From the NCBI RefSeq assembly GCF_000826145.2, contig NZ_LN651335.1, positions 1 to 64,000 on the forward strand: a DNA stretch of 64,000 bases. The letters run 5' to 3'. Positions 1-64,000 of this stretch are shown here, in pieces. A model generated the notes under the pieces. The model saw only the letters and a list, made by a program, of their open reading frames with translations, had not been told where the DNA came from and made no database searches. The DNA is from Sporosarcina koreensis (GTDB taxonomy: Bacteria; Bacillota; Bacilli; Bacillales_A; Planococcaceae). The position numbers and the translations under genes are program-made. The first letter of the stretch is position 1. Each line of letters opens with the position of its first letter.

Positions 1-150
1 ATTCTTGCTGGCATCATTTAAGATGTCTATCAGATCTGTTGATCTGGTTTTGTCTGTTCCGCCGACGGGGTCGGCTTCCCAAACGTTGATTCGTTGACAT
101 TTTGCTGTTCAGTTTTCAAGGTTCATGCTGTCGCTTTGTTGTTTCAGCAA
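1..150 (-). other. rRNA operon leader; 16S gene lies beyond the left edge
   Basis: On the minus strand this reads as the 5' leader of a Bacillales rRNA operon. It contains the block CTTGAAAACTGAACAGCAA (about 102-121), of the kind found in rrn leaders of this order, followed by a short GC hairpin (GCCGACCCCGTCGGC, about 61-75). It lies downstream of two tandem sigma-A-type promoters and next to the gyrA end of the origin cluster, where many Bacillales carry an rrn operon. No mature 16S sequence is visible, so the rRNA itself is inferred. Confidence 0.7.
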
Positions 151-157
151 CTCTTAT

Positions 158-186
158 AATATATCACCCTGTATTCATGAAGTCAA
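158..186 (-). promoter_or_regulatory. rrn promoter P2 (proximal)
   Basis: On the minus strand there is a -35 of TTGACT (181-186), a 17-bp spacer and a -10 of TATATT (158-163). An A-rich stretch sits upstream like an UP element. It drives the rRNA leader to its left. Confidence 0.75.
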
Positions 187-257
187 CAACTTTTTTCAAA
201 GTTATTTCAGTTGACTCATCGGGATGTTTTTTTCGTCCTGTAAGAGCAACGTGTTCT

Positions 258-286
258 ATCTTACCATGCCTCTTTCATGGCTGCAA
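258..286 (-). promoter_or_regulatory. rrn promoter P1 (distal)
   Basis: A second minus-strand promoter has -35 TTGCAG (281-286), a 17-bp spacer and -10 TAAGAT (258-263), about 100 bp upstream of P2. Tandem promoters are usual for rrn operons. Confidence 0.55.
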
Positions 287-331
287 GCTTTTTTAGCAAA
301 ATAGTTTATATAGGTTTCCTGCTCCCCTGCC

Positions 332-386
332 ACTCTATTGAAAGAGCGTCCTCCAGGCCAACCGGAAGACGCTCTTTCAATAGAGT
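332..386. repeat. perfect 19-bp inverted repeat after the HD-GYP gene
   Basis: The arm ACTCTATTGAAAGAGCGTC (332-350) is matched exactly by its reverse complement at 368-386 around a 17-nt loop. It begins 10 bp after the stop codon of the minus-strand HD-GYP gene and probably ends that transcript. No U-tract follows on either strand, so it is not a standard intrinsic terminator. Confidence 0.7.
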
Positions 387-396
387 ATTCACAGAA

Positions 397-1509
397 TCAA
401 CCGATGACTTTCTCGATGGAGACCGCACGGTGTGCTGTCAAATCCACTTCTTCCCCAGTGTTTTTCACTTTCACGACAGGCCGGAATGGGAATGCCGGGT
501 TGCCGATTACAACACTTCCGGAATCTCCATTGGTCAGGATCACCTGATCGCCCGCAACCGGCATGCCGATCATATCATAGAGGGCGTCCACCACAGCCGG
601 GTCGAACTTTCCGAAGTCCTCTTCCTTCAGCATCTCTGCAACTCTGTATGGCGACTCTTTGGAACGGTATACCCGCTCACACGTCATCGCATGGAAAACA
701 TCTGCGACCGCGATCACCTGTGCATACTGGGAGATTTTCTCTCCCTGGTCCCCTCTCGGATAGCCGCTTCCGTCCAGCCGTTCATGGTGCTGCAGGACAG
801 CCAGTTTCATCTCCTGGCGAAGCAGCGGGGAATCCTGCATCATCTGATAGCTCAGTATCGGGTGCTTCTTCACTTCTGAGAATTCGGATTTAGTCAGAAA
901 TGCCGCTTTCTCGAGCAGCTGAGATGGCACCTTAGCCATCCCGCAGTCCGCCAGTGTGCCGGCCAGGCCGAGTTGCAGGGTGATGCCTTTCGGGTACTCA
1001 AGCTCGCTGGCCAGTGCAGCCGTCAGCATACCGACAGATACGGCATGATGGTACATATATTCTTTTCTATTGGAATACTCGTTCAGTATAACAAGAAGTT
1101 TACGATGTTCCATATAGGTTTCAAGAAGCGGCATGATGAGCAGACGGACTTTCGCAATATCCAGCTTCATGCCCGAACGCCAAGACGTGAATTCGCGTTT
1201 GTATTCGTTGACCGCCTTGTTATACATTGTATGCAGGTCCTTCGTCCGGCTGACTTTGTTTTCAAGCAGCTGATCCAGATCGGTTTCGATGGTTCCTGCG
1301 GGGCTGCCAGCAGTCTGTTCCGGCTGCACCCGGTTCACGATACGCTCTTCGACCTTGACCCGTTTGATGGCAAACAGGTGCAGGATCTCCAGGTGCTCCA
1401 TGTCGAGTGTTGTTCCTTTTCTTACTATCGGATGAGCTGTATTGGCAAAGACATCTTCAGCGAGTATAGCTCCCGGACGGAGGTCGCCCAGGTTTCTGTA
1501 TGTTTCCAT
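397..1509 (-). CDS. HD-GYP-like protein with a degenerate metal site
   Basis: A 370-residue protein of the HD-GYP family, whose active members hydrolyse cyclic di-GMP in the cytoplasm. The C-terminal half has the family layout: an HH pair near residue 154, then the HHERLDGSGYP block that gives the family its name. Where active enzymes have HDxGK, this protein reads LADCGMAKVP, so the metal-binding histidine is replaced by alanine. Catalysis by the usual mechanism therefore looks unlikely, and a sensing or scaffold role is possible (inference). The N-terminal 120 residues have no motif I recognise. It follows gyrA after a terminator. A GGTGA Shine-Dalgarno sits 6 nt before the ATG. Confidence 0.85.
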   Translation of the reverse strand: METYRNLGDLRPGAILAEDVFANTAHPIVRKGTTLDMEHLEILHLFAIKRVKVEERIVNRVQPEQTAGSPAGTIETDLDQLLENKVSRTKDLHTMYNKAVNEYKREFTSWRSGMKLDIAKVRLLIMPLLETYMEHRKLLVILNEYSNRKEYMYHHAVSVGMLTAALASELEYPKGITLQLGLAGTLADCGMAKVPSQLLEKAAFLTKSEFSEVKKHPILSYQMMQDSPLLRQEMKLAVLQHHERLDGSGYPRGDQGEKISQYAQVIAVADVFHAMTCERVYRSKESPYRVAEMLKEEDFGKFDPAVVDALYDMIGMPVAGDQVILTNGDSGSVVIGNPAFPFRPVVKVKNTGEEVDLTAHRAVSIEKVIG

Positions 1510-1590
1510 TGCTGTTCACCGCAGTTCCTTTCCTGAAGCTTGTTCTCTTACTATGTTCCTATATCCCTATCATACAGTACTATCGGCAGT

Positions 1591-1624
1591 AAAAAAATAC
1601 CGGCTTGGAAATTTCCCAAGCCGG
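1591..1624 (-). terminator. gyrA terminator
   Basis: On the minus strand a 9-bp stem CCGGCTTGG/CCAAGCCGG (1600-1624) is followed by a run of Ts (complement of 1591-1597). It lies just after the gyrA stop. Confidence 0.85.
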
Positions 1625-1632
1625 CTGTTGTA

Positions 1633-4194
1633 TCAGATATCTTCACCCTCCGCCTCGTCCGGTGCTTCCGCCAGACTGTCTTCGGACTTCAGATGATTTT
1701 CAATTTCCTCGAGGACCGGCTGTTCACTTTCGCTCAGCGCTTCGTCGTCCTCCAACTCTTCCAGTTCCTCTTTTTCCACTTTCGCCACGGTTGCAACGGA
1801 TTCATCCTCGCCGAGACGGATGAGCCGGACGCCTTGTGTGCTCCGTCCGATGATCGAGATGTCATGGACATCCATCCGGATCAGAATACCATGCAGTGTG
1901 ATCAGCATCAGGTCTTCGGTGCCGTTCACAGCTTTCATGGCGATCATCTTCCCGTTCCGTTCGGTGACGTGCAGCGTCTTCAGTCCGAAGCCGCCGCGGG
2001 ACTGCAGGCGATATTCGGAGACCGGTGTCCGTTTCCCGAACCCTTTTTCGGTGACGACAAGTATTTCGCCGTCTTCCCGCACGATGTCCATACCGATGAC
2101 ATAGTCTCCGGTGCGGAGGCCGATCCCTTTGACGCCGCTTGCCGTCCGGCTGAGCGGACGGATGGTGTCCTCTTTGAACTGGATCATCATCCCGTCGTGC
2201 GTTGCAATAGCGATCGTTTCGCTGCCATCCGTCAGTTTGACATTGATCAGTTCATCCTCTTCGCGCAGACGAAGAGCGATCAGTCCGTTTGAGCGGATGT
2301 TGGCGAATGCTGCGACAGACGTCCGTTTCACGAGACCTTCACGCGTTGTAAAGAAGAGATATTGGGTCTCGTCGAATTTACGGACAGGTATCATGGTTGT
2401 GATTTTCTCATCCTTTTCGACATCCAGCAGGTTTACGATCGGCAGGCCTTTCGCTGTTCTGCTGAATTCCGGCACTTCATAGCCTTTTTTACGGAATACG
2501 CGCCCTTTGCTCGTAAAGAACAGGATCGTATCGTGTGTCGACGTATTCAGCAAGTGCTCGACGAAGTCATCGTCGTTCGTCCCCATCCCCTGGATTCCCC
2601 GGCCGCCGCGACGCTGGCTGCGGTATGTACTGGCAGGCAGGCGTTTGACGTAGCCGTGATGCGTCAGGGTAAGGACGGAATTCTCCTCCGGAATGAGGTC
2701 TTCATCTTCAAGCATGTCCGTTCCGCCGACCGTGATATCGGTTCTGCGGTTGTCCGCAAAACGCTGTTTCACTTCAAGAAGTTCTTCCTTGATGATTTCA
2801 ATCAGTTTATGTTCATCCGCGAGAATGGCACGCAGCTCATTGATGAGCGCGACCAGCTGCTGGTATTCTTCTTCGATCTTGTCACGTTCCAGTCCGGTCA
2901 GCCGCTGGAGACGCATGTCCAGGATCGCCTGGGCCTGCCGGTCGGACAGGTCGAAGCGCTCCATCAGGCCGGTCTTCGCTTCGTCGGTCGTCTTCGACGC
3001 GCGGATCAGCGCAATGATTTCATCGATGTGATCGAGGGCGATCCTCAGACCTTCGAGGATATGGGCCCGGTCCTCCGCTTTTTTGAGATCATACTGCGTC
3101 CGGCGGCGGATGACCACTTTCTGATGCTCCAGGTAATGGAACAGGATCTCCTTCAGCGACAGGACTTTCGGCTGCCCCTCCACAAGGGCGAGCATGTTGA
3201 TGCCGAAGCTGGACTGGAGGGCCGTCTGCTTATACAGATTGTTCAGCACGACGTTCGCATTTGCGTCGCGGCGGACTTCGATGACGATTCGCATGCCTGT
3301 CCGGTCGGATTCATCCGCCAGATGGGTGATGCCGTCGATTTTCTTCTCCCGCACGAGTTCTGCGATCTTTTCGATCAGACGCGCTTTGTTCACCTGATAC
3401 GGCAGTTCATGGACAAGGATCGTCTCCTTGCCGCTTGCTGCCTGTTCGATTTCGACTTTCCCCCGCACGAGCAGCGATCCCCGGCCTGTCTCATAAGCTC
3501 GGCGGATACCGCTTCGTCCGAGGATGATCCCGCCTGTCGGGAAGTCGGGACCCGGGATGATTTCCATCAATTCCTCGGTCGTGACGGCGGGATTGTCGGC
3601 AAGTGCGAGCACCCCGTCAATCGTCTCCCCGAGATGGTGCGGCGGGATGTTCGTCGCCATACCGACCGCGATTCCGGATGTCCCGTTGACGAGCAGGTTC
3701 GGGAACCGGCTCGGCAGGACAATCGGTTCTTTTTCCTGTCCGTCATAGTTATCCTGGTAATCGATCGTATCTTTGTTGATATCCCGCAGCAGTTCCATCG
3801 CAATCTTGGACATACGGGATTCCGTGTAACGCATCGCAGCGGCAGAGTCGCCGTCGACGGAACCGAAGTTGCCATGGCCGTCCACGAGCATATACCGGTA
3901 GTTGAAGTCCTGCGCCATCCGGACCATCGTATCGTAGACCGCACTGTCTCCGTGCGGGTGGTACTTACCGATGACGTCCCCGACGATACGCGCCGACTTC
4001 TTATGCGGTTTGTCCGCTGTATTCCCGAGGTCCTGCATCGCATACAAAATACGGCGGTGGACCGGTTTCAATCCGTCCCGCACGTCAGGCAGCGCCCGGG
4101 AGACGATGACACTCATCGCATAATCTAGGAATGACGTCTCCATCTCTTTGCTGATATTGATTTCCTGCACACCGCGGTTTGGCAGATCTGCCAT
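1633..4194 (-). CDS. gyrA: DNA gyrase subunit A
   Basis: The 853-residue breakage-reunion subunit of DNA gyrase. With GyrB it forms the A2B2 enzyme that introduces negative supercoils. The catalytic tyrosine is Y123 in [10 protein letters not shown]. The quinolone-resistance region reads HGDSAVYD with S84 and D88, the residues of susceptible enzymes. The GyrA box QRRGGRG lies in the C-terminal DNA-wrapping domain, and the tail is acidic. The ATG is preceded by AAAGGGG at good spacing. It follows gyrB by 83 bp and is probably co-transcribed with it. Confidence 0.98.
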
Positions 4195-4277
4195 GTTGTC
4201 ATACCCCTTTCAACCTGTTCCTCTTTTTGCTGATTGTAAAAGAAACGGCTATCCATAACCGTCCGGATGCCAGATGA

Positions 4278-7394
<3,117 letters not shown>

Positions 7395-7405
<11 letters not shown>

Positions 7406-7634
7406 CTCGGGTTCCATCTGGCGCAGCGAACAGTTTGAACTTGCCTGCCCCCGGCACCATGACAACATCCCCGCCGTACAGTTTCCGTCCTCTGCGCTGC
7501 TCGCCTTCGCCGTTGACGTAGACAACGTTTTCACTCAAAAACCATTTGGCCATCCCGCCGGAACTGATCACATTGACCATTTTCAGCAGCTGGCCGAGCG
7601 TAATGTATTCTGTGTCGAAGTGTAAGTCTTCCAT
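7395..7634 (-). CDS. yaaA: small S4-domain RNA-binding protein YaaA
   Basis: A 79-residue S4-like protein of the YaaA/RlbA family found between dnaN and recF in most Bacillales. In B. subtilis the homologue is linked to 50S subunit maturation. The S4 fold is seen in [17 protein letters not shown] and the basic [17 protein letters not shown]. An in-frame GTG lies six codons upstream without a ribosome site. The ATG at 7634 has AAGGA ten bases before it. Its end overlaps the recF start. Confidence 0.92.
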
Positions 7635-7697
7635 CTGCACGCCATCCTTCACAATGTTAGTTGATATCTCTATTTTACCGGACTTCCGGCTATAAGT

Positions 7698-7729
7698 AAA
7701 AAGGATAGCCGCATTACGGCCATCCTTTT
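7698..7729 (-). terminator. hairpin between dnaN and yaaA
   Basis: The minus strand reads AAAAGGAT-GGCCG-loop-CGGC-ATCCTTTT followed by a T. It starts 5 bp after the dnaN stop. It may only attenuate, because yaaA and recF follow in the same direction. Confidence 0.6.
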
Positions 7730-7733
7730 CGTC

Positions 7734-8870
7734 TTAATATGTCCGCACTGGCAGAATGAGCTGCAGGATTGAGTCATCATCCGTCGCCTTGAGGATGAAC
7801 GGACGCATCGTGCCTGTGAAATGGACTTCAATATTCTGTCCGTCGATCGCTTTCAGGGCATCCATCATATACTTCGCACTGAATGAAATCTTCAGCTCTT
7901 CCCCTGTCACTTCCTGTGCTTCGATCAGTTCCTCGACTTTCCCGATTTCCGGGGAGTTTGAAGAAACTTCAAGCGTATTGCCGCCCTCTGCAGCAAAACG
8001 GACGATATTGTTCCGGTCTTCCCTTGCGAGCAGGGAAGCACGGTCGATCGCCTGCAGCAGATGCTTGCCGTTGACGGTCACCGATGTTTTGTACTCTGAC
8101 GGGATCAGACGGGAAGTGTCCGGGTAATTGCCTTCGAGCAGACGTGAGTAGAACAGGACATTGCGTGTTTTGAACAGCACCTGCTGATCCGCGAAGATGA
8201 TTTCTGCGGGATCCTGGGAATCTGGCAGGATCTTGTTCAGTTCCTGGAGACTCTTGCCCGGGATGACGATACTGAACGGCTCATCAGGTGTCGTTTCGGG
8301 TGTGATGGTTCGGCTCGCCAAACGATGGCTGTCAGTCGCCACACAGACGAGACGGCCGTCTTTCAGCTCCCAATGGACCCCTGTCAGGATCGGGCGTGTT
8401 TCATGCTGCGAGACCGCGAACACGGTTTCCCGGATGATCGATTTGATGAGATCCGACGGCAGTGACATACGGTGTTCATCCGACACATCAGGCAGGATCG
8501 GATATTCATAAGGATCCGATCCGATCAGATGGAACTCCGATTTGCCGGAACGGATGTGTGTGTGCATCCCGTCTGTCACTTCGATCATGACGTCATTGGT
8601 CGGCAGCTTCCGGATGATTTCACTGAAGAACTTCGCCTGGAGGACGATCATGCCGCTTTCGATCACCTGGATGATCTGTTCGCCGTCCTGTTCGACAGGG
8701 ATCGATGTGCAGATCGTAATGTCGGAATCACTTCCTGTCATCGTAAGTCCTTTGTCATTCACTTCGATTTTGATACCGGTCAGGATCGGGATCGTCACCT
8801 TCTGGCTGATCGCCTTCATAACATCGCTGAGCCCTTCGAGCAGTTTGTCTCTCATGATCTCGAATTTCAT
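7734..8870 (-). CDS. dnaN: DNA polymerase III sliding clamp (beta)
   Basis: The 378-residue processivity clamp, a ring-shaped homodimer that encircles DNA and holds the replicative polymerase. It opens MKFEIMRDKLLEGLSDVMKA and ends LILPVRTY, the usual clamp C-terminus of the P-V/M-R kind. The frame extends 38 codons upstream, into the origin DNA. The ATG at 8870 has GAGGGG eight bases upstream and gives the normal family length. The 177-bp gap to dnaA holds the unwinding element of oriC. Confidence 0.97.
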   Translation of the reverse strand: MKFEIMRDKLLEGLSDVMKAISQKVTIPILTGIKIEVNDKGLTMTGSDSDITICTSIPVEQDGEQIIQVIESGMIVLQAKFFSEIIRKLPTNDVMIEVTDGMHTHIRSGKSEFHLIGSDPYEYPILPDVSDEHRMSLPSDLIKSIIRETVFAVSQHETRPILTGVHWELKDGRLVCVATDSHRLASRTITPETTPDEPFSIVIPGKSLQELNKILPDSQDPAEIIFADQQVLFKTRNVLFYSRLLEGNYPDTSRLIPSEYKTSVTVNGKHLLQAIDRASLLAREDRNNIVRFAAEGGNTLEVSSNSPEIGKVEELIEAQEVTGEELKISFSAKYMMDALKAIDGQNIEVHFTGTMRPFILKATDDDSILQLILPVRTY

Positions 8871-8883
8871 AGATACCCCTCGC

Positions 8884-9035
8884 TTATATAGAGAATTAAT
8901 TGTTTTAAAGATAGTAGTAATAGTAGTAGGGCCTGTGCACATGTGGATAAGCAGGCTGAATGGAATCAGAGCAAGGTTTCCCACATGTGTATAAGCTGTG
9001 ATTGGACTTGCACGGGTTATCCCCGATTATCCACA
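8884..9035. other. oriC unwinding region between dnaA and dnaN, with DnaA-trios
   Basis: The interval contains DnaA boxes on both strands: TGTGGATAA at 8942-8950, TGTGTATAA at 8986-8994 and TTATCCACA at 9027-9035. Left of the first box comes a GC-rich step (GGCC, about 8929-8932), then six tandem triplets TAG TAG TAA TAG TAG TAG (8912-8929), then an AT-rich stretch (8884-8910). This matches the basal unwinding layout established in B. subtilis: box, GC-rich spacer, DnaA-trios, AT-rich DNA. Opening of the duplex is inferred to begin here. Confidence 0.85.
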
Positions 9036-9047
9036 GGGCTAAGACTG

Positions 9048-10397
9048 TCAGCTTCTGCCGAGTGCAGCCCGGATATCTTCGATGTCCTGCTGGAGTGACT
9101 TGTCGTCTTTCATCATCTTCGAAATCTTTTCGTGCGCATGGATGACCGTCGAATGGTCGCGTCCGCCGAATTCCGAACCGATTTTCGGCAGGGAAGCGTC
9201 TGTCAGCTCCCGTGACAGATACATGGCGACCTGGCGGGGAAATGCAATCGCACGTGTCCGTTTCTTTGCCGAGAAGTCTTCCAGCCGGACATTGAAATGC
9301 TCGCCGACGGTCTTCTGGATATCGACGATGGTGACCGTGCGCGGTCGCGCGTTCGGAATGATATCCTTCAGCGCTTCGGCAGCAAGATCCGGTGTGATGT
9401 CCATATTGACGAGTGACGAATACGCGACGACACGGATCAGGGCCCCTTCCAGTTCACGGATGTTGGTGTAGATCTGATTGGCAATGTATAGCATCACCTC
9501 ATTCGGGATATCAATAAGACCATCCGCTTTCGCCTTCTTACGCAGGATCGCAATCCTTGTTTCGAGATCAGGCGGAGCGATATCCGTGATGAGGCCCCAT
9601 TCGAAACGGGAACGCAGCCGGTCTTCGAGCGTTGGGATTTCTTTCGGCGGCCGGTCACTCGAGATGACGATCTGCTTCGATTCCTCGTGCAGCGTATTGA
9701 ACGTATGGAAGAATTCCTCCTGTGTCTGTTCTTTTCCGGCGAGAAACTGAATATCATCTATGAGCAGTACATCCACGTTCCGGTACTGGTCGCGGAACTC
9801 ACCCGCCTTGTTGTCGCGGATCGAGTTGATGAATTCATTGGTGAATTTTTCGCTCGACAAATAGACCACTTTCAGTGAGGGATTCTGCTCCAGCACATAA
9901 TGGCCGATCGCATGCATCAGGTGGGTCTTACCCAGTCCGACCCCTCCGTAGATGAAGAGCGGATTATATGATTTCGCCGGCGCTTCTGCTACCGCAAGTG
10001 ACGCGGCATGGGCGAACCGGTTGCCGGATCCGATGACGAATGTCTCAAATGTATATTTCGGATTCAGCATGGCAGCTGTCGTGGCAACGGGTGATTTCTC
10101 CGCCTTCTTGACGACGGGTTTCGGCACCGCGAAGTCCTTCTCTGCCATATCTTCAGGCACGACAAATTGAATGAGCCGGTCTTCCCCTGTCAGCTCAGAC
10201 AAAATACCTGTCAGTAAGTGTACGTAATGGCTCTCCAGCCATTCTTTCGAAAACGAATTCGGGACAGCGATCGTGACGTTTTCCGTCCCGTACGATAAAA
10301 GCTTTGTCGATTTCAGCCACGTTTCGAAACTGGGCCGGGATATTTTTTCTTCCACTTTCGACAGTACTTCCTGCCAAAGGTTTTCTAAATGCTCCAC
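9048..10397 (-). CDS. dnaA: chromosomal replication initiator DnaA
   Basis: A 449-residue AAA+ initiator that binds DnaA boxes at oriC, melts the origin and loads the helicase. Domain I is [19 protein letters not shown]. Walker A is [15 protein letters not shown] and Walker B is [13 protein letters not shown]. The C-terminal domain IV carries the signature [15 protein letters not shown] that contacts the box. The start codon is GTG, with AAAGGAGG seven bases upstream. It lies between the two box-rich halves of the origin, as in B. subtilis, and is probably autoregulated through the boxes at 10440-10758. Confidence 0.98.
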
Positions 10398-10439
10398 TAG
10401 TGAACCTCCTTTACGCCGAACTAAACCCGGAAGTATGTA

Positions 10440-10758
10440 TTATACACAGATTCCACGCTTGTGGGTAACTATTATCCAAAAGATGTTGAAAAAATTATCC
10501 ACAACTTATTAACAATTGTGGATAATAGATGTTGTATGAAATTATATGCACAGCAAAATCCTTCTCATTGTATCAGGTAATCGCTTTATCCGCAAGGGAT
10601 GGGTTCACTTATGCACACGGCCCGCAGATGTGGATAGAAACGTTATCCACAAGACGGGGTATGTGAAAAAGCTGTCGACAAATGCCGGTTTTTTGAAAAA
10701 CTCAAACATGGGGGGATTCACAGCGGCAACTGCCGGCTTCCGGATGAACTGTGGATAA
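10440..10758. other. oriC DnaA-box cluster upstream of dnaA
   Basis: This interval has six exact TTATNCACA boxes: 10440-10448 (+), 10495-10503 (+), 10517-10525 (-), 10609-10617 (+), 10643-10651 (+) and 10750-10758 (-). At least four one-mismatch boxes lie between them (10460-10468, 10472-10480, 10586-10594, 10629-10637). Its position between dnaA and rpmH matches the upstream half of the bipartite Bacillus origin. Confidence 0.92.
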
Positions 10759-10830
10759 CCTTTTTGCGAGGAAAACGGGTCTGGCGCATGACCCGATCGG
10801 GCGGCAGGAAAAGCCTTGCTGAAAAACAGA

Positions 10831-10859
10831 TTGACATTCAGACAATGGACAGCTATACT
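10831..10859 (+). promoter_or_regulatory. rpmH promoter
   Basis: TTGACA (10831-10836), a 17-bp spacer and TATACT (10854-10859): a near-consensus sigma-A promoter 60 bp before the rpmH start. Confidence 0.85.
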
Positions 10860-10918
10860 TGTCAAGACTGTTATATGCAAAAGCAACTGAGTCAGTAAAG
10901 CAGGAGGTGTCTTCTACT

Positions 10919-11053
10919 ATGAAACGTACGTACCAACCAAATACACGTAAACGCAGCAAAGTCCACGGCTTCCGTGCACGGATGAGCTCGAAAAACGGAC
11001 GCAGAGTCCTCGCAGCCCGCCGCAGAAAAGGAAGAAAAGTTCTTTCAGCGTAA
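10919..11053 (+). CDS. rpmH: 50S ribosomal protein L34
   Basis: The 44-residue, strongly basic L34 of the large ribosomal subunit. It begins [20 protein letters not shown] and ends [10 protein letters not shown], both typical. The frame is open further upstream, but the ATG at 10919 has AGGAGGTG at good spacing and gives the standard length. It is the first gene of the right arm and has its own promoter and terminator. It is separated from rnpA by an unusually long spacer holding a repeat element. Confidence 0.98.
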
Positions 11054-11054
11054 G

Positions 11055-11081
11055 CCACTGAACATTCAGTGGTTTTTTTTT
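11055..11081 (+). terminator. rpmH terminator
   Basis: CCACTGA-ACAT-TCAGTGG followed by nine Ts, immediately after the rpmH stop. Confidence 0.9.
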
Positions 11082-11141
11082 ATGTCTGCGATCGATTATT
11101 GTAAAACCAATCTATAAAATTACCGCAGGATTCCTACTGCA

Positions 11142-11265
11142 GTTGATCGGAGTGCAGGGAGCCGACTCCTGGGGATTCGCGAAGATCGAAGACCCCGCAG
11201 CTGCGCAGCAGCGAGGAGGCTGAGATCGAGCCCCCGGAAAGCGTGCTCCTGGAACGGAGATCAAC
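11142..11265. repeat. palindromic GC-rich repeat element, copy A
   Basis: A 124-bp element bounded by GTTGATC (11142-11148) and its reverse complement GATCAAC (11259-11265). Inside are blocks shared with copy B at 24080-24249: GCCGACTCCTGG, GAGGAGGCT, GCCCCCGGAAA (GCCCCCGAAA in B) and ACGGARATCA. No plausible protein is encoded. It fills the gap between the rpmH terminator and rnpA. Similar GC-rich dispersed sequences occur in other Bacillales genomes as far as I recall; I cannot name the family. Confidence 0.7.
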
Positions 11266-11322
11266 GGTTTTCAAGGATTACCCATGCAAAATCAAACCAC
11301 GTGATGAAGCAGGTGCTTGTTA

Positions 11323-11667
11323 ATGAAGAAAGAACAGCGGATCAAGAAGAATGAAGAGTTCCAGAAGGTGTTCAAACAGGGGAAGTCGTTTGCGAACCGG
11401 CAGTTTGTCGTCTACGTGCTGCCGCAGCCGGATCGCACGGAGTTCCGGATCGGCCTGTCCGTCAGCAAGAAACTTGGAAATGCGGTGACACGCAACCGCA
11501 TCAAGCGGTACATCCGGCAGACGTTCCTCGAACTGAAGGACGAACTGCGGCAGGACCGTGATTATGTCGTCATCGCAAGACATCCGGCTGTCGATTTCGA
11601 CTTCCACGAAACGAAAAAGAGTCTGCAGCATGTGCTGAGGATTGCCCGTGTTCTGAAGAAGAAGTAG
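11323..11667 (+). CDS. rnpA: ribonuclease P protein component
   Basis: The 114-residue basic protein subunit of RNase P, which assists the catalytic RNA in removing 5' leaders from tRNA precursors. The conserved RNR block is seen in [21 protein letters not shown] lies two codons upstream, but the ATG at 11323 has AGGTG seven bases before it. It precedes yidC and jag, the usual Bacillales order. No clear promoter was found in the repeat-filled spacer in front of it. Confidence 0.96.
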
Positions 11668-11740
11668 AACAGGAAGATTCATCCGTGATACACTGTCACT
11701 AATCTGACTGAAAATTGTATAGAGATATGGGGGAACCAGA

Positions 11741-12529
11741 GTGAAGAAAAAAGCAGGACTGCTCGTCATGCTGACGGTGATGTCCGTCTTACTGGCCGGC
11801 TGCGGAGATTTCAAGGAACCGATATCCGCGTCGAGTGAAGGATTTTGGAGTAAGTATATCGTCTGGCCGCTCGTCTCATTGATCGAGACATTCAAGGAGC
11901 TGCTCGGTACATACGGTCTCGGGATCATCGCCGTCACCGTCATCATCCGCTTGATTTTACTGCCGCTCACATTGAAGCAGACGCAAAGTTCGAAACAGAT
12001 GCAGGAAATCCAGCCCAAACTGAATGCGCTGAAAGAGAAATACAAGTCGAAAGATGCCGTCACCCAGCAGAAGTACCGCGAAGAAATGCAGGCGGTCATG
12101 ACGGAAAACAAAGTGAATCCGGTGGCAGGCTGCCTGCCCGTCCTCGTGCAGATGCCGATCCTGATCGGCTTCTACCATGCGATCAATCGGATGAATGCGA
12201 CACCGGAGATCCCGCTCGGCAAGTTTCTCGTATTCGACTTGGCGGCACCAAGCATCACGCTCGCAGTCATTGCCGGTCTTATGCAGTTCGTTGTACTGCG
12301 CACCGGTCCCGCAATGGACAACCCGCAGATGAAAGTCATGATGTACATCATGCCTGTGTTCATCATGGTCTTCGGATCGTTCCTGCCGGCTGCGCTAGCG
12401 CTTTACTGGGTAGTGGGAAATATCTTCTCGATCGTTCAGAACTTCTTCATCTATAAGCCATTCAAGAAGAAGGAAGTCGTCATTGAACAGCCGAAAGCAA
12501 AAGGCAAAGGGGGAACGAAGCGGAAATGA
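11741..12529 (+). CDS. yidC: membrane insertase YidC (SpoIIIJ type)
   Basis: A 262-residue insertase that inserts and folds membrane proteins with or without Sec. The N-terminus is a lipoprotein signal with lipobox LLAGC. About five membrane segments follow, with the conserved YGLGIIAVTVIIRLILLPL helix and a basic cytoplasmic hairpin (KLNALKEKYKSKD). The tail is lysine-rich (KAKGKGGTKRK) and could contact ribosomes. The start is GTG with GGGGGAA upstream. The stop overlaps the jag ATG in an ATGA, so the two are coupled. Confidence 0.96.
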   Translation: MKKKAGLLVMLTVMSVLLAGCGDFKEPISASSEGFWSKYIVWPLVSLIETFKELLGTYGLGIIAVTVIIRLILLPLTLKQTQSSKQMQEIQPKLNALKEKYKSKDAVTQQKYREEMQAVMTENKVNPVAGCLPVLVQMPILIGFYHAINRMNATPEIPLGKFLVFDLAAPSITLAVIAGLMQFVVLRTGPAMDNPQMKVMMYIMPVFIMVFGSFLPAALALYWVVGNIFSIVQNFFIYKPFKKKEVVIEQPKAKGKGGTKRK

Positions 12530-13308
12530 GTGAGATCAGACAGTCCGGCAAGTCCGTGGAAGAGGCAATCGCTTCTGCATTGGAGAAATTGAACGCTTTA
12601 CGGGAACAAGTCGATGTCCAAGTGATCACTGAAGGAAAGAAAGGGTTTCTCGGTTTTGGCGCTGCACCTGCTGAAGTGGTGGTGACCCGCCTGCCGGAAC
12701 CGCCCGCACCCGAGCCTGCCGATCTGCCGCCGGTACCCGAAACACCAGCCGAACCGGTTGCGGAAAACACGGAGCCGGACCGGCCGGACGCGCCCGGATC
12801 TGATGAAAAAAGTGCAGAAACCGAAGCGGAATCCGCAGAAGCCGGCCGTTCCGACGAAGATGTGGCGGCGGAAACATCCCAGTATCTGCTGCAGATTGCA
12901 GAAGGGATGGGCGTCACTGATCTGGACATCACCTGGACGCTGGAAGGCAAAGTTCTGGAGTACCAGCTGGAAAGCGAAAAAGCGGCGTTCCTTATCGGGA
13001 AGCGGGGTGCCACATTGAATGCACTCCAGCAGCTCGCCCAGCTGGTTGCAAACAAAGGTGACAACCCGTACAAAGTCGTCCGGCTCGATGTCGGTGACTA
13101 CCGGCTGAAGCGGGAACAGTCACTGGAACTGCTGGCGGAGCGCATGGCGGACAAAGCCGTGCGCAGCGGACGCAAAGTGGAGCTTGAGCCGATGCCGTCC
13201 AGTGAACGGAAAGTGCTCCACAATGCACTTGCCGATCGTCTGGACATCGAAACGTACTCGGAAGGCAAAGATCCGCGCCGCTATCTCGTCATCGAACCGA
13301 TCAAATGA
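12526..13308 (+). CDS. khpB: RNA-binding protein Jag/KhpB
   Basis: A 260-residue RNA-binding protein with three parts. An N-terminal Jag_N domain (about 1-50) ends in KGFLGFG. A long acidic, proline- and alanine-rich linker follows (about 55-115). KH and R3H domains form the C-terminal half, with the KH loop FLIGKRGATLNALQQL. In other Firmicutes, KhpB acts with KhpA and influences cell division and elongation. The linker is long and of low complexity for the family. It overlaps yidC by 4 bp and has its own terminator. Confidence 0.93.
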   Translation: MSEIRQSGKSVEEAIASALEKLNALREQVDVQVITEGKKGFLGFGAAPAEVVVTRLPEPPAPEPADLPPVPETPAEPVAENTEPDRPDAPGSDEKSAETEAESAEAGRSDEDVAAETSQYLLQIAEGMGVTDLDITWTLEGKVLEYQLESEKAAFLIGKRGATLNALQQLAQLVANKGDNPYKVVRLDVGDYRLKREQSLELLAERMADKAVRSGRKVELEPMPSSERKVLHNALADRLDIETYSEGKDPRRYLVIEPIK

Positions 13309-13317
13309 ATACAGTCC

Positions 13318-13354
13318 AACCGCCATGGCCCTCACCGGTCATGGCGGTTTTTTT
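13318..13354 (+). terminator. jag terminator
   Basis: The stem AACCGCCATG/CATGGCGGTT (13318-13349) is followed by a T-tract. Confidence 0.88.
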
Positions 13355-13420
13355 ATGAAAAAAGAATACGCTGCGGGTCTCCGGAAAGTGTATGGGCCGG
13401 ATTTCGGCCATTTTTTACAG

Positions 13421-13526
13421 TTATCCACAAAAAGTTCAATTCCCGCACTAGGACTTGGGCACGATTTGTGCTAAAATTTACTGTTAGAAAGTTACGCCCG
13501 GAAATAGGTTATGCACATGTGGATAA
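13421..13526. promoter_or_regulatory. DnaA boxes and possible promoter before mnmE
   Basis: TTATCCACA lies at 13421-13429. A head-to-head pair, TTATGCACA (13509-13517) and TGTGGATAA (13518-13526), abuts without a gap. Between them a possible extended -10 (TGC-TAAAAT, TAAAAT at 13472-13477) could start mnmE transcription. The boxes are exact matches; DnaA control of mnmE is inference. Confidence 0.6.
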
Positions 13527-13551
13527 CGACAGATCAGGAAGGTGAGACAGC

Positions 13552-14937
13552 GTGCAGTTTGATACAATCGCGGCGATTTCAACGCCGATGGGAGAAGGGG
13601 CGATCGCAATCGTCCGGATCAGCGGGGACGAGGCCGTCCAGATCGCCGACCGGCTGTTCCGGTCACCGTCCGGGAAGAAATTGGCGGATGCTGATTCCCA
13701 TACGATCCACTATGGTCATCTGGTGGACCCAGCGACGGGAGAGACCGTCGAAGAAATCATGGTTTCTATAATGAAAGCACCAAAAACATTCACGCGGGAA
13801 GATGTTGTGGAACTGAATTGCCACGGCGGACTTGTTTCCGTCAACCGGGTGCTGCGGCTCGTGCTCCAATTCGGCGCACGTCTGGCGGAACCCGGAGAAT
13901 TCACGAAGCGTGCTTTCCTGAATGGGCGTATCGACTTATCGCAATCGGAAGCCGTCATGGATCTGATCCGCGCGAAAACGGACCGTGCAATGAATGTCGC
14001 CCTCAATCAGATGGATGGCAAGCTGTCCCGCCTGATCGGGGACTTGCGGCAGGCGCTCCTCGAAACGCTGGCGCAGGTCGAAGTGAATATCGACTATCCG
14101 GAATATGACGATGTCGAAGAGATGACCATCCCGCTCATGATCGAAAAAGGGAATTGGGTGAAGACGCAGATCGAGCGGCTCCTCGCCACGTCTTCGCAAG
14201 GCCGCATTTTGCGTGAGGGATTGTCGACGGTCATCATCGGCCGGCCGAACGTAGGGAAATCCTCCCTGCTCAACAGCCTCGTCCAGGAAAATAAAGCGAT
14301 CGTAACTGACATTGCAGGGACCACTCGTGATATTATTGAGGAGTACGTCAATGTCCAGGGAGTTCCGCTGAAGCTTGTGGATACGGCAGGGATCCGGGAG
14401 ACGGAAGATCTCGTCGAACGGATCGGCGTGGAACGGTCCCGGCAGGTGCTGAAAGATGCGGATCTTGTCATTCTGCTGCTGAATGGGTCCGAAGCCCTCA
14501 CAGAGGAGGACGGGCGGCTGCTGGAGACCGTCCGGCCGATGGATGCGATCATCCTCGTCAACAAGACGGATCTGCCGCAGCAGCTCGATCTGGCGGATGT
14601 CCGTGCCCGCGCCGGGGACAAACCGATCATCACAGCATCCATCCTGCAGGACGAAGGGGTGGAAGAGCTGGAACAGACGATCGCCGGACTCTTCTTCGGC
14701 GGCGGCGTGGAAGCCCAGGATCCGACGTATGTATCGAATGAGCGCCACATCGCCCTGCTGCATCAGGCGAAGTCGGCAATCGAGGATGCGATTGCGGCAG
14801 CGGAAGCCCGCGTGCCGGTCGATATGATCCAGATCGACATCACCCGCACTTGGGAACTGCTTGGCGAAATTGTCGGGGATACCGTACAGGACAGTCTCAT
14901 CAACCAATTATTCTCACAGTTCTGCCTCGGAAAATAA
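13552..14937 (+). CDS. mnmE: tRNA modification GTPase MnmE
   Basis: A 461-residue GTPase that works with MnmG to add carboxymethylaminomethyl groups to the wobble uridine of certain tRNAs. A tetrahydrofolate-binding N-terminal domain (about 1-120) is followed by helices and an inserted G domain. The G domain shows [20 protein letters not shown] and NKTDL. The C-terminus is FCLGK, the catalytic cysteine motif. The start is GTG after GGAAGGTGAG. mnmG follows in 55 bp. Confidence 0.97.
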
Positions 14938-14992
14938 CAAATTTGACAGCAGGCGGCCGTCTGCTGTTCATATATAGGAAGGATGAACGAGC

Positions 14993-16882
14993 ATGCCACA
15001 ATTTGAAGCAGGCACGTTCGATTGCATAGTAATCGGTGCCGGCCATGCTGGCGCAGAAGCAGCCCATGCGGCTGCACAAATGGGTGCAAAAACACTTGTG
15101 CTCACCATGAATCTTGATATGATCGCTTTCATGCCATGCAATCCGTCACTCGGAGGTCCTGCAAAAGGGATCGTCGTCCGAGAGATCGATGCACTTGGCG
15201 GCGTCATGGGGAAAGTGATCGACAAAACACACATCCAGATGAGGATGCTGAATACAGGGAAGGGACCGGCCGTGCGGGCACTCCGCGCGCAGGCCGATAA
15301 GGTCCTTTACCAGCAGGAGATGAAACGGACGCTCGAAGACCAGGAGAACCTGTCGCTTCATCAGGGCGTTGTCGAAGAACTGATCGTCGAAGACGGGGAA
15401 GTCAAAGGGGTCGTCACGCAGATCGGCGCCGTCTACCGGGCAAAGACCGTCATCGTGACGACAGGTACATTCCTCCGCGGGGAAGTCATCATCGGAGACT
15501 TGAAATACTCGAGCGGGCCGAACAACCAGATGCCGTCCATCGGCCTGGCGGACAGCCTGCGGGATCTTGGGTTCGATACGGTCCGTTTCAAGACGGGGAC
15601 GCCGCCGCGGGTCAACAGCAAGTCGATCGACTACAGCAAGACCGAAATCCAGCCGGGGGATGATGAACCGCGCGCATTCAGTTTTGAAACGACGGAATTC
15701 ATCACCGACCAGCTGCCTTGCTGGCTGACCTACACGACACCGCTCACCCATCAGCTCATCAATGACAACCTTCACCTGTCACCGATGTATTCAGGTGTCA
15801 TCAAAGGGAAGGGGCCGAGCTACTGTCCATCGATCGAGGATAAGATCGTCCGCTTCGCGGATAAGTCCCGTCACCAGATTTTCCTCGAGCCGGAAGGCCG
15901 CAATACACGGGAAATGTACGTCCAGGGACTGTCGACGAGTCTTCCGGAACACGTCCAGCGCAAGATGATCGAGAGTGTCCCGGGACTCGAGAAAGCCGAA
16001 ATGCTGCGGGCCGGCTATGCGATCGAGTATGACGCGATCGTACCGACCCAGCTGTGGCCGACACTTGAAACGAAAAAAATCAAGAACTTATATACAGCCG
16101 GACAGATCAATGGGACGTCAGGATACGAAGAAGCCGCAGCGCAGGGTATCATGGCAGGCATCAACGCAGCTTGTAACGTCCTCGGTAAAGACGAAACCGT
16201 ACTTGGCCGTGCAGACGCCTACATTGGTGTACTGATCGATGACCTCGTGACGAAAGGGACAAGCGAACCGTATCGTCTCCTGACATCACGTGCGGAATAC
16301 CGTCTGCTGCTCCGTCATGACAATGCCGACCTGCGGCTGACGGACATCGGCCATTCCCTCGGCCTGATCACCGATGAACGGTACGCCAAGTTCATCGTGA
16401 AGAAACAGCAGATCGAGGAAGAGATCGAACGGCTGCGTGCAATTTCCATAAAACCGGAAGAAGACGTACAGGCCATCATCGAAGCAGCAGGAGGCACGCC
16501 GCTCCGCGAGCCGATGAAAGCCGCTGACCTGCTGAAACGTCCGGAGATGAAGTACTCGGAGATCAGCAAAGTCGTTCCGCCTGACGTTCCGTGCACGCCT
16601 GACGTCGCGGAACAGGTGGAAATCTCCATCAAGTACGAAGGCTACATCGAAAAAGCGATGCAGCAAGTGAACCGGATGAAAAAGATGGAGAACAAACGGA
16701 TCCCGGACGGCATTGATTACCACGCCATCTCTGGAATCGCCAAAGAGGCGCGGGCCAATCTGAGTGAAGTGCGTCCGTTGTCCATTGCGCAGGCTTCCCG
16801 GATCTCGGGAGTCAATCCTGCCGATATCTCCATCCTTCTCGTCTATATTGAGCAGGGGAAAATCGCGAAAATATCCGGCTGA
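14993..16882 (+). CDS. mnmG: tRNA uridine-5-carboxymethylaminomethyl enzyme MnmG
   Basis: A 629-residue FAD protein, partner of MnmE in wobble-uridine modification. It opens with the dinucleotide fold [15 protein letters not shown] and contains the conserved [10 protein letters not shown] and [11 protein letters not shown] blocks. The C-terminal helical domain ends with [18 protein letters not shown]. The ATG follows AGGAAGG. A strong terminator comes 6 bp after the stop, so mnmEG forms a unit and rsmG is read past or separately. Confidence 0.97.
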
Positions 16883-16887
16883 CTGTC

Positions 16888-16925
16888 AGCTAATACGGAT
16901 ATCCAGTCCGTATTAGCTTTTTTTT
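16888..16925 (+). terminator. mnmG terminator
   Basis: A 12-bp perfect stem AGCTAATACGGA/TCCGTATTAGCT (16888-16918) followed by eight Ts. Confidence 0.92.
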
Positions 16926-16940
16926 GAAAGGTGGATTCCA

Positions 16941-17657
16941 GTGAACGAAGAACAATTCATTGCAGCTCTCAACGAAAAAGGCATTTCCCTGTCCGACCAT
17001 CAGGCTGCACAGTTCCGGAAGTATTTCGAGCTGCTGGTCGAGTGGAATGAAAAGATGAACTTAACAGCCATCACGGATGCGCCATCCGTCTATTTAAAAC
17101 ACTTCTATGATTCGGTATCCGCCGCTTTCTTTGCGGATTTCGATAAGGAAGCCGCACTGTGTGATGTCGGTGCCGGGGCGGGATTTCCAAGCATTCCGCT
17201 GAAGATCTGCTTCCCGGACCTACATGTGACCATTGTTGATTCGCTCAACAAACGGATCACATTCCTGCATGAACTGGCAGACCAGCTGCAGCTGAAAGAT
17301 GTGCAGTTTGTCCATGCACGGGCAGAGGAGTTCGGTCAGAATCCCGCATACCGGGAGCGGTTCGACATCGTGACTGCCCGGGCAGTGGCGCGGCTGAGTG
17401 TATTGGCAGAACTATGTGTTCCCGCTCTGAAAGTAGGGGGGCAGTTCATCGCCATGAAAGGTGCAGCCGCCGAAGACGAACTTACAGATGCAAAAAAAGC
17501 ACTTGAAACTCTCGGCGTTGTGTTAGAAGATGAATATACATTCTCGCTTCCTCTTGAAGCGAGTGAACGTACGGTATTCATTTTTTCAAAGAATAAGAAA
17601 ACACCTGCTAAATATCCACGGAAACCAGGCACGCCGAATAAGACGCCTATCCGATAA
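16941..17657 (+). CDS. rsmG: 16S rRNA (guanine527-N7) methyltransferase
   Basis: A 238-residue SAM-dependent methyltransferase for G527 of 16S rRNA. The SAM-binding loop reads [15 protein letters not shown], and [15 protein letters not shown] follows as motif II. The last 20 residues are basic and proline-rich ([18 protein letters not shown]), longer than I expect for the family. The start is GTG after AAAGGTGG. A parS site lies 7 bp past the stop. The gene sits between mnmG and noc as in B. subtilis. Confidence 0.96.
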
Positions 17658-17663
17658 TCCAAC

Positions 17664-17679
17664 TGTTTCACGTGGAACA
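17664..17679. promoter_or_regulatory. parS site (rsmG-noc spacer)
   Basis: TGTTTCACGTGGAACA is the reverse complement of TGTTCCACGTGAAACA, an exact Bacillus parS form, and is the ParB nucleation site. It lies 4 kb from the mnmE end of the origin and 2.6 kb from the copy inside parB. Confidence 0.93.
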
Positions 17680-17867
17680 TTACTGCATCGTTTTATAGAA
17701 TCAGCGGTTATCAAGACGCTTTGTTACGTATGTACGGTCAGTCAGGACATGACAGGACTGTTGCCATTCAGTTCAGCAGACGAGCGGATGGCGGGTGGTA
17801 TTCATCCTCTCTGCAGCCACTGAGTGGAAGTACAACAGAGGATAGTCTTTAGAAGGTGGTGTCTGGA

Positions 17868-18728
17868 ATGAAAAATACTTTTTCACGTTTTTTTGGGAAT
17901 AGTGAAAAAGGGCTCCCTCCAATCGAAGAAGCTGAACAGCCTTTGGTGAATGAATCGGTGGAACAGATCCGCATCGACCTCATTTCACCGAACCGCTTTC
18001 AGCCCCGCACAATATTCTCTGAAGAAAAAATAGAAGAGCTTGCGCGCACTATCCATACACATGGTATCATCCAGCCGATCGTCATCCGACAGACAGAAGA
18101 GGACAGTTATGAAATCATTGCCGGAGAGCGCCGCTACCGGGCGATGAAAAAACTCGGCTGGACAGAAGTCCCGGCCATCGTCCGCAATCTGGACGACAAA
18201 GAAACGGCTTCCATCGCGCTGATCGAGAACTTGCAGCGGGAAGAGCTGACTGCAATCGAAGAGGCCTATGCGTATGAGCAGCTGCTCGAACTGCATTCGC
18301 TTACACAGGAAGCACTGGCACAGCGCCTTGGAAAAGGACAGTCGACCATTGCCAATAAAATGCGGCTGCTCAAACTTCCGGAGGAGATCAAGCAGGCCAT
18401 TCTCTCGAAAGAATTGTCGGAGCGCCATGCGAGGGCATTGATTGCTTTGAAGGATCCCGATCTGCAGCGGCAGGTATTTCAGGAAACGCTTGAAAAAGGG
18501 CTGAACGTCAAACAGTTGGAAGCCCGCATTCAGGAAGTGCTGAAGCCGAAAGAAGAGAAGAAGCAGGCACCAAAGCGCAAATCCGTGAGCAAGGATGTCC
18601 GGATTGCTGTCAATACAATCCGCCAGTCACTGACCATGGTGACGAAAAGTGGGATCGATCTTACGACGGAAGAAGAGGACTCGGAAGACTTCTATACATT
18701 CACCGTGAAAATCCCGAAATCGAAATGA
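17868..18728 (+). CDS. noc: nucleoid occlusion protein Noc
   Basis: A 286-residue ParB paralogue that binds dispersed Noc sites and keeps the division septum off the nucleoid. The N-terminus [15 protein letters not shown] is the amphipathic membrane-targeting helix known from B. subtilis Noc, and distinguishes it from ParB. The ParB/CTPase motif is [15 protein letters not shown], and the HTH lies around [19 protein letters not shown]. The ATG at 17868 is preceded by AAGGTGG. A second ParB-like gene follows 0.9 kb on. Confidence 0.95.
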
Positions 18729-18744
18729 GTTTCTCACGTCAATG

Positions 18745-18774
18745 ACTCTTGCAATCGTCAATGCAAGAGTTTTT
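18745..18774 (+). terminator. noc terminator
   Basis: The stem ACTCTTGCA/TGCAAGAGT (18745-18770) is followed by four to five Ts. Confidence 0.7.
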
Positions 18775-18883
18775 GCGCTGTTATCCGTACCAATTCCCGT
18801 GCGGTTTTGGTAAACTGAAAGATAGAACAAGGGTCAGCAGGTCATCATGTAGTTTGAATGCTGGAAAGAAAGCAGGTGCTCGT

Positions 18884-19645
18884 TTGGGTAGAATCATCGC
18901 AATAGCCAACCAAAAAGGCGGCGTCGGAAAGACAACAACCTCCGTGAACCTCAGCGCCTGTCTTGCACATATCGGAAAGAAAGTACTGCTGATCGATACC
19001 GATCCGCAGGGAAACGCAACGAGCGGCGCGGGCATCAACAAAGGGGATGTACAGAATTGCATCTACGATATCCTCATTGACGATGTCCCAATGAAGAATG
19101 TCATTCTGCCGACAAAAGTGCCGCAGCTGGACTGCGTGCCCGCTACCATCTCGCTCGCAGGTGCGGAAATTGAACTGGTGTCCACCATTTCCAGGGAAGT
19201 GCGTATGAAACATGCCATCCAGGAAGTGAAAGAGGACTATGATTATATCATCATCGACTGTCCGCCATCGCTCGGACTGCTGACGATCAATGCACTCACT
19301 GCTTCCGACTCGATCATTATCCCGGTGCAATGCGAATACTATGCGCTCGAAGGACTGAGCCAGCTGCTGAGCACGATCCGGCTTGTTCAGAAGCACTTGA
19401 ACGAACAGCTCGTGATCGACGGGGTACTGCTGACGATGTTCGACGCGCGTACCAACTTGGGGATCCAGGTAATCGACGAAGTGAAGAAGTATTTCCAGGA
19501 CAAGGTCTATAAAACGATCATCCCGCGGAACGTACGGTTGAGCGAAGCACCGAGTCACGGGGAGCCGATCATCATCTATGATGCACGATCACGGGGTGCG
19601 GAAGTTTACTTAGAGCTGGCAAAGGAAGTGGTTCATAATGGCTAA
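18884..19645 (+). CDS. parA: chromosome partitioning ATPase ParA (Soj)
   Basis: A 253-residue Walker-type ATPase that acts with ParB in origin segregation and controls DnaA activity. The deviant Walker A is KGGVGKTTT and Walker B is YDYIIIDCPPSLG. The frame runs 45 codons further upstream, but the protein must start at the TTG at 18884. That gives MGRIIAIANQKGGVGKT, matching B. subtilis Soj from its first residue, and AGGTG lies five bases before it. It overlaps parB by 8 bp. Confidence 0.96.
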   Translation: MGRIIAIANQKGGVGKTTTSVNLSACLAHIGKKVLLIDTDPQGNATSGAGINKGDVQNCIYDILIDDVPMKNVILPTKVPQLDCVPATISLAGAEIELVSTISREVRMKHAIQEVKEDYDYIIIDCPPSLGLLTINALTASDSIIIPVQCEYYALEGLSQLLSTIRLVQKHLNEQLVIDGVLLTMFDARTNLGIQVIDEVKKYFQDKVYKTIIPRNVRLSEAPSHGEPIIIYDARSRGAEVYLELAKEVVHNG

Positions 19646-20480
19646 AGGTCTTGGCAAAGGCATCAACGCATTATTTCCAGGAGAGTCACTTGCACAAGCG
19701 GAAACAGTTGAGCAGATCAATCTGAAAAGCATCACAGTCAATCCATATCAGCCGAGGAAACGGTTCGATGAATCAGCGATCGAGGAATTAAGTGCGTCCA
19801 TAAAAGAGCACGGGGTTCTGCAGCCGATCATCGTCCGCAAAGTCGGATCGGCAAACGAAATCGTCGTAGGGGAGCGCCGGTTCCGGGCTGCGAAACTTGC
19901 CGGTCTGAAAGAGATTCCTGCGGTCGTCCGCCAGCTGACGGACGCCGAATCGATGGAACTGGCGATCTTGGAAAACCTTCAGCGGGAAGACCTGTCTCCC
20001 ATCGAGGAAGCGGAAGCCTATCAGAACCTGATGGACAGCCTCAGTCTGACACAGGAACAACTCGCATTCCGGCTTGGGAAGAGCCGCCCGCATATCGCCA
20101 ATCATATCCGTCTGCTCGCATTGCCGGAAAAGGTCCGGAAAGAGATTACGGACGGCAAGTTGTCAATGGGGCATGGCAGGACGCTGCTTGGCCTGCGAAA
20201 GAAAGAACAGATTGGTATTATCGCTGAAAAGACGATGAAAGAAGGCTTGAATGTCCGTCAGCTCGAGGCACTCGTCCAGAAGCTGAACGATAATGTTTCA
20301 CGTGAAACAACGAAGAAGAACGATAAGAAAGATGTCTTTTTGATTGAGCAGGAAACAACACTGAGAGAGCATTTCGGCACGAATGTATCCATCAAGAAAA
20401 CAAAGAACAGAGGGAAGATTGAAATCGAATTTTTCTCTGAAGAAGACTTTGAACGGATCATGGATATGCTGAATGATTGA
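19638..20480 (+). CDS. parB: chromosome partitioning protein ParB (Spo0J)
   Basis: A 280-residue CTP-dependent DNA clamp that loads at parS and spreads, recruiting SMC. The N-terminus MAKGLGKGINALFPGE is typical of Spo0J. The CTPase motif is IVVGERRFRAAKLAG. The HTH is in QLAFRLGKSRPHIANHIRLL and the C-terminal dimer domain ends ERIMDMLND. An exact parS lies inside the gene at 20294-20309, as in B. subtilis. Its start overlaps parA. Confidence 0.97.
   Translation: MAKGLGKGINALFPGESLAQAETVEQINLKSITVNPYQPRKRFDESAIEELSASIKEHGVLQPIIVRKVGSANEIVVGERRFRAAKLAGLKEIPAVVRQLTDAESMELAILENLQREDLSPIEEAEAYQNLMDSLSLTQEQLAFRLGKSRPHIANHIRLLALPEKVRKEITDGKLSMGHGRTLLGLRKKEQIGIIAEKTMKEGLNVRQLEALVQKLNDNVSRETTKKNDKKDVFLIEQETTLREHFGTNVSIKKTKNRGKIEIEFFSEEDFERIMDMLND
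20294..20309. promoter_or_regulatory. parS site inside parB
   Basis: TGTTTCACGTGAAACA is a perfect 16-bp parS palindrome, lying in codons for NVSRET of parB. Confidence 0.97.
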
Positions 20481-20486
20481 CCGTGT

Positions 20487-20520
20487 ACCTATTCCGCAGC
20501 GGCGGGATAGGTTTTATTTT
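20487..20520 (+). terminator. parB terminator
   Basis: ACCTATTCCGC-AGCG-GCGGGATAGGT followed by TTTATTTTTT. Confidence 0.8.
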
Positions 20521-20543
20521 TTACAGATCAGGATGTGGACGTC

Positions 20544-21254
20544 GTGGTGTTATATGGAACGCTTGTAAACGTAGCGCTTATTATTGCAGGATCCTTGATC
20601 GGCAGGATCTTTAAAAACATACCGGACCGCATGAAACAGACCGTCATGTATGGGATTGCATTAGCGGTCATGGCAATCGGGATCCAGATGACATTCGAGA
20701 GCACACAGCTGCTCATTGTGATCATCAGTATTGTTCTCGGCTCGGTGATCGGCGAGTGGGTAAATGTTGATCACATGATGGAACAGGCCGGGAAATGGCT
20801 GGAATCCAAAATGCCTGTCCAGAAAGATGGACCAGGCATTTCACAGGGGTTTGTGACAGCGACGATGATTTTCGTCATCGGTTCGATGTCGATCATCGGC
20901 GCCATTGACAGCGGTCTCCGCAATGATCATTCCGTCCTGATGATGAAAGGGATCATCGATGGCTTCACGGCGATCATCCTCAGTTCGACGCTTGGCATCG
21001 GCGTCCTGTTCGCGGCGGTGCCGGTGTTCTTATATCAGGGGATTATCACGCTGTTCTCCACGCAGATCAGCCGGGTTGTGCCCGATGATCTGCTTCAGCT
21101 TTTCATCTCCGAGATGACAGCGACAGGCGGTCTGATGATCTTTGCCATCGGTCTGAACTTAATCGGCCTGACGAAGATCCGTGTAGCGAATTTCATCCCT
21201 GCGATCGCCGTGGTGGCGGTCATCGTGATGGTCATGCGTCTGCTTGGTCTTTGA
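20544..21254 (+). CDS. DUF554 membrane protein
   Basis: A 236-residue integral membrane protein of the DUF554 family (B. subtilis YdfK type), of unknown function. It has about six to seven hydrophobic segments and the family opening MVLYGTLVNVALIIAGSLIG. I chose the GTG at 20544 because AGGAT lies nine bases upstream and because this start gives the usual MVL N-terminus. A GTG at 20535 is possible but would sit on top of the ribosome site. Its last 96 bp overlap the 3' end of the convergent yyaC. Confidence 0.85.
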   Translation: MVLYGTLVNVALIIAGSLIGRIFKNIPDRMKQTVMYGIALAVMAIGIQMTFESTQLLIVIISIVLGSVIGEWVNVDHMMEQAGKWLESKMPVQKDGPGISQGFVTATMIFVIGSMSIIGAIDSGLRNDHSVLMMKGIIDGFTAIILSSTLGIGVLFAAVPVFLYQGIITLFSTQISRVVPDDLLQLFISEMTATGGLMIFAIGLNLIGLTKIRVANFIPAIAVVAVIVMVMRLLGL

Positions 21255-21800
21255 CCGCCCCGAGGCGAGCTGCATAGCGCGTGAAACAGTTCGTCCCATT
21301 TCGTAGGACAGGTGCAGCCGGGTGCTCTGGAGAACGGAATGCTCCATGAACCCGCCGATATTGACGACGCCTTTGATGGCAAGATTACCGACGGCAGGGA
21401 GTTCTTTCCCGACCGCCTTGCCGGGATGGAGAGGGCCGTCCTGGATGAGCAGCTGGCCGACGGAGTCACTTTTCCCGAGACACGCATCGATGGCGACAAG
21501 GAAAGCATCCGGATGATGCCGCTGGATGAGGGCGATCGTCTCCTCGAGGTTCAGGGCGTGCAGCGGGTTCTCCAGCGTGCCGATCACCTGATACGGGAAC
21601 AGCTTGTTCTCCGTCAGCAGGGAACCGATCAGCGGGCCGAGCGCATCACCGGTCGATCGGTCGGTTCCGATACAGAGGAACAGTACTTCTTTTGTTGTGA
21701 AGGGGATGTTGTCGAGAAACAATGTGCTCAGCTTCCAGACGGCTCCGGTTTCTTTGTAGTGGATACGGATGTTCAATTCGGCATGATCGAAGTTTCGCAT
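21159..21800 (-). CDS. yyaC: putative sporulation protease YyaC (DUF1256)
   Basis: A 213-residue protein related to the germination protease fold and found in spore formers. The family motifs are clear: LCIGTDRSTGDALGPLIGS and VAIDACLG. The ATG at 21800 is preceded by AGGAGCC; the open frame further upstream is not coding. The last 30 or so residues (from about SGRSKTKQTHD) are rich in His, Asp and Arg, are not family-like, and are read from the antisense strand of the DUF554 gene. That suggests the original stop was lost. Its presence hints at a sporulating ancestry. Confidence 0.85.
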   Translation of the reverse strand: MRNFDHAELNIRIHYKETGAVWKLSTLFLDNIPFTTKEVLFLCIGTDRSTGDALGPLIGSLLTENKLFPYQVIGTLENPLHALNLEETIALIQRHHPDAFLVAIDACLGKSDSVGQLLIQDGPLHPGKAVGKELPAVGNLAIKGVVNIGGFMEHSVLQSTRLHLSYEMGRTVSRAMQLASGRSKTKQTHDHHDDRHHGDRRDEIRYTDLRQAD

Positions 21801-21914
21801 AATCAGGCTCCTGTCCAGGAATAGTAGTGGGAATGGATGGTGTCCTGAAGTATACTCAAAGAAAAGCACGTTTATACACGTGCCTATTACGAGGTTGGAA
21901 GAGGAGGATGCGGT

Positions 21915-22118
21915 ATGGAAGGGAAACAGTTCGGACTGCATGATGTAGTGGAGATGAAGAAACAGCACCCGTGTGGGACCAACTCCTGGAAGATCATCCG
22001 CATGGGTGCGGACATCCGTATCAAGTGCCAGGGGTGCGGTCACAGCATCATGATCCCGCGGAACGAATTCGCGAAGAAGATGAAGCGGGTCACGGAGCAC
22101 GCAGCACAGCAGGACTGA
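21915..22118 (+). CDS. DUF951 small zinc-ribbon-like protein
   Basis: A 67-residue protein of the DUF951 family (YyzM in B. subtilis), regularly found next to ychF. It contains KQHPCGTNSWKIIRMGADI and RIKCQGCGH: three cysteines in the order C, CxxC, which could bind a metal. The function is unknown; a nucleic-acid role has been guessed for the family. The ATG follows GAGGAGG. It is divergent from yyaC and upstream of ychF. Confidence 0.88.
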   Translation: MEGKQFGLHDVVEMKKQHPCGTNSWKIIRMGADIRIKCQGCGHSIMIPRNEFAKKMKRVTEHAAQQD

Positions 22119-22262
22119 ATGGACAGAACTGTGTGTGCTCCTTATAATGGAAGAGCTGCCTGATGAAGCGGCATGCTGGCTGTAAGATGAAATCAAGTAC
22201 CTCAACGACAATCAAAAAAAGAAAATATGATAATTTACGGACCAAGAAAGGTTGGGAATAAT

Positions 22263-23363
22263 ATGGCTTTGACAGCTGGTATCGTCGGTCTTCCGAACGT
22301 CGGGAAGTCGACATTGTTCAATGCAATTACAAAAGCGGGGGCGGAGGCGGCGAACTATCCGTTCTGTACGATCGACCCGAACGTCGGGATCGTCGAAGTG
22401 CCGGACGAGCGGCTCCAGAAACTGACGGAGCTCGTCGTGCCGAAAAAGACCGTACCGACGGCGTTCGAATTCACTGATATCGCGGGAATCGTCGAAGGGG
22501 CGAGCAAAGGGGAAGGGCTCGGCAACAAGTTCCTCTCGCACATCCGGGAGACGGACGCCATCTGCCAGGTCGTCCGGTGTTTCGCGGATGAAAACATTAC
22601 ACACGTCAGCGGGAAGGTGGATCCGGTGTCTGACATCGAGGTCATCAACCTGGAACTGATCCTCGCTGACATGGAAAGCGTCGACAAGCGTCTTCAGCGG
22701 GTGACCAAGATGGCGAAGCAGAAGGACAAGGAAGCGATGATGGAGGAGCCGGTGCTGCTGAAACTGAAAGAAGCGTTCGAAGCAGGGGACTCCGCACGTT
22801 CCGTCGACTTGACACCGGAAGAGCAAGCGGTCGTCAAAGGGATGCATCTGCTGACCATCAAGCCGATGCTGTATGTCGCAAACGTTTCCGAAGATGAAAT
22901 TGCAGACGCGGAGAACAATGAGTATGTCCAGTCGGTGAAGGACTTCGCCCGGAAGGACAACGCGGAAGTGATCGTCGTCTGTGCGAAGATCGAAGAAGAA
23001 ATGGCGGAACTCGATGAAGACGAAAAACAGATGTTCCTCGACGAACTCGGGATTCAGGAATCAGGACTCGATCAGCTGATCCGCGCCGCCTACCGCCTGC
23101 TCGGCCTTGCGACTTACTTCACGGCGGGTGTGCAGGAAGTGCGGGCATGGACATTCCGGAAAGGGATGAAAGCTCCACAGTGTGCCGGCGTCATCCATAC
23201 CGACTTCGAACGGGGCTTCATCCGAGCGGAAACGGTCGCGTACGAAGACCTCATGGCGGCCGGTTCCATGGCGGCTGCAAAAGAGGCGGGCAAAGTCCGT
23301 CTAGAAGGAAAAGACTATGTCGTCCAGGACGGCGACGTCATGCTCTTCCGTTTCAACGTATAA
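22263..23363 (+). CDS. ychF: redox-regulated ATPase/GTPase YchF
   Basis: A 366-residue Obg-like P-loop protein (OLA1 family) that binds ribosomes and prefers ATP. The G1 loop is GLPNVGKSTLFNA, and the switch region DIAGIVEGASKGEGLGNKF follows. A coiled-coil middle is followed by the TGS domain with AWTFRKGMKAPQCAG and IHTDFERGFIRAE. The frame opens 12 codons upstream, but MALTAGIVGLPNVGKS at 22263 is the family start and AAAGGTTGGG precedes it. Confidence 0.97.
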   Translation: MALTAGIVGLPNVGKSTLFNAITKAGAEAANYPFCTIDPNVGIVEVPDERLQKLTELVVPKKTVPTAFEFTDIAGIVEGASKGEGLGNKFLSHIRETDAICQVVRCFADENITHVSGKVDPVSDIEVINLELILADMESVDKRLQRVTKMAKQKDKEAMMEEPVLLKLKEAFEAGDSARSVDLTPEEQAVVKGMHLLTIKPMLYVANVSEDEIADAENNEYVQSVKDFARKDNAEVIVVCAKIEEEMAELDEDEKQMFLDELGIQESGLDQLIRAAYRLLGLATYFTAGVQEVRAWTFRKGMKAPQCAGVIHTDFERGFIRAETVAYEDLMAAGSMAAAKEAGKVRLEGKDYVVQDGDVMLFRFNV

Positions 23364-23416
23364 GACAGACAGAAAGGCCGCACGGACATCGATCCGTGCG
23401 GCCTTTCTGTCTGTCT
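23363..23416. terminator. bidirectional terminator between ychF and DUF3267
   Basis: A near-perfect stem of about 24 bp (23363-23386 with 23393-23416) around a short loop, containing AAAGGCCGCACGGA and its complement. It ends both convergent genes, with only a weak T-tract on the plus strand. Confidence 0.8.
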
Positions 23417-23418
23417 CT

Positions 23419-23982
23419 TCACTCCACCCGTTCATGCAGATACAGCCGCGGCCGTTCGGGGTCATCCTTGACCAGCCACTCGTCCGGACAGTGTCGCAGT
23501 TCCTGGTACATAGCGAAATCCCCGGCCGCACCGCCGATCAGCAGACCACCGAGCGTCAGCAGCGCCCCGTCCGACAGACACAGCCCCGCCAGTGCCGGGA
23601 TGACACCTGTCGTCCAGAAGGGGAGCAGCAGCGCCTTGCGGATCGCCTTGTTCGTCATCCATTCGTCCGTCGTCGCATATGCAATACCTAGCTTCAGATT
23701 GACCCCGACGATCATCTTGCGCCACGGCACATGCGCAAACAGCCGGAACCCGACCAAATGGAACAGCTCATGGACGACAATCAGCACAAAATACCCGCCG
23801 ACCACACCGAGCACTTTCCAGACAGTGACCGAAAACATATACTCCTGCCGCAGCAGCAGACGGATCACCGCGTCCGCCAACAACAATCCCGCCGTCACCA
23901 CAACCGTCAGCCAAAGCCCCTGACGCGCCACCTTCTGCAGATCCAGATCAATCACCTTCACCGGCTCCTCTGAAACTCTCAT
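23419..23982 (-). CDS. DUF3267 membrane metallopeptidase-like protein
   Basis: A 187-residue membrane protein of the DUF3267 family. It has about four hydrophobic segments (about 24-43, 58-76, 110-130, 140-160). A zinc-protease motif HELFH sits at the end of the second one, as in intramembrane proteases. The substrate is unknown. The start is supported by AGGAGG before the ATG. It is convergent with ychF and shares its terminator. The histidine pair and glutamate are intact, so catalysis is possible but unproven. Confidence 0.82.
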   Translation of the reverse strand: MRVSEEPVKVIDLDLQKVARQGLWLTVVVTAGLLLADAVIRLLLRQEYMFSVTVWKVLGVVGGYFVLIVVHELFHLVGFRLFAHVPWRKMIVGVNLKLGIAYATTDEWMTNKAIRKALLLPFWTTGVIPALAGLCLSDGALLTLGGLLIGGAAGDFAMYQELRHCPDEWLVKDDPERPRLYLHERVE

Positions 23983-24079
23983 ATATACGCCTCCTGCTGG
24001 ATTGTTCTATCTCTATTCCACCACCGGGATGGGAATCGCATGTTCACCGAAGTCAACTTCCTATTGAAAGGATTCTCCA

Positions 24080-24249
24080 GTGATTGTAGTGAAGGGCGCC
24101 GACTCCTGGCAGCCTAGGAACGCCGCGTCCTGCGGCAACGGCTGCATGACCGCCGTCCTGGCGGCCCGGGGATTAGCGGGCCAGTTAAGAACCCGCAAGG
24201 AGCAAAGCGACTGAGGAGGCTTAACGCCCGCCCCCGAAACGGAAATCAC
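24080..24249. repeat. palindromic GC-rich repeat element, copy B
   Basis: A 170-bp relative of the element at 11142-11265. The ends are GTGATT (24080-24085) and AATCAC (24244-24249), complementary to each other but different from those of copy A, so the end pairing is conserved while the bases vary. Inside, GCCGACTCCTGG and GAGGAGGCT match copy A exactly and GCCCCCGAAA matches it less one G. An insertion of about 45 bp near 24115-24165 adds smaller hairpins. No coding signal is seen. Confidence 0.7.
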
Positions 24250-24315
24250 GTGTTCCATGTAAGACAGCCGTGCAACACCGTTACCCTCTTCATTCAAATT
24301 ACCCCTCACCAACGC

Positions 24316-24344
24316 TTGTCTTCCAATCATATCTATGGTAATAT
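24316..24344 (+). promoter_or_regulatory. rpsF operon promoter
   Basis: TTGTCT (24316-24321), a 17-bp spacer and TAATAT (24339-24344), giving a leader of about 75 nt before rpsF. Confidence 0.5.
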
Positions 24345-24376
24345 ATATTGATGTGAGTAAACAAATTTACTTACTC

Positions 24377-24405
24377 CTTGCCCGCTGCCAAGCAGCAGGG
24401 CCCAA
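24377..24405 (+). promoter_or_regulatory. rpsF leader hairpin, possible S6:S18 binding site
   Basis: A stem with GCCC/GGGC and GCTGC/GCAGC arms, a CAA loop and one bulged A, just before the rpsF ribosome site. In many bacteria the S6:S18 complex represses this operon through a leader hairpin. The fit is by position and shape only. Confidence 0.4.
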
Positions 24406-24427
24406 GTCCATAAGGAGGTGACTACAG

Positions 24428-24715
24428 ATGAGAAAGTATGAAATCATGTACATCATTCGCCCAAGCGTAGAAGACGAAGCGAAAAAAGCATTGATCGAAC
24501 GTTTCGACGGTATCCTAACTTCTAACGGTGCGGAGATCATCGAGTCGAAAGAGTGGGGCAAGCGCCGTCTTGCATACGAAATCGACGACTTGCGTGAAGG
24601 GTTCTACCAGCTGGTGACACTCAACGCAGGCGCAGAAGCAATCGACGAATTCACACGTCTTGCGAACATCAACGAAGACATCCTTCGTCATATGGCTGTT
24701 CGCCTCGACGCATAA
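24428..24715 (+). CDS. rpsF: 30S ribosomal protein S6
   Basis: The 95-residue S6, which pairs with S18 on the small-subunit platform. The opening [20 protein letters not shown] and the block [20 protein letters not shown] are typical. AAGGAGGTG precedes the ATG. It is first in the rpsF-ssb-rpsR operon, an arrangement conserved across bacteria that ties ribosome and replication protein supply together. A structured leader may allow feedback control. Confidence 0.98.
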
Positions 24716-24758
24716 TTTAGAATAGAGCGTACACAACGATGAGGGAGGTTGAATTCTG

Positions 24759-25280
24759 ATGATTAACCGTGTCGTATTGGTCGGCCGATTGACAAAAGAT
24801 CCTGAACTCAAATATACACAGAGTGGAATCGCGGTGACCCGCTTCACACTGGCCGTGAACCGTCCGTTCTCGAACCAGCAGGGAGACCGGGAAGCGGATT
24901 TCATCAACTGTGTAGCTTGGCGGAAACAGGCGGAGAACACGGCGAACTTCCTGCGCAAAGGAAGCCTGGCGGGTGTCGACGGACGCATTCAGACAAGCAA
25001 CTTCGAAGGACAGGACGGCAAGCGTGTGTTCATGACGGAAGTGGTGGCAGACAGCGTGCAGTTCCTGGAACCGAAAAATGCGAATCCGGATCGTTCCGGC
25101 TCACAAGGCGGGGCTCCATCGTACGGAAACCAGCAGTATGACCGTCCGTATAATCAGAATCAGCAGCAGAATCAGCCATCTTATCAACCGAACCAGCAGA
25201 ACTATACACGCACCGATGATGATCCGTTTTCATCTGGCGGCGGTCCGATCGAAGTATCGGACGACGACCTGCCATTCTGA
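24759..25280 (+). CDS. ssb: single-stranded DNA-binding protein
   Basis: A 173-residue SSB. The OB-fold N-terminal domain (about 1-105) begins [20 protein letters not shown] and includes [20 protein letters not shown] glutamine-, asparagine- and tyrosine-rich linker follows. The C-terminus is the acidic DDDLPF tip that recruits partner proteins. AGGGAGG stands ten bases before the ATG. It lies between rpsF and rpsR, so it is the essential SsbA type. Confidence 0.97.
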
Positions 25281-25325
25281 TCGAAGCGGTTCCGACCATC
25301 CGGTTACGAAGGAGGAGAAACGATT

Positions 25326-25562
25326 ATGGCACCACGTCGTGGAGGAAAAAGACGTCGTAAGGTATGTTATTTCACGTCTAACAATATTACACACATCGAC
25401 TACAAAGATGCGGACCTGCTCAAGAAATTCATTTCTGAGCGTGGAAAGATCTTGCCGCGCCGCGTCACAGGCACTAGCGCGAAGTATCAGCGTAAACTGA
25501 CTTCCGCTATCAAACGCGCACGGATCATGGCTTTGCTACCGTTCGTAGCAGAAGACAAATAA
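25326..25562 (+). CDS. rpsR: 30S ribosomal protein S18
   Basis: The 78-residue S18, the partner of S6. It opens [16 protein letters not shown] and contains [20 protein letters not shown] and [15 protein letters not shown]. Only one cysteine (C14) remains, so this is not the zinc-binding form. GAAGGAGGAG stands before the ATG. It is the last gene of the operon and is followed by a terminator. Confidence 0.98.
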
Positions 25563-25574
25563 GACCCGACCTAT

Positions 25575-25623
25575 AAAACCGTCCTGCTGTCCCGTACTCC
25601 GGGAGAGCAAGACGGTTTTTCTA
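25575..25623 (+). terminator. rpsR terminator
   Basis: AAAACCGTC (25575-25583) pairs with GACGGTTTT (25611-25619), with further pairing inside, and ends in TTTT. Confidence 0.85.
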
Positions 25624-25654
25624 TTCAGACCTGGCACGGGCCGGCTGTCAGGCT

Positions 25655-25684
25655 TTGGTTTCTAGTCCCCAATCGTGATACAAT
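25655..25684 (+). promoter_or_regulatory. possible promoter of the yybS-gdpP-rplI-dnaB group
   Basis: TTGGTT (25655-25660), an 18-bp spacer and TACAAT (25679-25684). The -35 is weak; the -10 is good. Confidence 0.4.
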
Positions 25685-25765
25685 CAAAGGGGAACATCCG
25701 GCTTGCGATACGGGCAGGATGTATTTTTTTAAAGAGATGTATGACGAACCGGAGGAATCCAGATT

Positions 25766-26704
25766 ATGCAGGACAATGCACGGAAACTGACATACGGGGC
25801 CATGATGATCGCCCTGTTTGCAGTACTGTTTGCGGTCAGTCTTTTCATACCGCTGCTTGGCAGCGTGACTCTTTTCTTCATACCGCTGCCTATCATGCTC
25901 TACCGCCTTCGTTACGACAGAAGTGCTTCACTTTTGGTGGCCGTTGCCGCTGTTCTGATTTCAGCGCTGTTAGGCGGATTTCTTTCCATTCCGGCAGCCC
26001 TGACACTGGTCGTGATCGGGTTTGTCATGGGGGAAGCTGTCCGGGCGGGAAAATCGAAATTCTATACAGTGATGGCTGCAGGGACAGCTCTGCTGCTGTC
26101 CATTGTTGCTACATATGTGGGCGGGGTCCTCTTTTTCCAATTCAATGCGATTGATGCCATGATGGATATGTTCCAGCAGGCGCAGCAGAGAATGACCGAC
26201 TTCATGTCGGACATGGGCACCCTTCCGGAAGACGCACAGAAGACCATTGACGACACATTCCAGTACTACCGTTCGACTATACCGGCGATGGTGATGCTGT
26301 CATCCCTTTTCGGCGGTTATCTGTTCGTGGCTGCAAACTTCTATACGGCAGGCCGCGTCGGAGCGGACGTACAGAAGTTCCCGCCATTCCGCGAGATGAA
26401 ACTGCCATTCGCGACGATTGTCGTGTACGCAGCTGTCGTGCTGCTGTCCTTCTTTTTAGGGAAAGACACGACGTCCACGGGATACCTGATCTACATGAAC
26501 GCCATTTTGATCCTGCGGTTTGCCTTCCTGCTGCAGGGACTGTCGCTGATCTACTACTTCCTCCATGAGCGGAAGACGCCTCGTGCGGTCACGGTCATCG
26601 CCACGATTTTTGCACTGATGCTGAACCCGATGACCATTCTACTCGGAACTCTTGACACGGCCATCAACATCCGCGCTTGGATCGGAAATGACAAGGTGAA
26701 CTAG
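25766..26704 (+). CDS. yybS: DUF2232 membrane protein YybS
   Basis: A 312-residue integral membrane protein of the DUF2232/YybS family with about eight hydrophobic segments, starting with KLTYGAMMIALFAVLFAVSL. The exact role is unknown; the gene is nearly always next to gdpP in Bacillales. A central soluble stretch (about 130-170, MMDMFQQAQQRMTDFMSDM) is methionine- and glutamine-rich. CCGGAGGAA precedes the ATG. gdpP starts 12 bp after its stop. Confidence 0.88.
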   Translation: MQDNARKLTYGAMMIALFAVLFAVSLFIPLLGSVTLFFIPLPIMLYRLRYDRSASLLVAVAAVLISALLGGFLSIPAALTLVVIGFVMGEAVRAGKSKFYTVMAAGTALLLSIVATYVGGVLFFQFNAIDAMMDMFQQAQQRMTDFMSDMGTLPEDAQKTIDDTFQYYRSTIPAMVMLSSLFGGYLFVAANFYTAGRVGADVQKFPPFREMKLPFATIVVYAAVVLLSFFLGKDTTSTGYLIYMNAILILRFAFLLQGLSLIYYFLHERKTPRAVTVIATIFALMLNPMTILLGTLDTAINIRAWIGNDKVN

Positions 26705-26715
26705 GAGGATGAGAC

Positions 26716-28686
26716 ATGACATCTTTTTTTAGAAAACGGAGAATCCGTTATCCGCTGGCCGCCATCTCACTCCTCGGCGTACTTGCGGCCGTCTTCCTGT
26801 TCCTGTTCAATTTCTGGGTCGGGCTTACCTATACCGTCCTGTTTTTTGCGCTGATCGGCGCTTCCTGGAAACTTGAAGAACAGACATACGTGGACACGGA
26901 AAAGCATATCGAAACGATGTCCTATCGGATGAAGAAGGTCGGGGAAGAAGCATTGCTGGAACTCCCGATCGGCATCATTCTGCTGAACGAAAAGCAATTC
27001 ATCGAATGGGCGAATCCGTTTGCCGCTCAGATTTTCGAGGAAGAATCGCTGATCGGCGAAGAGCTGTTCGAACTGTCTGAGCAGTTCCGTCCGCTCCTCA
27101 AAGATGATGTGCCCGAGGACCTGTTCCTGAAAGTGGGCGAGCGGTCCTTCCGCCTTGTCTATAAAGCGGAAGACCGGCTCATCTATCTCTTTGATGTAAC
27201 GAAGAAACGTGCAATCGAGTCGTTATATTATGCAGACCGCACCGTCATCGGCATCCTGCTCGTCGACAATTATGACGAGCTGGCCCAGACGATGGACGAC
27301 CAGACCAGAAGTCAGCTCAACTCGCTGGTCACATCGCTTATCAACACTTGGGGCGCAGACAACGGCATCTTCGTCAAACGGGTGGCCTCCGACCGGTTCC
27401 TCGCGGTCTTCAACGAATCCATGCTCAGTGAGCTGGAAAAGACAAAGTTCGCCATCCTCGACGATGTCCGGGAGAAGACAGCCAAACAGAGCAACGGCCT
27501 GACATTAAGTATCGGTGTCGGTGCCGGCTCCGAATCGCTGATCGAACTCGGCGAACTCGCACAGTCCAGTCTCGACCTCGTCCTCGGACGCGGCGGTGAC
27601 CAGGTGGCCATCAAACGGTCGGACGGCAAGCTGAAATTCTTCGGAGGAAAGACCAATCCCGTCGAGAAACGTACGCGTGTGCGCGCGCGGGTCATCTCCC
27701 ATGCGCTGCGTGACCTGATCCAGGGCAGCGACCAGATCTTCGTCATGGGTCATAAGATGCCGGACATGGATGCAATCGGGGCAGCCATCGGCGTCCGGAA
27801 AATGGCACGCATGAACAATGTGGAGGGATACGTCGTCGTGAATTTCGACGAATTGGATGCCAGTGTCAACCGGCTGATCCAGGAAATCGAACAGGATCCG
27901 GAGCTGTATGAGCACTTCATCCACCCGGACGAAGCGCTCGCGAAGATGACAGGCCGTTCGCTCGTCGTCATCGTGGACACGCACAAACCGAGCATGGTGA
28001 TCGACGAACGGGTCATCGACAAAGCCGAGAAGCTCGTCGTCATCGACCATCACCGGCGGGGCGAGGAATTCGTCCAGAATACGATGCTCGTCTATATGGA
28101 GCCGTATGCGTCGTCCACAGCGGAACTCGTGACGGAGCTGATCGAATACCAGCCGAAGAATGAGAAGCTGACGATGCTCGAGTCGACCGCGATGCTTGCG
28201 GGCATTGTCGTCGATACGAAAAGTTTTACGCTGCGTACCGGTTCGCGGACATTCGAAGCGGCGTCCTATCTTAGGACGAACGGGGCGGACACGGTCCTCG
28301 TGCAGCGTCTGCTGAAGGAGAATATTGAAACGTACATCGAGCGCTCCCGTCTGATTGAGACGGTGGACATCATGGATGGCGGTGTCGCTGTCGCGAAAGG
28401 GCAGAACGGGGAACCGTACAACTCGGTTCTCATCGCCCAGACGGCGGACATCCTGCTGACGATGCAGGGGGTATCGGCCTCCTTCGTCATTGCACCGCGG
28501 GCAGACGGCAAGATCGGTATCAGCGCCCGTTCGCTCGGGGAGCTGAACGTCCAGCGGGTGATGGAAGAGCTGGGCGGCGGCGGCCATCTGACCAATGCGG
28601 CAGCCCAGCTGTCCGTCGGAACGGTCGAGGAGGCCGAGGCCCAACTGAAGCAAGTGATCCTGAATGACCAAGAAAGGGGAGACTGA
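26716..28686 (+). CDS. gdpP: cyclic-di-AMP phosphodiesterase GdpP
   Basis: A 656-residue membrane-bound enzyme that hydrolyses c-di-AMP to pApA and so affects potassium balance and wall stress. Two N-terminal membrane helices (about 13-50) are followed by a degenerate PAS domain, a degenerate GGDEF-like domain (about 170-300) and the DHH/DHHA1 catalytic part. Metal ligands are visible in [25 protein letters not shown] and [15 protein letters not shown]1 shows [12 protein letters not shown]. All catalytic motifs are intact. It sits between yybS and rplI with 2-11 bp spacers. Confidence 0.96.
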
Positions 28687-28688
28687 TC

Positions 28689-29135
28689 ATGAAAGTGATT
28701 TTTTTGAAGGATGTTAAAGGTAAAGGGAAAAAAGGGGACGTCAAGGAAGTCTCCGTCGGATATGCACAGAACTTCTTACTGAAGAACAATATGGCTGTCG
28801 AGGCGACGCCTGCTGAGCTGAGCAGGCTGGAAGGCCAGAAGAACCGCCAGGCCAAAGACGCAGAGCAGGAACTGCAGGAAGCGAAACAGTTGAAAGAGAC
28901 AGTGGAAGGGCTCACTGTCGAGCTGAAAGCGAAATCCGGCGAGGACGGCCGCCTGTTCGGCTCGGTGACATCCAAGCAGATTGCAGCCGCCCTGGAGAAG
29001 CAGCACGGCATCAAGATCGACAAACGCAAGATGGAGCTGCCTGATGCCATCCGGGCGCTCGGCTACACGAACGTGCCGGTGAAGCTTCACCATGACGTCA
29101 GCGCGGTGCTGAAAGTCCACGTTACAGAAGAATGA
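28689..29135 (+). CDS. rplI: 50S ribosomal protein L9
   Basis: The 148-residue L9 of the large subunit. The N-terminal domain begins [20 protein letters not shown], with [21 protein letters not shown] long connecting helix follows, then a C-terminal domain with [16 protein letters not shown]. It starts 2 bp after gdpP with a GGGGAG ribosome site inside the gdpP end, so the two are translationally linked. Confidence 0.98.
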
Positions 29136-29150
29136 TAAGGAGACAGGCTG

Positions 29151-30503
29151 ATGGATCAAATGATAGATCGCACCCCGCCTCACAATAACGAAGCCGAGCA
29201 GTCCGTCATCGGCGCCATCTTCCTCGAGCCGCAGGCACTGATCACCGCGGCCGAGGTGCTGATGGAGGACGATTTCTACCGGACGTCGCATCAGAAGATC
29301 TTTGCGACGATGCTCGCTCTTAGTGACAAGGGACAGGCGATCGATGTGGTGACTGTCACAGAAGAGCTGTCTGCCAAGAAAGAGCTGGAGGACGTCGGCG
29401 GGATTTCGTATTTGACCGAAATTGCGAACTCCGTGCCGACTGCCGCCAATATCGAATACTATGCCCGGATCGTCGAAGAGAAAGCGCTCCTGCGCCGCCT
29501 TATCCGGGTGGCCACCACAATCGTGGAAGACGGCTATACGCGGGAAGACGAAGTCGAGGAACTGCTGTCGGAAGCCGAGAAGAAGATGATGGAAGTCGCC
29601 AACCGGAAAAACGCCGGTGACTTCCGGCACATCAAGGACGTCCTTGTGGAGACGTACGACAATATCGAAATCCTCCATACGAGGAAAGGCGATATCACCG
29701 GGGTGCCGACCGGATTCCGCGACCTCGACCAGATCACAGCCGGGTTCCAGCGCAACGACCTGATCATCGTCGCCGCCCGTCCGTCTGTCGGGAAGACGGC
29801 GTTCGCCCTGAACGTCGCGCAGAACGTCGCGACGAAGACGGATGAGAACGTTGCGATCTTCAGCCTTGAGATGGGCGCCGAGCAGCTCGTCATGCGGATG
29901 CTCTGTGCAGAAGGCAATATAGACGCGTCCGTACTGCGGACCGGGAACCTTGAAGCCGAGGACTGGCGTAAGCTCACGATGGCGATGGGGAGCCTGTCGA
30001 ACGCCGGGATCTTCATCGACGACTCACCCGGCATCCGTATCAACGAAATCCGCTCGAAATGCCGCCGTCTCCAGCAGGAGCACGGGCTCGGCATGATCAT
30101 GATCGACTACTTGCAGCTCATCATGGGCAGCGGCCGCTCCGGCGAGAACCGCCAGCAGGAAGTATCGGAGATTTCCCGCTCACTGAAGGCGCTCGCCCGT
30201 GAGCTGAAGGTTCCGGTCATCGCCCTGTCGCAGCTGTCCCGGGGAGTGGAACAGCGGCAGGACAAGCGTCCGATGATGTCCGACCTTCGGGAATCGGGGA
30301 GTATCGAGCAGGATGCCGATATCGTCTCATTCCTGTATCGGGAAGACTACTACGACAAAGAGACCGAGAATCAGAATATGATTGAAATCATCATCGCGAA
30401 GCAGCGGAACGGCCCGACCGGCACCGTCACGCTCGCCTTTGCGAAAGAATATAACAAGTTCCTCAACATCGACTGGTCGCAGCATGATTCGTTCGGTGCC
30501 TAA
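29151..30503 (+). CDS. dnaB: replicative DNA helicase (DnaB; DnaC in B. subtilis)
   Basis: The 450-residue hexameric helicase that unwinds DNA ahead of the fork. The N-terminal domain reads PPHNNEAEQSVIGAIFLEP. The RecA-like domain has Walker A ARPSVGKTAFALN and the MIMIDYLQLI Walker B. LRESGSIEQDADIV holds the arginine finger region. No intein is present. A start codon further upstream is not needed; AAGGAG lies close before the ATG. Confidence 0.97.
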   Translation: MDQMIDRTPPHNNEAEQSVIGAIFLEPQALITAAEVLMEDDFYRTSHQKIFATMLALSDKGQAIDVVTVTEELSAKKELEDVGGISYLTEIANSVPTAANIEYYARIVEEKALLRRLIRVATTIVEDGYTREDEVEELLSEAEKKMMEVANRKNAGDFRHIKDVLVETYDNIEILHTRKGDITGVPTGFRDLDQITAGFQRNDLIIVAARPSVGKTAFALNVAQNVATKTDENVAIFSLEMGAEQLVMRMLCAEGNIDASVLRTGNLEAEDWRKLTMAMGSLSNAGIFIDDSPGIRINEIRSKCRRLQQEHGLGMIMIDYLQLIMGSGRSGENRQQEVSEISRSLKALARELKVPVIALSQLSRGVEQRQDKRPMMSDLRESGSIEQDADIVSFLYREDYYDKETENQNMIEIIIAKQRNGPTGTVTLAFAKEYNKFLNIDWSQHDSFGA

Positions 30504-30549
30504 ACACGAATGTGAGAGATTAGCAGTTCTCTAACGTTCGTGTTTTTTC
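30504..30549 (+). terminator. dnaB terminator
   Basis: The stem ACACGAATGT with ACGTTCGTGT (mismatched near the loop) encloses an AGAGAT/TTCTCT inner stem. It is followed by TTTTTT, which runs into the purA promoter. Confidence 0.8.
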
Positions 30550-30578
30550 TTGACGCGGCATGGCGGAGTTGGTACAAT
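30550..30578 (+). promoter_or_regulatory. purA promoter
   Basis: TTGACG (30550-30555), a 17-bp spacer and TACAAT (30573-30578), overlapping the end of the preceding terminator. No purine riboswitch is seen in the 50-nt leader. Confidence 0.8.
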
Positions 30579-30628
30579 GAAAGCTGTTTGAATGAGGATG
30601 CAGACGCATCCAGCGGAGGTGCTTTAGA

Positions 30629-31918
30629 ATGCCATCAGTAGTAGTTGTCGGAACACAGTGGGGAGATGAAGGGAAAGGGAAGATCACCGATTTCCTTTCG
30701 GAGAACGCAGAAGTCATCGCACGGTATCAGGGCGGAAACAACGCCGGCCATACGATCATCTTCGGCGGAGATACGTACAAACTTCACCTCGTGCCATCCG
30801 GCATTTTTTATAAAGAGAAGACATCCGTAATCGGAAACGGTATGGTCGTTGATCCGAAAGCGCTCGTCAGTGAATTGAAAGGCCTGCAGGACCGTGGTGT
30901 CAATACGGACAACCTGCGTATTTCGAATCGTGCTCACGTCATCCTGCCGTATCACCTGAAGCAGGACCTCGTGGAGGAAGAGAGCCGCGGGGAGAACAAG
31001 ATCGGCACGACAGGTAAAGGGATTGGACCTGCCTACATGGACAAAGCGGCCCGTGTCGGCATCCGCATGGCGGACCTGCTCGATTACGAAGTGTTCGAAG
31101 CGAAATTGCGCATGAACCTGCAGGACAAGAACCGCCTGTTCGAAAAGATGTACGATACGGAAGGCTTCAAGCTCGAAGATATCTTGGAGGAGTACTATGG
31201 CTACGGCCAGGAACTCGCGAAGTATGTAACGGATACATCGAAAGTGCTGAACGATGCACTTGACCAGGCACGCCGTGTCTTGTTCGAAGGCGCGCAAGGC
31301 GTCATGCTCGACATTGACCAGGGGACATACCCATTCGTCACGTCTTCCAACCCGGTCGCGGGCGGTGTGACGATCGGATCCGGCGTCGGCCCGACGAAGA
31401 TCGATCACGTCGTCGGTGTGTGTAAAGCGTACACTTCCCGCGTTGGTGACGGCCCATTTCCGACGGAGTTGTTCGATGAAATCGGTGACCAGATCCGTAC
31501 GGTCGGCAAGGAGTTCGGCACAACGACTGGCCGTCCGCGCCGTATCGGCTGGTTCGATACTGTCGTCGTCCGTCATGCACGCCGTGTCAGCGGACTGACA
31601 GACCTGTCCGTGAACTCGATCGACGTCCTGACCGGACTCGATACCGTAAAAATCTGCACAGCGTACGAGTACGAAGGGGAAACCATTACGGAGTACCCTG
31701 CGAACCTCAACATGCTTGCGAAATGCACGCCGATCTACGAAGAGATGCCGGGCTGGTCGGAAGACATCACCCAGTGCAAGTCATTGGATGAACTGCCGGA
31801 CAACGCGCGCCACTATCTCGAACGCATCTCCCAGCTGACGGACGTCACGATCTCCATGTTCTCCGTCGGTCCGGACCGCACACAGACGAACGTCATCAAA
31901 AGCGTCTGGCGTCCGTAA
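30629..31918 (+). CDS. purA: adenylosuccinate synthetase
   Basis: A 429-residue enzyme joining IMP and aspartate with GTP to form adenylosuccinate, the first step from IMP to AMP. The P-loop is [12 protein letters not shown], with the catalytic aspartate and histidine blocks GGNNAGHTI and [12 protein letters not shown]. The GTP-specificity region reads [23 protein letters not shown] precedes the ATG. It is a monocistronic unit with its own promoter and terminator, just before walR. Confidence 0.98.
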
Positions 31919-31930
31919 ACAAACTTGAAC

Positions 31931-31975
31931 AGCACTTCTCCGACTGCCTGCCGGCGGCTGGAGAAGTGCTTTTTT
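31931..31975 (+). terminator. purA terminator
   Basis: An 11-bp stem AGCACTTCTCC/GGAGAAGTGCT (31931-31970) followed by Ts. Confidence 0.9.
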
Positions 31976-32006
31976 GAGCGGGAAATTTCGACAGCAATCG
32001 GGAAAT

Positions 32007-32020
32007 ATTCCCCGGGAAAT
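32007..32020. promoter_or_regulatory. candidate Noc-binding site
   Basis: ATTCCCCGGGAAAT differs at one position from the B. subtilis Noc-binding palindrome ATTTCCCGGGAAAT. It lies in the purA-walR spacer. Confidence 0.5.
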
Positions 32021-32166
32021 AACCGGGGCATGTTCGCTGAACCCCTTTCCTGACTGCATTCAGCCCCTTATCATGAAATGATTGGAACGTGCGAAAACAC
32101 CCGAAGAATGGTAGAGTAAAAGGATACCAAGTAAATGTGCCGACTCGGCCGGAAAGGGTAGGACAG

Positions 32167-32877
32167 ATGCAAAACAAAACGATCCTCGTCGTCGATGACG
32201 AGAAGCCGATTGCGGATATATTGGAATTCAACCTGAAGAAAGAAGGGTTCACCGTCTATACAGCATACGACGGAGACGAAGCGCTGGAGAAGGTGGAAGA
32301 GGTGCAGCCGGACATCATGCTGCTTGATATCATGCTGCCGAAACAGGACGGCATGGAAGTCTGCCGGGAAGTCCGGAAGAAGTACGACTTCCCGATCATC
32401 ATGCTGACAGCGAAAGATTCCGAGATCGACAAAGTGCTCGGCCTTGAGCTCGGGGCCGATGATTACGTGACCAAGCCGTTCGGGACACGGGAACTGATTG
32501 CCCGGGTCAAAGCGAACTTGCGGCGCCATCAGAAGACCGCAGCCGATGAAGCGGAAGAGGAAACGAACGATATCACCGTCGGCAGCCTTGTCATCCAGCC
32601 GGATGCCTACCTCGCACAAAAACGCGGGGAGACGATCGAACTGACCCACCGGGAGTTCGAACTGCTGCATTACCTGGCAAACCACATCGGCCAGGTGATG
32701 ACACGGGAGCACTTGCTGCAGACCGTCTGGGGCTACGACTATTTCGGCGATGTCCGGACAGTCGACGTGACCATCCGCAGACTTCGCGAGAAGATCGAAG
32801 ACACACCGAGCCATCCGACCTGGATCGTGACGCGCCGGGGTGTCGGGTATTATCTGCGCGATCCGGAACAGGACTGA
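32167..32877 (+). CDS. walR: two-component response regulator WalR
   Basis: A 236-residue OmpR-type regulator of cell-wall metabolism and autolysin genes, essential in most Firmicutes. The receiver domain starts [16 protein letters not shown], with the phospho-acceptor aspartate (D54) in [12 protein letters not shown] and the lysine in DYVTKPFG. The winged helix holds [13 protein letters not shown] and [17 protein letters not shown]. The frame is open 26 codons upstream, but the ATG at 32167 gives the standard start. walK follows in 3 bp. Confidence 0.98.
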
Positions 32878-32880
32878 TCC

Positions 32881-34713
32881 ATGCGGAAAACAGGATTCTT
32901 CAACTCCATCCATGTGAAGTTCATCCTGATCTACGTCATGCTCATCCTGCTGGCGCTGCAGATCATCGGCCTGTACTTCTCAAGCGGTCTGGAGTCAACA
33001 TTAAAGGAGAATTTCACAAACTCCATTCAGGACCGCATCAACCTGGTGGAGTTCAGCGTGAGGGAAGAGATGCTGAAGGAACGGACAGCAGATGATCCAT
33101 CCCAGGAGTCAAGCCTGCGGACCGTCCTGACAGGCTTCAGTTCGAATGATATCAACGAAGTCCTTGTCGTCGATTCGAAGTACAGGATACTGGCTTCTTC
33201 CGTATACGACCATCAAAAATCGCTCGTCGGGCGTAAGTCGACCGATGATACTGTCAAACGGACGATCATCTCGGAAACTCCATCCCAGCCGGTCACGCGA
33301 TTTGATAAGAGTACGGAGAAACGGGTCATGATCCAGGCATTCCCGATCATGGACGGCATGGAAGTGATCGGCGCCCTCTATGTCGAGTCAAATATCGAGA
33401 ACGTGTTCACCCAGATCGATCAAATCAACCGGATCCTTGCGGGCGGCGCCGCCGTCTCCCTCACCATCACGATTATCATCGGCATCTTCATCGCCCAGAC
33501 GTTCACACGGCCGATCTCCGATATGAGACGTCAGGCGCAGGCGATGGCGAAAGGGAACTTCTCCCGTAAAGTAAAGGTATACGGGAACGATGAGATGGGG
33601 CAGCTCGCCATTGCGTTCAACCATCTGACGAACCAGCTGCTCGAGTCACAGTCGACGACAGAAGCCGAGCGGCGGAAGCTCGCCTCGGTCCTTGAAAACA
33701 TGACGGACGGCGTCATCTCGACGGACCGCAAAGGACGTGTCAGCCTCATCAACGATTCGGCACTCGGCATGCTCGGGATGACGAGTGATCTCGTCTTGAA
33801 CCGGCCGATCACGAACCTGCTCGGCATCGAGAAGGAGTACTCCTTCGAAGATCTGATCGAAATGCGCGAGTCCATACCGCTCGATTTCAGCACGGAGACG
33901 GAACCTTCCATCCTGCGTGCTACGTTCTCTGTCACCCAGCGCGAAACGGGGTTCGTTAACGGACTGATCATCGTGCTGCACGACAATACGGAACAGGAGA
34001 AGATCGACATGGAGCGCCGCGAGTTCGTCTCGAACGTCTCGCATGAGTTGCGGACACCATTGACGACGATGCGGAGTTATCTGGAAGCATTGGCGGACGG
34101 TGCCTGGAAAAATGAAGATATCGCGCCGGCTTTCCTGAATGTCACTCAGACGGAAACGGAGCGGATGATCCGCCTCGTCAACGATCTGCTCAAGCTCTCC
34201 CGGATGGACAGCAACGAATACGAGCTGAATACCGAATGGGTCGACTTCAATACGTTCTTCACCTCGATCATCGATCGATTTGAATTCTCGAAGTCCGAGA
34301 ATGTCAGCTTCCGGCGCATCATTCCGCCGGACGACCTGTTCGTCGAGATCGATACGGACAAACTGACGCAGGTCATCGACAATATCATCTCGAACGCCTT
34401 GAAGTATTCGCCGGACGGCGGCATCGTCCGCTTCCATGTGGCGGTTCTCGAAGGCGAGATCCGGATCAGCATCTCGGACGAAGGGATGGGCATTCCGCCA
34501 TCGAACGTCAACCGCATCTTCGACCGGTTCTACCGGGCGGACAAAGCGCGCTCCCGGGCGATGGGCGGTACCGGCCTCGGCCTCGCGATCGCCAAAGAGA
34601 TGATCAATGCCCACGGCGGCAAGATCTGGGCGCACAGTGTGGAAGGGGAAGGCACGACGATCTTCTTCACCCTGCCATACGAACAGCATGATGATGGGGA
34701 GTGGGATGTATGA
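32881..34713 (+). CDS. walK: sensor histidine kinase WalK
   Basis: A 610-residue membrane kinase that phosphorylates WalR. Membrane helices at about 13-32 and 183-203 flank an extracytoplasmic sensor domain. HAMP, then PAS (about 260-370), then HisKA with H388 in FVSNVSHELRTPLTTM, then the ATPase domain follow. The ATPase boxes are DNIISNALKYSPDGG, DEGMGIP and GTGLGLAIAKEM. It starts 3 bp after walR and overlaps walH by 4 bp (ATGA type). Confidence 0.98.
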   Translation: MRKTGFFNSIHVKFILIYVMLILLALQIIGLYFSSGLESTLKENFTNSIQDRINLVEFSVREEMLKERTADDPSQESSLRTVLTGFSSNDINEVLVVDSKYRILASSVYDHQKSLVGRKSTDDTVKRTIISETPSQPVTRFDKSTEKRVMIQAFPIMDGMEVIGALYVESNIENVFTQIDQINRILAGGAAVSLTITIIIGIFIAQTFTRPISDMRRQAQAMAKGNFSRKVKVYGNDEMGQLAIAFNHLTNQLLESQSTTEAERRKLASVLENMTDGVISTDRKGRVSLINDSALGMLGMTSDLVLNRPITNLLGIEKEYSFEDLIEMRESIPLDFSTETEPSILRATFSVTQRETGFVNGLIIVLHDNTEQEKIDMERREFVSNVSHELRTPLTTMRSYLEALADGAWKNEDIAPAFLNVTQTETERMIRLVNDLLKLSRMDSNEYELNTEWVDFNTFFTSIIDRFEFSKSENVSFRRIIPPDDLFVEIDTDKLTQVIDNIISNALKYSPDGGIVRFHVAVLEGEIRISISDEGMGIPPSNVNRIFDRFYRADKARSRAMGGTGLGLAIAKEMINAHGGKIWAHSVEGEGTTIFFTLPYEQHDDGEWDV

Positions 34714-36044
34714 GACATATCGAAGCGATCAAGTCCGTAGTGCTGCTGCTGCTCGTCATACTCAGCATCACCTTCACATTCTCGATCTGGTCGTATGCGC
34801 CGAAATTCAAAACAATCGATTCGAACCAGGCGGTCGAGGGGTCCGTTACAAATGTAACGGATAAACGGCCGGTGTCAGATATCGTGCTTCCGTACAAATG
34901 GGTGTTCAAGCTAGGGGAAGACGACCTGCTCGGTACGACGGATCCTCAGGATATCGAGCCGGTCCTGTCTGAAATGATGAGGTGGAAGATGTTCGGGATG
35001 ACCGCTGTCGACCAGCAGATGACGCCAGCTGAACTGGATGCCCTTCTGAAACGCAGCAACCAGTACGTACTCTATTATCCGGGGGAAGTGCCGATCGGCG
35101 TCTATAAGGACGTCCTGGAAATCGAGGACAAGAACGTACCGGAAGTACTGTTCAACCGGCTTATCGTCAATTGGAACCCTGAAGACAGCCTCCCGGAAAT
35201 CCACTTTGTCAGTACGGTGAGCAAAACTCACTACAAGGCGAAAGTGAAGATGGAGGATACCCAGCAATTCCAGAAGTCCATCATCAAAAAAGGAAAACAG
35301 CTCGGCCGCTACAAGGAAGTGCCGGTGGATGAGACGAGAACCCTGACGGTGGCGGACGAACCGCTGGAACTGGACCACGCGACCTACATTGTGGAGGAGA
35401 TAAACCCGTCCCTGTTCAAGGACGCACTCTTCAACGACCCGAATGCAGTTAGGCGTAATCTCATCGATACGAATACCGAGGAATATGGGGATGACCATGC
35501 GTTCATGAACGTCAATACGAAGACCAAAGTGCTGCGGTTCGTCTACCCGCCGGACAGTCAGGAGCTGGCCATCCCGTCGGAACTGATGAGTACATCCATC
35601 GAATTTGTCAATGACCACAATGGCTGGACCGACGACTACCGCTATTCCTATATGAACCCGGTATCCCGCTATATCCAGTTCCAGCTGTATGACGGCGGCC
35701 TGCCGGTGTTCAGCGATATCCCGAATGAAACGGAGATCACAGAAATCCTCGGGGATAACCGGATCCATCAATATATCCGGCCGTACTACACATTGAATTC
35801 GCCTATTAAGACTTATAAGAAGACACTGCCCGCTGCTACAGAAGTAGCGAAGGTTCTGCAGGAATCCGATGAACTTGATGCCACCGGCCTTGAAGAAATC
35901 AAACCGGGTTATCTCATGTTCCATGATACGGAAACAGGCGTCATGAGGCTTGAGCCATACTGGTTCTACTACATCAAAGGGAATTGGGAAGTCTTCAAGG
36001 ACGTGCAGGCGCGGAAGGGAGGCGGCCTTCTTGGACTGGAGTAA
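34710..36044 (+). CDS. walH: WalK regulator WalH (YycH)
   Basis: A 444-residue protein with one N-terminal membrane anchor (about 8-27) and a large extracytoplasmic part. In B. subtilis YycH restrains WalK together with YycI; in Staphylococcus the pair activates it. It ends with FKDVQARKGGGLLGLE. A GTG three codons upstream is open, but GGGGAG lies eight bases before the ATG at 34710. It overlaps walK and walI. Confidence 0.93.
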   Translation: MRHIEAIKSVVLLLLVILSITFTFSIWSYAPKFKTIDSNQAVEGSVTNVTDKRPVSDIVLPYKWVFKLGEDDLLGTTDPQDIEPVLSEMMRWKMFGMTAVDQQMTPAELDALLKRSNQYVLYYPGEVPIGVYKDVLEIEDKNVPEVLFNRLIVNWNPEDSLPEIHFVSTVSKTHYKAKVKMEDTQQFQKSIIKKGKQLGRYKEVPVDETRTLTVADEPLELDHATYIVEEINPSLFKDALFNDPNAVRRNLIDTNTEEYGDDHAFMNVNTKTKVLRFVYPPDSQELAIPSELMSTSIEFVNDHNGWTDDYRYSYMNPVSRYIQFQLYDGGLPVFSDIPNETEITEILGDNRIHQYIRPYYTLNSPIKTYKKTLPAATEVAKVLQESDELDATGLEEIKPGYLMFHDTETGVMRLEPYWFYYIKGNWEVFKDVQARKGGGLLGLE

Positions 36045-36849
36045 AACCAAAACCATCTTCATCATTGTCTTTTCAATCCTTAACGTCTTCCTCTATTCTC
36101 TTTATCTGAACCGCAATGCGGACATTCAGAACGTGGAAGTGATGGGGAAGACGTCGATGGAGGAAATTCTGAAACAGGAAAAGATCAAGTACAAGCTGCC
36201 GCCGTTCATCGATAAGGAAGCCTCCTTCGTTTCAGCAGATATCGTGGATTTCAAGAAGGAGTCGCTGAAAGATCTGAAGGGCCAGAAGACATCCATTTCC
36301 GGAGATAACGTCCTGACATCCAGCCTGACGGACAAGCTGCCGCTGGAAGACGCGAAAAAGGATGACTTCAAAGCCTTCCTTTCGCAATATATCCTGAACG
36401 GCAGTGAATACGTCCTGTGGTCAATGGATGAAGACGAACAGCAAGCGGTCTTCTTCCAGCAATTCGACGGCCGGCCGATCTACTACAGCCCGAGTGCCAT
36501 GCTGACGGTCTCCTGGGATGACAAAGAGGAACTGAAGTCGTATGACCAGCGGATGCTGAAGAACTTTGCGAACTTCAATAAAAAAGACCTCCTGTCGCCT
36601 CTGGAGATCATCGGTTCGCTTGCATCACGAGGACTTTTGAAACAGGAATCCGAAGTGACCGATGTCAAGATGGGCTATTCCACGCTCGTGCGTCTGACGG
36701 AAACCCAAGTATTTGCACCGACCTGGGATGTTCAAGTAAAATTGAAGGATGGGGAAATCGAACATCACTTCCTCAACGCAAACGAAGGAAAAGTCATCGA
36801 GTTTCAACTCGACAAGGAGCCCCTTGATAACGAAGAGGAGCTCGGGTAA
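36031..36849 (+). CDS. walI: WalK regulator WalI (YycI)
   Basis: A 272-residue partner of WalH with one N-terminal membrane helix and an exported YycI domain. The start is TTG at 36031: MDWSKTKTIFIIVFSILNVF matches the family start exactly, and GGGAGG lies eight bases before it. The open frame upstream of this is the wrong frame of walH. It overlaps walH by 14 bp. The rest is rich in charged residues without a catalytic motif. Confidence 0.93.
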   Translation: MDWSKTKTIFIIVFSILNVFLYSLYLNRNADIQNVEVMGKTSMEEILKQEKIKYKLPPFIDKEASFVSADIVDFKKESLKDLKGQKTSISGDNVLTSSLTDKLPLEDAKKDDFKAFLSQYILNGSEYVLWSMDEDEQQAVFFQQFDGRPIYYSPSAMLTVSWDDKEELKSYDQRMLKNFANFNKKDLLSPLEIIGSLASRGLLKQESEVTDVKMGYSTLVRLTETQVFAPTWDVQVKLKDGEIEHHFLNANEGKVIEFQLDKEPLDNEEELG

Positions 36850-36863
36850 GGAGATAAAGAGCT

Positions 36864-37652
36864 ATGCGATTCAGCGTTCTTGCCAGTGGCAGCACTGGGA
36901 ATTCCATCTATATCGAAAATGACACGGGCGCTTACTTGGTCGACGCCGGATTCACCGCCAAGCGGATCGAAGCACAGCTTGCGAAAATCGGCCGTTCGAT
37001 GAAACATATAAATGCAATTTTTGTCACACACGAGCACAGCGATCACATCAAAGGTATCGGCGTACTCGCTCGGAAGCACGGTGTTCCGATCTACGCCAAC
37101 CAGAAAACATGGCAGGCGATGGACGGCCTGGTCGGGGAGATTCCGCTCGATCAGCGGTTCCAGTTCGACATGGAAACCGTCCAGTCGTTCGGCTCCCTGT
37201 CAGTCGAGTCGTTCGCCGTCTCTCATGATGCTGCCGATCCGATGTTCTACGTCTTCCATGAAGCGGACCGGAAACTCGCGATCATCACGGACACCGGCTA
37301 TGTCAGCGACCGGATGAAAGGCATCATCAAAAGCGCCGACTCGTTCGTCTTCGAATCGAACCACGACGTCGGCATGCTGCAGATGGGCCGCTACCCATGG
37401 AGCGTCAAACGCCGGATCCTGAGTGACGTCGGCCACGTCTCGAACGAGGACGCCGCCATCGCGATGAACGACGTCATCAGCCAGAAAGAGACCCAGATCT
37501 ACCTGTCTCACCTGAGCCGCGACAACAACATGAAGGACCTCGCCCGCATGAGCGTCGAACAGACACTGCAGACATGCGGCATCATAACCGGCGAATATGT
37601 CCATCTGCACGATACCGATGCAGAAAATCCGACCGATCTCGTCCTCGTGTGA
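36864..37652 (+). CDS. walJ: metallo-beta-lactamase fold hydrolase WalJ (YycJ)
   Basis: A 262-residue metallo-beta-lactamase-fold protein, the fifth gene of the wal operon. The metal motif is [14 protein letters not shown], with further ligands in SHDAADP and ESNHDVGML. Homologues have been linked to DNA repair and coordination of cell division with replication, with 5'-to-3' exonuclease activity reported; the cellular role is not settled. AAGGAG precedes the ATG. A strong terminator follows it. Confidence 0.95.
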
Positions 37653-37657
37653 TTAGG

Positions 37658-37687
37658 AACCCCCGCAGCTGCGGGGGTTTTTGTTTT
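37658..37687 (+). terminator. wal operon terminator
   Basis: AACCCCCGCAGCTGCGGGGGTT followed by TTTGTTTT directly after walJ. Confidence 0.92.
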
Positions 37688-37700
37688 GACGGCGATGCGG

Positions 37701-37820
37701 CGATGCGCTCAAGCAGGCGGCGGAACGCTCAAGCAGGCGGCGATGCGCTCAAGCGGGCGGCGAAACGCTCAAGCGAGCGGCGGAACGCTCAAGCGGGCGA
37801 CAGAACGCTCAAGCTATCCC
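37701..37820. repeat. 20-bp-period tandem array with CGCTCAAGC core (array 1)
   Basis: Six contiguous 20-bp units, each with the core CGCTCAAGC followed by a GC-rich variable half such as AGGCGGCGGAA. The unit phase is exact from 37701 to 37820; the last unit diverges in its second half. It lies between the wal operon terminator and htrA. A short frame runs through it, but nothing supports translation. Related arrays are at 51680-51780 and 61374-61462. Confidence 0.85.
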
Positions 37821-37977
37821 GGCATCCGAGCAAGCCTGCTCACCTACTTCCTCTCCCTAATGGAACGATTCCTCCTCCCCTGACGTCTAAATTACCGAGA
37901 CCCCCTCTAATTCCATTTTAAAATCAGCAAATTGGGGTACAGTGGTAAGAGACAATTGAATCGAAAGGACGAGTGCC

Positions 37978-39300
37978 ATGGATGACTACAATCGAGAACG
38001 AGAAGAGGATCGGCTGCATCGGCCGACGGAACCGGACGCTGAACGGATGGCGGACACCCCCGAGCCGCTGACATCGCCGGAGGAGCCGGTGTACAGACGG
38101 CAGACCCCGCCGCCGCCCCCTGAACCGCCCAAGAAGAGAGGCGGCTTTTTGCCTGCCTTATTTGGTGCCATACTTGGCGGCCTGCTCGTGTGGCTGCTCA
38201 TGTTTGCGACAGGCGGAACGAAAGACGGAACGGTCGAGAAGACGGCAGGAACCGTCAAGGATACTCCGGGCAGCAGCCAGCAGGTGAGCGTCGACATCAG
38301 CAGTGACATCACGGACGTTGTCGGCAAATCACTCGACACAGTCGTCGGTATCACCAACCTGCAGAGCGGCCAGGATTTCTGGTCGCAGTCCTCTGCCCCG
38401 CAGTCCTCTGCCCCGCAGGCGATCGGTACGGGGTCAGGCGTCCTGTACAAAAAAGAGAACGGCAAAGCATACATCGTCACGAACCACCACGTGGTCGAGG
38501 ATGCGTATGCACTGGAAGTTTCTCTGGAAGACGGCACCAAGTTGAAAGGAGAACTGGTCGGCAGTGATATCTGGACGGACCTCGCTGTCGTGACTGTTGA
38601 CGCGAAAGATATCGGCGCGACGATTGAGTTCGGAGATTCGGATGCACTGAAGCGAGGAGAATCGGTCATCGCGATCGGGAACCCGCTCGGCGAAGGTTTC
38701 GCAGGATCCGTCACAGTCGGCGTCATCTCCGGCAAGGACCGCTCCATTCCGGTGGACCTGAACAATGACGGCAACATCGACTGGCAGGCGGATGTCCTCC
38801 AGACGGATGCAGCCATCAACCCCGGCAACTCCGGCGGTGCGCTTATCAACATGGCGGGCCAGCTGATCGGCATCAACTCCATGAAGATTTCTGAAGAAAC
38901 GGTCGAAGGGATCGGCCTCGCCATCCCGATCAATCTGGCGCTGCCAATTATCGAGCAGCTGGAAGAGACCGGCGAAGTGAACCGGCCGACGATGGGCGTC
39001 TCCCTGCTCGACCTGCGCACGATACCGGCCCAGCAGCAGGATGTTCTCAAGCTGCCGAAAGATGTGAAAGACGGCGTCGTTGTCACAGAAGTGTTCCGGA
39101 ATACTCCGGCTCAGACAGCAGGCGTTGAAAAGTATGATACAATAGTGGAAATGGATGGGGAGAAGATCACCAATATGGTCGAACTCCGGAAACACCTGTA
39201 CAACGAGAAGCGGGTCGGCGACAAGATGACCATGAAAGTGTACCGGGACGGCAAGCCTGTTACAATTGACATGGTGCTGAAAGACGGCAACTCGTTCTGA
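37978..39300 (+). CDS. htrA: HtrA-like serine protease (YycK/HtrC)
   Basis: A 440-residue membrane-anchored protease of the DegP/HtrA family for damaged exported proteins. A proline-rich cytoplasmic head (PPPPPEPPKK) precedes one membrane helix (about 58-78). The trypsin-like domain has the triad H in TNHHVVEDA, D in SDIWTDLAVV and S in NPGNSGGALI. A PDZ domain closes the protein. AAAGGACGAG precedes the ATG. It follows the wal operon, as in Bacillales, but behind a terminator and repeat array, so it is probably separately transcribed. Confidence 0.96.
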   Translation: MDDYNREREEDRLHRPTEPDAERMADTPEPLTSPEEPVYRRQTPPPPPEPPKKRGGFLPALFGAILGGLLVWLLMFATGGTKDGTVEKTAGTVKDTPGSSQQVSVDISSDITDVVGKSLDTVVGITNLQSGQDFWSQSSAPQSSAPQAIGTGSGVLYKKENGKAYIVTNHHVVEDAYALEVSLEDGTKLKGELVGSDIWTDLAVVTVDAKDIGATIEFGDSDALKRGESVIAIGNPLGEGFAGSVTVGVISGKDRSIPVDLNNDGNIDWQADVLQTDAAINPGNSGGALINMAGQLIGINSMKISEETVEGIGLAIPINLALPIIEQLEETGEVNRPTMGVSLLDLRTIPAQQQDVLKLPKDVKDGVVVTEVFRNTPAQTAGVEKYDTIVEMDGEKITNMVELRKHLYNEKRVGDKMTMKVYRDGKPVTIDMVLKDGNSF

Positions 39301-39306
39301 TGCACA

Positions 39307-39685
39307 TGTGCATAACCAAAACCGTTTAGTTATCCACAGCAGGCACGATAGCAGAGAAAGCGCTATTGTGCCTGCTTTTTTTATCAACAAAACCGGGTTT
39401 GTGGATAAAACAGAAAATTTGTGCATAAGTGTGTGGGGAAAATAAAATACGGAAGAGGCGGTAGAATTGAATATTTATAGCTGTGAAAGCCATATAAACC
39501 GGGCACTTGACGAGTACGTTGCAAACGAGGGAACATTTCCTGCCATGGAACCTGTCAAAAAAGATGTCAAGTTATCCACAACATGCAGTTACTGTGACCA
39601 GGTCCCAATATATATTGTGACGAACGTACAATCGGACACAACATCTAGCTGACTGTGTGGATATGTGCATAACTATTGTGAATAA
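39307..39685. promoter_or_regulatory. DnaA-box cluster around yyzF and upstream of rlmH
   Basis: Seven exact TTATNCACA boxes occur in 380 bp: 39307-39315 (-), 39330-39338 (+), 39400-39408 (-), 39420-39428 (-), 39572-39580 (+), 39664-39672 (-) and 39677-39685 (-). A one-mismatch box is at 39656-39664. Some lie inside yyzF. B. subtilis is known, as I recall, to have a DnaA-box cluster at the same gene (yydA, now rlmH). Confidence 0.88.
39467..39652 (+). CDS. yyzF: CxxH/CxxC protein YyzF
   Basis: A 61-residue protein with an N-terminal CESH and a C-terminal CSYC, the pattern that names the family. The four ligands could hold a metal ion. The function is unknown. The start is TTG, with GAGGCGG eight bases upstream, giving [18 protein letters not shown]. 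It sits between htrA and rlmH as in other Bacillales, and the gene is crossed by DnaA boxes. Confidence 0.85.
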
Positions 39686-39710
39686 CTTTTCAAAAAAGGT
39701 GGACAACGCT

Positions 39711-40190
39711 GTGAATATTACAATCATAACAGTCGGAAAACTGAAAGAGAAATACTTGAAGATGGGCATCGAGGAATATACGAAGCGGCTTGGCGCATAT
39801 GCGAAAATCGATCTGATCGAAGTCGCAGACGAAAAAGCCCCCGAACAGCTGAGTGAGGCAGACATGGACATCGTCAAAAAGAAGGAGGGAGACCGCATCC
39901 TCGCGAAAATCTCCCCGGACGCGCATGTCATCGCCCTCGCCATCGAAGGCAAACAAAAAACATCCGAACAGCTCGCCGACACCCTGCAGTCGCTCATGAC
40001 GTACGGCAAAAGCAAAATCACCTTCGTCATCGGCGGCTCACTCGGCCTGCATGCAGATGTGTACAAGCGTGCGGATGAGCTGCTGTCGTTCTCGAAAATG
40101 ACGTTCCCGCATCAGCTGATGAAGCTGATCCTGCTGGAGCAGGTGTACCGGGGATTTCGGATTATGCGGGGGGAACCGTATCATAAATAG
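39711..40190 (+). CDS. rlmH: 23S rRNA pseudouridine(1915)-N3 methyltransferase
   Basis: A 159-residue SPOUT-class methyltransferase acting on pseudouridine 1915 of 23S rRNA in the 70S ribosome. The SAM-binding trefoil knot is seen in FVIGGSLGL and the C-terminal [19 protein letters not shown]. The frame is open further upstream, but the GTG at 39711 has AAGGTGG eight bases before it and gives the exact family length. It is the last gene of the conserved origin block; the next genes differ in composition. Confidence 0.97.
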
Positions 40191-40360
40191 AAGTGAAGGG
40201 ATGCCGAAGGTAATGTAATAGTTTTTTGAACTTGTAAGTTTTCCTTAGTAGTTCAACCCATTAGTCCAGAGAGAGAGTAACGAGAGACAAAGAAGGTTAT
40301 CTAAATAACAGCTGGCAGACGGAAAGGCTGACTTATTACCCAATGAAAGGTAGTGATCCC

Positions 40361-41860
40361 ATGACCCAATCCATCTGCATCCTCGGCGGCGGCATCAGCG
40401 GGCTGACGGCGGGGGCGTTTCTGGCGCAGGCGGGGTGCCGGGTGACGGTGCTGGAGAAGGCGAAGACGGTGGGCGGTTCGGCGGGGGCATATGTGCGGCA
40501 GGACCGGCGGTTTCCGGCGGGGGCGACGGTGGCGTTCGGGCTGGAGGACGGCGGGCTCCTGACGGGACTGTTCGGCGGTCTCGGAATCGAGGTGCCCGCG
40601 GTGCGGCTTGCGCACCCGATGGATGTGGTGCTGCCGGATCGGACGGTGTCGGTGTACCAGGACCGGCTGCGGTGGAAGGCGGAGCTGGCCCGGGTGTTTC
40701 CGGAAAGGGCGGCGGAGGTGCTGGCGTTCTGGAAGGAGCTGTCACAGATCGGCGGGACGGTGTTCGGTGTGACGGCGACGGGCGTGTCGCTGCCGGTGCG
40801 CCGGCTGTATGATCTCGGCCACTTGCCGGGGTACGCGCTGCGTCACCCGGCGCGGCTGCTGCCGGTCGCCCGCCGTGCGCTCTGGACGGTCGGGGATCTG
40901 CTGAACGCCCACGGACTCGGGTCGTATGCGCCGTTCCGGCAATTCCTGGATGCGCAGCTGATGGATGCGGCGCAGACGGATTGCGGTCACGCGGCACTGC
41001 TGCCGGCGAGTCTTGCACTCGACATTTACCGGCGGGGCAGCTACTTCGTCGAGGGCGGTCTCGGGCAGCTGAGTGAGCTGCTGGCAGACCGGATCCGCGG
41101 GCTTGGCGGGGAAGTCGTGATGAGTTCCCCAGTGACGTCTCTCATCCGGGAGGATTCGAGCTGGCGGGTTGTGACCCGGAAACGCAGCGACCTATATGAC
41201 GTGGTCCTTAACAGCACGGGTGTGTCGTTCGGCATCGGAACGAGCCATGCGGAGGACGATGCGTTCTCGTGGGGGGCGTTCCGGATCGACGCGGTGCTGG
41301 ATGAGCGATTTGCTGAGGAGCACCTGGCCGGCCGGACGCTGCCGTTCGCGCTGCAGATCCAACCGGCAGCTGGACACCCGGTCTACGAGGCAGGCGGCCA
41401 CGGACCAGTGTACGTTACGTTCCTGCCGTCTGCAGACGGGCATGGTGAACCGATCAATGGCGAAATCATGATGACCTGTTCCATCCATACGGAGCCCGGC
41501 GGCTGGGAACGGCGGCCGAAGGAGATATATGCCGAGAAAAAACGGGCATTGGCGGATGCGATGCTTGCCGCAATCGAAGACGTGATGCCGATCGAGCGCT
41601 ATGTGCATCGCTCGGACGCGGGAACACCGGCGACCTATGACCGCTATATCGGCAAGACGGCGGTCGGCGGGTTCCCCCTGACCGTGCGGAATGCCATTCT
41701 CCAGCCGAACAGCGTGCGCTCGCCGCTGCCGGATTTCTACCTGGCCGGCGAGCAGTCGTTTCCCGGCCCGGGAACGCTGTCGTCTGCGCTGAGCGGTTAC
41801 CACGCGGCGCGCGCTATCCTCGGCGGCCGGATACACCCCTCCTTTTCAGGGTATAGATGA
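40361..41860 (+). CDS. phytoene desaturase-family FAD oxidoreductase
   Basis: A 499-residue flavoprotein of the CrtI/CrtN and retinol saturase group. The N-terminal FAD fold is ICILGGGISGLTAGAFLAQA and the C-terminal FAD contact is FYLAGEQSFPGPGTLSSALSG. The substrate is probably an isoprenoid or lipid, but no other carotenoid gene is nearby, so the reaction cannot be named. The first 700 bp are extremely rich in G and C compared with the rlmH gene before it, a sign of transfer or strong codon bias. I took the ATG at 40361 with AAAGG upstream rather than the ATG at 40343. Confidence 0.82.
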   Translation: MTQSICILGGGISGLTAGAFLAQAGCRVTVLEKAKTVGGSAGAYVRQDRRFPAGATVAFGLEDGGLLTGLFGGLGIEVPAVRLAHPMDVVLPDRTVSVYQDRLRWKAELARVFPERAAEVLAFWKELSQIGGTVFGVTATGVSLPVRRLYDLGHLPGYALRHPARLLPVARRALWTVGDLLNAHGLGSYAPFRQFLDAQLMDAAQTDCGHAALLPASLALDIYRRGSYFVEGGLGQLSELLADRIRGLGGEVVMSSPVTSLIREDSSWRVVTRKRSDLYDVVLNSTGVSFGIGTSHAEDDAFSWGAFRIDAVLDERFAEEHLAGRTLPFALQIQPAAGHPVYEAGGHGPVYVTFLPSADGHGEPINGEIMMTCSIHTEPGGWERRPKEIYAEKKRALADAMLAAIEDVMPIERYVHRSDAGTPATYDRYIGKTAVGGFPLTVRNAILQPNSVRSPLPDFYLAGEQSFPGPGTLSSALSGYHAARAILGGRIHPSFSGYR

Positions 41861-41930
41861 AACCAGAGCGCTGTCCGCGGTATGCAGGCAGCGGAACGGA
41901 TTCATTCATCCTATAAAGGAGGGTTTTTTC

Positions 41931-42830
41931 ATGTCTTCTTCACGAGAACATACGTATATCGACGTGAACGGTGTCCTCCTCCATGTCGTCCAGCAGGGAT
42001 CCGTGGAGGGAGAGCTGGTTGTGCTGCTGCATGGGTTCCCGGGATTCTGGTACGGCTGGCATCAGCAGATGGACTATTTGGCAGAACAGGGGTACCGAGT
42101 GTGGGCGCCCGACCAGCGGGGCTATAACCGGAGCGATAAACCGGAGCCGGTGTCCGCCTACCGGGTGGAGGAGCTTGCAGCGGACGTTGCAGGACTGATC
42201 GAGGCATCCGGACGCGGTAAAGCAATAGTCGTCGGGCATGACTGGGGCGGTATCGTCGCGTGGAACGTCGCCCGGCGGTATCCGGACCTCGTTGACCGGC
42301 TCGTTATCCTCAATGCGCCGCACGAGGCGGCGATGGCGGGCTATACGGCGACGCATCCGCTGCAGCTGCTGCGCAGTTCATACGCAGGGTTCTTCCAGCT
42401 GCGCGGCGTGCCGGAGAAGATGCTAAGCGCAGATGGATTCAAGCCGATGGCGGCCATGCTGGAGGCGAGCAGCCGTCCGGGCGCCTTCACGGAGGAGGAT
42501 CTGGCCGCCTACAAGCAGGCATGGGCACAGCCCGGGGCAATCCGGTCGATGATCAACTGGTACCGCGCGAACGCGAAGACGCTGTTCTCCCCGCAGCCGC
42601 CGCTCCGGGTGCCGGTGCCTGTCCTCGTCATCTGGGGAGCGGGGGACCAGTTCCTCGGCCGGGGACTCGCACTCCGGAGTCTCGATTTCTGTGACGACGG
42701 CCGGGTCGTCTATTTCGAGAACGCGACCCACTGGGTGCATCTGGAGGAAGCGGAGCGGGTCAATGGGCTGCTGGGTGAATTTTTTGGGAATGCACGATAT
42801 CTTGAGAATCGGATGGTGAGCTTGGAATGA
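41931..42830 (+). CDS. alpha/beta hydrolase, epoxide hydrolase-like
   Basis: A 299-residue alpha/beta-fold hydrolase. The oxyanion-hole motif HGFPGFWYGWHQQ and the nucleophile elbow VGHDWGG, with aspartate in the nucleophile position, point to the epoxide hydrolase/haloalkane dehalogenase branch. The catalytic histidine is in NATHWVHLEE. The substrate cannot be read from sequence. AAAGGAGG precedes the ATG. Its stop overlaps the next start in an ATGA, so the two are coupled. Base composition stays high in GC, like its neighbours. Confidence 0.87.
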   Translation: MSSSREHTYIDVNGVLLHVVQQGSVEGELVVLLHGFPGFWYGWHQQMDYLAEQGYRVWAPDQRGYNRSDKPEPVSAYRVEELAADVAGLIEASGRGKAIVVGHDWGGIVAWNVARRYPDLVDRLVILNAPHEAAMAGYTATHPLQLLRSSYAGFFQLRGVPEKMLSADGFKPMAAMLEASSRPGAFTEEDLAAYKQAWAQPGAIRSMINWYRANAKTLFSPQPPLRVPVPVLVIWGAGDQFLGRGLALRSLDFCDDGRVVYFENATHWVHLEEAERVNGLLGEFFGNARYLENRMVSLE

Positions 42831-43618
42831 CGAAGGAACCGGTGATCGACGCACACATCCATCTGGATCAGTACGAAGAGGCGGACCGCAGAAAGCTGCT
42901 GGATGGCCTGCAAGAGGCGGACATCCGGGCGCTCGTCGCCGTCTCCACCGATCTTGCATCGGCCCACCGCACACTCGAGCTGGCCCGGCAGGACAGCCGC
43001 ATTCGTCCGGCAATCGGGTTTCATCCCGAACAGCCGCTGCCTTCAGAAGAGGAGCTCGGCGCCCTGCTGCAGCTGATCGACGAAGAGCAGCACAGAATCG
43101 CAGCGGTCGGGGAAGTCGGCCTGCCGTGGTACATGCGGCTGGGGGATCCGACAATCGACCGTACGCCCTACGAAGAAGTGCTGTCGCAGTTCATCCGGAA
43201 AGCGGTGGATTGCGGACTGCCGATTGCCCTCCATGCCGTCTATAAGGATGCCGAGACTGTCTGCGAACTGCTCGAGCTGCACAGCGCAGAACAGGCGCAT
43301 TTCCACTGGTACAAAGGCAGCGACCGCACGCTCGATCGGATCATCACGAACGGCTGGCTCGTATCAGTCACACCGGAAGTCGTCTACCGGCCGAAGATCC
43401 AGCACATCGCCCGCCGCGTCCCGCTCGCGCAACTCATGGTCGAAACCGACGGACCGTGGCCGTTCGAAGGCCCGTTCACCGGGCAGCGGACCGACCCGCG
43501 CATGCTGCATGCAAGTGTCATGGCGATTGCCGGCCTGAAACAACTGCCGGCGGGCACCGTGTACCGGGAGCTGCTCAGAACGACGGAGCGGTTTTATGGG
43601 GTAGAAAGGAGCATCTGA
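42827..43618 (+). CDS. TatD-family metal-dependent hydrolase
   Basis: A 263-residue amidohydrolase-fold protein related to TatD nucleases. Metal-binding motifs are VIDAHIHLDQ at the start, GEVGLPWYM in the middle and VETDGPWPF near the end. It is a divergent member, since the usual TatD blocks are only partly kept (HFHWYKGS instead of HCFSG). The activity is therefore uncertain: nuclease or small-molecule hydrolase. It overlaps the alpha/beta hydrolase gene by 4 bp. A parS-like site follows its stop. Confidence 0.8.
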   Translation: MTKEPVIDAHIHLDQYEEADRRKLLDGLQEADIRALVAVSTDLASAHRTLELARQDSRIRPAIGFHPEQPLPSEEELGALLQLIDEEQHRIAAVGEVGLPWYMRLGDPTIDRTPYEEVLSQFIRKAVDCGLPIALHAVYKDAETVCELLELHSAEQAHFHWYKGSDRTLDRIITNGWLVSVTPEVVYRPKIQHIARRVPLAQLMVETDGPWPFEGPFTGQRTDPRMLHASVMAIAGLKQLPAGTVYRELLRTTERFYGVERSI

Positions 43619-43642
43619 GTATCCATAAACCTCAGCATCCGC

Positions 43643-43658
43643 AGTTCCACGTGAAACA
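43643..43658. promoter_or_regulatory. parS-like site
   Basis: AGTTCCACGTGAAACA differs from the Bacillus parS TGTTCCACGTGAAACA only at the first base. It lies 24 bp after the TatD-like gene, 26 kb from the rsmG-noc site. Confidence 0.8.
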
Positions 43659-43968
43659 TGATGAATTTCTCTCGGGACGATGACTGCTGTTTAATTTATT
43701 TGTAATTCCAGGATGGCAAAAGAATTTTTGGGTGAACAGAAAATAGTGCAGGCGGCGTATAGGCAGCAGGCTGGTGAATAAAATGGAAAACCTAAGCGCA
43801 TGGCAGAGGCAATTCATGCGTTTTTGCAGATGTTTTTTATCAAGTCCTGTATTGTCTTGCCACATTACGATACTCCGGACACAGGGCTCTCTCCGCCCTG
43901 TCCATCCATGATACGATAATACATAAAGCACATTTGGGACGGCTCCCTGAGAGGAAAGGCGGAAGACC
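43659..43968. other. intergenic spacer without a recognised gene
   Basis: About 310 bp of lower GC between the parS-like site and the amidohydrolase remnant. I see no coding frame with a ribosome site, no clear terminator and no convincing promoter. GAGAGGAAAGG just before 43969 serves the next gene. Confidence 0.6.
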
Positions 43969-44949
43969 ATGAAGACACTGATCACGAATGCATGGATTCT
44001 CACGATGAACGAACAGATGGAGGAGTACCGGCATGGCTATGTGCTGGCGGAGGAACAGATCCTCGCCATCGGGCCGATGGAGGACCTGCCGGCCGATGTG
44101 GCGTATGACCGCCATCTCGATGCGCGCGGGGCGATCCTCATGCCCGGGATGGTGAATACGCACACCCACATCGGAATGATCCCGTTCCGGTCGCTCGGGG
44201 ATGACTGTCCGGACCGGCTGCGGCGGTTTTTGTTCCCGCTGGAGAATGAGTGCATGGACAGTGCGCTTGCAGCGGCGAGCGGCAAGTATGCCATTGCGGA
44301 AATGCAGCTCGCCGGGGTGACGGCGTTTTTCGATATGTATTATTTCGAGGAGGCGCTGGCGCAGGCAGCAGAAGAGATGAACGCGCGGGCGTTACTGGCG
44401 GAAACGGTGATCGATTCGGTGACGGTGGACGTGCCGGAACCGCTCGGCGGTCTTGCGTATGCGGAACGGTTCATGCCGAAGTGGGATAAGCACGGTCGGA
44501 TCCGGGCCACGGTCGCGCCGCATGCGCCGTATACGAATACCGTCGAATCGCTGCAGCGGGCGGATCGGCTGTCGGCGGACCATGGTGTGCCGTGGACGAT
44601 GCATGTCAGCGAAATGGATTTCGAGGTGGAGCAGTTCCGGCAGCAGCATGGCCAGACGCCTGTGGAGTTCCTGGAGGCGATCGGCTCCCTCGAAATCGGC
44701 AAGCAGGCGGACCTCGTACTGATCGAGACGGAGTCGGTCAACATGTTCCCGATATTCGATCCGTATTCGGCGCTCGTCTACTCGGCGAACGCCGGCAATG
44801 TCCGGGATGTGTTCATCGGCGGCCAGCAGGTCGTTGCGGACAAGAAGCCGGTCGGCCGGGACATCCCTGCCCTGCGTGAGGACCTGGCCGCCGCTATGCG
44901 GGAGAGCGGGTTTGAACGGAAGGCGATGGCGGCCATGCCGGAAAAATGA
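43969..44949 (+). pseudogene. internally deleted amidohydrolase (MtaD/SsnA-like)
   Basis: A 326-residue remnant of an amidohydrolase that normally has about 430-440 residues and deaminates or hydrolyses cyclic amidines or purine derivatives. The first metal site is present (VNTHTHIGMI), as are APHAPYT and TMHVSE. After VEFLEAIG the chain jumps straight to SLEIGKQADLVLIE, which belongs near the C-terminus of the family. About 110 residues are missing, including the AHC histidine and the TDG..SNN aspartate. The frame is intact across the junction (about 44680-44690). It is translated perhaps, but is not expected to be active. Confidence 0.8.
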
Positions 44950-45016
44950 CCGGTCTTTCCGCCTTCGGCAATCAATGATACGATGAAGGAAACACGGTGC
45001 ATAGGGGGCAATGGAG

Positions 45017-45643
45017 ATGGATATCGACGGATTGGAGCGGCGGCTGGCCGCAAATGATGCTTTGTTCATCGGCGAGGAAACAGCATTCCGCGCAGCGGTG
45101 CTCATACCGCTCGTTGAGCACGAAGGAGAGTGGCACGTCGTCTTCGAAGTCCGCGCGTTTTCAATGCGTAAGCAGCCGGGGGACATCAGCTTTCCGGGCG
45201 GACGGATCGACCCGGAGGATGCCTCGCCAATGGCGGCGGCGCTGCGGGAGACCCATGAGGAACTCGGCATTGATCCGGAAACCGTCCGGATCGCCGGCAA
45301 GCTGAGTCCGTATATCGCGTCCCCGTCGTTCGTCGTCTACCCGTTCGTCGGCATCTGCGACTACCATGAGATCGCCCATTCCTACAACCGCGCGGAAGTC
45401 GAGGAAGTGTTCGCCATCCCGCTCGACTGGCTGCTCGCACACGAACCGGTCCTTCACAAGGTGCCCGTCCAGCCGGCTCCGCTGCCGGATTTCCCGTTCG
45501 ATAAGATCTATAACGGCAAGAAATACAAATGGGCGAACCGCATGCAGGAGGAATGGTTCTTCGACTATGAGGGCTATACGGTTTGGGGACTGACTGCCCG
45601 TATCCTGAAGCATTTCATTGATATTCTGAAAGGTCGGGGGTGA
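45017..45643 (+). CDS. Nudix hydrolase, CoA pyrophosphatase type
   Basis: A 208-residue Nudix enzyme of the NudL/YeaB group, which cleaves coenzyme A and its esters to phosphopantetheine and ADP. The Nudix box begins GGRIDPEDASPMAAALRETH and continues EELGI. The block MRKQPGDISFPGGR just before it is the CoA-pyrophosphatase extension. Two ATGs compete: 45011 and 45017. I chose 45017 because AGGGGG lies eight bases before it. It ends 30 bp before the antitoxin start. Confidence 0.88.
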   Translation: MDIDGLERRLAANDALFIGEETAFRAAVLIPLVEHEGEWHVVFEVRAFSMRKQPGDISFPGGRIDPEDASPMAAALRETHEELGIDPETVRIAGKLSPYIASPSFVVYPFVGICDYHEIAHSYNRAEVEEVFAIPLDWLLAHEPVLHKVPVQPAPLPDFPFDKIYNGKKYKWANRMQEEWFFDYEGYTVWGLTARILKHFIDILKGRG

Positions 45644-45672
45644 CGGAGATGGATGGAAAGGAGAGGGAGCGG

Positions 45673-46080
45673 ATGTTAGGACCAGACAATATTGAATACG
45701 TTGTGGCTCATTTGGAAGAACGAGTGAACCCTGCCTTTGTCATTCTTTTCGGCTCTTACGCAAAAGGAACAGCGCACACAGACAGCGATCTGGATATTGC
45801 TTATTACTGTGAAAAGTTGTTATCTGGCTATGATCGTATGATGCTTGCTAATGAGTTGGCGGCCATTGCAGGATGCGATGTAGATCTCGTTAACTTACGA
45901 GATGCAGATACAGTTCTCGCCTTCCAAATATTCTCCACAGGTATAAAGATATCTTGTCGTGATACTGATGAATTCATCAAACAGCGTGTGTTGGCCTACA
46001 AAATGTATGCAGTCTTAAATGAGCAGAGAGCAGGCATACTCGAGGCGATTAAGCAGAGAGGAAGTGTATACGGTGAATGA
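45673..46080 (+). CDS. mntA: MntA-type antitoxin, minimal nucleotidyltransferase
   Basis: A 135-residue nucleotidyltransferase. The GSx10DxD signature is complete in GSYAKGTAHTDSDLDIA. In characterised MntA/HepT pairs this enzyme adds AMP units to a tyrosine of HepT and so neutralises it. Upstream in-frame GTG and ATG codons exist at 45640 and 45649. The ATG at 45673 has AAAGGAG nine bases before it and gives a family-like N-terminus. Base composition is clearly more AT-rich than the Nudix gene before it. It overlaps hepT by 8 bp. Confidence 0.87.
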   Translation: MLGPDNIEYVVAHLEERVNPAFVILFGSYAKGTAHTDSDLDIAYYCEKLLSGYDRMMLANELAAIAGCDVDLVNLRDADTVLAFQIFSTGIKISCRDTDEFIKQRVLAYKMYAVLNEQRAGILEAIKQRGSVYGE

Positions 46081-46468
46081 AGACATCATTTTAAATAAGG
46101 CGGCTATTATCGAATGGTGTACTTCCCGTATTCATGAAGTTTATGAAGGCAATCCTGCAAATTTGGCGGATTATACAAAGCAGGATAGTATCGTCCTGAA
46201 TATACAGCGAGCTTGTGAAGCTAGTATTGATTTGGCAATGCATATTGTCAGTGAGGACCGGTTAGGAATTCCGAAAGCCAGTCGGGAAGCTTTTGTACTT
46301 TTGCAGGATAATGAAATTATATCTAAAGAACTTGCTCAGAATTTGATTCGGATGATCGGTTTTCGCAATATTGCTGTCCATGATTATCAGGTGATCGATA
46401 GCAATATCCTTCAATCCATCGTAGAAACCATTTGGAAGACTTCAAAGCGTTCACCAGCCATCTGCTGA
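46073..46468 (+). CDS. hepT: HepT-type toxin with frameshifted C-terminus
   Basis: A 131-residue HEPN-domain protein, the ribonuclease toxin of the MntA/HepT system. The Rx4HxY motif is intact in RNIAVHDY, giving the catalytic R and H and the tyrosine that is AMPylated. The start is GTG with GAGAGGAAG eight bases before it. The last 13 residues (KTSKRSPAIC end) do not fit the family. In another frame the same DNA reads EDFKAFTSHLLKRL and stops at 46488, the expected ending. One base therefore seems lost near 46428-46433. The active site lies before the lesion. Confidence 0.82.
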   Translation: MNEDIILNKAAIIEWCTSRIHEVYEGNPANLADYTKQDSIVLNIQRACEASIDLAMHIVSEDRLGIPKASREAFVLLQDNEIISKELAQNLIRMIGFRNIAVHDYQVIDSNILQSIVETIWKTSKRSPAIC

Positions 46469-46532
46469 AGCGGCTGGATGGGCAGTAAGGAATTCCTCAA
46501 TATTTCATGTCTTTAGATGAGGAAGTGATTGA

Positions 46533-47270
46533 ATGAAAAAAGCAACAGGGTTCATCATCGGCATTGTGCTGCTGGCAGTCTCACTGCCTTGGGCGGGTCC
46601 GATGGCGCTCGAATATATCCATGACCAGCGGATGGACGGGAAGTACCGGTTCACTGACATTTCCGAAGGAGAACCGCCGACCCCTGCCTTGTACAAGTTC
46701 AACGGCCAGGAAATCACGATTGACGAAACGCCATTGGAGAAGCCTGAGTACATAGACCCGTGGGAGAATGAAATGTCGTTTTCCGATATAGCAGTCAAGG
46801 TGAACGGAAAAGAAATCGATCGGCTGCCGGCGTACCCCGTCCGATCGGAGCAAGAGGGCCTGAACCGCTATTTCGGAGATATTGCGTATTTCCTCGTGGA
46901 GGATAAGAAGGCGGGCGAGACTTCGTTTGTCCTGGCGCTGAAACGGACGAAAGAAACAATTTCCGCAAATGCAGAGGGAGACCATATCGGATGGGTGCCT
47001 GAAGAGGAACTGCAGTATACCTACTACAGGGTGAGTGATGCCGGGGACGTGACGCGCACCGACTTCGGGTATGCGGATCGGGATGGCTTTGAAACGAAAC
47101 TGCTGGCGAATGGCCATCTGGCGCCGACGTCAGTCGGATATTACACCGACCTGTGGCATGCCTATCCCTCTTTCTTCTTCCCTCTGTTACATCCGCTGCT
47201 GACGATGATTGCAGGCGGTATCCTGATTGTTTTCTGCTGGCCGTTCCGGAAAAAGAGAGCAGTCCAGTAA
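46533..47270 (+). CDS. hypothetical membrane protein
   Basis: A 245-residue protein I do not recognise. It has an N-terminal hydrophobic segment (about 5-27), a long hydrophilic middle and a C-terminal membrane helix (about 212-238) before a basic end (RKKRAVQ). The middle therefore probably lies outside the membrane. It contains many acidic and aromatic residues and no catalytic motif I can name. GAGGAAGTG precedes the ATG. It stands alone between hepT and the marR operon. Composition is intermediate. Confidence 0.7.
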   Translation: MKKATGFIIGIVLLAVSLPWAGPMALEYIHDQRMDGKYRFTDISEGEPPTPALYKFNGQEITIDETPLEKPEYIDPWENEMSFSDIAVKVNGKEIDRLPAYPVRSEQEGLNRYFGDIAYFLVEDKKAGETSFVLALKRTKETISANAEGDHIGWVPEEELQYTYYRVSDAGDVTRTDFGYADRDGFETKLLANGHLAPTSVGYYTDLWHAYPSFFFPLLHPLLTMIAGGILIVFCWPFRKKRAVQ

Positions 47271-47341
47271 GGACCGAGCCTATTTGGCACCGGTGGAGGT
47301 CCTTGCTGTCATTCTCTGTTTACCGACTCCCTGCAATCTTT

Positions 47342-47376
47342 TTATTGTTGCAAATACAACAATAAACACGTAGACT
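47342..47376 (+). promoter_or_regulatory. palindromic operator and promoter of marR-paiAB
   Basis: TTATTGTTG (47342-47350) and CAACAATAA (47357-47365) form a perfect 9-bp inverted repeat around CAAATA, typical in size for a MarR operator. A possible promoter, TTGCAA (47348-47353), 17 bp, TAGACT (47371-47376), overlaps its right half. Binding there would block transcription, suggesting autorepression. Confidence 0.65.
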
Positions 47377-47414
47377 ATAGTACAGCAGTTCATCTGCTGG
47401 CAGAGGAGGTCCGT

Positions 47415-48415
<1,001 letters not shown>

Positions 48416-48432
48416 ATGGGAGGCGGATTGAT

Positions 48433-49044
48433 TTGTATATCCCTAAACAATATAAGGTCGAGGACTTCAGGGAGATTGAAGAATTCATCCAAAACAACTC
48501 GTTTGGTACGGTTGTGACGACCGACCAAGGCAGACCGTTGGCAACTCACCTGCCTGTTCAGATGCATAAGCGCGGGGATGACTACTATATAACCGGGCAT
48601 ATGGCTCATACGAATCCTCAATGGAGGACTTTCCCGGATGAACAAGGAAGTGTTCTGGTCATGTTTCAAGGTCCCCATGCTTATATATCATCCTCCTGGT
48701 ACCAGTCTGAAGAAGTGCCTACTTGGAATTATCAAGCCATCCATGTATATGGCGCAGGCCGCATACTGAGTGAGCAGGAATTGCAGGAAGATCTGATGCT
48801 TCTATTGCAAAAATACGAGCAGGGTCGTAAAAATGCTGTTTTGTGGGAGACACTCTCCTCCCAGACAAAGAAGCAGATTGCCGGAATTGTCGGCTTTGAA
48901 GTGAAAGTGCAAGATGTCCAGGCTGCTTATAAATTGAGTCAAAATAGAAGTGCAGAAGATTATCATCATATCGTTTCTAAATTACATCAAGAAAAAGACG
49001 GAAATTCAAGATTAGTAGCAGAGGCGATGAAAGCTAGGATTTGA
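48433..49044 (+). CDS. paiB: FMN-binding protein PaiB
   Basis: A 203-residue split-barrel flavin-binding protein, the partner of PaiA. In B. subtilis PaiB was described as a negative regulator of sporulation and protease genes; the biochemical role is unclear. It begins MYIPKQYKVEDFREIEEF at a TTG codon with GGGAGGCGG upstream and contains PLATHLPVQ and ISSSWYQSEEVPTWNY, the family core. It follows paiA in 17 bp and is the last gene of the marR-paiA-paiB unit. Confidence 0.92.
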   Translation: MYIPKQYKVEDFREIEEFIQNNSFGTVVTTDQGRPLATHLPVQMHKRGDDYYITGHMAHTNPQWRTFPDEQGSVLVMFQGPHAYISSSWYQSEEVPTWNYQAIHVYGAGRILSEQELQEDLMLLLQKYEQGRKNAVLWETLSSQTKKQIAGIVGFEVKVQDVQAAYKLSQNRSAEDYHHIVSKLHQEKDGNSRLVAEAMKARI

Positions 49045-49114
49045 ATCGTCCAGCTTCCCACCGGCTGATTGTCGGTGGCTCAGGACACTCTTAAATAGCA
49101 AGAAGTCTCCATAC

Positions 49115-49150
49115 TAAAAGCACCCAGCCGCTTGCGTCTGGGTGCTTTTG
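49115..49150. terminator. bidirectional terminator after paiB
   Basis: A 12-bp stem AAAAGCACCCAG/CTGGGTGCTTTT (49116-49149) with A and T runs on both sides. It can serve paiB and the convergent gene at 49168. Confidence 0.88.
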
Positions 49151-49167
49151 GTATGCAGCTGCTCCTC

Positions 49168-49662
49168 TTATTGCCGGCACAGCACGACGATCCGGCTTGG
49201 GGTCGTCTGCGCCGGAATGCTGCGGGTCGTGCGGCTGTAGGTGACGATGAGGTCCCGGTTCGCGAGGCTGCCGTTGAACGGCTGGCCGTTCGGCAGGAAG
49301 ACCGGGGTGTCGTCGTCCAGCAGCAGCTGCAGGGAGCCGTCGCTGCTGATGAGCGACTCATCGAATTGCATGACCGCCGTGAACTGCCCGGGCATCTCTT
49401 TGCTCATGACGAGCGCGCTGTACTGCGGCGGGTAGATCAGGATGACCGGCGCATCCGCGTCATAGAAGCCCGTCACCGTGTCCCCCGGCATGACGACGGC
49501 CTGGTCGGTGAAATAGGTCGTCGGCAACGCGGTGAAGCGGACAATCTGATCCGTCGCCTGCTCGACGGTATAAATTTTATAACAGTCCGACTCCTGATGC
49601 TGCCCGATCGGCACGTCCTCGATATCCATGACAGTACCGGTGAACGATCCGAAATTCCCCAA
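49168..49662 (-). CDS. hypothetical protein
   Basis: A 164-residue acidic protein with no family I can name. It has no signal peptide and no membrane helix. Its sequence alternates short beta-type strands (GTVMDIEDVPIG, VVMPGDTVTGFYDADAP, VILIYPPQYSALVM), suggesting an all-beta fold. The start is TTG at 49662 with AGGAGG seven bases upstream. It ends at the shared terminator. Nothing in the neighbourhood points to a role: the PaiB gene is convergent and Ohr lies upstream on the same strand. Confidence 0.75.
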   Translation of the reverse strand: MGNFGSFTGTVMDIEDVPIGQHQESDCYKIYTVEQATDQIVRFTALPTTYFTDQAVVMPGDTVTGFYDADAPVILIYPPQYSALVMSKEMPGQFTAVMQFDESLISSDGSLQLLLDDDTPVFLPNGQPFNGSLANRDLIVTYSRTTRSIPAQTTPSRIVVLCRQ

Positions 49663-49745
49663 AACGATTCCTCCTGTGTCTTCATCTTGACTCCTCTTAC
49701 TATATGCACGGCTTGCCGATTGCGGAAGCCGCTTGCGCCGGCATG

Positions 49746-49774
49746 AAAAAAGAGCGGAAAGGGATCCGCTCTTT
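49746..49774 (-). terminator. ohr terminator
   Basis: The minus strand shows AAAGAGCGGA/TCCGCTCTTT followed by TTTT, 5 bp after the ohr stop. Confidence 0.88.
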
Positions 49775-49779
49775 CGGAT

Positions 49780-50202
49780 TTATTGCGCTTCCAAAGTGAC
49801 TTCGATGTTGTTCCGTGTCGCTTTCGAGTACGGGCACACTTGGTGCGCTTTTTCGACGAGCTCCTGCAGTTTGTCCTTCTCGATCCCTGTCCCTTTGACT
49901 TCGAGTTTGACGGCCAGTTTGAACCCTTGGTCAGCTTCGTCTTTCTGCAGGCTGACATTCGCTGTCACTTCGGAGTCGAACTTGACCTTCTCTTTGCCTG
50001 CGACCAGCTGGAGTGCTCCGTCGAAGCAGGCTGCATATCCTGCAGCAAACAGCTGCTCTGGATTCGTTGAATTCTCGAGTTCTTTGGCCCGTTTCGTACC
50101 GGGCATCGCTGTGTCAAAACTGACGACATTATCGGAAGACTGGACATGCCCTTCCCGTCCGCCTTTTGCGGTCGCTGTGGATGTGAATAGTGTTTCTGCC
50201 AT
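49780..50202 (-). CDS. ohr: organic hydroperoxide resistance protein (Ohr/OsmC)
   Basis: A 140-residue thiol peroxidase that reduces organic and fatty-acid hydroperoxides using lipoyl cofactors. The two catalytic cysteines are in YAACFDGAL and VCPYSKATR. The arginine and glutamate of the family lie near MPGTKRAKELENSTNPEQLF. The frame extends six codons upstream, but MAETLFTSTATAKGG at 50202 has AGGAG nine bases before it. No OhrR gene is adjacent; the MarR at 47415 belongs to another unit. Confidence 0.95.
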   Translation of the reverse strand: MAETLFTSTATAKGGREGHVQSSDNVVSFDTAMPGTKRAKELENSTNPEQLFAAGYAACFDGALQLVAGKEKVKFDSEVTANVSLQKDEADQGFKLAVKLEVKGTGIEKDKLQELVEKAHQVCPYSKATRNNIEVTLEAQ

Positions 50203-50369
50203 GTGATCACTTCTCCTCATCTTATCGTTTTTTGACGCTGTCCGTTCTATACCCGCTTTGCTTCCATGTTAAGCATCGTCAATCCTTGCTATAATGAAAA
50301 AATGCGAGAACCGCCGCTGATGTGGCGCGGCGGCTACAGTCTGTATCTAGAGAAAGCAGGGGAAATACC

Positions 50370-51569
50370 ATGAATAAGAAAGACATTGCTGCAATCCGCA
50401 AGCAATTTAAACCGGAGGCCGATCTGCTGACGATCCAGGATATCTACAACGTCTACGTGCGCCAGGAGAGCAGTGAGATCTATCATGAAGAAAGCCAGGC
50501 GTTCGAGCTGCTCGACCGTGACCGGCAGGAACTGTTCCTGACGAGTTTCAAGAAAGTGCTCGGCGGCAAGCTTGCGATGAAGCTGTTCGAAGTCCGCTTC
50601 GCACCTGTCCAGGAAGGCCAGCGGAACCATACCCAGCAGCTGCTGTACGCTGGTCTGCATGCGGCAGACGCCGACGGTTGGCGCCGGGAGATGCAGCTGA
50701 TCGCCGAGAAGATGGTAGCGGATGCGCAGCATGAGAAGGATCTCGTCATCACCTTCATCCGCGGGCAGTACTTCAAGCCGACGCATTCGAAGGACGACCT
50801 GGAAGAGCGTGAGATGGGCGAGCGGGACGAAACGTATACGACGCCGTTCATCCTCTGCAGCCTGAACCATACCGAGCTGCCGAAGCCGTCGCTCATCTTC
50901 GACTTCACGGGCAGGGAGTTCAAGTCGAGCGAACTGGCGGACCCCGTCGTCAAACTGGCCTCACCGGTCGGCGGCTTCCTGTTCCCGTGCTTCACGGACA
51001 ATGCAGCAGACGTAAACCATATCCTGTATGCGGCCGGAAAGGTGAACAAGCCGGATTACGCCTTCATCGAAAACGTGCTCGACGGCGAGGAGATCATGAC
51101 GGCGGAGGACGACAAGGCGGTGTTCGAGGAGATCGTCAGGCAGGTCGTCGGCGACGAGGTGAATACACAGACACTGGCCGGTGTGTACGATGAACTTCAT
51201 AGGATGACGACGGTGGAAGAAGAGGATGAGGAGGCCGACTACGTGCCGGTGCTCGACTCGAAGGAGATCGAGCGTGTGCTGAAAGTGAGCGGCATCGAGG
51301 ACGTCGACACCGAGAAAGTGCGCGAGGCGTTCCAGACGATTGTCGACGATGAGGCATACGAGCTGAAAGCGAGCCACGTCGTGCCGAACTACAATACGAA
51401 ATCCATCAAGATCAGCACGAAAGTCGCCAACATCTCCATCAGCCCTCAGGACCTGAAGTATGTGAAGCAGGTCAACGTCGACGGCAAACGCTGTATTCTG
51501 ATCGAGGTGGAAGAAGATACAATGATCGAAGGGTTCACGCTGCTGGAGGAAGAGCTGTTCGAGTCGTAA
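50370..51569 (+). CDS. DUF4317 protein
   Basis: A 399-residue soluble protein of the DUF4317 family, of unknown function. It is strongly acidic (for example TTVEEEDEEADYVPVLD near the middle) and has no catalytic motif I can name. It begins MNKKDIAAIRKQFKPEADLL, matching family members, and lacks a signal peptide or membrane helix. AGGGGAAA precedes the ATG at 50370; the open frame upstream is unlikely to be coding. It stands alone on the plus strand, divergent from ohr. Confidence 0.85.
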   Translation: MNKKDIAAIRKQFKPEADLLTIQDIYNVYVRQESSEIYHEESQAFELLDRDRQELFLTSFKKVLGGKLAMKLFEVRFAPVQEGQRNHTQQLLYAGLHAADADGWRREMQLIAEKMVADAQHEKDLVITFIRGQYFKPTHSKDDLEEREMGERDETYTTPFILCSLNHTELPKPSLIFDFTGREFKSSELADPVVKLASPVGGFLFPCFTDNAADVNHILYAAGKVNKPDYAFIENVLDGEEIMTAEDDKAVFEEIVRQVVGDEVNTQTLAGVYDELHRMTTVEEEDEEADYVPVLDSKEIERVLKVSGIEDVDTEKVREAFQTIVDDEAYELKASHVVPNYNTKSIKISTKVANISISPQDLKYVKQVNVDGKRCILIEVEEDTMIEGFTLLEEELFES

Positions 51570-51679
51570 TTCAATGAAAGTCTGCGATGCCGGTACGATT
51601 CTACAGAAAATGCGGAGCAGAGCGGAGCCACAAGCCAGACTTTTGACTTGCTGTCTTTTCTGCGCGGCGCGTTTGTGAA

Positions 51680-51780
51680 GTTATGAGCGATGGGCGGTGG
51701 TTTATGAGCGGAAACCTGAGTTTATGATCACTTTCGCTGCTTTATGAGCGTTTTGCAAGATTTATGAGCAGCTCTCACGA
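51680..51780. repeat. 20-bp-period tandem array with TTTATGAGC core (array 3)
   Basis: Five units begin at 51680, 51701, 51721, 51741 and 51761. Each has the core TTTATGAGC(G) and a variable 10-11-bp half. The middle unit is degenerate (TTTATGATCA). Read on the minus strand the core is CGCTCATAAA, so it shares CGCTCA with the arrays at 37701 and 61374. The spacing is regular to the base. It lies between the DUF4317 gene and the terminator of the importer operon. Confidence 0.82.
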
Positions 51781-51823
51781 TTCTCTATTTGTGCCGCTCC
51801 GGACATACGCGTGCAACCGCAAT

Positions 51824-51867
51824 AAAAGCCGCCCCGCCACCTGGTTATACAGGCGGCAGGGCGGCTT
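51824..51867 (-). terminator. terminator of the peptide importer operon
   Basis: On the minus strand an AAGCCGCCCTGCCGCCTG arm pairs with CAGGTGGCGGGGCGGCTT and is followed by TTATT. It lies just after the substrate-binding gene stop. Confidence 0.85.
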
Positions 51868-51872
51868 ACTTT

Positions 51873-53684
51873 CTATTCCTTGCGGTAGGCTTCTAAGAAC
51901 TCGTTTACTTGATTTGGATCAGCAATCAGCTCATTGCCTGTATCGACGAGCGGGCTGAGCGTGGAATATGCTTTTTTCTTATTGCCATGGTAGTAATTTA
52001 AGAACTCATCTTGGTTGATGGAGAACAAGATCGCTTTGCGCAAGTTCTCGCTGTCCGAGACGGTTCTGCCAGTTGTATTGAACTGTAAATAGGTGACGGC
52101 ATTGCTGTCGCTCTTTTGCAGCAGCAGGTTATCATCTTTTTCGACGAGGTCATACTTCGTTTCGGGAACTCCGTTGAACAGGTGGATTTCTCCGTTTCGC
52201 AATGCAGACAGCGCACTGTCCGCGTCTTCGATGAACCGTACAGTGACAGCCGGGATCTTCGGTTCAAATTCACTTCCGGCACGGTATGCGGGGTTCTTGA
52301 CGAAATCAGCTTGGTAATCGTTTTTCTTCACAAGGATGTAAGGCCCGCTTGCATACAGTTGGTTATTGTAACCGGCGCCTTCCGTTACTGTGCGCTGATC
52401 ACCGTAAGGAATGTCTTTGTCCACATCGAACGAAGCTACGTCATATGTGTTGATGTTTTTCACTTGCTTCTCCGATACGATGCCGGCAGATTGGTGAGCC
52501 AAGTAGTTCAGCACTTGCGGGAATGGCTCGGTTGTTGTGACTTTCACGACTTGGTAGCTGCCTTTGCTGTTGTCCGCTTTCGTTTTGTCATCGACCAGTT
52601 CTGACACTTTGGTGTCCAGTCCGTCTTCGAGAGCTGCTTGAACGGTTTCATCGCTGCCGGAAACGGTCGCTTTTTCCAGCTCACTGAGATCTGTTACGAT
52701 TTCTGCATTTTTAATATGTTCATGCAGGCTGTATGTCCGGTGATCCGGAACGGAGTCTTTGTCTTTTGCGCGATTCAGCGAGAATACAACATCCTCTGCT
52801 CCGACACGTTCTCCTGTATCGACCGCTTTTCCATCTGAGACGGCTGCAAAGTTAATGTCATTGCGGAGGAGGAAGTAGTAGTCGGAATTCCCTTCTGCCA
52901 TCGCAAAGTTATAAGAAAGTGAACCGTCCGGCACCACTTTATCGTCATCTGTCAAATTGACCAGGCGTACGTACATATTCGTGTTCAGAGTATTGATGGA
53001 ACCGTCGTTTCCTTTGATCGGGTCGAGCGATGTTAAGTCGCCGATCGCCTGCTGTGTCACGAGCGGTTCAGTTGCCCGTTTGGCTGTGTCATTGAAGTCG
53101 ATCGTTTCCCAGGCGATTGCACGTGATTTCGCGAGGCGGACCGTGTCGGGGTTCAAGACCATCTTATTGACGCCTTGCGCCTTAAACGAGTTATAAAGCG
53201 GAGCGATATAGGCCTTTTCTGCAACAAGCCGCTGTTCCAGCTGTTTGTACGAGTTCGTGTATTCATCCACGGTTTCTGTACTTGCCTGCTCAATCAGTTC
53301 ATCGGCTTTTTCATCGTCCACGAGACTGTTCGCTCCATCGGATTTGAATAACGCACGAACTGCATAGTCTGGATTCCCGGTCACTGTCGTCCAGCTGGAT
53401 AGGGCGAGGTCATAGTTGCCGGCTTCCTGCTGGGCTTTGAATGTGCCGTAATCGGGCTGGATGTTCAGCTTTACGTCGAATCCATTCTTAATGAGCTGGT
53501 CGCGCACAATGTTCAGGTCTTCCTCACCTGACCCCATTCCGAGAACCTCGATTTTCACTTTCTCTTCCGGTCCGACTTTGGTGTCGGTGTCTTTACCTTC
53601 TTTTTCCACTTCTGATTTCGTCTGCACGCACCCTGCCAGCACAAGAACGAGCAGCAATGCGAGTGATAGTAATTTCTTTCCCAT
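51873..53684 (-). CDS. peptide ABC substrate-binding lipoprotein, circularly permuted
   Basis: A 603-residue lipoprotein (lipobox VLAGC, C19) of the SBP_bac_5 peptide-binding class, in an unusual domain order. Residues about 43-197 (VRDQLIKNGFDVKLNIQPDY, YDLALSSWTTVTGNPDY, EKAYIAPLYNSF) match what is normally the C-terminal end of DppA/OppA proteins. Residues about 203-603 (LTSLDPIKGNDGSINTLNTN, VGAEDVVFSLNRAKD, RKAILFSINQDEF) match the normal N-terminal and middle parts. The protein stops at DPNQVNEFLEAYRKE, where a normal protein would continue into the segment found here at the front. The order fits a circular permutation; both lobes look complete. GGAGGG precedes the ATG. Confidence 0.87.
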   Translation of the reverse strand: MGKKLLSLALLLVLVLAGCVQTKSEVEKEGKDTDTKVGPEEKVKIEVLGMGSGEEDLNIVRDQLIKNGFDVKLNIQPDYGTFKAQQEAGNYDLALSSWTTVTGNPDYAVRALFKSDGANSLVDDEKADELIEQASTETVDEYTNSYKQLEQRLVAEKAYIAPLYNSFKAQGVNKMVLNPDTVRLAKSRAIAWETIDFNDTAKRATEPLVTQQAIGDLTSLDPIKGNDGSINTLNTNMYVRLVNLTDDDKVVPDGSLSYNFAMAEGNSDYYFLLRNDINFAAVSDGKAVDTGERVGAEDVVFSLNRAKDKDSVPDHRTYSLHEHIKNAEIVTDLSELEKATVSGSDETVQAALEDGLDTKVSELVDDKTKADNSKGSYQVVKVTTTEPFPQVLNYLAHQSAGIVSEKQVKNINTYDVASFDVDKDIPYGDQRTVTEGAGYNNQLYASGPYILVKKNDYQADFVKNPAYRAGSEFEPKIPAVTVRFIEDADSALSALRNGEIHLFNGVPETKYDLVEKDDNLLLQKSDSNAVTYLQFNTTGRTVSDSENLRKAILFSINQDEFLNYYHGNKKKAYSTLSPLVDTGNELIADPNQVNEFLEAYRKE

Positions 53685-53715
53685 CGATGAATCCCTCCAC
53701 AGTAGGTAGTTGTAA

Positions 53716-55212
53716 TCAGTCAAGCTTCGGGTCGAGTGCATCGCGCAGCCCGTCTCCTAAAAAGTTGAAGGAGAGGACGAGCAGGATGATCGCTAGTCCC
53801 GGGAAGATGGCGAGGTACGAATTGGTCTCAAGATATGCACTTCCGACTTTTAAAATATTCCCCCATTCGGGGATGTGGGGCTCTACGCCGAGTCCCAGAT
53901 AACTCAAGCTGCTCGTCGCGATGACGGCCCCGCCGATGGTCAGTGTCGACTTGACGATCATCGGTGCAAGCGAGTTGGGGACGACCTGTTTGAACAGGAT
54001 GGCGAAATTCGATTCGCCGAGCGCCTTCGCCGAATCCACGAAGTCGTAATTGGAGACCATGAGGACGTTCGCCCGCATCGTACGGGCATAGGTCGGGATG
54101 GCGCCTACACTGAGGGCGATGATCAGATTGACCGTATTCGCGCCAAAAGCCGCAATAATTGCAATGGCCAGCAGGATGCCCGGAATGGAATACAGGATAT
54201 CGAGCAGCCGCATGATCCAGTTATCGACATGATTGCTGTAGTAGCCGGCAATGGCGCCTAAAAATCCGCCGATCACACCCGGGAGAATGGTGGCTGCAAA
54301 CCCGACGAGCAGGGAAATTCTCGCTCCGAACACAATTCGCGAAAACACATCCCGCCCGAAATTATCTGTTCCGAATGGGTAGGCAGCGCTCGGCGGCTGC
54401 AAAATCGCACTGTAGTTATTCTCCACGGCGAGCGCATAATCGAATGTAAACCGGCTCGTAATGGAGATCGCCAGCATCAGGAGGATGAAAAACATGCCGA
54501 GCATCGCGGTCGAGTTCCGTGTGATCTTTTCCCACATGACGTTCCACTTCAGCATTCGCGATCGATCAGAGCTCCTCGTTTTCATGAGGAGAGTCCATCC
54601 TAAAAGAAGGGCGAATAAGTTTCCGGTTACAGCACTGGCCAGCAGCAAGAGCGCCACCCAAGTCATCCAGCGAGGCGCCTCATACTCCTGTACATGGCGA
54701 ACGACCAAGATGAGTACGGCGAGATAGAAAACCCCGATCAGCAGGAGAGTTCCCATGGACGGTAAAAAGGTATCGCTGACATAAGGTTTGAATAGATTCA
54801 CCGCGCTGATGGCGAGCACCGTAAACTGTGTCAGCAGCGTATACGCCGCAAACGTATATTCCACAGACTTTTTCGCGTTGATTAGATTGAAAGCGAAAGC
54901 CCCTGCGAAAATGTTGCCGGCTGCGAGACTTACGAGCTGGACATAGCCAAGACGTCTCGTGGCTGGTGGAATGACACCCGTCTGGAGCAGATCTTTCTTC
55001 ATCTTCCGAGTGATGTACACCTGAAAACAAGTAGTCGCTGCCCAGACGCCGAACAGGCTGAAGGCAAAGGGGTGTATATCGCCGGTCTTGAACGAAATGC
55101 TGTTCCAGAGAAAGATCCCTGTAAGGACGAGCGACAGAACCCACGTGAAATTCGCTTGCGTGTATTCCGTGGAAACGGCTAACGAATGACGTTTCCGTAT
55201 TGTTTTTTTCAT
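53716..55212 (-). CDS. peptide ABC permease (DppC-like) with N-terminal membrane module
   Basis: A 498-residue permease. The C-terminal 285 residues are a normal DppC/OppC unit: GTDNFGRDVFSRIVFGARIS, the EAA loop YDFVDSAKALGESNFAILFK and ending FNFLGDGLRDALDPKLD. In front lie about 215 residues with six hydrophobic segments, absent from ordinary DppC (about 300 residues). I do not recognise the extra module. The ATG at 55212 has AGGTG seven bases upstream; another ATG at 55230 overlaps the preceding stop. It is the second gene of the minus-strand operon. Confidence 0.88.
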   Translation of the reverse strand: MKKTIRKRHSLAVSTEYTQANFTWVLSLVLTGIFLWNSISFKTGDIHPFAFSLFGVWAATTCFQVYITRKMKKDLLQTGVIPPATRRLGYVQLVSLAAGNIFAGAFAFNLINAKKSVEYTFAAYTLLTQFTVLAISAVNLFKPYVSDTFLPSMGTLLLIGVFYLAVLILVVRHVQEYEAPRWMTWVALLLLASAVTGNLFALLLGWTLLMKTRSSDRSRMLKWNVMWEKITRNSTAMLGMFFILLMLAISITSRFTFDYALAVENNYSAILQPPSAAYPFGTDNFGRDVFSRIVFGARISLLVGFAATILPGVIGGFLGAIAGYYSNHVDNWIMRLLDILYSIPGILLAIAIIAAFGANTVNLIIALSVGAIPTYARTMRANVLMVSNYDFVDSAKALGESNFAILFKQVVPNSLAPMIVKSTLTIGGAVIATSSLSYLGLGVEPHIPEWGNILKVGSAYLETNSYLAIFPGLAIILLVLSFNFLGDGLRDALDPKLD

Positions 55213-55226
55213 AGCTTTCACCTGCC

Positions 55227-56648
55227 TCATGAATGGTCAATCTTCGAACGGATACGCGGGTCCAGCAATGCGTACAAAATATCGATCACTAAATTGACCA
55301 GCGAAATAGTGATGGCGACGTAGACGACACCGCCCATGATCGCCGGAATATCGGGGATGAACTGCTTGTCGACGATGTAGCTGCCGATCCCCCGAATGTT
55401 GAACACTTTTTCTGTTACCGCCGCTCCCCCGAGCATGCCGCCAAATAATAGTCCGATCACGGTGATCACAGGAATCATGGCGTTCCCGACAGCGTGCTTC
55501 CACAGCACCTGTCCGTAAGCCAAACCTTTTGCCCGGGCTGTAATGATGTAGTCTTCATTGATGATCTCCAGAAGGGAGGAGCGCATCATTCTCGCGATGG
55601 AAGCGGTAAGCGCGGTTCCAAGCACGACAACAGGCATGATCAGTGAAAGCGCATGCCCGGGGCTGTAGGTCGCCGGCAGCCAATTCAAATGAATGGAAAA
55701 CCCGAGGATGAAGATCAGCCCCTGCCAGAAGTTCGGGATCGACAGCCCGATCAGCGCGACGAACATGAACGAATAATCCAGGAACGAATTGGGCCGCGTT
55801 GCAGATAGGATCCCCACAGGAATCGCAATCACAATCGCCATGATGACGGAAAACAACGCGATCGTTAACGTGACCGGAAACTTGTTGGAAATACTGGCTG
55901 CCACATTTTCATTCCCCGCGAACGAAGACCCGAGATCGAACGTTGCAATTCCTTTCAAAGCGTTCCAGAGCTGCTGCCAGTAGGACAAATCGAGCCCATG
56001 CAATCGGTTGAAATTCGCAATTTGTTCCTGCGTTGCCGATTCTCCTAAGATGTTGGTGGCCGGGTCGAACGGAGAGACATAGAGAATCGTAAAGACCAGA
56101 ACGGCAACTCCGATGATCACCCCTATGCTTTGCAAAAGCCGCTCTGTGATATAGAGGATGAATGGATTGCTCATCAGGAACAGCAGTACATACATGAAGA
56201 ATCCGGGAATCAGCGAAACGATCAAAAATGCAGGGTTCCGAAGAAGCGATTGAAAGTACGTAAAGTACGTCTCCTTTTGCCTCCCCATCTGTGTGAGCTG
56301 CATCTCACTGAGCCGCTCACTCTCTGCGGTCAGTTTTTCATCTGCCAGCTTCTCTGCTTCCCGGTGTATGTCAGCCGAGCTGACGTTTTCACCGAAAAAT
56401 TTCCGCTTCCGTTCAAGCTGATCCTTGTACTCCTCCAGCCATTCTTCCTTCCGCCCCTCGTCCGCCAGTTGTACCCTTGCAGCGTTCAGCATGCTCGAGT
56501 ACTGCCGGTCTTTTCTATTCCATATATAACTGCAATACGTGAAAAGATGGAGAGGCAGTCCGGCCAGCAGCAAAAGTACTTGGTAGGCGGTATGGCCCCT
56601 GGCTTTCTTATAAGAGCGTTCAAAAAGCGAAATTACTGTGCGTGACAT
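55227..56648 (-). CDS. peptide ABC permease (DppB-like) with N-terminal extension
   Basis: A 473-residue permease. The last 300 residues or so are DppB-like: YVSPFDPATNILG, GLDLSYWQQLWNALKG, the EAA loop IINEDYIITARAKGLAYGQV and ending YALLDPRIRS. The first 165 residues are additional: a membrane segment at about 20-40, a charged, probably coiled-coil stretch at about 45-115 (many E, K, R), and another membrane segment at about 130-155. Ordinary DppB has about 310-340 residues. GGAGGTG lies five bases before the ATG at 56648. It is the first gene of the operon. Confidence 0.88.
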   Translation of the reverse strand: MSRTVISLFERSYKKARGHTAYQVLLLLAGLPLHLFTYCSYIWNRKDRQYSSMLNAARVQLADEGRKEEWLEEYKDQLERKRKFFGENVSSADIHREAEKLADEKLTAESERLSEMQLTQMGRQKETYFTYFQSLLRNPAFLIVSLIPGFFMYVLLFLMSNPFILYITERLLQSIGVIIGVAVLVFTILYVSPFDPATNILGESATQEQIANFNRLHGLDLSYWQQLWNALKGIATFDLGSSFAGNENVAASISNKFPVTLTIALFSVIMAIVIAIPVGILSATRPNSFLDYSFMFVALIGLSIPNFWQGLIFILGFSIHLNWLPATYSPGHALSLIMPVVVLGTALTASIARMMRSSLLEIINEDYIITARAKGLAYGQVLWKHAVGNAMIPVITVIGLLFGGMLGGAAVTEKVFNIRGIGSYIVDKQFIPDIPAIMGGVVYVAITISLVNLVIDILYALLDPRIRSKIDHS

Positions 56649-56693
56649 CCAATTCACCTCCTTCATATTGTTTAATTCCGATTGGTATACTAA

Positions 56694-56722
56694 ACTATAG
56701 GATATACACTATTGATTGTCAA
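56694..56722 (-). promoter_or_regulatory. promoter of the peptide importer permease operon
   Basis: On the minus strand TTGACA (56717-56722), a 17-bp spacer and TATAGT (56694-56699). The spacer and -10 area contain GTATAC-like repeats that may be an operator shared with the divergent ATPase gene. Confidence 0.8.
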
Positions 56723-56769
56723 TTTTATCTTTTTGAATCATCAAGTATGACAAAAGGAGCGTATTCATA

Positions 56770-58509
56770 ATGGAATCGATTTTAAAAGTGAGGAACTTGC
56801 ACGTTTCATTCACGGGACGACAGAAGGACTTCGATGCTGTCCGCGGGGTCAGTTTCGAGGTCGGCAAAGGAGAAACACTGGGTATTGTGGGCGAATCAGG
56901 CAGTGGGAAAAGTGTAACAGCTCGTTCTATCATGAGGTTGCTTCCGTCTCCGCCGTCCTATGTAAAAGAGGGAGTAATTGAGTTCCAAGGGGAAGATCTG
57001 AGTTTGAAAACGGAGAAGGATATGGAGAGCATCCGTGGCCACGGCATTGGCATGATTTTTCAAGACCCGATGACCTCATTGAATCCAACAAAGAAAATCG
57101 GAGGCCAAATCGCCGAAAGCATAGTGAAACATATGAAAGTGTCTAAGAAAGAAGCGAGGAAGGAGACGATCGAGCTCCTTACATTAGTCGGTATCCAAAA
57201 CAGCGAGGAACGGGTGGACCAATACCCGCATGAGTTCTCAGGAGGCATGCGTCAGAGGGTGATGATTGCGATGGCACTCGCCTGTAAGCCCGCCCTGCTG
57301 ATTGCGGATGAGCCGACCACCGCATTGGACGTCACGATACAGGCACAGATTTTATCGCTCATGAAAAGTATTCAGCAGCGCTTCGGCACTTCGATCATCC
57401 TCATTACACATGATCTCGGCGTCGTGGCGGAGATGTGCGACCGCGTTGTCGTGATGAAAGAAGGAGAGATCGTGGAATCCGGCACTGTTTTTGAATTGTT
57501 CGAGAGTCCGAAACATCCTTATACGAAACGATTGTTGAATGCACTGCCCCGGTTGGATGACAAAAAGAAAGAGAAACGGGTGCCGCAGCTGCGGGAAGGG
57601 ATGGACCGGGCTGTCCCGCTTGTCCAAGTGAACTCGCTCCAGCAGCATTTCGGAAACGGCAAAAAAGGGGTGACGAAGGCAGTGGATGATATCAGCTTCC
57701 ACATACGCCCTGGAGAAACACTTGGACTGGTGGGGGAATCCGGTTCAGGGAAATCCACGACAGGCCGGGCAATCCTCCGGTTAACCGAGCCTACCGCCGG
57801 TGAGGTGCTCTACCAAGGAATGGGCATCAGCCGATTTTCTGCAAAAGAGATGAAAGCGATGCGGCGGCATATGCAGATGATTTTCCAAGACCCGTATTCG
57901 TCTTTGAATCCGCGATTCAAAGTGCTGGATATAATCGGGCAGGCACTCGATATCCATCGATTGAGCAAAAGCAAACAAGAGAGGAAGAAACGGGTGGAGG
58001 ATCTTCTCGTGATGGTAGGGCTGGAACCGGAACACGCCATGCGGTATCCACACGAATTCTCGGGCGGCCAGCGTCAGCGGATCGGTATTGCCCGAGCATT
58101 GGCAGTAGAGCCGGCTTTCATCGTATGTGACGAACCCCTTTCCGCACTCGACGTATCCATTCAGGCGCAGATTGTGAAATTACTCGAAGATTTGCAGCAT
58201 CGACTCGGCCTTACGTACTTGTTCATTGCACACGATTTGTCGATGGTGAAACATATCAGTGACCGTGTGGCTGTCATGTACGCCGGCAAGATTGTCGAGT
58301 TGGCGGAAAGTGAAGAGCTGTATACCAACCCGCTCCATCCCTACACAAAGTCTTTATTGTCCGCAATCCCGATACCCGACCCGAAACTGAGAACAGCCCC
58401 TCATCAGGCGGCAGGTAAAGACTCGGCAGTGGAAAGGATGTTTGATGTAACCAATACAGTGTTAGTGGAAGTGAAGGAAGGGCATTGGGTTGCGAAACCG
58501 GATGGCTGA
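56770..58509 (+). CDS. fused two-domain peptide ABC ATPase (DppD-DppF)
   Basis: A 579-residue protein with two complete ATPase domains, equal to DppD and DppF joined. First domain: Walker [14 protein letters not shown], signature [16 protein letters not shown] and Walker [13 protein letters not shown]. Second domain (from about 285): Walker [14 protein letters not shown], signature [15 protein letters not shown] and Walker [13 protein letters not shown]. The oligopeptide C-terminal tail motif [16 protein letters not shown] is present. AAAGGAG precedes the ATG. It is divergent from the permease-binding protein operon, with which it should form one importer. Confidence 0.93.
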
Positions 58510-58587
58510 TTCCCATGCCGTCCGGTCCCTAAGGTAAGGGGGACTGGAGGGATTATAGGGAATCAGACGCCATCTCGAACATCTCCC

Positions 58588-58616
58588 TTTTGTATCTCCT
58601 CGAATTAGTCTATAAT
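58588..58616 (+). promoter_or_regulatory. possible mqo promoter
   Basis: A perfect -10 TATAAT (58611-58616) with a poor -35 (TTTTGT, 58588-58593) at 17 bp. Downstream a GTTCC/GGAAC hairpin sits in the leader before mqo. Confidence 0.4.
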
Positions 58617-58753
58617 TGGTAGGGTAAAGAACGTATATTCATTAACTGATCGCTCCCAATAGATTCGAGTGAGGAACAGCAATACAAAAGAGGTAGTTCC
58701 TTGAAAAGGAACCTGTCTCTCTTTTGCAAATTCAGTGTGTAAGGATGGGTCAA

Positions 58754-60319
58754 ATGAGCAACGGAGAAACGAATACAGACGTGATTCTGATTGGCGCAGG
58801 CATCATGAGCGCAACGCTCGGCACGATGCTGAAGGAGCTGGTGCCCGAGTGGAACATCACCGTGTTTGAAAAATTGTCGGAGGCCGGCGAGGAAAGTTCG
58901 AACGAATGGAATAATGCCGGAACCGGACACGCGGCCTTGTGCGAGCTGAACTATACGATCGAGCAGGAAGACGGTTCCGTCAACATCAGCAAAGCCATCA
59001 ACATCAACGAACAGTTCCAGGTGTCGAAGCAGTTCTGGTCGTTCCTCGTGGACAACGGACGGCTGCACAATCCGGAGGACTTCATCCGCCCGCTCCCGCA
59101 CATGAGTTTCGTGCAGGGCAAGGACAATGTCTCCTTCCTAAAGAAGCGTTATGAGACGATGAAGCAGAATCCGCTCTTCGACGACATGGAGTATACCGAA
59201 GACCCGGAGACACTCGAAAAATGGGTGCCGCTCATGATGAAGGACCGGGCGTCGGAGGAGCCGATCGCCATTTCCAAAATCGATGCGGGGACCGACGTCA
59301 ACTTCGGGGCACTCACCAACATGCTGTTCGACCATCTGGAACGCGAAGGTGTCCATGTGGAATACCGCCGCAGCGTGGAAGGGCTGAAGCAGAAGAGCGA
59401 CGGCCGCTGGGAAGTGAAAGTGCGCAACCTGGTCAGCGGGGACGTGCAGCGTCATACCGCGAAGTTCGTGTTCATCGGAGCCGGCGGCGGAAGTCTGCAT
59501 CTGCTGCAGAAATCCGGCATTCCGGAAGGCAAAGGCATCGGCGGCTTCCCGGTGAGCGGACTGTTCCTCGTCTGCAACAATCCGAAAGTGGCGGAGCAGC
59601 ATTATGCGAAAGTGTACGGAAAAGCGTCAGTCGGCGCGCCGCCGATGTCCGTTCCGCACTTGGACACACGGTATATCAATAACCAGAAATCCCTCCTGTT
59701 CGGTCCGTTCGCAGGCTTTTCACCGAAGTTCCTGAAGACCGGCTCGATGATGGACCTGATCACGTCCGTCAAACCGGGCAACGTCGTCAACATGCTGTCG
59801 GCCGGCGTCAAGGAGATGGCACTGACGAAGTACCTCGTCGAGCAGCTCATGCTGACGAAAGAGCAGCAGGTGGAAGAACTGCGTGCGTTCGTGCCCGATG
59901 CGAAAGTCGACGAGTGGGACACCGTCGTTGCAGGCCAGCGGGTGCAGGTCATCAAGGAGACCGAAGCCGGCGGCAAAGGGACGCTCCAGTTCGGGACGGA
60001 GCTCGTCAGCGCGAAAGACGGCTCGATCGCAGCCCTTCTCGGCGCCTCGCCGGGTGCTTCCACAGCGGTCCATGTCATGATCAACCTGCTGAACAAGTGC
60101 TTCCCGGACCGGGCGGACGAGTGGCAGGCGAAATTCAAGGAAATGATTCCGTCGTACGGCATCAAGCTGGCGGAGAATCCGTCGATGCTCCATGACGTCA
60201 AAGATGCGACGGCCAAGACGCTGAAGCTCGATCACATGGAACCGTTCATGATGGATCGCCAGCCGGAAGCGAAAGCGATCGCAGACGGCCAGAAATCGGC
60301 CGATACCGTCGATCGATGA
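58754..60319 (+). CDS. mqo: malate:quinone oxidoreductase
   Basis: A 521-residue FAD enzyme at the membrane surface that oxidises malate to oxaloacetate and passes electrons to quinone. The FAD fold is [18 protein letters not shown], followed by [32 protein letters not shown] and [13 protein letters not shown] are family blocks. An upstream open stretch adds ten codons, but [14 protein letters not shown] at 58754 is the natural start, with AAGGAT close by. It is a single-gene unit with its own terminator. Confidence 0.96.
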
Positions 60320-60324
60320 ACGGC

Positions 60325-60368
60325 AAAACGCCTGTCCGGCTCGCCATGAGGCCGGAGAGGCGTTTTTT
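60325..60368. terminator. mqo terminator
   Basis: AAAACGCCT (60325-60333) pairs with AGGCGTTTT, with a GGC/GCC inner stem, and ends in TTTTTT. It may also serve the convergent gene. Confidence 0.88.
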
Positions 60369-60381
60369 CATCTGACGGACT

Positions 60382-60714
60382 TCACTCAGGCGGCTGGATC
60401 TCCTGGAACTGGACGTCCTTCAATTTGCCGGTCTCGGTCAAATACGTGACACGGACCACAACGGCATATTCGCGCCCCCGTTCGCGCAGCCAGAGGCGGA
60501 ACGATTCTTCTGTAACGTCGTCTTTCTGATGGCTGCCCATATATAAGTAGTCGATGATCTGCGCGTCCGGATAGTGCGCCTGTGCCCGCTGAATGGCGAG
60601 ACGCGACCATTCTGCATAGCTCGGGGTTCCGGCTTCCATGAAACCGACGGCGGTCAGAGGCTGGGATGCATGCGGAAGAATGAACAGGATAACGGCGAGG
60701 GCAAGTTTCATCAT
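60382..60714 (-). CDS. exported DUF3889 protein
   Basis: A 110-residue protein with an N-terminal signal peptide (KLALAVILFILPHASQPLT) and a DUF3889 domain like B. subtilis YqzG and YhdC. The core reads YAEWSRLAIQRAQAHYPDAQ and RLWLRERGREYAVVVRVTYL. The function is unknown; the fold probably binds something at the cell surface. AGGTG lies seven bases before the ATG at 60714; a TTG one codon earlier is also possible. It is convergent with mqo. Confidence 0.82.
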   Translation of the reverse strand: MMKLALAVILFILPHASQPLTAVGFMEAGTPSYAEWSRLAIQRAQAHYPDAQIIDYLYMGSHQKDDVTEESFRLWLRERGREYAVVVRVTYLTETGKLKDVQFQEIQPPE

Positions 60715-60814
60715 CAATAGACACCTCGTTTTCCTGTAGGATGCACCGGCGGGCGGAAACTATCCCGCCCGTAAGAAAATGGGTTGGACATATTTAGCGA
60801 AAGAGGTGGCGAGA

Positions 60815-61327
60815 TTGCCGATTACAATTGTGCAGGAGAACATGCCGTCATCAGGAAGGACAGTCTATTACAAGTCATCGCTTGGGATCCTGGAAATCAC
60901 CGGGACGGACGAGGCGGTGTCCTCGGTGCTGTTCCTGGAGGATGAACCGCCGGCTGATGTCCCGGCAGCGGAAGACGCACCAGCAGCTGTGGCCGAGTGC
61001 TTGCGCCAGCTGGATGAGTACTTCGCCGGCACCCGGACGGACTTCGATGTGCCGGTGACCGTGAACGGTACCATCTTCCAGCGGGCTGTCTGGCAGGCGT
61101 TGACGGACATCCCATACGGAGGGACGGCTTCGTACGGGGACATCGCAAAAGCGGTCGGCAGTGAACGGGCGGTGCGAGCCGTCGGGGCCGCCAATGGAAA
61201 GAACAAACTGACCCTGCTCCTGCCCTGTCACCGCATCATCGGCAAGAACGGCACGCTCACCGGCTACGCCGGCGGCATGTGGCGGAAAGAATGGCTCCTC
61301 GCGCATGAACAGAAGCATAAGAAGTGA
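60815..61327 (+). CDS. ogt: methylated-DNA-[protein]-cysteine S-methyltransferase
   Basis: A 170-residue suicide repair protein that removes alkyl groups from O6-alkylguanine. The acceptor cysteine is in LLPCHRIIG, and the DNA-binding helix region is QRAVWQALTDIPYGGTASYG with AVRAVGAANGKN. The start is uncertain. The frame opens at 60779 without a ribosome site. I took the TTG at 60815, which has AGAGGTGG five bases before it. The ATG at 60842 (AGGAG close by) is also possible. Confidence 0.92.
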   Translation: MPITIVQENMPSSGRTVYYKSSLGILEITGTDEAVSSVLFLEDEPPADVPAAEDAPAAVAECLRQLDEYFAGTRTDFDVPVTVNGTIFQRAVWQALTDIPYGGTASYGDIAKAVGSERAVRAVGAANGKNKLTLLLPCHRIIGKNGTLTGYAGGMWRKEWLLAHEQKHKK

Positions 61328-61328
61328 A

Positions 61329-61353
61329 AAAACCGCCGGTCGGCGGTTTTTTT
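61329..61353 (+). terminator. ogt terminator
   Basis: AAACCGCCGGTCGGCGGTTT followed by Ts, directly after ogt and 20 bp before repeat array 2. Confidence 0.9.
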
Positions 61354-61373
61354 GATGGGTCGGGAAGTGGGGG

Positions 61374-61462
61374 CGCTCAAGCAAAGGGGAGAAACGCTCA
61401 AGCAAGGGGAGGAGCGCTCAAGCAGGGGGAGGAACGCTCAAGCAAGGGAGAGAATCGCTCAA
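61374..61462. repeat. 20-21-bp tandem array with CGCTCAAGC core (array 2)
   Basis: Cores start at 61374, 61395, 61415, 61435 and 61456, giving steps of 21, 20, 20 and 21 bp. The variable half is purine-rich (AAGGGGAGAAA type). The last core is truncated (CGCTCAAAA). It has the same core as array 1 at 37701-37820 and lies just past the ogt terminator. Confidence 0.85.
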
Positions 61463-61564
61463 AAAAGCAGCCAATTACACCTATTTCCCCAAAAAAATAG
61501 TTGGAATTTTCGGCCGCTATTGTTAGGCTTACACCAAAGACAATCGAAAGCAGGGGGAATTCAG

Positions 61565-62359
61565 ATGGACACGACACCGATCATCTCCATCCGCGAACTC
61601 AGGATGGAGTTTCCGGGGAAGCAGGTGCTGGACGGCATCTCGCTCGACGTATTCCGCGGCCAGATCATCGGCTATATCGGGCCGAACGGGGCGGGGAAGA
61701 GTACGACGCTCAAGATCCTGCTCGGCTTGATCCGCGATTACAAGGGGACGGTCGAGATCTTCGGCCGCGATCTGAAGGATGATGACCGCGACATGAAACG
61801 CCGTATCGGCTATGTGCCGGAAAACGCGGAGATCTATGATACGCTGACGCCGATGGAGTACTTGACCTTCATCGGCGAGCTGTATGGCTTGGACCGTACG
61901 TTGGCGGGCCGGAAAGCACGGGACCTGATGAAGATCCTCGGTTTGGAAGACGTGCTCCATACACGGATTTCGTCCTTCTCCAAAGGGATGCGGCAGAAGG
62001 TGCTCATCATTTCGAGCCTGCTGCACAATCCGGATATCCTGTTCCTGGATGAACCGCTCAGCGGCCTGGACGCAAACAGTGTCATGGTCGTCAAGGATAT
62101 CCTGGCCACGCTGGCGGCGAACGGCAAGACGATTTTCTACTCGTCCCACATCATGGATGTTGTCGAGAAGATCAGCAACCGGATTGTGCTGCTGAATGAC
62201 GGACTGATCGCAGCCGACGGAACGTTCGAAGAGCTGAAAGGGCAAGACGATACGGGGACGCTCGAGACGATCTTCAATTCCCTGACCGGCTTCGATCAGC
62301 ATGAACAGACGGCCCGGCGGTTCGTCGATACAGTGACGGGCGGTGGAACCGTTGACTGA
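61565..62359 (+). CDS. ABC transporter ATP-binding protein
   Basis: A 264-residue ATPase of an ABC-2 type exporter. Walker A is GPNGAGKSTTLKILLG, the signature is SSFSKGMRQKV and Walker B is DILFLDEPLSGLD, with the switch histidine in FYSSHIMDVVE. The open frame upstream runs through the repeat array and is not coding. The ATG at 61565 has AGGGGGAA before it. It overlaps the permease start by 17 bp. The substrate is not predictable from sequence. Confidence 0.93.
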   Translation: MDTTPIISIRELRMEFPGKQVLDGISLDVFRGQIIGYIGPNGAGKSTTLKILLGLIRDYKGTVEIFGRDLKDDDRDMKRRIGYVPENAEIYDTLTPMEYLTFIGELYGLDRTLAGRKARDLMKILGLEDVLHTRISSFSKGMRQKVLIISSLLHNPDILFLDEPLSGLDANSVMVVKDILATLAANGKTIFYSSHIMDVVEKISNRIVLLNDGLIAADGTFEELKGQDDTGTLETIFNSLTGFDQHEQTARRFVDTVTGGGTVD

Positions 62360-63977
62360 CTTCCGTTCCCTCCGTATCCTCGACCGGTTCCAGGGGATGT
62401 TCCGCAAATTCGGTGTCAGCTATCCCGCCATGCGGGCGATCGTCGGCCTGAAGCTGACGATGGATGAACGGCGGGTGCCCGTCGTGTTTTCGCAGACGAA
62501 GCTGAAAGAGGGCAACCAGTTCATGAAATCGCTCGCTCTCTACGTGCTGTATGGACTCGTCACCATCCCGTTCCTGTTCTTCGGCGACAGCCCGATGCTG
62601 CAGATGGGGTTCGTGTTCGGCATTTCGATGTTCATGATCATGACGTCGCTCATCGCCGATTTCTCGACAGTGCTGCTAGACGTCCGCGACCGTGTCCTGC
62701 TGGCCGCCGCACCCGTCGATGACCGCACGCTGAATGCCGCAAAACTCGTCCATATCACGATCTACATGTCCTTGATGACCCTTGCGCTGCTCGGCATCCC
62801 GTCGATTGTCATGCTGGCGGTGAAGGGCCCGGTTTTCTTTCTGCTGTTCCTGGTGATGCTGGGGCTTCTTTTGCTGCTGATCATCGCGCTGACCGCGATC
62901 ACCTATATGGTCATGCTGCGCTTGTTCGACGGTGAACGGCTGAAAGACTACATCAATTACGTCCAGATCGCCCTCTCGATCGGGCTTTTCGCCGGCTACC
63001 AGGTGCTGATCCGCTCGTTCGACTTTGTCGGCCTGTCCGTCGAGTATGTGTTCCGCTGGTGGCATCTGCTGCTGCCGCCGCTCTGGTTCGCCGCGCCGTT
63101 CGAGTGGCTGCCCGGCGGAAATGGCGATCCGGTGCTGAAGGTGTTATCCGCCATGGCCGTTGTGATCCCGCTGCTCGCAATTACGCTGTACATCCGCACG
63201 ATGCCGCAATTCGAGCAGAACCTGCAGAAATTGCTCTCTGAGATGAAAGGCGGCACACCGCCGCGTGCGTTCCTGATGACATTTTGGGAAAAACTTCTGT
63301 GCCGGGACAAGGAAGAGCGGGCGTGTTTCCGGTTCGCCTGGCAGCTCATGAAGCGCGAGCGGGAGTTCAAGCTGAAAGTGTATCCATCGCTCGGCATCGG
63401 GTTCATCGCCCCGTTCCTGTTCCTGTATATCTTCCTGCAGGAGGGGCCAATCTCAAGCATCGGGAAGTCGGATCAGTTCTACATGCTGTACTTCAGTTTT
63501 CTCGTCATAGCGACGCTGACGATGATGCTCAGCTACTCGGAAAAGTACAAAGGCGCCTGGCTCTTCGAGGTCACGCCGATCCGGCAGCCGGGTGTTCTGA
63601 AACGGGGTACGCTGAAGGCGAGCCTGGCGCAGCTGTTCCTGCCGATCTACCTGCTGCAGGCCGTGCTATTCGGCATCCTGTTCGGTGCACGGATCATTCC
63701 CGACATCCTCGGTATCCTGATCGCGGCGGTGCTCTACGCAGCGATCTGTTATGGGATGGGCAGCCGGGGAGTCCTCCCGTTTTCCCGGCCGATGGGCGAG
63801 TCCCTCCAGTCGGGCACTGCCAAGCAGATCATCTTCATGCTGCTGATCGGCGCCTTCGTCATCCCGCACATCATACTCGCCGGCCTTCCGTACGGGTCGT
63901 GGATCTACCTCGTCCTCATCGCGATCGCCTGCATCATCGGCTGGCGGACGGTCCTGCCGGTGAAAGGAATGGCCTGA
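62343..63977 (+). CDS. ABC-2 type transporter permease
   Basis: A 544-residue integral membrane protein with about ten to twelve hydrophobic segments, starting around residue 64, after a soluble head with basic residues (VGLKLTMDERRVPVVF). A long cytoplasmic loop (about 290-345) separates two membrane blocks. It is the export channel for the ATPase encoded just before it. The start is GTG at 62343; TTG at 62352 with GGTGG upstream is an alternative. The stop comes 23 bp before the window end. Confidence 0.85.
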   Translation: MEPLTDFRSLRILDRFQGMFRKFGVSYPAMRAIVGLKLTMDERRVPVVFSQTKLKEGNQFMKSLALYVLYGLVTIPFLFFGDSPMLQMGFVFGISMFMIMTSLIADFSTVLLDVRDRVLLAAAPVDDRTLNAAKLVHITIYMSLMTLALLGIPSIVMLAVKGPVFFLLFLVMLGLLLLLIIALTAITYMVMLRLFDGERLKDYINYVQIALSIGLFAGYQVLIRSFDFVGLSVEYVFRWWHLLLPPLWFAAPFEWLPGGNGDPVLKVLSAMAVVIPLLAITLYIRTMPQFEQNLQKLLSEMKGGTPPRAFLMTFWEKLLCRDKEERACFRFAWQLMKREREFKLKVYPSLGIGFIAPFLFLYIFLQEGPISSIGKSDQFYMLYFSFLVIATLTMMLSYSEKYKGAWLFEVTPIRQPGVLKRGTLKASLAQLFLPIYLLQAVLFGILFGARIIPDILGILIAAVLYAAICYGMGSRGVLPFSRPMGESLQSGTAKQIIFMLLIGAFVIPHIILAGLPYGSWIYLVLIAIACIIGWRTVLPVKGMA

Positions 63978-64000
63978 CAGAAAGCCCCCCGCCAGCCTTC

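Follow-up and report, generated by a model that had tools for sequence, protein, structure and literature searches.

An SBP_bac_5 lipoprotein with apparently circularly permuted order and its extended permeases in Sporosarcina koreensis

Can a solute-binding protein of an ABC importer carry its usual end at its beginning, and if so, is the importer around it altered as well? The question is raised by a lipoprotein gene of Sporosarcina koreensis in the window, by which we mean the whole stretch of 64,000 nucleotides of DNA analysed here (Table 1). The original prediction, made from six quoted sequence blocks, read the product as a peptide-binding lipoprotein of family 5 (SBP_bac_5) that had been circularly permuted, with a joint near residues 195-205. 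All six blocks are present and in the order given, and GGAGGG lies upstream of the ATG of the gene at 53684.

Table 1. Features of the locus, with coordinates in the window
Feature	Coordinates	Strand	Basis
Flanking DUF4317 protein	50322-51569	+	
SBP_bac_5 lipoprotein, apparently permuted, 603 aa + stop	51873..53684	-	ORF, Pfam, alignment, AlphaFold model
Residues 208-603, N-terminal-to-middle segment of classical members (DppA up to ~367)	51876..53063	-	Profile matches
Joint of old C-terminus and old N-terminus, ~residues 199-207	53064..53090	-	Exact limits inferred from last and first strands
Residues 43-199, C-terminal segment of classical members (DppA from ~372 on)	53088..53558	-	Profile matches
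Val101, position of DppA Asp436 (precursor numbering)	53382..53384	-	Invariant 47/47
Signal peptide and lipobox, residues 1-19	53628..53684	-	Cys19 invariant in 47 aligned sequences
OppC-type permease, 504 aa	53716..55230	-	PF00528, PF12911
OppC N-terminal extra region, residues 1-225, partly hydrophobic	54556..55230	-	No Pfam match above cut-off
OppB-type permease, 473 aa from start 56648	55227..56648	-	Pfam; start choice by AAGGAGG
OppB N-terminal extra region, two extra hydrophobic segments with a charged stretch between	56154..56648	-	No Pfam match above cut-off
Conserved 32-base motif TATACTATACCnATCGGAATnATnCAATnTAA, spanning the expected OppB transcription start	56663..56694	-	51/56 operon loci
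Promoter-like site TTGACA-17-TATAGT, 11/12, sigma-A-like, upstream of OppB	56694..56722	-	
Fused OppD-OppF type ATPase, 579 aa, divergent	56770..58509	+	Pfam, NCBIfam
Flanking malate:quinone oxidoreductase	58724-60319	+	

First, the two parts of the protein match the family in the reverse of its usual order. As a whole, the protein scores 138.3 bits against the Pfam profile PF00496 (curated cut-off 32.4) in two stretches, but the end of the profile precedes its start: residues 205-603 align to profile positions 14-259 (E 1.3e-32), whereas residues 25-203 (53075-53612), scanned alone, align to positions 301-367 with E 1.4e-7 and 31.4 bits, 1 bit below the curated cut-off. Taken separately, then, the front segment falls on the end of the profile and the rear segment on its start, as the original prediction would have it. 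The same arrangement emerges from a classical profile of 526 positions, built from 21 classical relatives, all of them found by similarity either to the window protein or to its profile (one duplicate, L002, was dropped), on which residues 43-177 correspond to positions 365-507 and residues 214-585 to positions 53-340. Among the NCBIfam models, all of them below their cut-offs, residues 68-173 are covered by OppA positions 413-518, and residues 234-352 by DppA positions 57-167. Along the permuted chain as aligned with PDB chain 3tpa, using a profile of 47 sequences (the window protein and 46 homologues of 41-96% identity), residues 220-315, 437-569 and 58-176 match 3tpa 21-112, 180-310 and 373-494. 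When every one of these 47 sequences is placed on the classical profile, with matches to signal peptides left out of the order count, the order is swapped in all of them, the front segments starting at positions 359-384 and the rear segments stopping at 335-359, and in the profile positions that they cover the two pieces are complementary, without overlap.

A rotation scan leads to the same result by another route. Turning the permuted profile back into the usual order at the cut points raised the best single-domain score for each of the 21 classical targets, the summed best single-domain scores rising from 994 bits as found to about 1572, on a plateau between about residues 183 and 423 that shows the order but not the exact joint. 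Thus rotated, the profile spans the old junction as one domain in Escherichia coli DppA (229-498), OppA (229-515), GsiB (185-480) and NikA (184-494), and the cut site comes to lie at about 367-371 of DppA, between a helix and a strand. Considering that both segments are homologous to the family, that their order is swapped and that nothing sizeable has been lost, we regard it as highly probable that the window protein is a circularly permuted SBP_bac_5 (cluster C) solute-binding lipoprotein. This core of the original prediction, including the place that it assigned to the joint, is supported by the profiles of the family, by sequence matches in the PDB and by the rotation scan, and likewise by a confident structural model and by conservation over many species.

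Second, the joint is of fixed length and the structural model is confident. Residues 170-225 comprise exactly 56 amino acids in all 47 sequences, with Arg188 and Trp192 invariant. To judge from the alignment and the model, the old last strand (around AWETIDF) would be followed by about nine residues and then by the old first strand, a joint so short as to imply that the old termini lie close together in space. The AlphaFold2 model, computed from permuted sequences only and without templates, reached a pLDDT of 85.6 and a pTM of 0.81; over residues 41-180, 11 of 14 ten-residue blocks have a pLDDT of at least 90, the lowest being residues 101-110 at 78. Compared with the PDB by Foldseek, it matched 53 chains with E ≤0.001 (best 3.7e-12), of which the best 50 are family-5 type binding proteins by title; the alignments cover part of the chain, and the TM scores, at most 0.53 of the target among these best 50 of 53, are probably low because the method is sequential. 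Modelled alone, the first segment gave a poor result (pLDDT 66.1, pTM 0.34), which fits a part that is no domain by itself but is not positive proof. In the arrangement that we propose, the usual last third would now follow the lipobox, the old C- and N-termini would be fused by a joint of fixed length, and the new termini would lie in the loop between the helix ending near DppA 367 and the strand starting near 372.

Third, the partners of the protein are themselves unusual. OppB-type and OppC-type permeases and two ATPase domains are linked to the lipoprotein gene, as in importers of the Opp/Dpp type; for OppB, the start at 56648 is preferred over the ATG at 56666 because of the AAGGAGG at 56657-56663. 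A hydropathy scan finds 7 segments in the OppC and 8 in the OppB of the window, as against 4 in DppC and 5 in DppB of E. coli. The neighbourhood was compared over 59 loci of at least 7 kb (L033-L089, L122 and the window; L058 and L084 are the same contig), in 56 of which the permuted gene is matched over at least 480 residues. In all 56, OppB and OppC stand beside it, and in 55 the ATPase does so too, divergent from the rest; on a Treponema contig, which ends before the ATPase, the gene order is another one. Ten short partner frames in seven of the loci (L034, L038, L056, L057, L066, L070 and L081) reflect frame breaks, a contig end or a shorter form, and the OppC of genome G151 is 114 amino acids shorter. 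Two of three further loci, both from genus g27, probably Staphylococcus (L142 and L150), keep the operon layout, while in the third (L144; G863, 6892-13792) the ATPase is found between OppC and the binding-protein gene and shares their strand; its longest matching frame has only 327 amino acids and is thus apparently not fused. No Rfam family was matched at gathering score within 46000-61000.

What would such a rearranged protein do? An ordinary binding-protein mechanism in a dedicated importer is likely: the permuted protein would still close on its ligand like other binding proteins, and the ligand would then be delivered to the adjoining importer of extended OppB, extended OppC and OppDF-type ATPase. 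Beyond this, we take the segment now at the front to lie in the other lobe in classical members, in which case the lipid anchor would have moved to a segment of that lobe, so that the lipidated end might dock differently, and the permeases with their extra membrane parts might have evolved together with the relocated anchor. It is possible, though we would sooner doubt than assert it, that the permutation is functional in this sense, carrying the anchor to the opposite lobe and giving rise to a new importer architecture in which the tethered binding protein would be held or gated by the extended forms of OppB and OppC; that relocation of the tether was the cause of the permutation we put forward just as tentatively. 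For both the tether and the co-adaptation steps the basis is co-occurrence, and common inheritance of a single operon explains that as well. A competing reading, on which we would wager neither way, holds that the swapped order is neutral for function and has nothing to do with the additional parts of the permeases. Normal function is common among permuted proteins. The permuted TpMglB-2 binds glucose, according to the available part of the paper describing it (PMC4990184), and a single inherited operon would account for the co-occurrence without a functional link. The fixed length of the joint is a point against neutrality, as is the absence of any extended OppC without the permuted protein in 398 genomes of the same class: used alone as query, the OppC extra region picked out 34 of these, the very 34 with a full-length permuted protein. 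In three g27 genomes, only the last part of the OppC extra region was matched. Across 398 genomes of the phylum, the searches with the permuted protein and with the OppC extra region again returned the same 4.

As to its history, the gene was probably duplicated in tandem, the copies being fused in frame and each end then trimmed, all before the sampled lineages split. This is close to the duplication and end loss of the original prediction, although the analysis turned up neither a fusion intermediate nor an unpermuted sister accompanied by the same permeases. A 1166-residue open frame in genome G068, considered as a fusion intermediate, proved to contain two separate, adjacent classical family-5 genes (L149:3576-7073). 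A variant of this explanation, compatible with the swapped order, is that another family-5 gene supplied the first segment. The authors of the TpMglB-2 study, in the part of it available, raised the same possibility for their protein (PMC4990184), and here the two pieces rank classical relatives differently, L138, for example, reaching 45.0 with the first segment as against 22.5 with the second; yet the pieces are complementary, with no overlap in profile positions, and DppA, OppA, GsiB and NikA each align with the rotated profile in one piece through the junction, and we deem a chimaera of this kind unlikely.

Fourth, the nature of the ligand has to be reconsidered. We take Asp436 of DppA to anchor the amino group of the peptide and, with Arg383, to hold the peptide; both residues are named as mutated in the title of a PDB match. 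In the alignment, Val101 takes the place of Asp436 and of its counterpart in OppA, which makes the adjective "peptide-binding" of the original prediction doubtful, and Arg383 falls opposite a gap of seven residues in the permuted protein. A grip on the free amino end of a peptide like that of DppA or OppA is therefore unlikely; GsiB and NikA, binders of other solutes, likewise have no Asp at that position. For the partner proteins, the best NCBIfam model is GsiA for the ATPase (644 bits, cut-off 1077), GsiD for OppC (271 bits, cut-off 484) and nickel-type Opp2B, also below its cut-off, for OppB (275 bits), while, among the one-domain models for Opp and Nik ATPases, several exceed their own cut-offs on the fused ATPase.

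Overall, the promoter region holds no more sigma-A-like sites than shuffled sequences do. The conserved motif starts at the last base of the promoter's -10 element and, by a matrix built from 29 of 30 chosen loci (score threshold >12), recurs from Sporosarcina to Paenibacillus, with L058/L084, L066, L070 and L081 lacking it, as do the further loci L142, L144 and L150. Among 30 genomes, 23 have the motif, once each and every time with the permuted gene about 3 kb downstream of it, and the backward control matched once; of the seven motif-free genomes, G075 lacks the operon and six possess it. Other sites in the genome of the window itself carry 3 mismatches and hardly exceed the control (3 versus 2). 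The motif may be an operator. Could the operon then be part of the CymR cysteine regulon and take up glutathione or another sulphur compound? The promoter site, with its GGAATT, resembles sites of the Rrf2 type, and the best models for ATPase and OppC are those of the Gsi system, but their scores lie far below the cut-offs, OppB leans to the nickel type, and the motif occurs once per genome, at the operon of the permuted protein, being absent from the cysK-like gene of the same genome, which leaves the link to the regulon unsupported; we judge this reading very improbable. The available portions of PMC9239247, PMC3519770, PMC2869319, PMC11487621 and PMC3828012 gave no usable CymR consensus save one cysK site of Bacillus subtilis.

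Fifth, the permuted order is kept across many species. Within a set of 201 genomes, that of the window included, 166 show some match and 55 carry 56 full-length permuted copies; the own genus contributes a full-length copy in 31 of its 67 genomes. Among the 398 genomes of the same class, 35 matched (34 at full length and one remnant), and of the 398 genomes of the phylum, 4 passed 1e-50, the window included. Named records, 37 loci retrieved with the window protein as query and hence biased to close kin, come from Sporosarcina, Bacillus, Cytobacillus, Neobacillus, Rossellomorea, Lederbergia, Paenibacillus and a Treponema metagenome-assembled genome. The protein of G151 (genus g27) is 41-43% identical, and a fragment on a Staphylococcus aureus record is 75% identical to it but only 46% to the next rows outside g27, on which ground g27 is probably Staphylococcus. 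That a normal gene merely looks permuted through an assembly error, a frameshift or a genome-specific fusion, such as do occur in draft genomes, found no specific support here and is rejected as vanishingly improbable, because independent genomes carry the same order: all 47 aligned sequences show it, and they stem from many different assemblies, some of which are single-contig genomes.

In the tree, the Paenibacillaceae stand together (99/96) beside Bacillaceae rows, and the Sporosarcina rows are found at several separate points, suggesting transfer; very long branches lead to L070 (G151) and to L066 (Treponema), the placement of L066 being weak (80/58). Only remnants of the permuted gene persist in L082 (G040, residues 233-291) and L143 (G831, profile 392-602), suggesting that the operon decays in some lineages. 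Two records deserve mention for themselves. The S. aureus plasmid unnamed2 (L121, NZ_CP077929.1) bears an incomplete operon with an unannotated binding-protein gene near a type I restriction gene, and operon parts are repeated on this contig in inverted order, perhaps an assembly artefact. In L043 (NZ_JADHDX010000017.1, "Arthrobacter beigongshangensis"), the protein groups with Sporosarcina, and it looks as though the organism was misnamed or the assembly is a mixture. The single annotated full copy examined here is called simply "ABC transporter substrate-binding protein"; generic names of this sort can hide permuted cases.

Finally, the apparent permutation can be set beside known systems. 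The original prediction was aware of no natural permutation described in this class: this stands for family 5, for which the open-licence PMC papers, in the portions available, yielded no description, but not for binding proteins at large, as a natural circular permutant of cluster B, termed "Type Ic / Cluster Bc", is known in TpMglB-2 (Tp0684) of Treponema pallidum, where the first three strands of one lobe have moved to the end (PMC4990184). By the accessible part of that account, TpMglB-2 resembles the window protein in being a binding protein of an ABC system that is tethered by a lipid, is naturally permuted and has relatives among both treponemes and Gram-positives, and it differs in belonging to cluster B, in binding sugar and in its cut site (PMC4990184). 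The other class and the other cut site make the two cases independent events; the window protein shows no cluster B sugar-binding fold, its Pfam, PDB-sequence and best 50 of 53 Foldseek matches all being to SBP_bac_5. What makes the locus valuable is that altered permeases occur together with a member of a large binding-protein family that was permuted in nature and has persisted through deep divergence. Nature thus provides a case on which to test whether ABC import depends on where the lipid tether sits; the TpMglB-2 authors, in the text available, raised this question but did not answer it when suggesting tethering as a possible reason for the permutation (PMC4990184). Should relocation of the tether prove to be the cause, permutation would be a recurrent evolutionary solution in tethered ABC importers, TpMglB-2 being the independent case. 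The E. coli GsiABCD system shares with the window the fused two-domain ATPase and provides the best NCBIfam scores for ATPase and OppC, but these stay below the curated cut-offs and GsiB has the normal order; the GsiC model matches only from OppB residue 171 and the GsiD model only from OppC residue 227, which suggests that GsiC and GsiD are without the extra N-terminal regions. With the cluster C proteins DppA, OppA, GsiB, NikA, HbpA and AppA, the window protein has in common both parts of the profile, the lipoprotein form, partners of the OppBCDF type and, over the part of the chain that Foldseek aligned, the predicted fold, and it departs from them in its permuted order, in the Val at the position of DppA Asp436 and in the seven-residue gap in place of Arg383.
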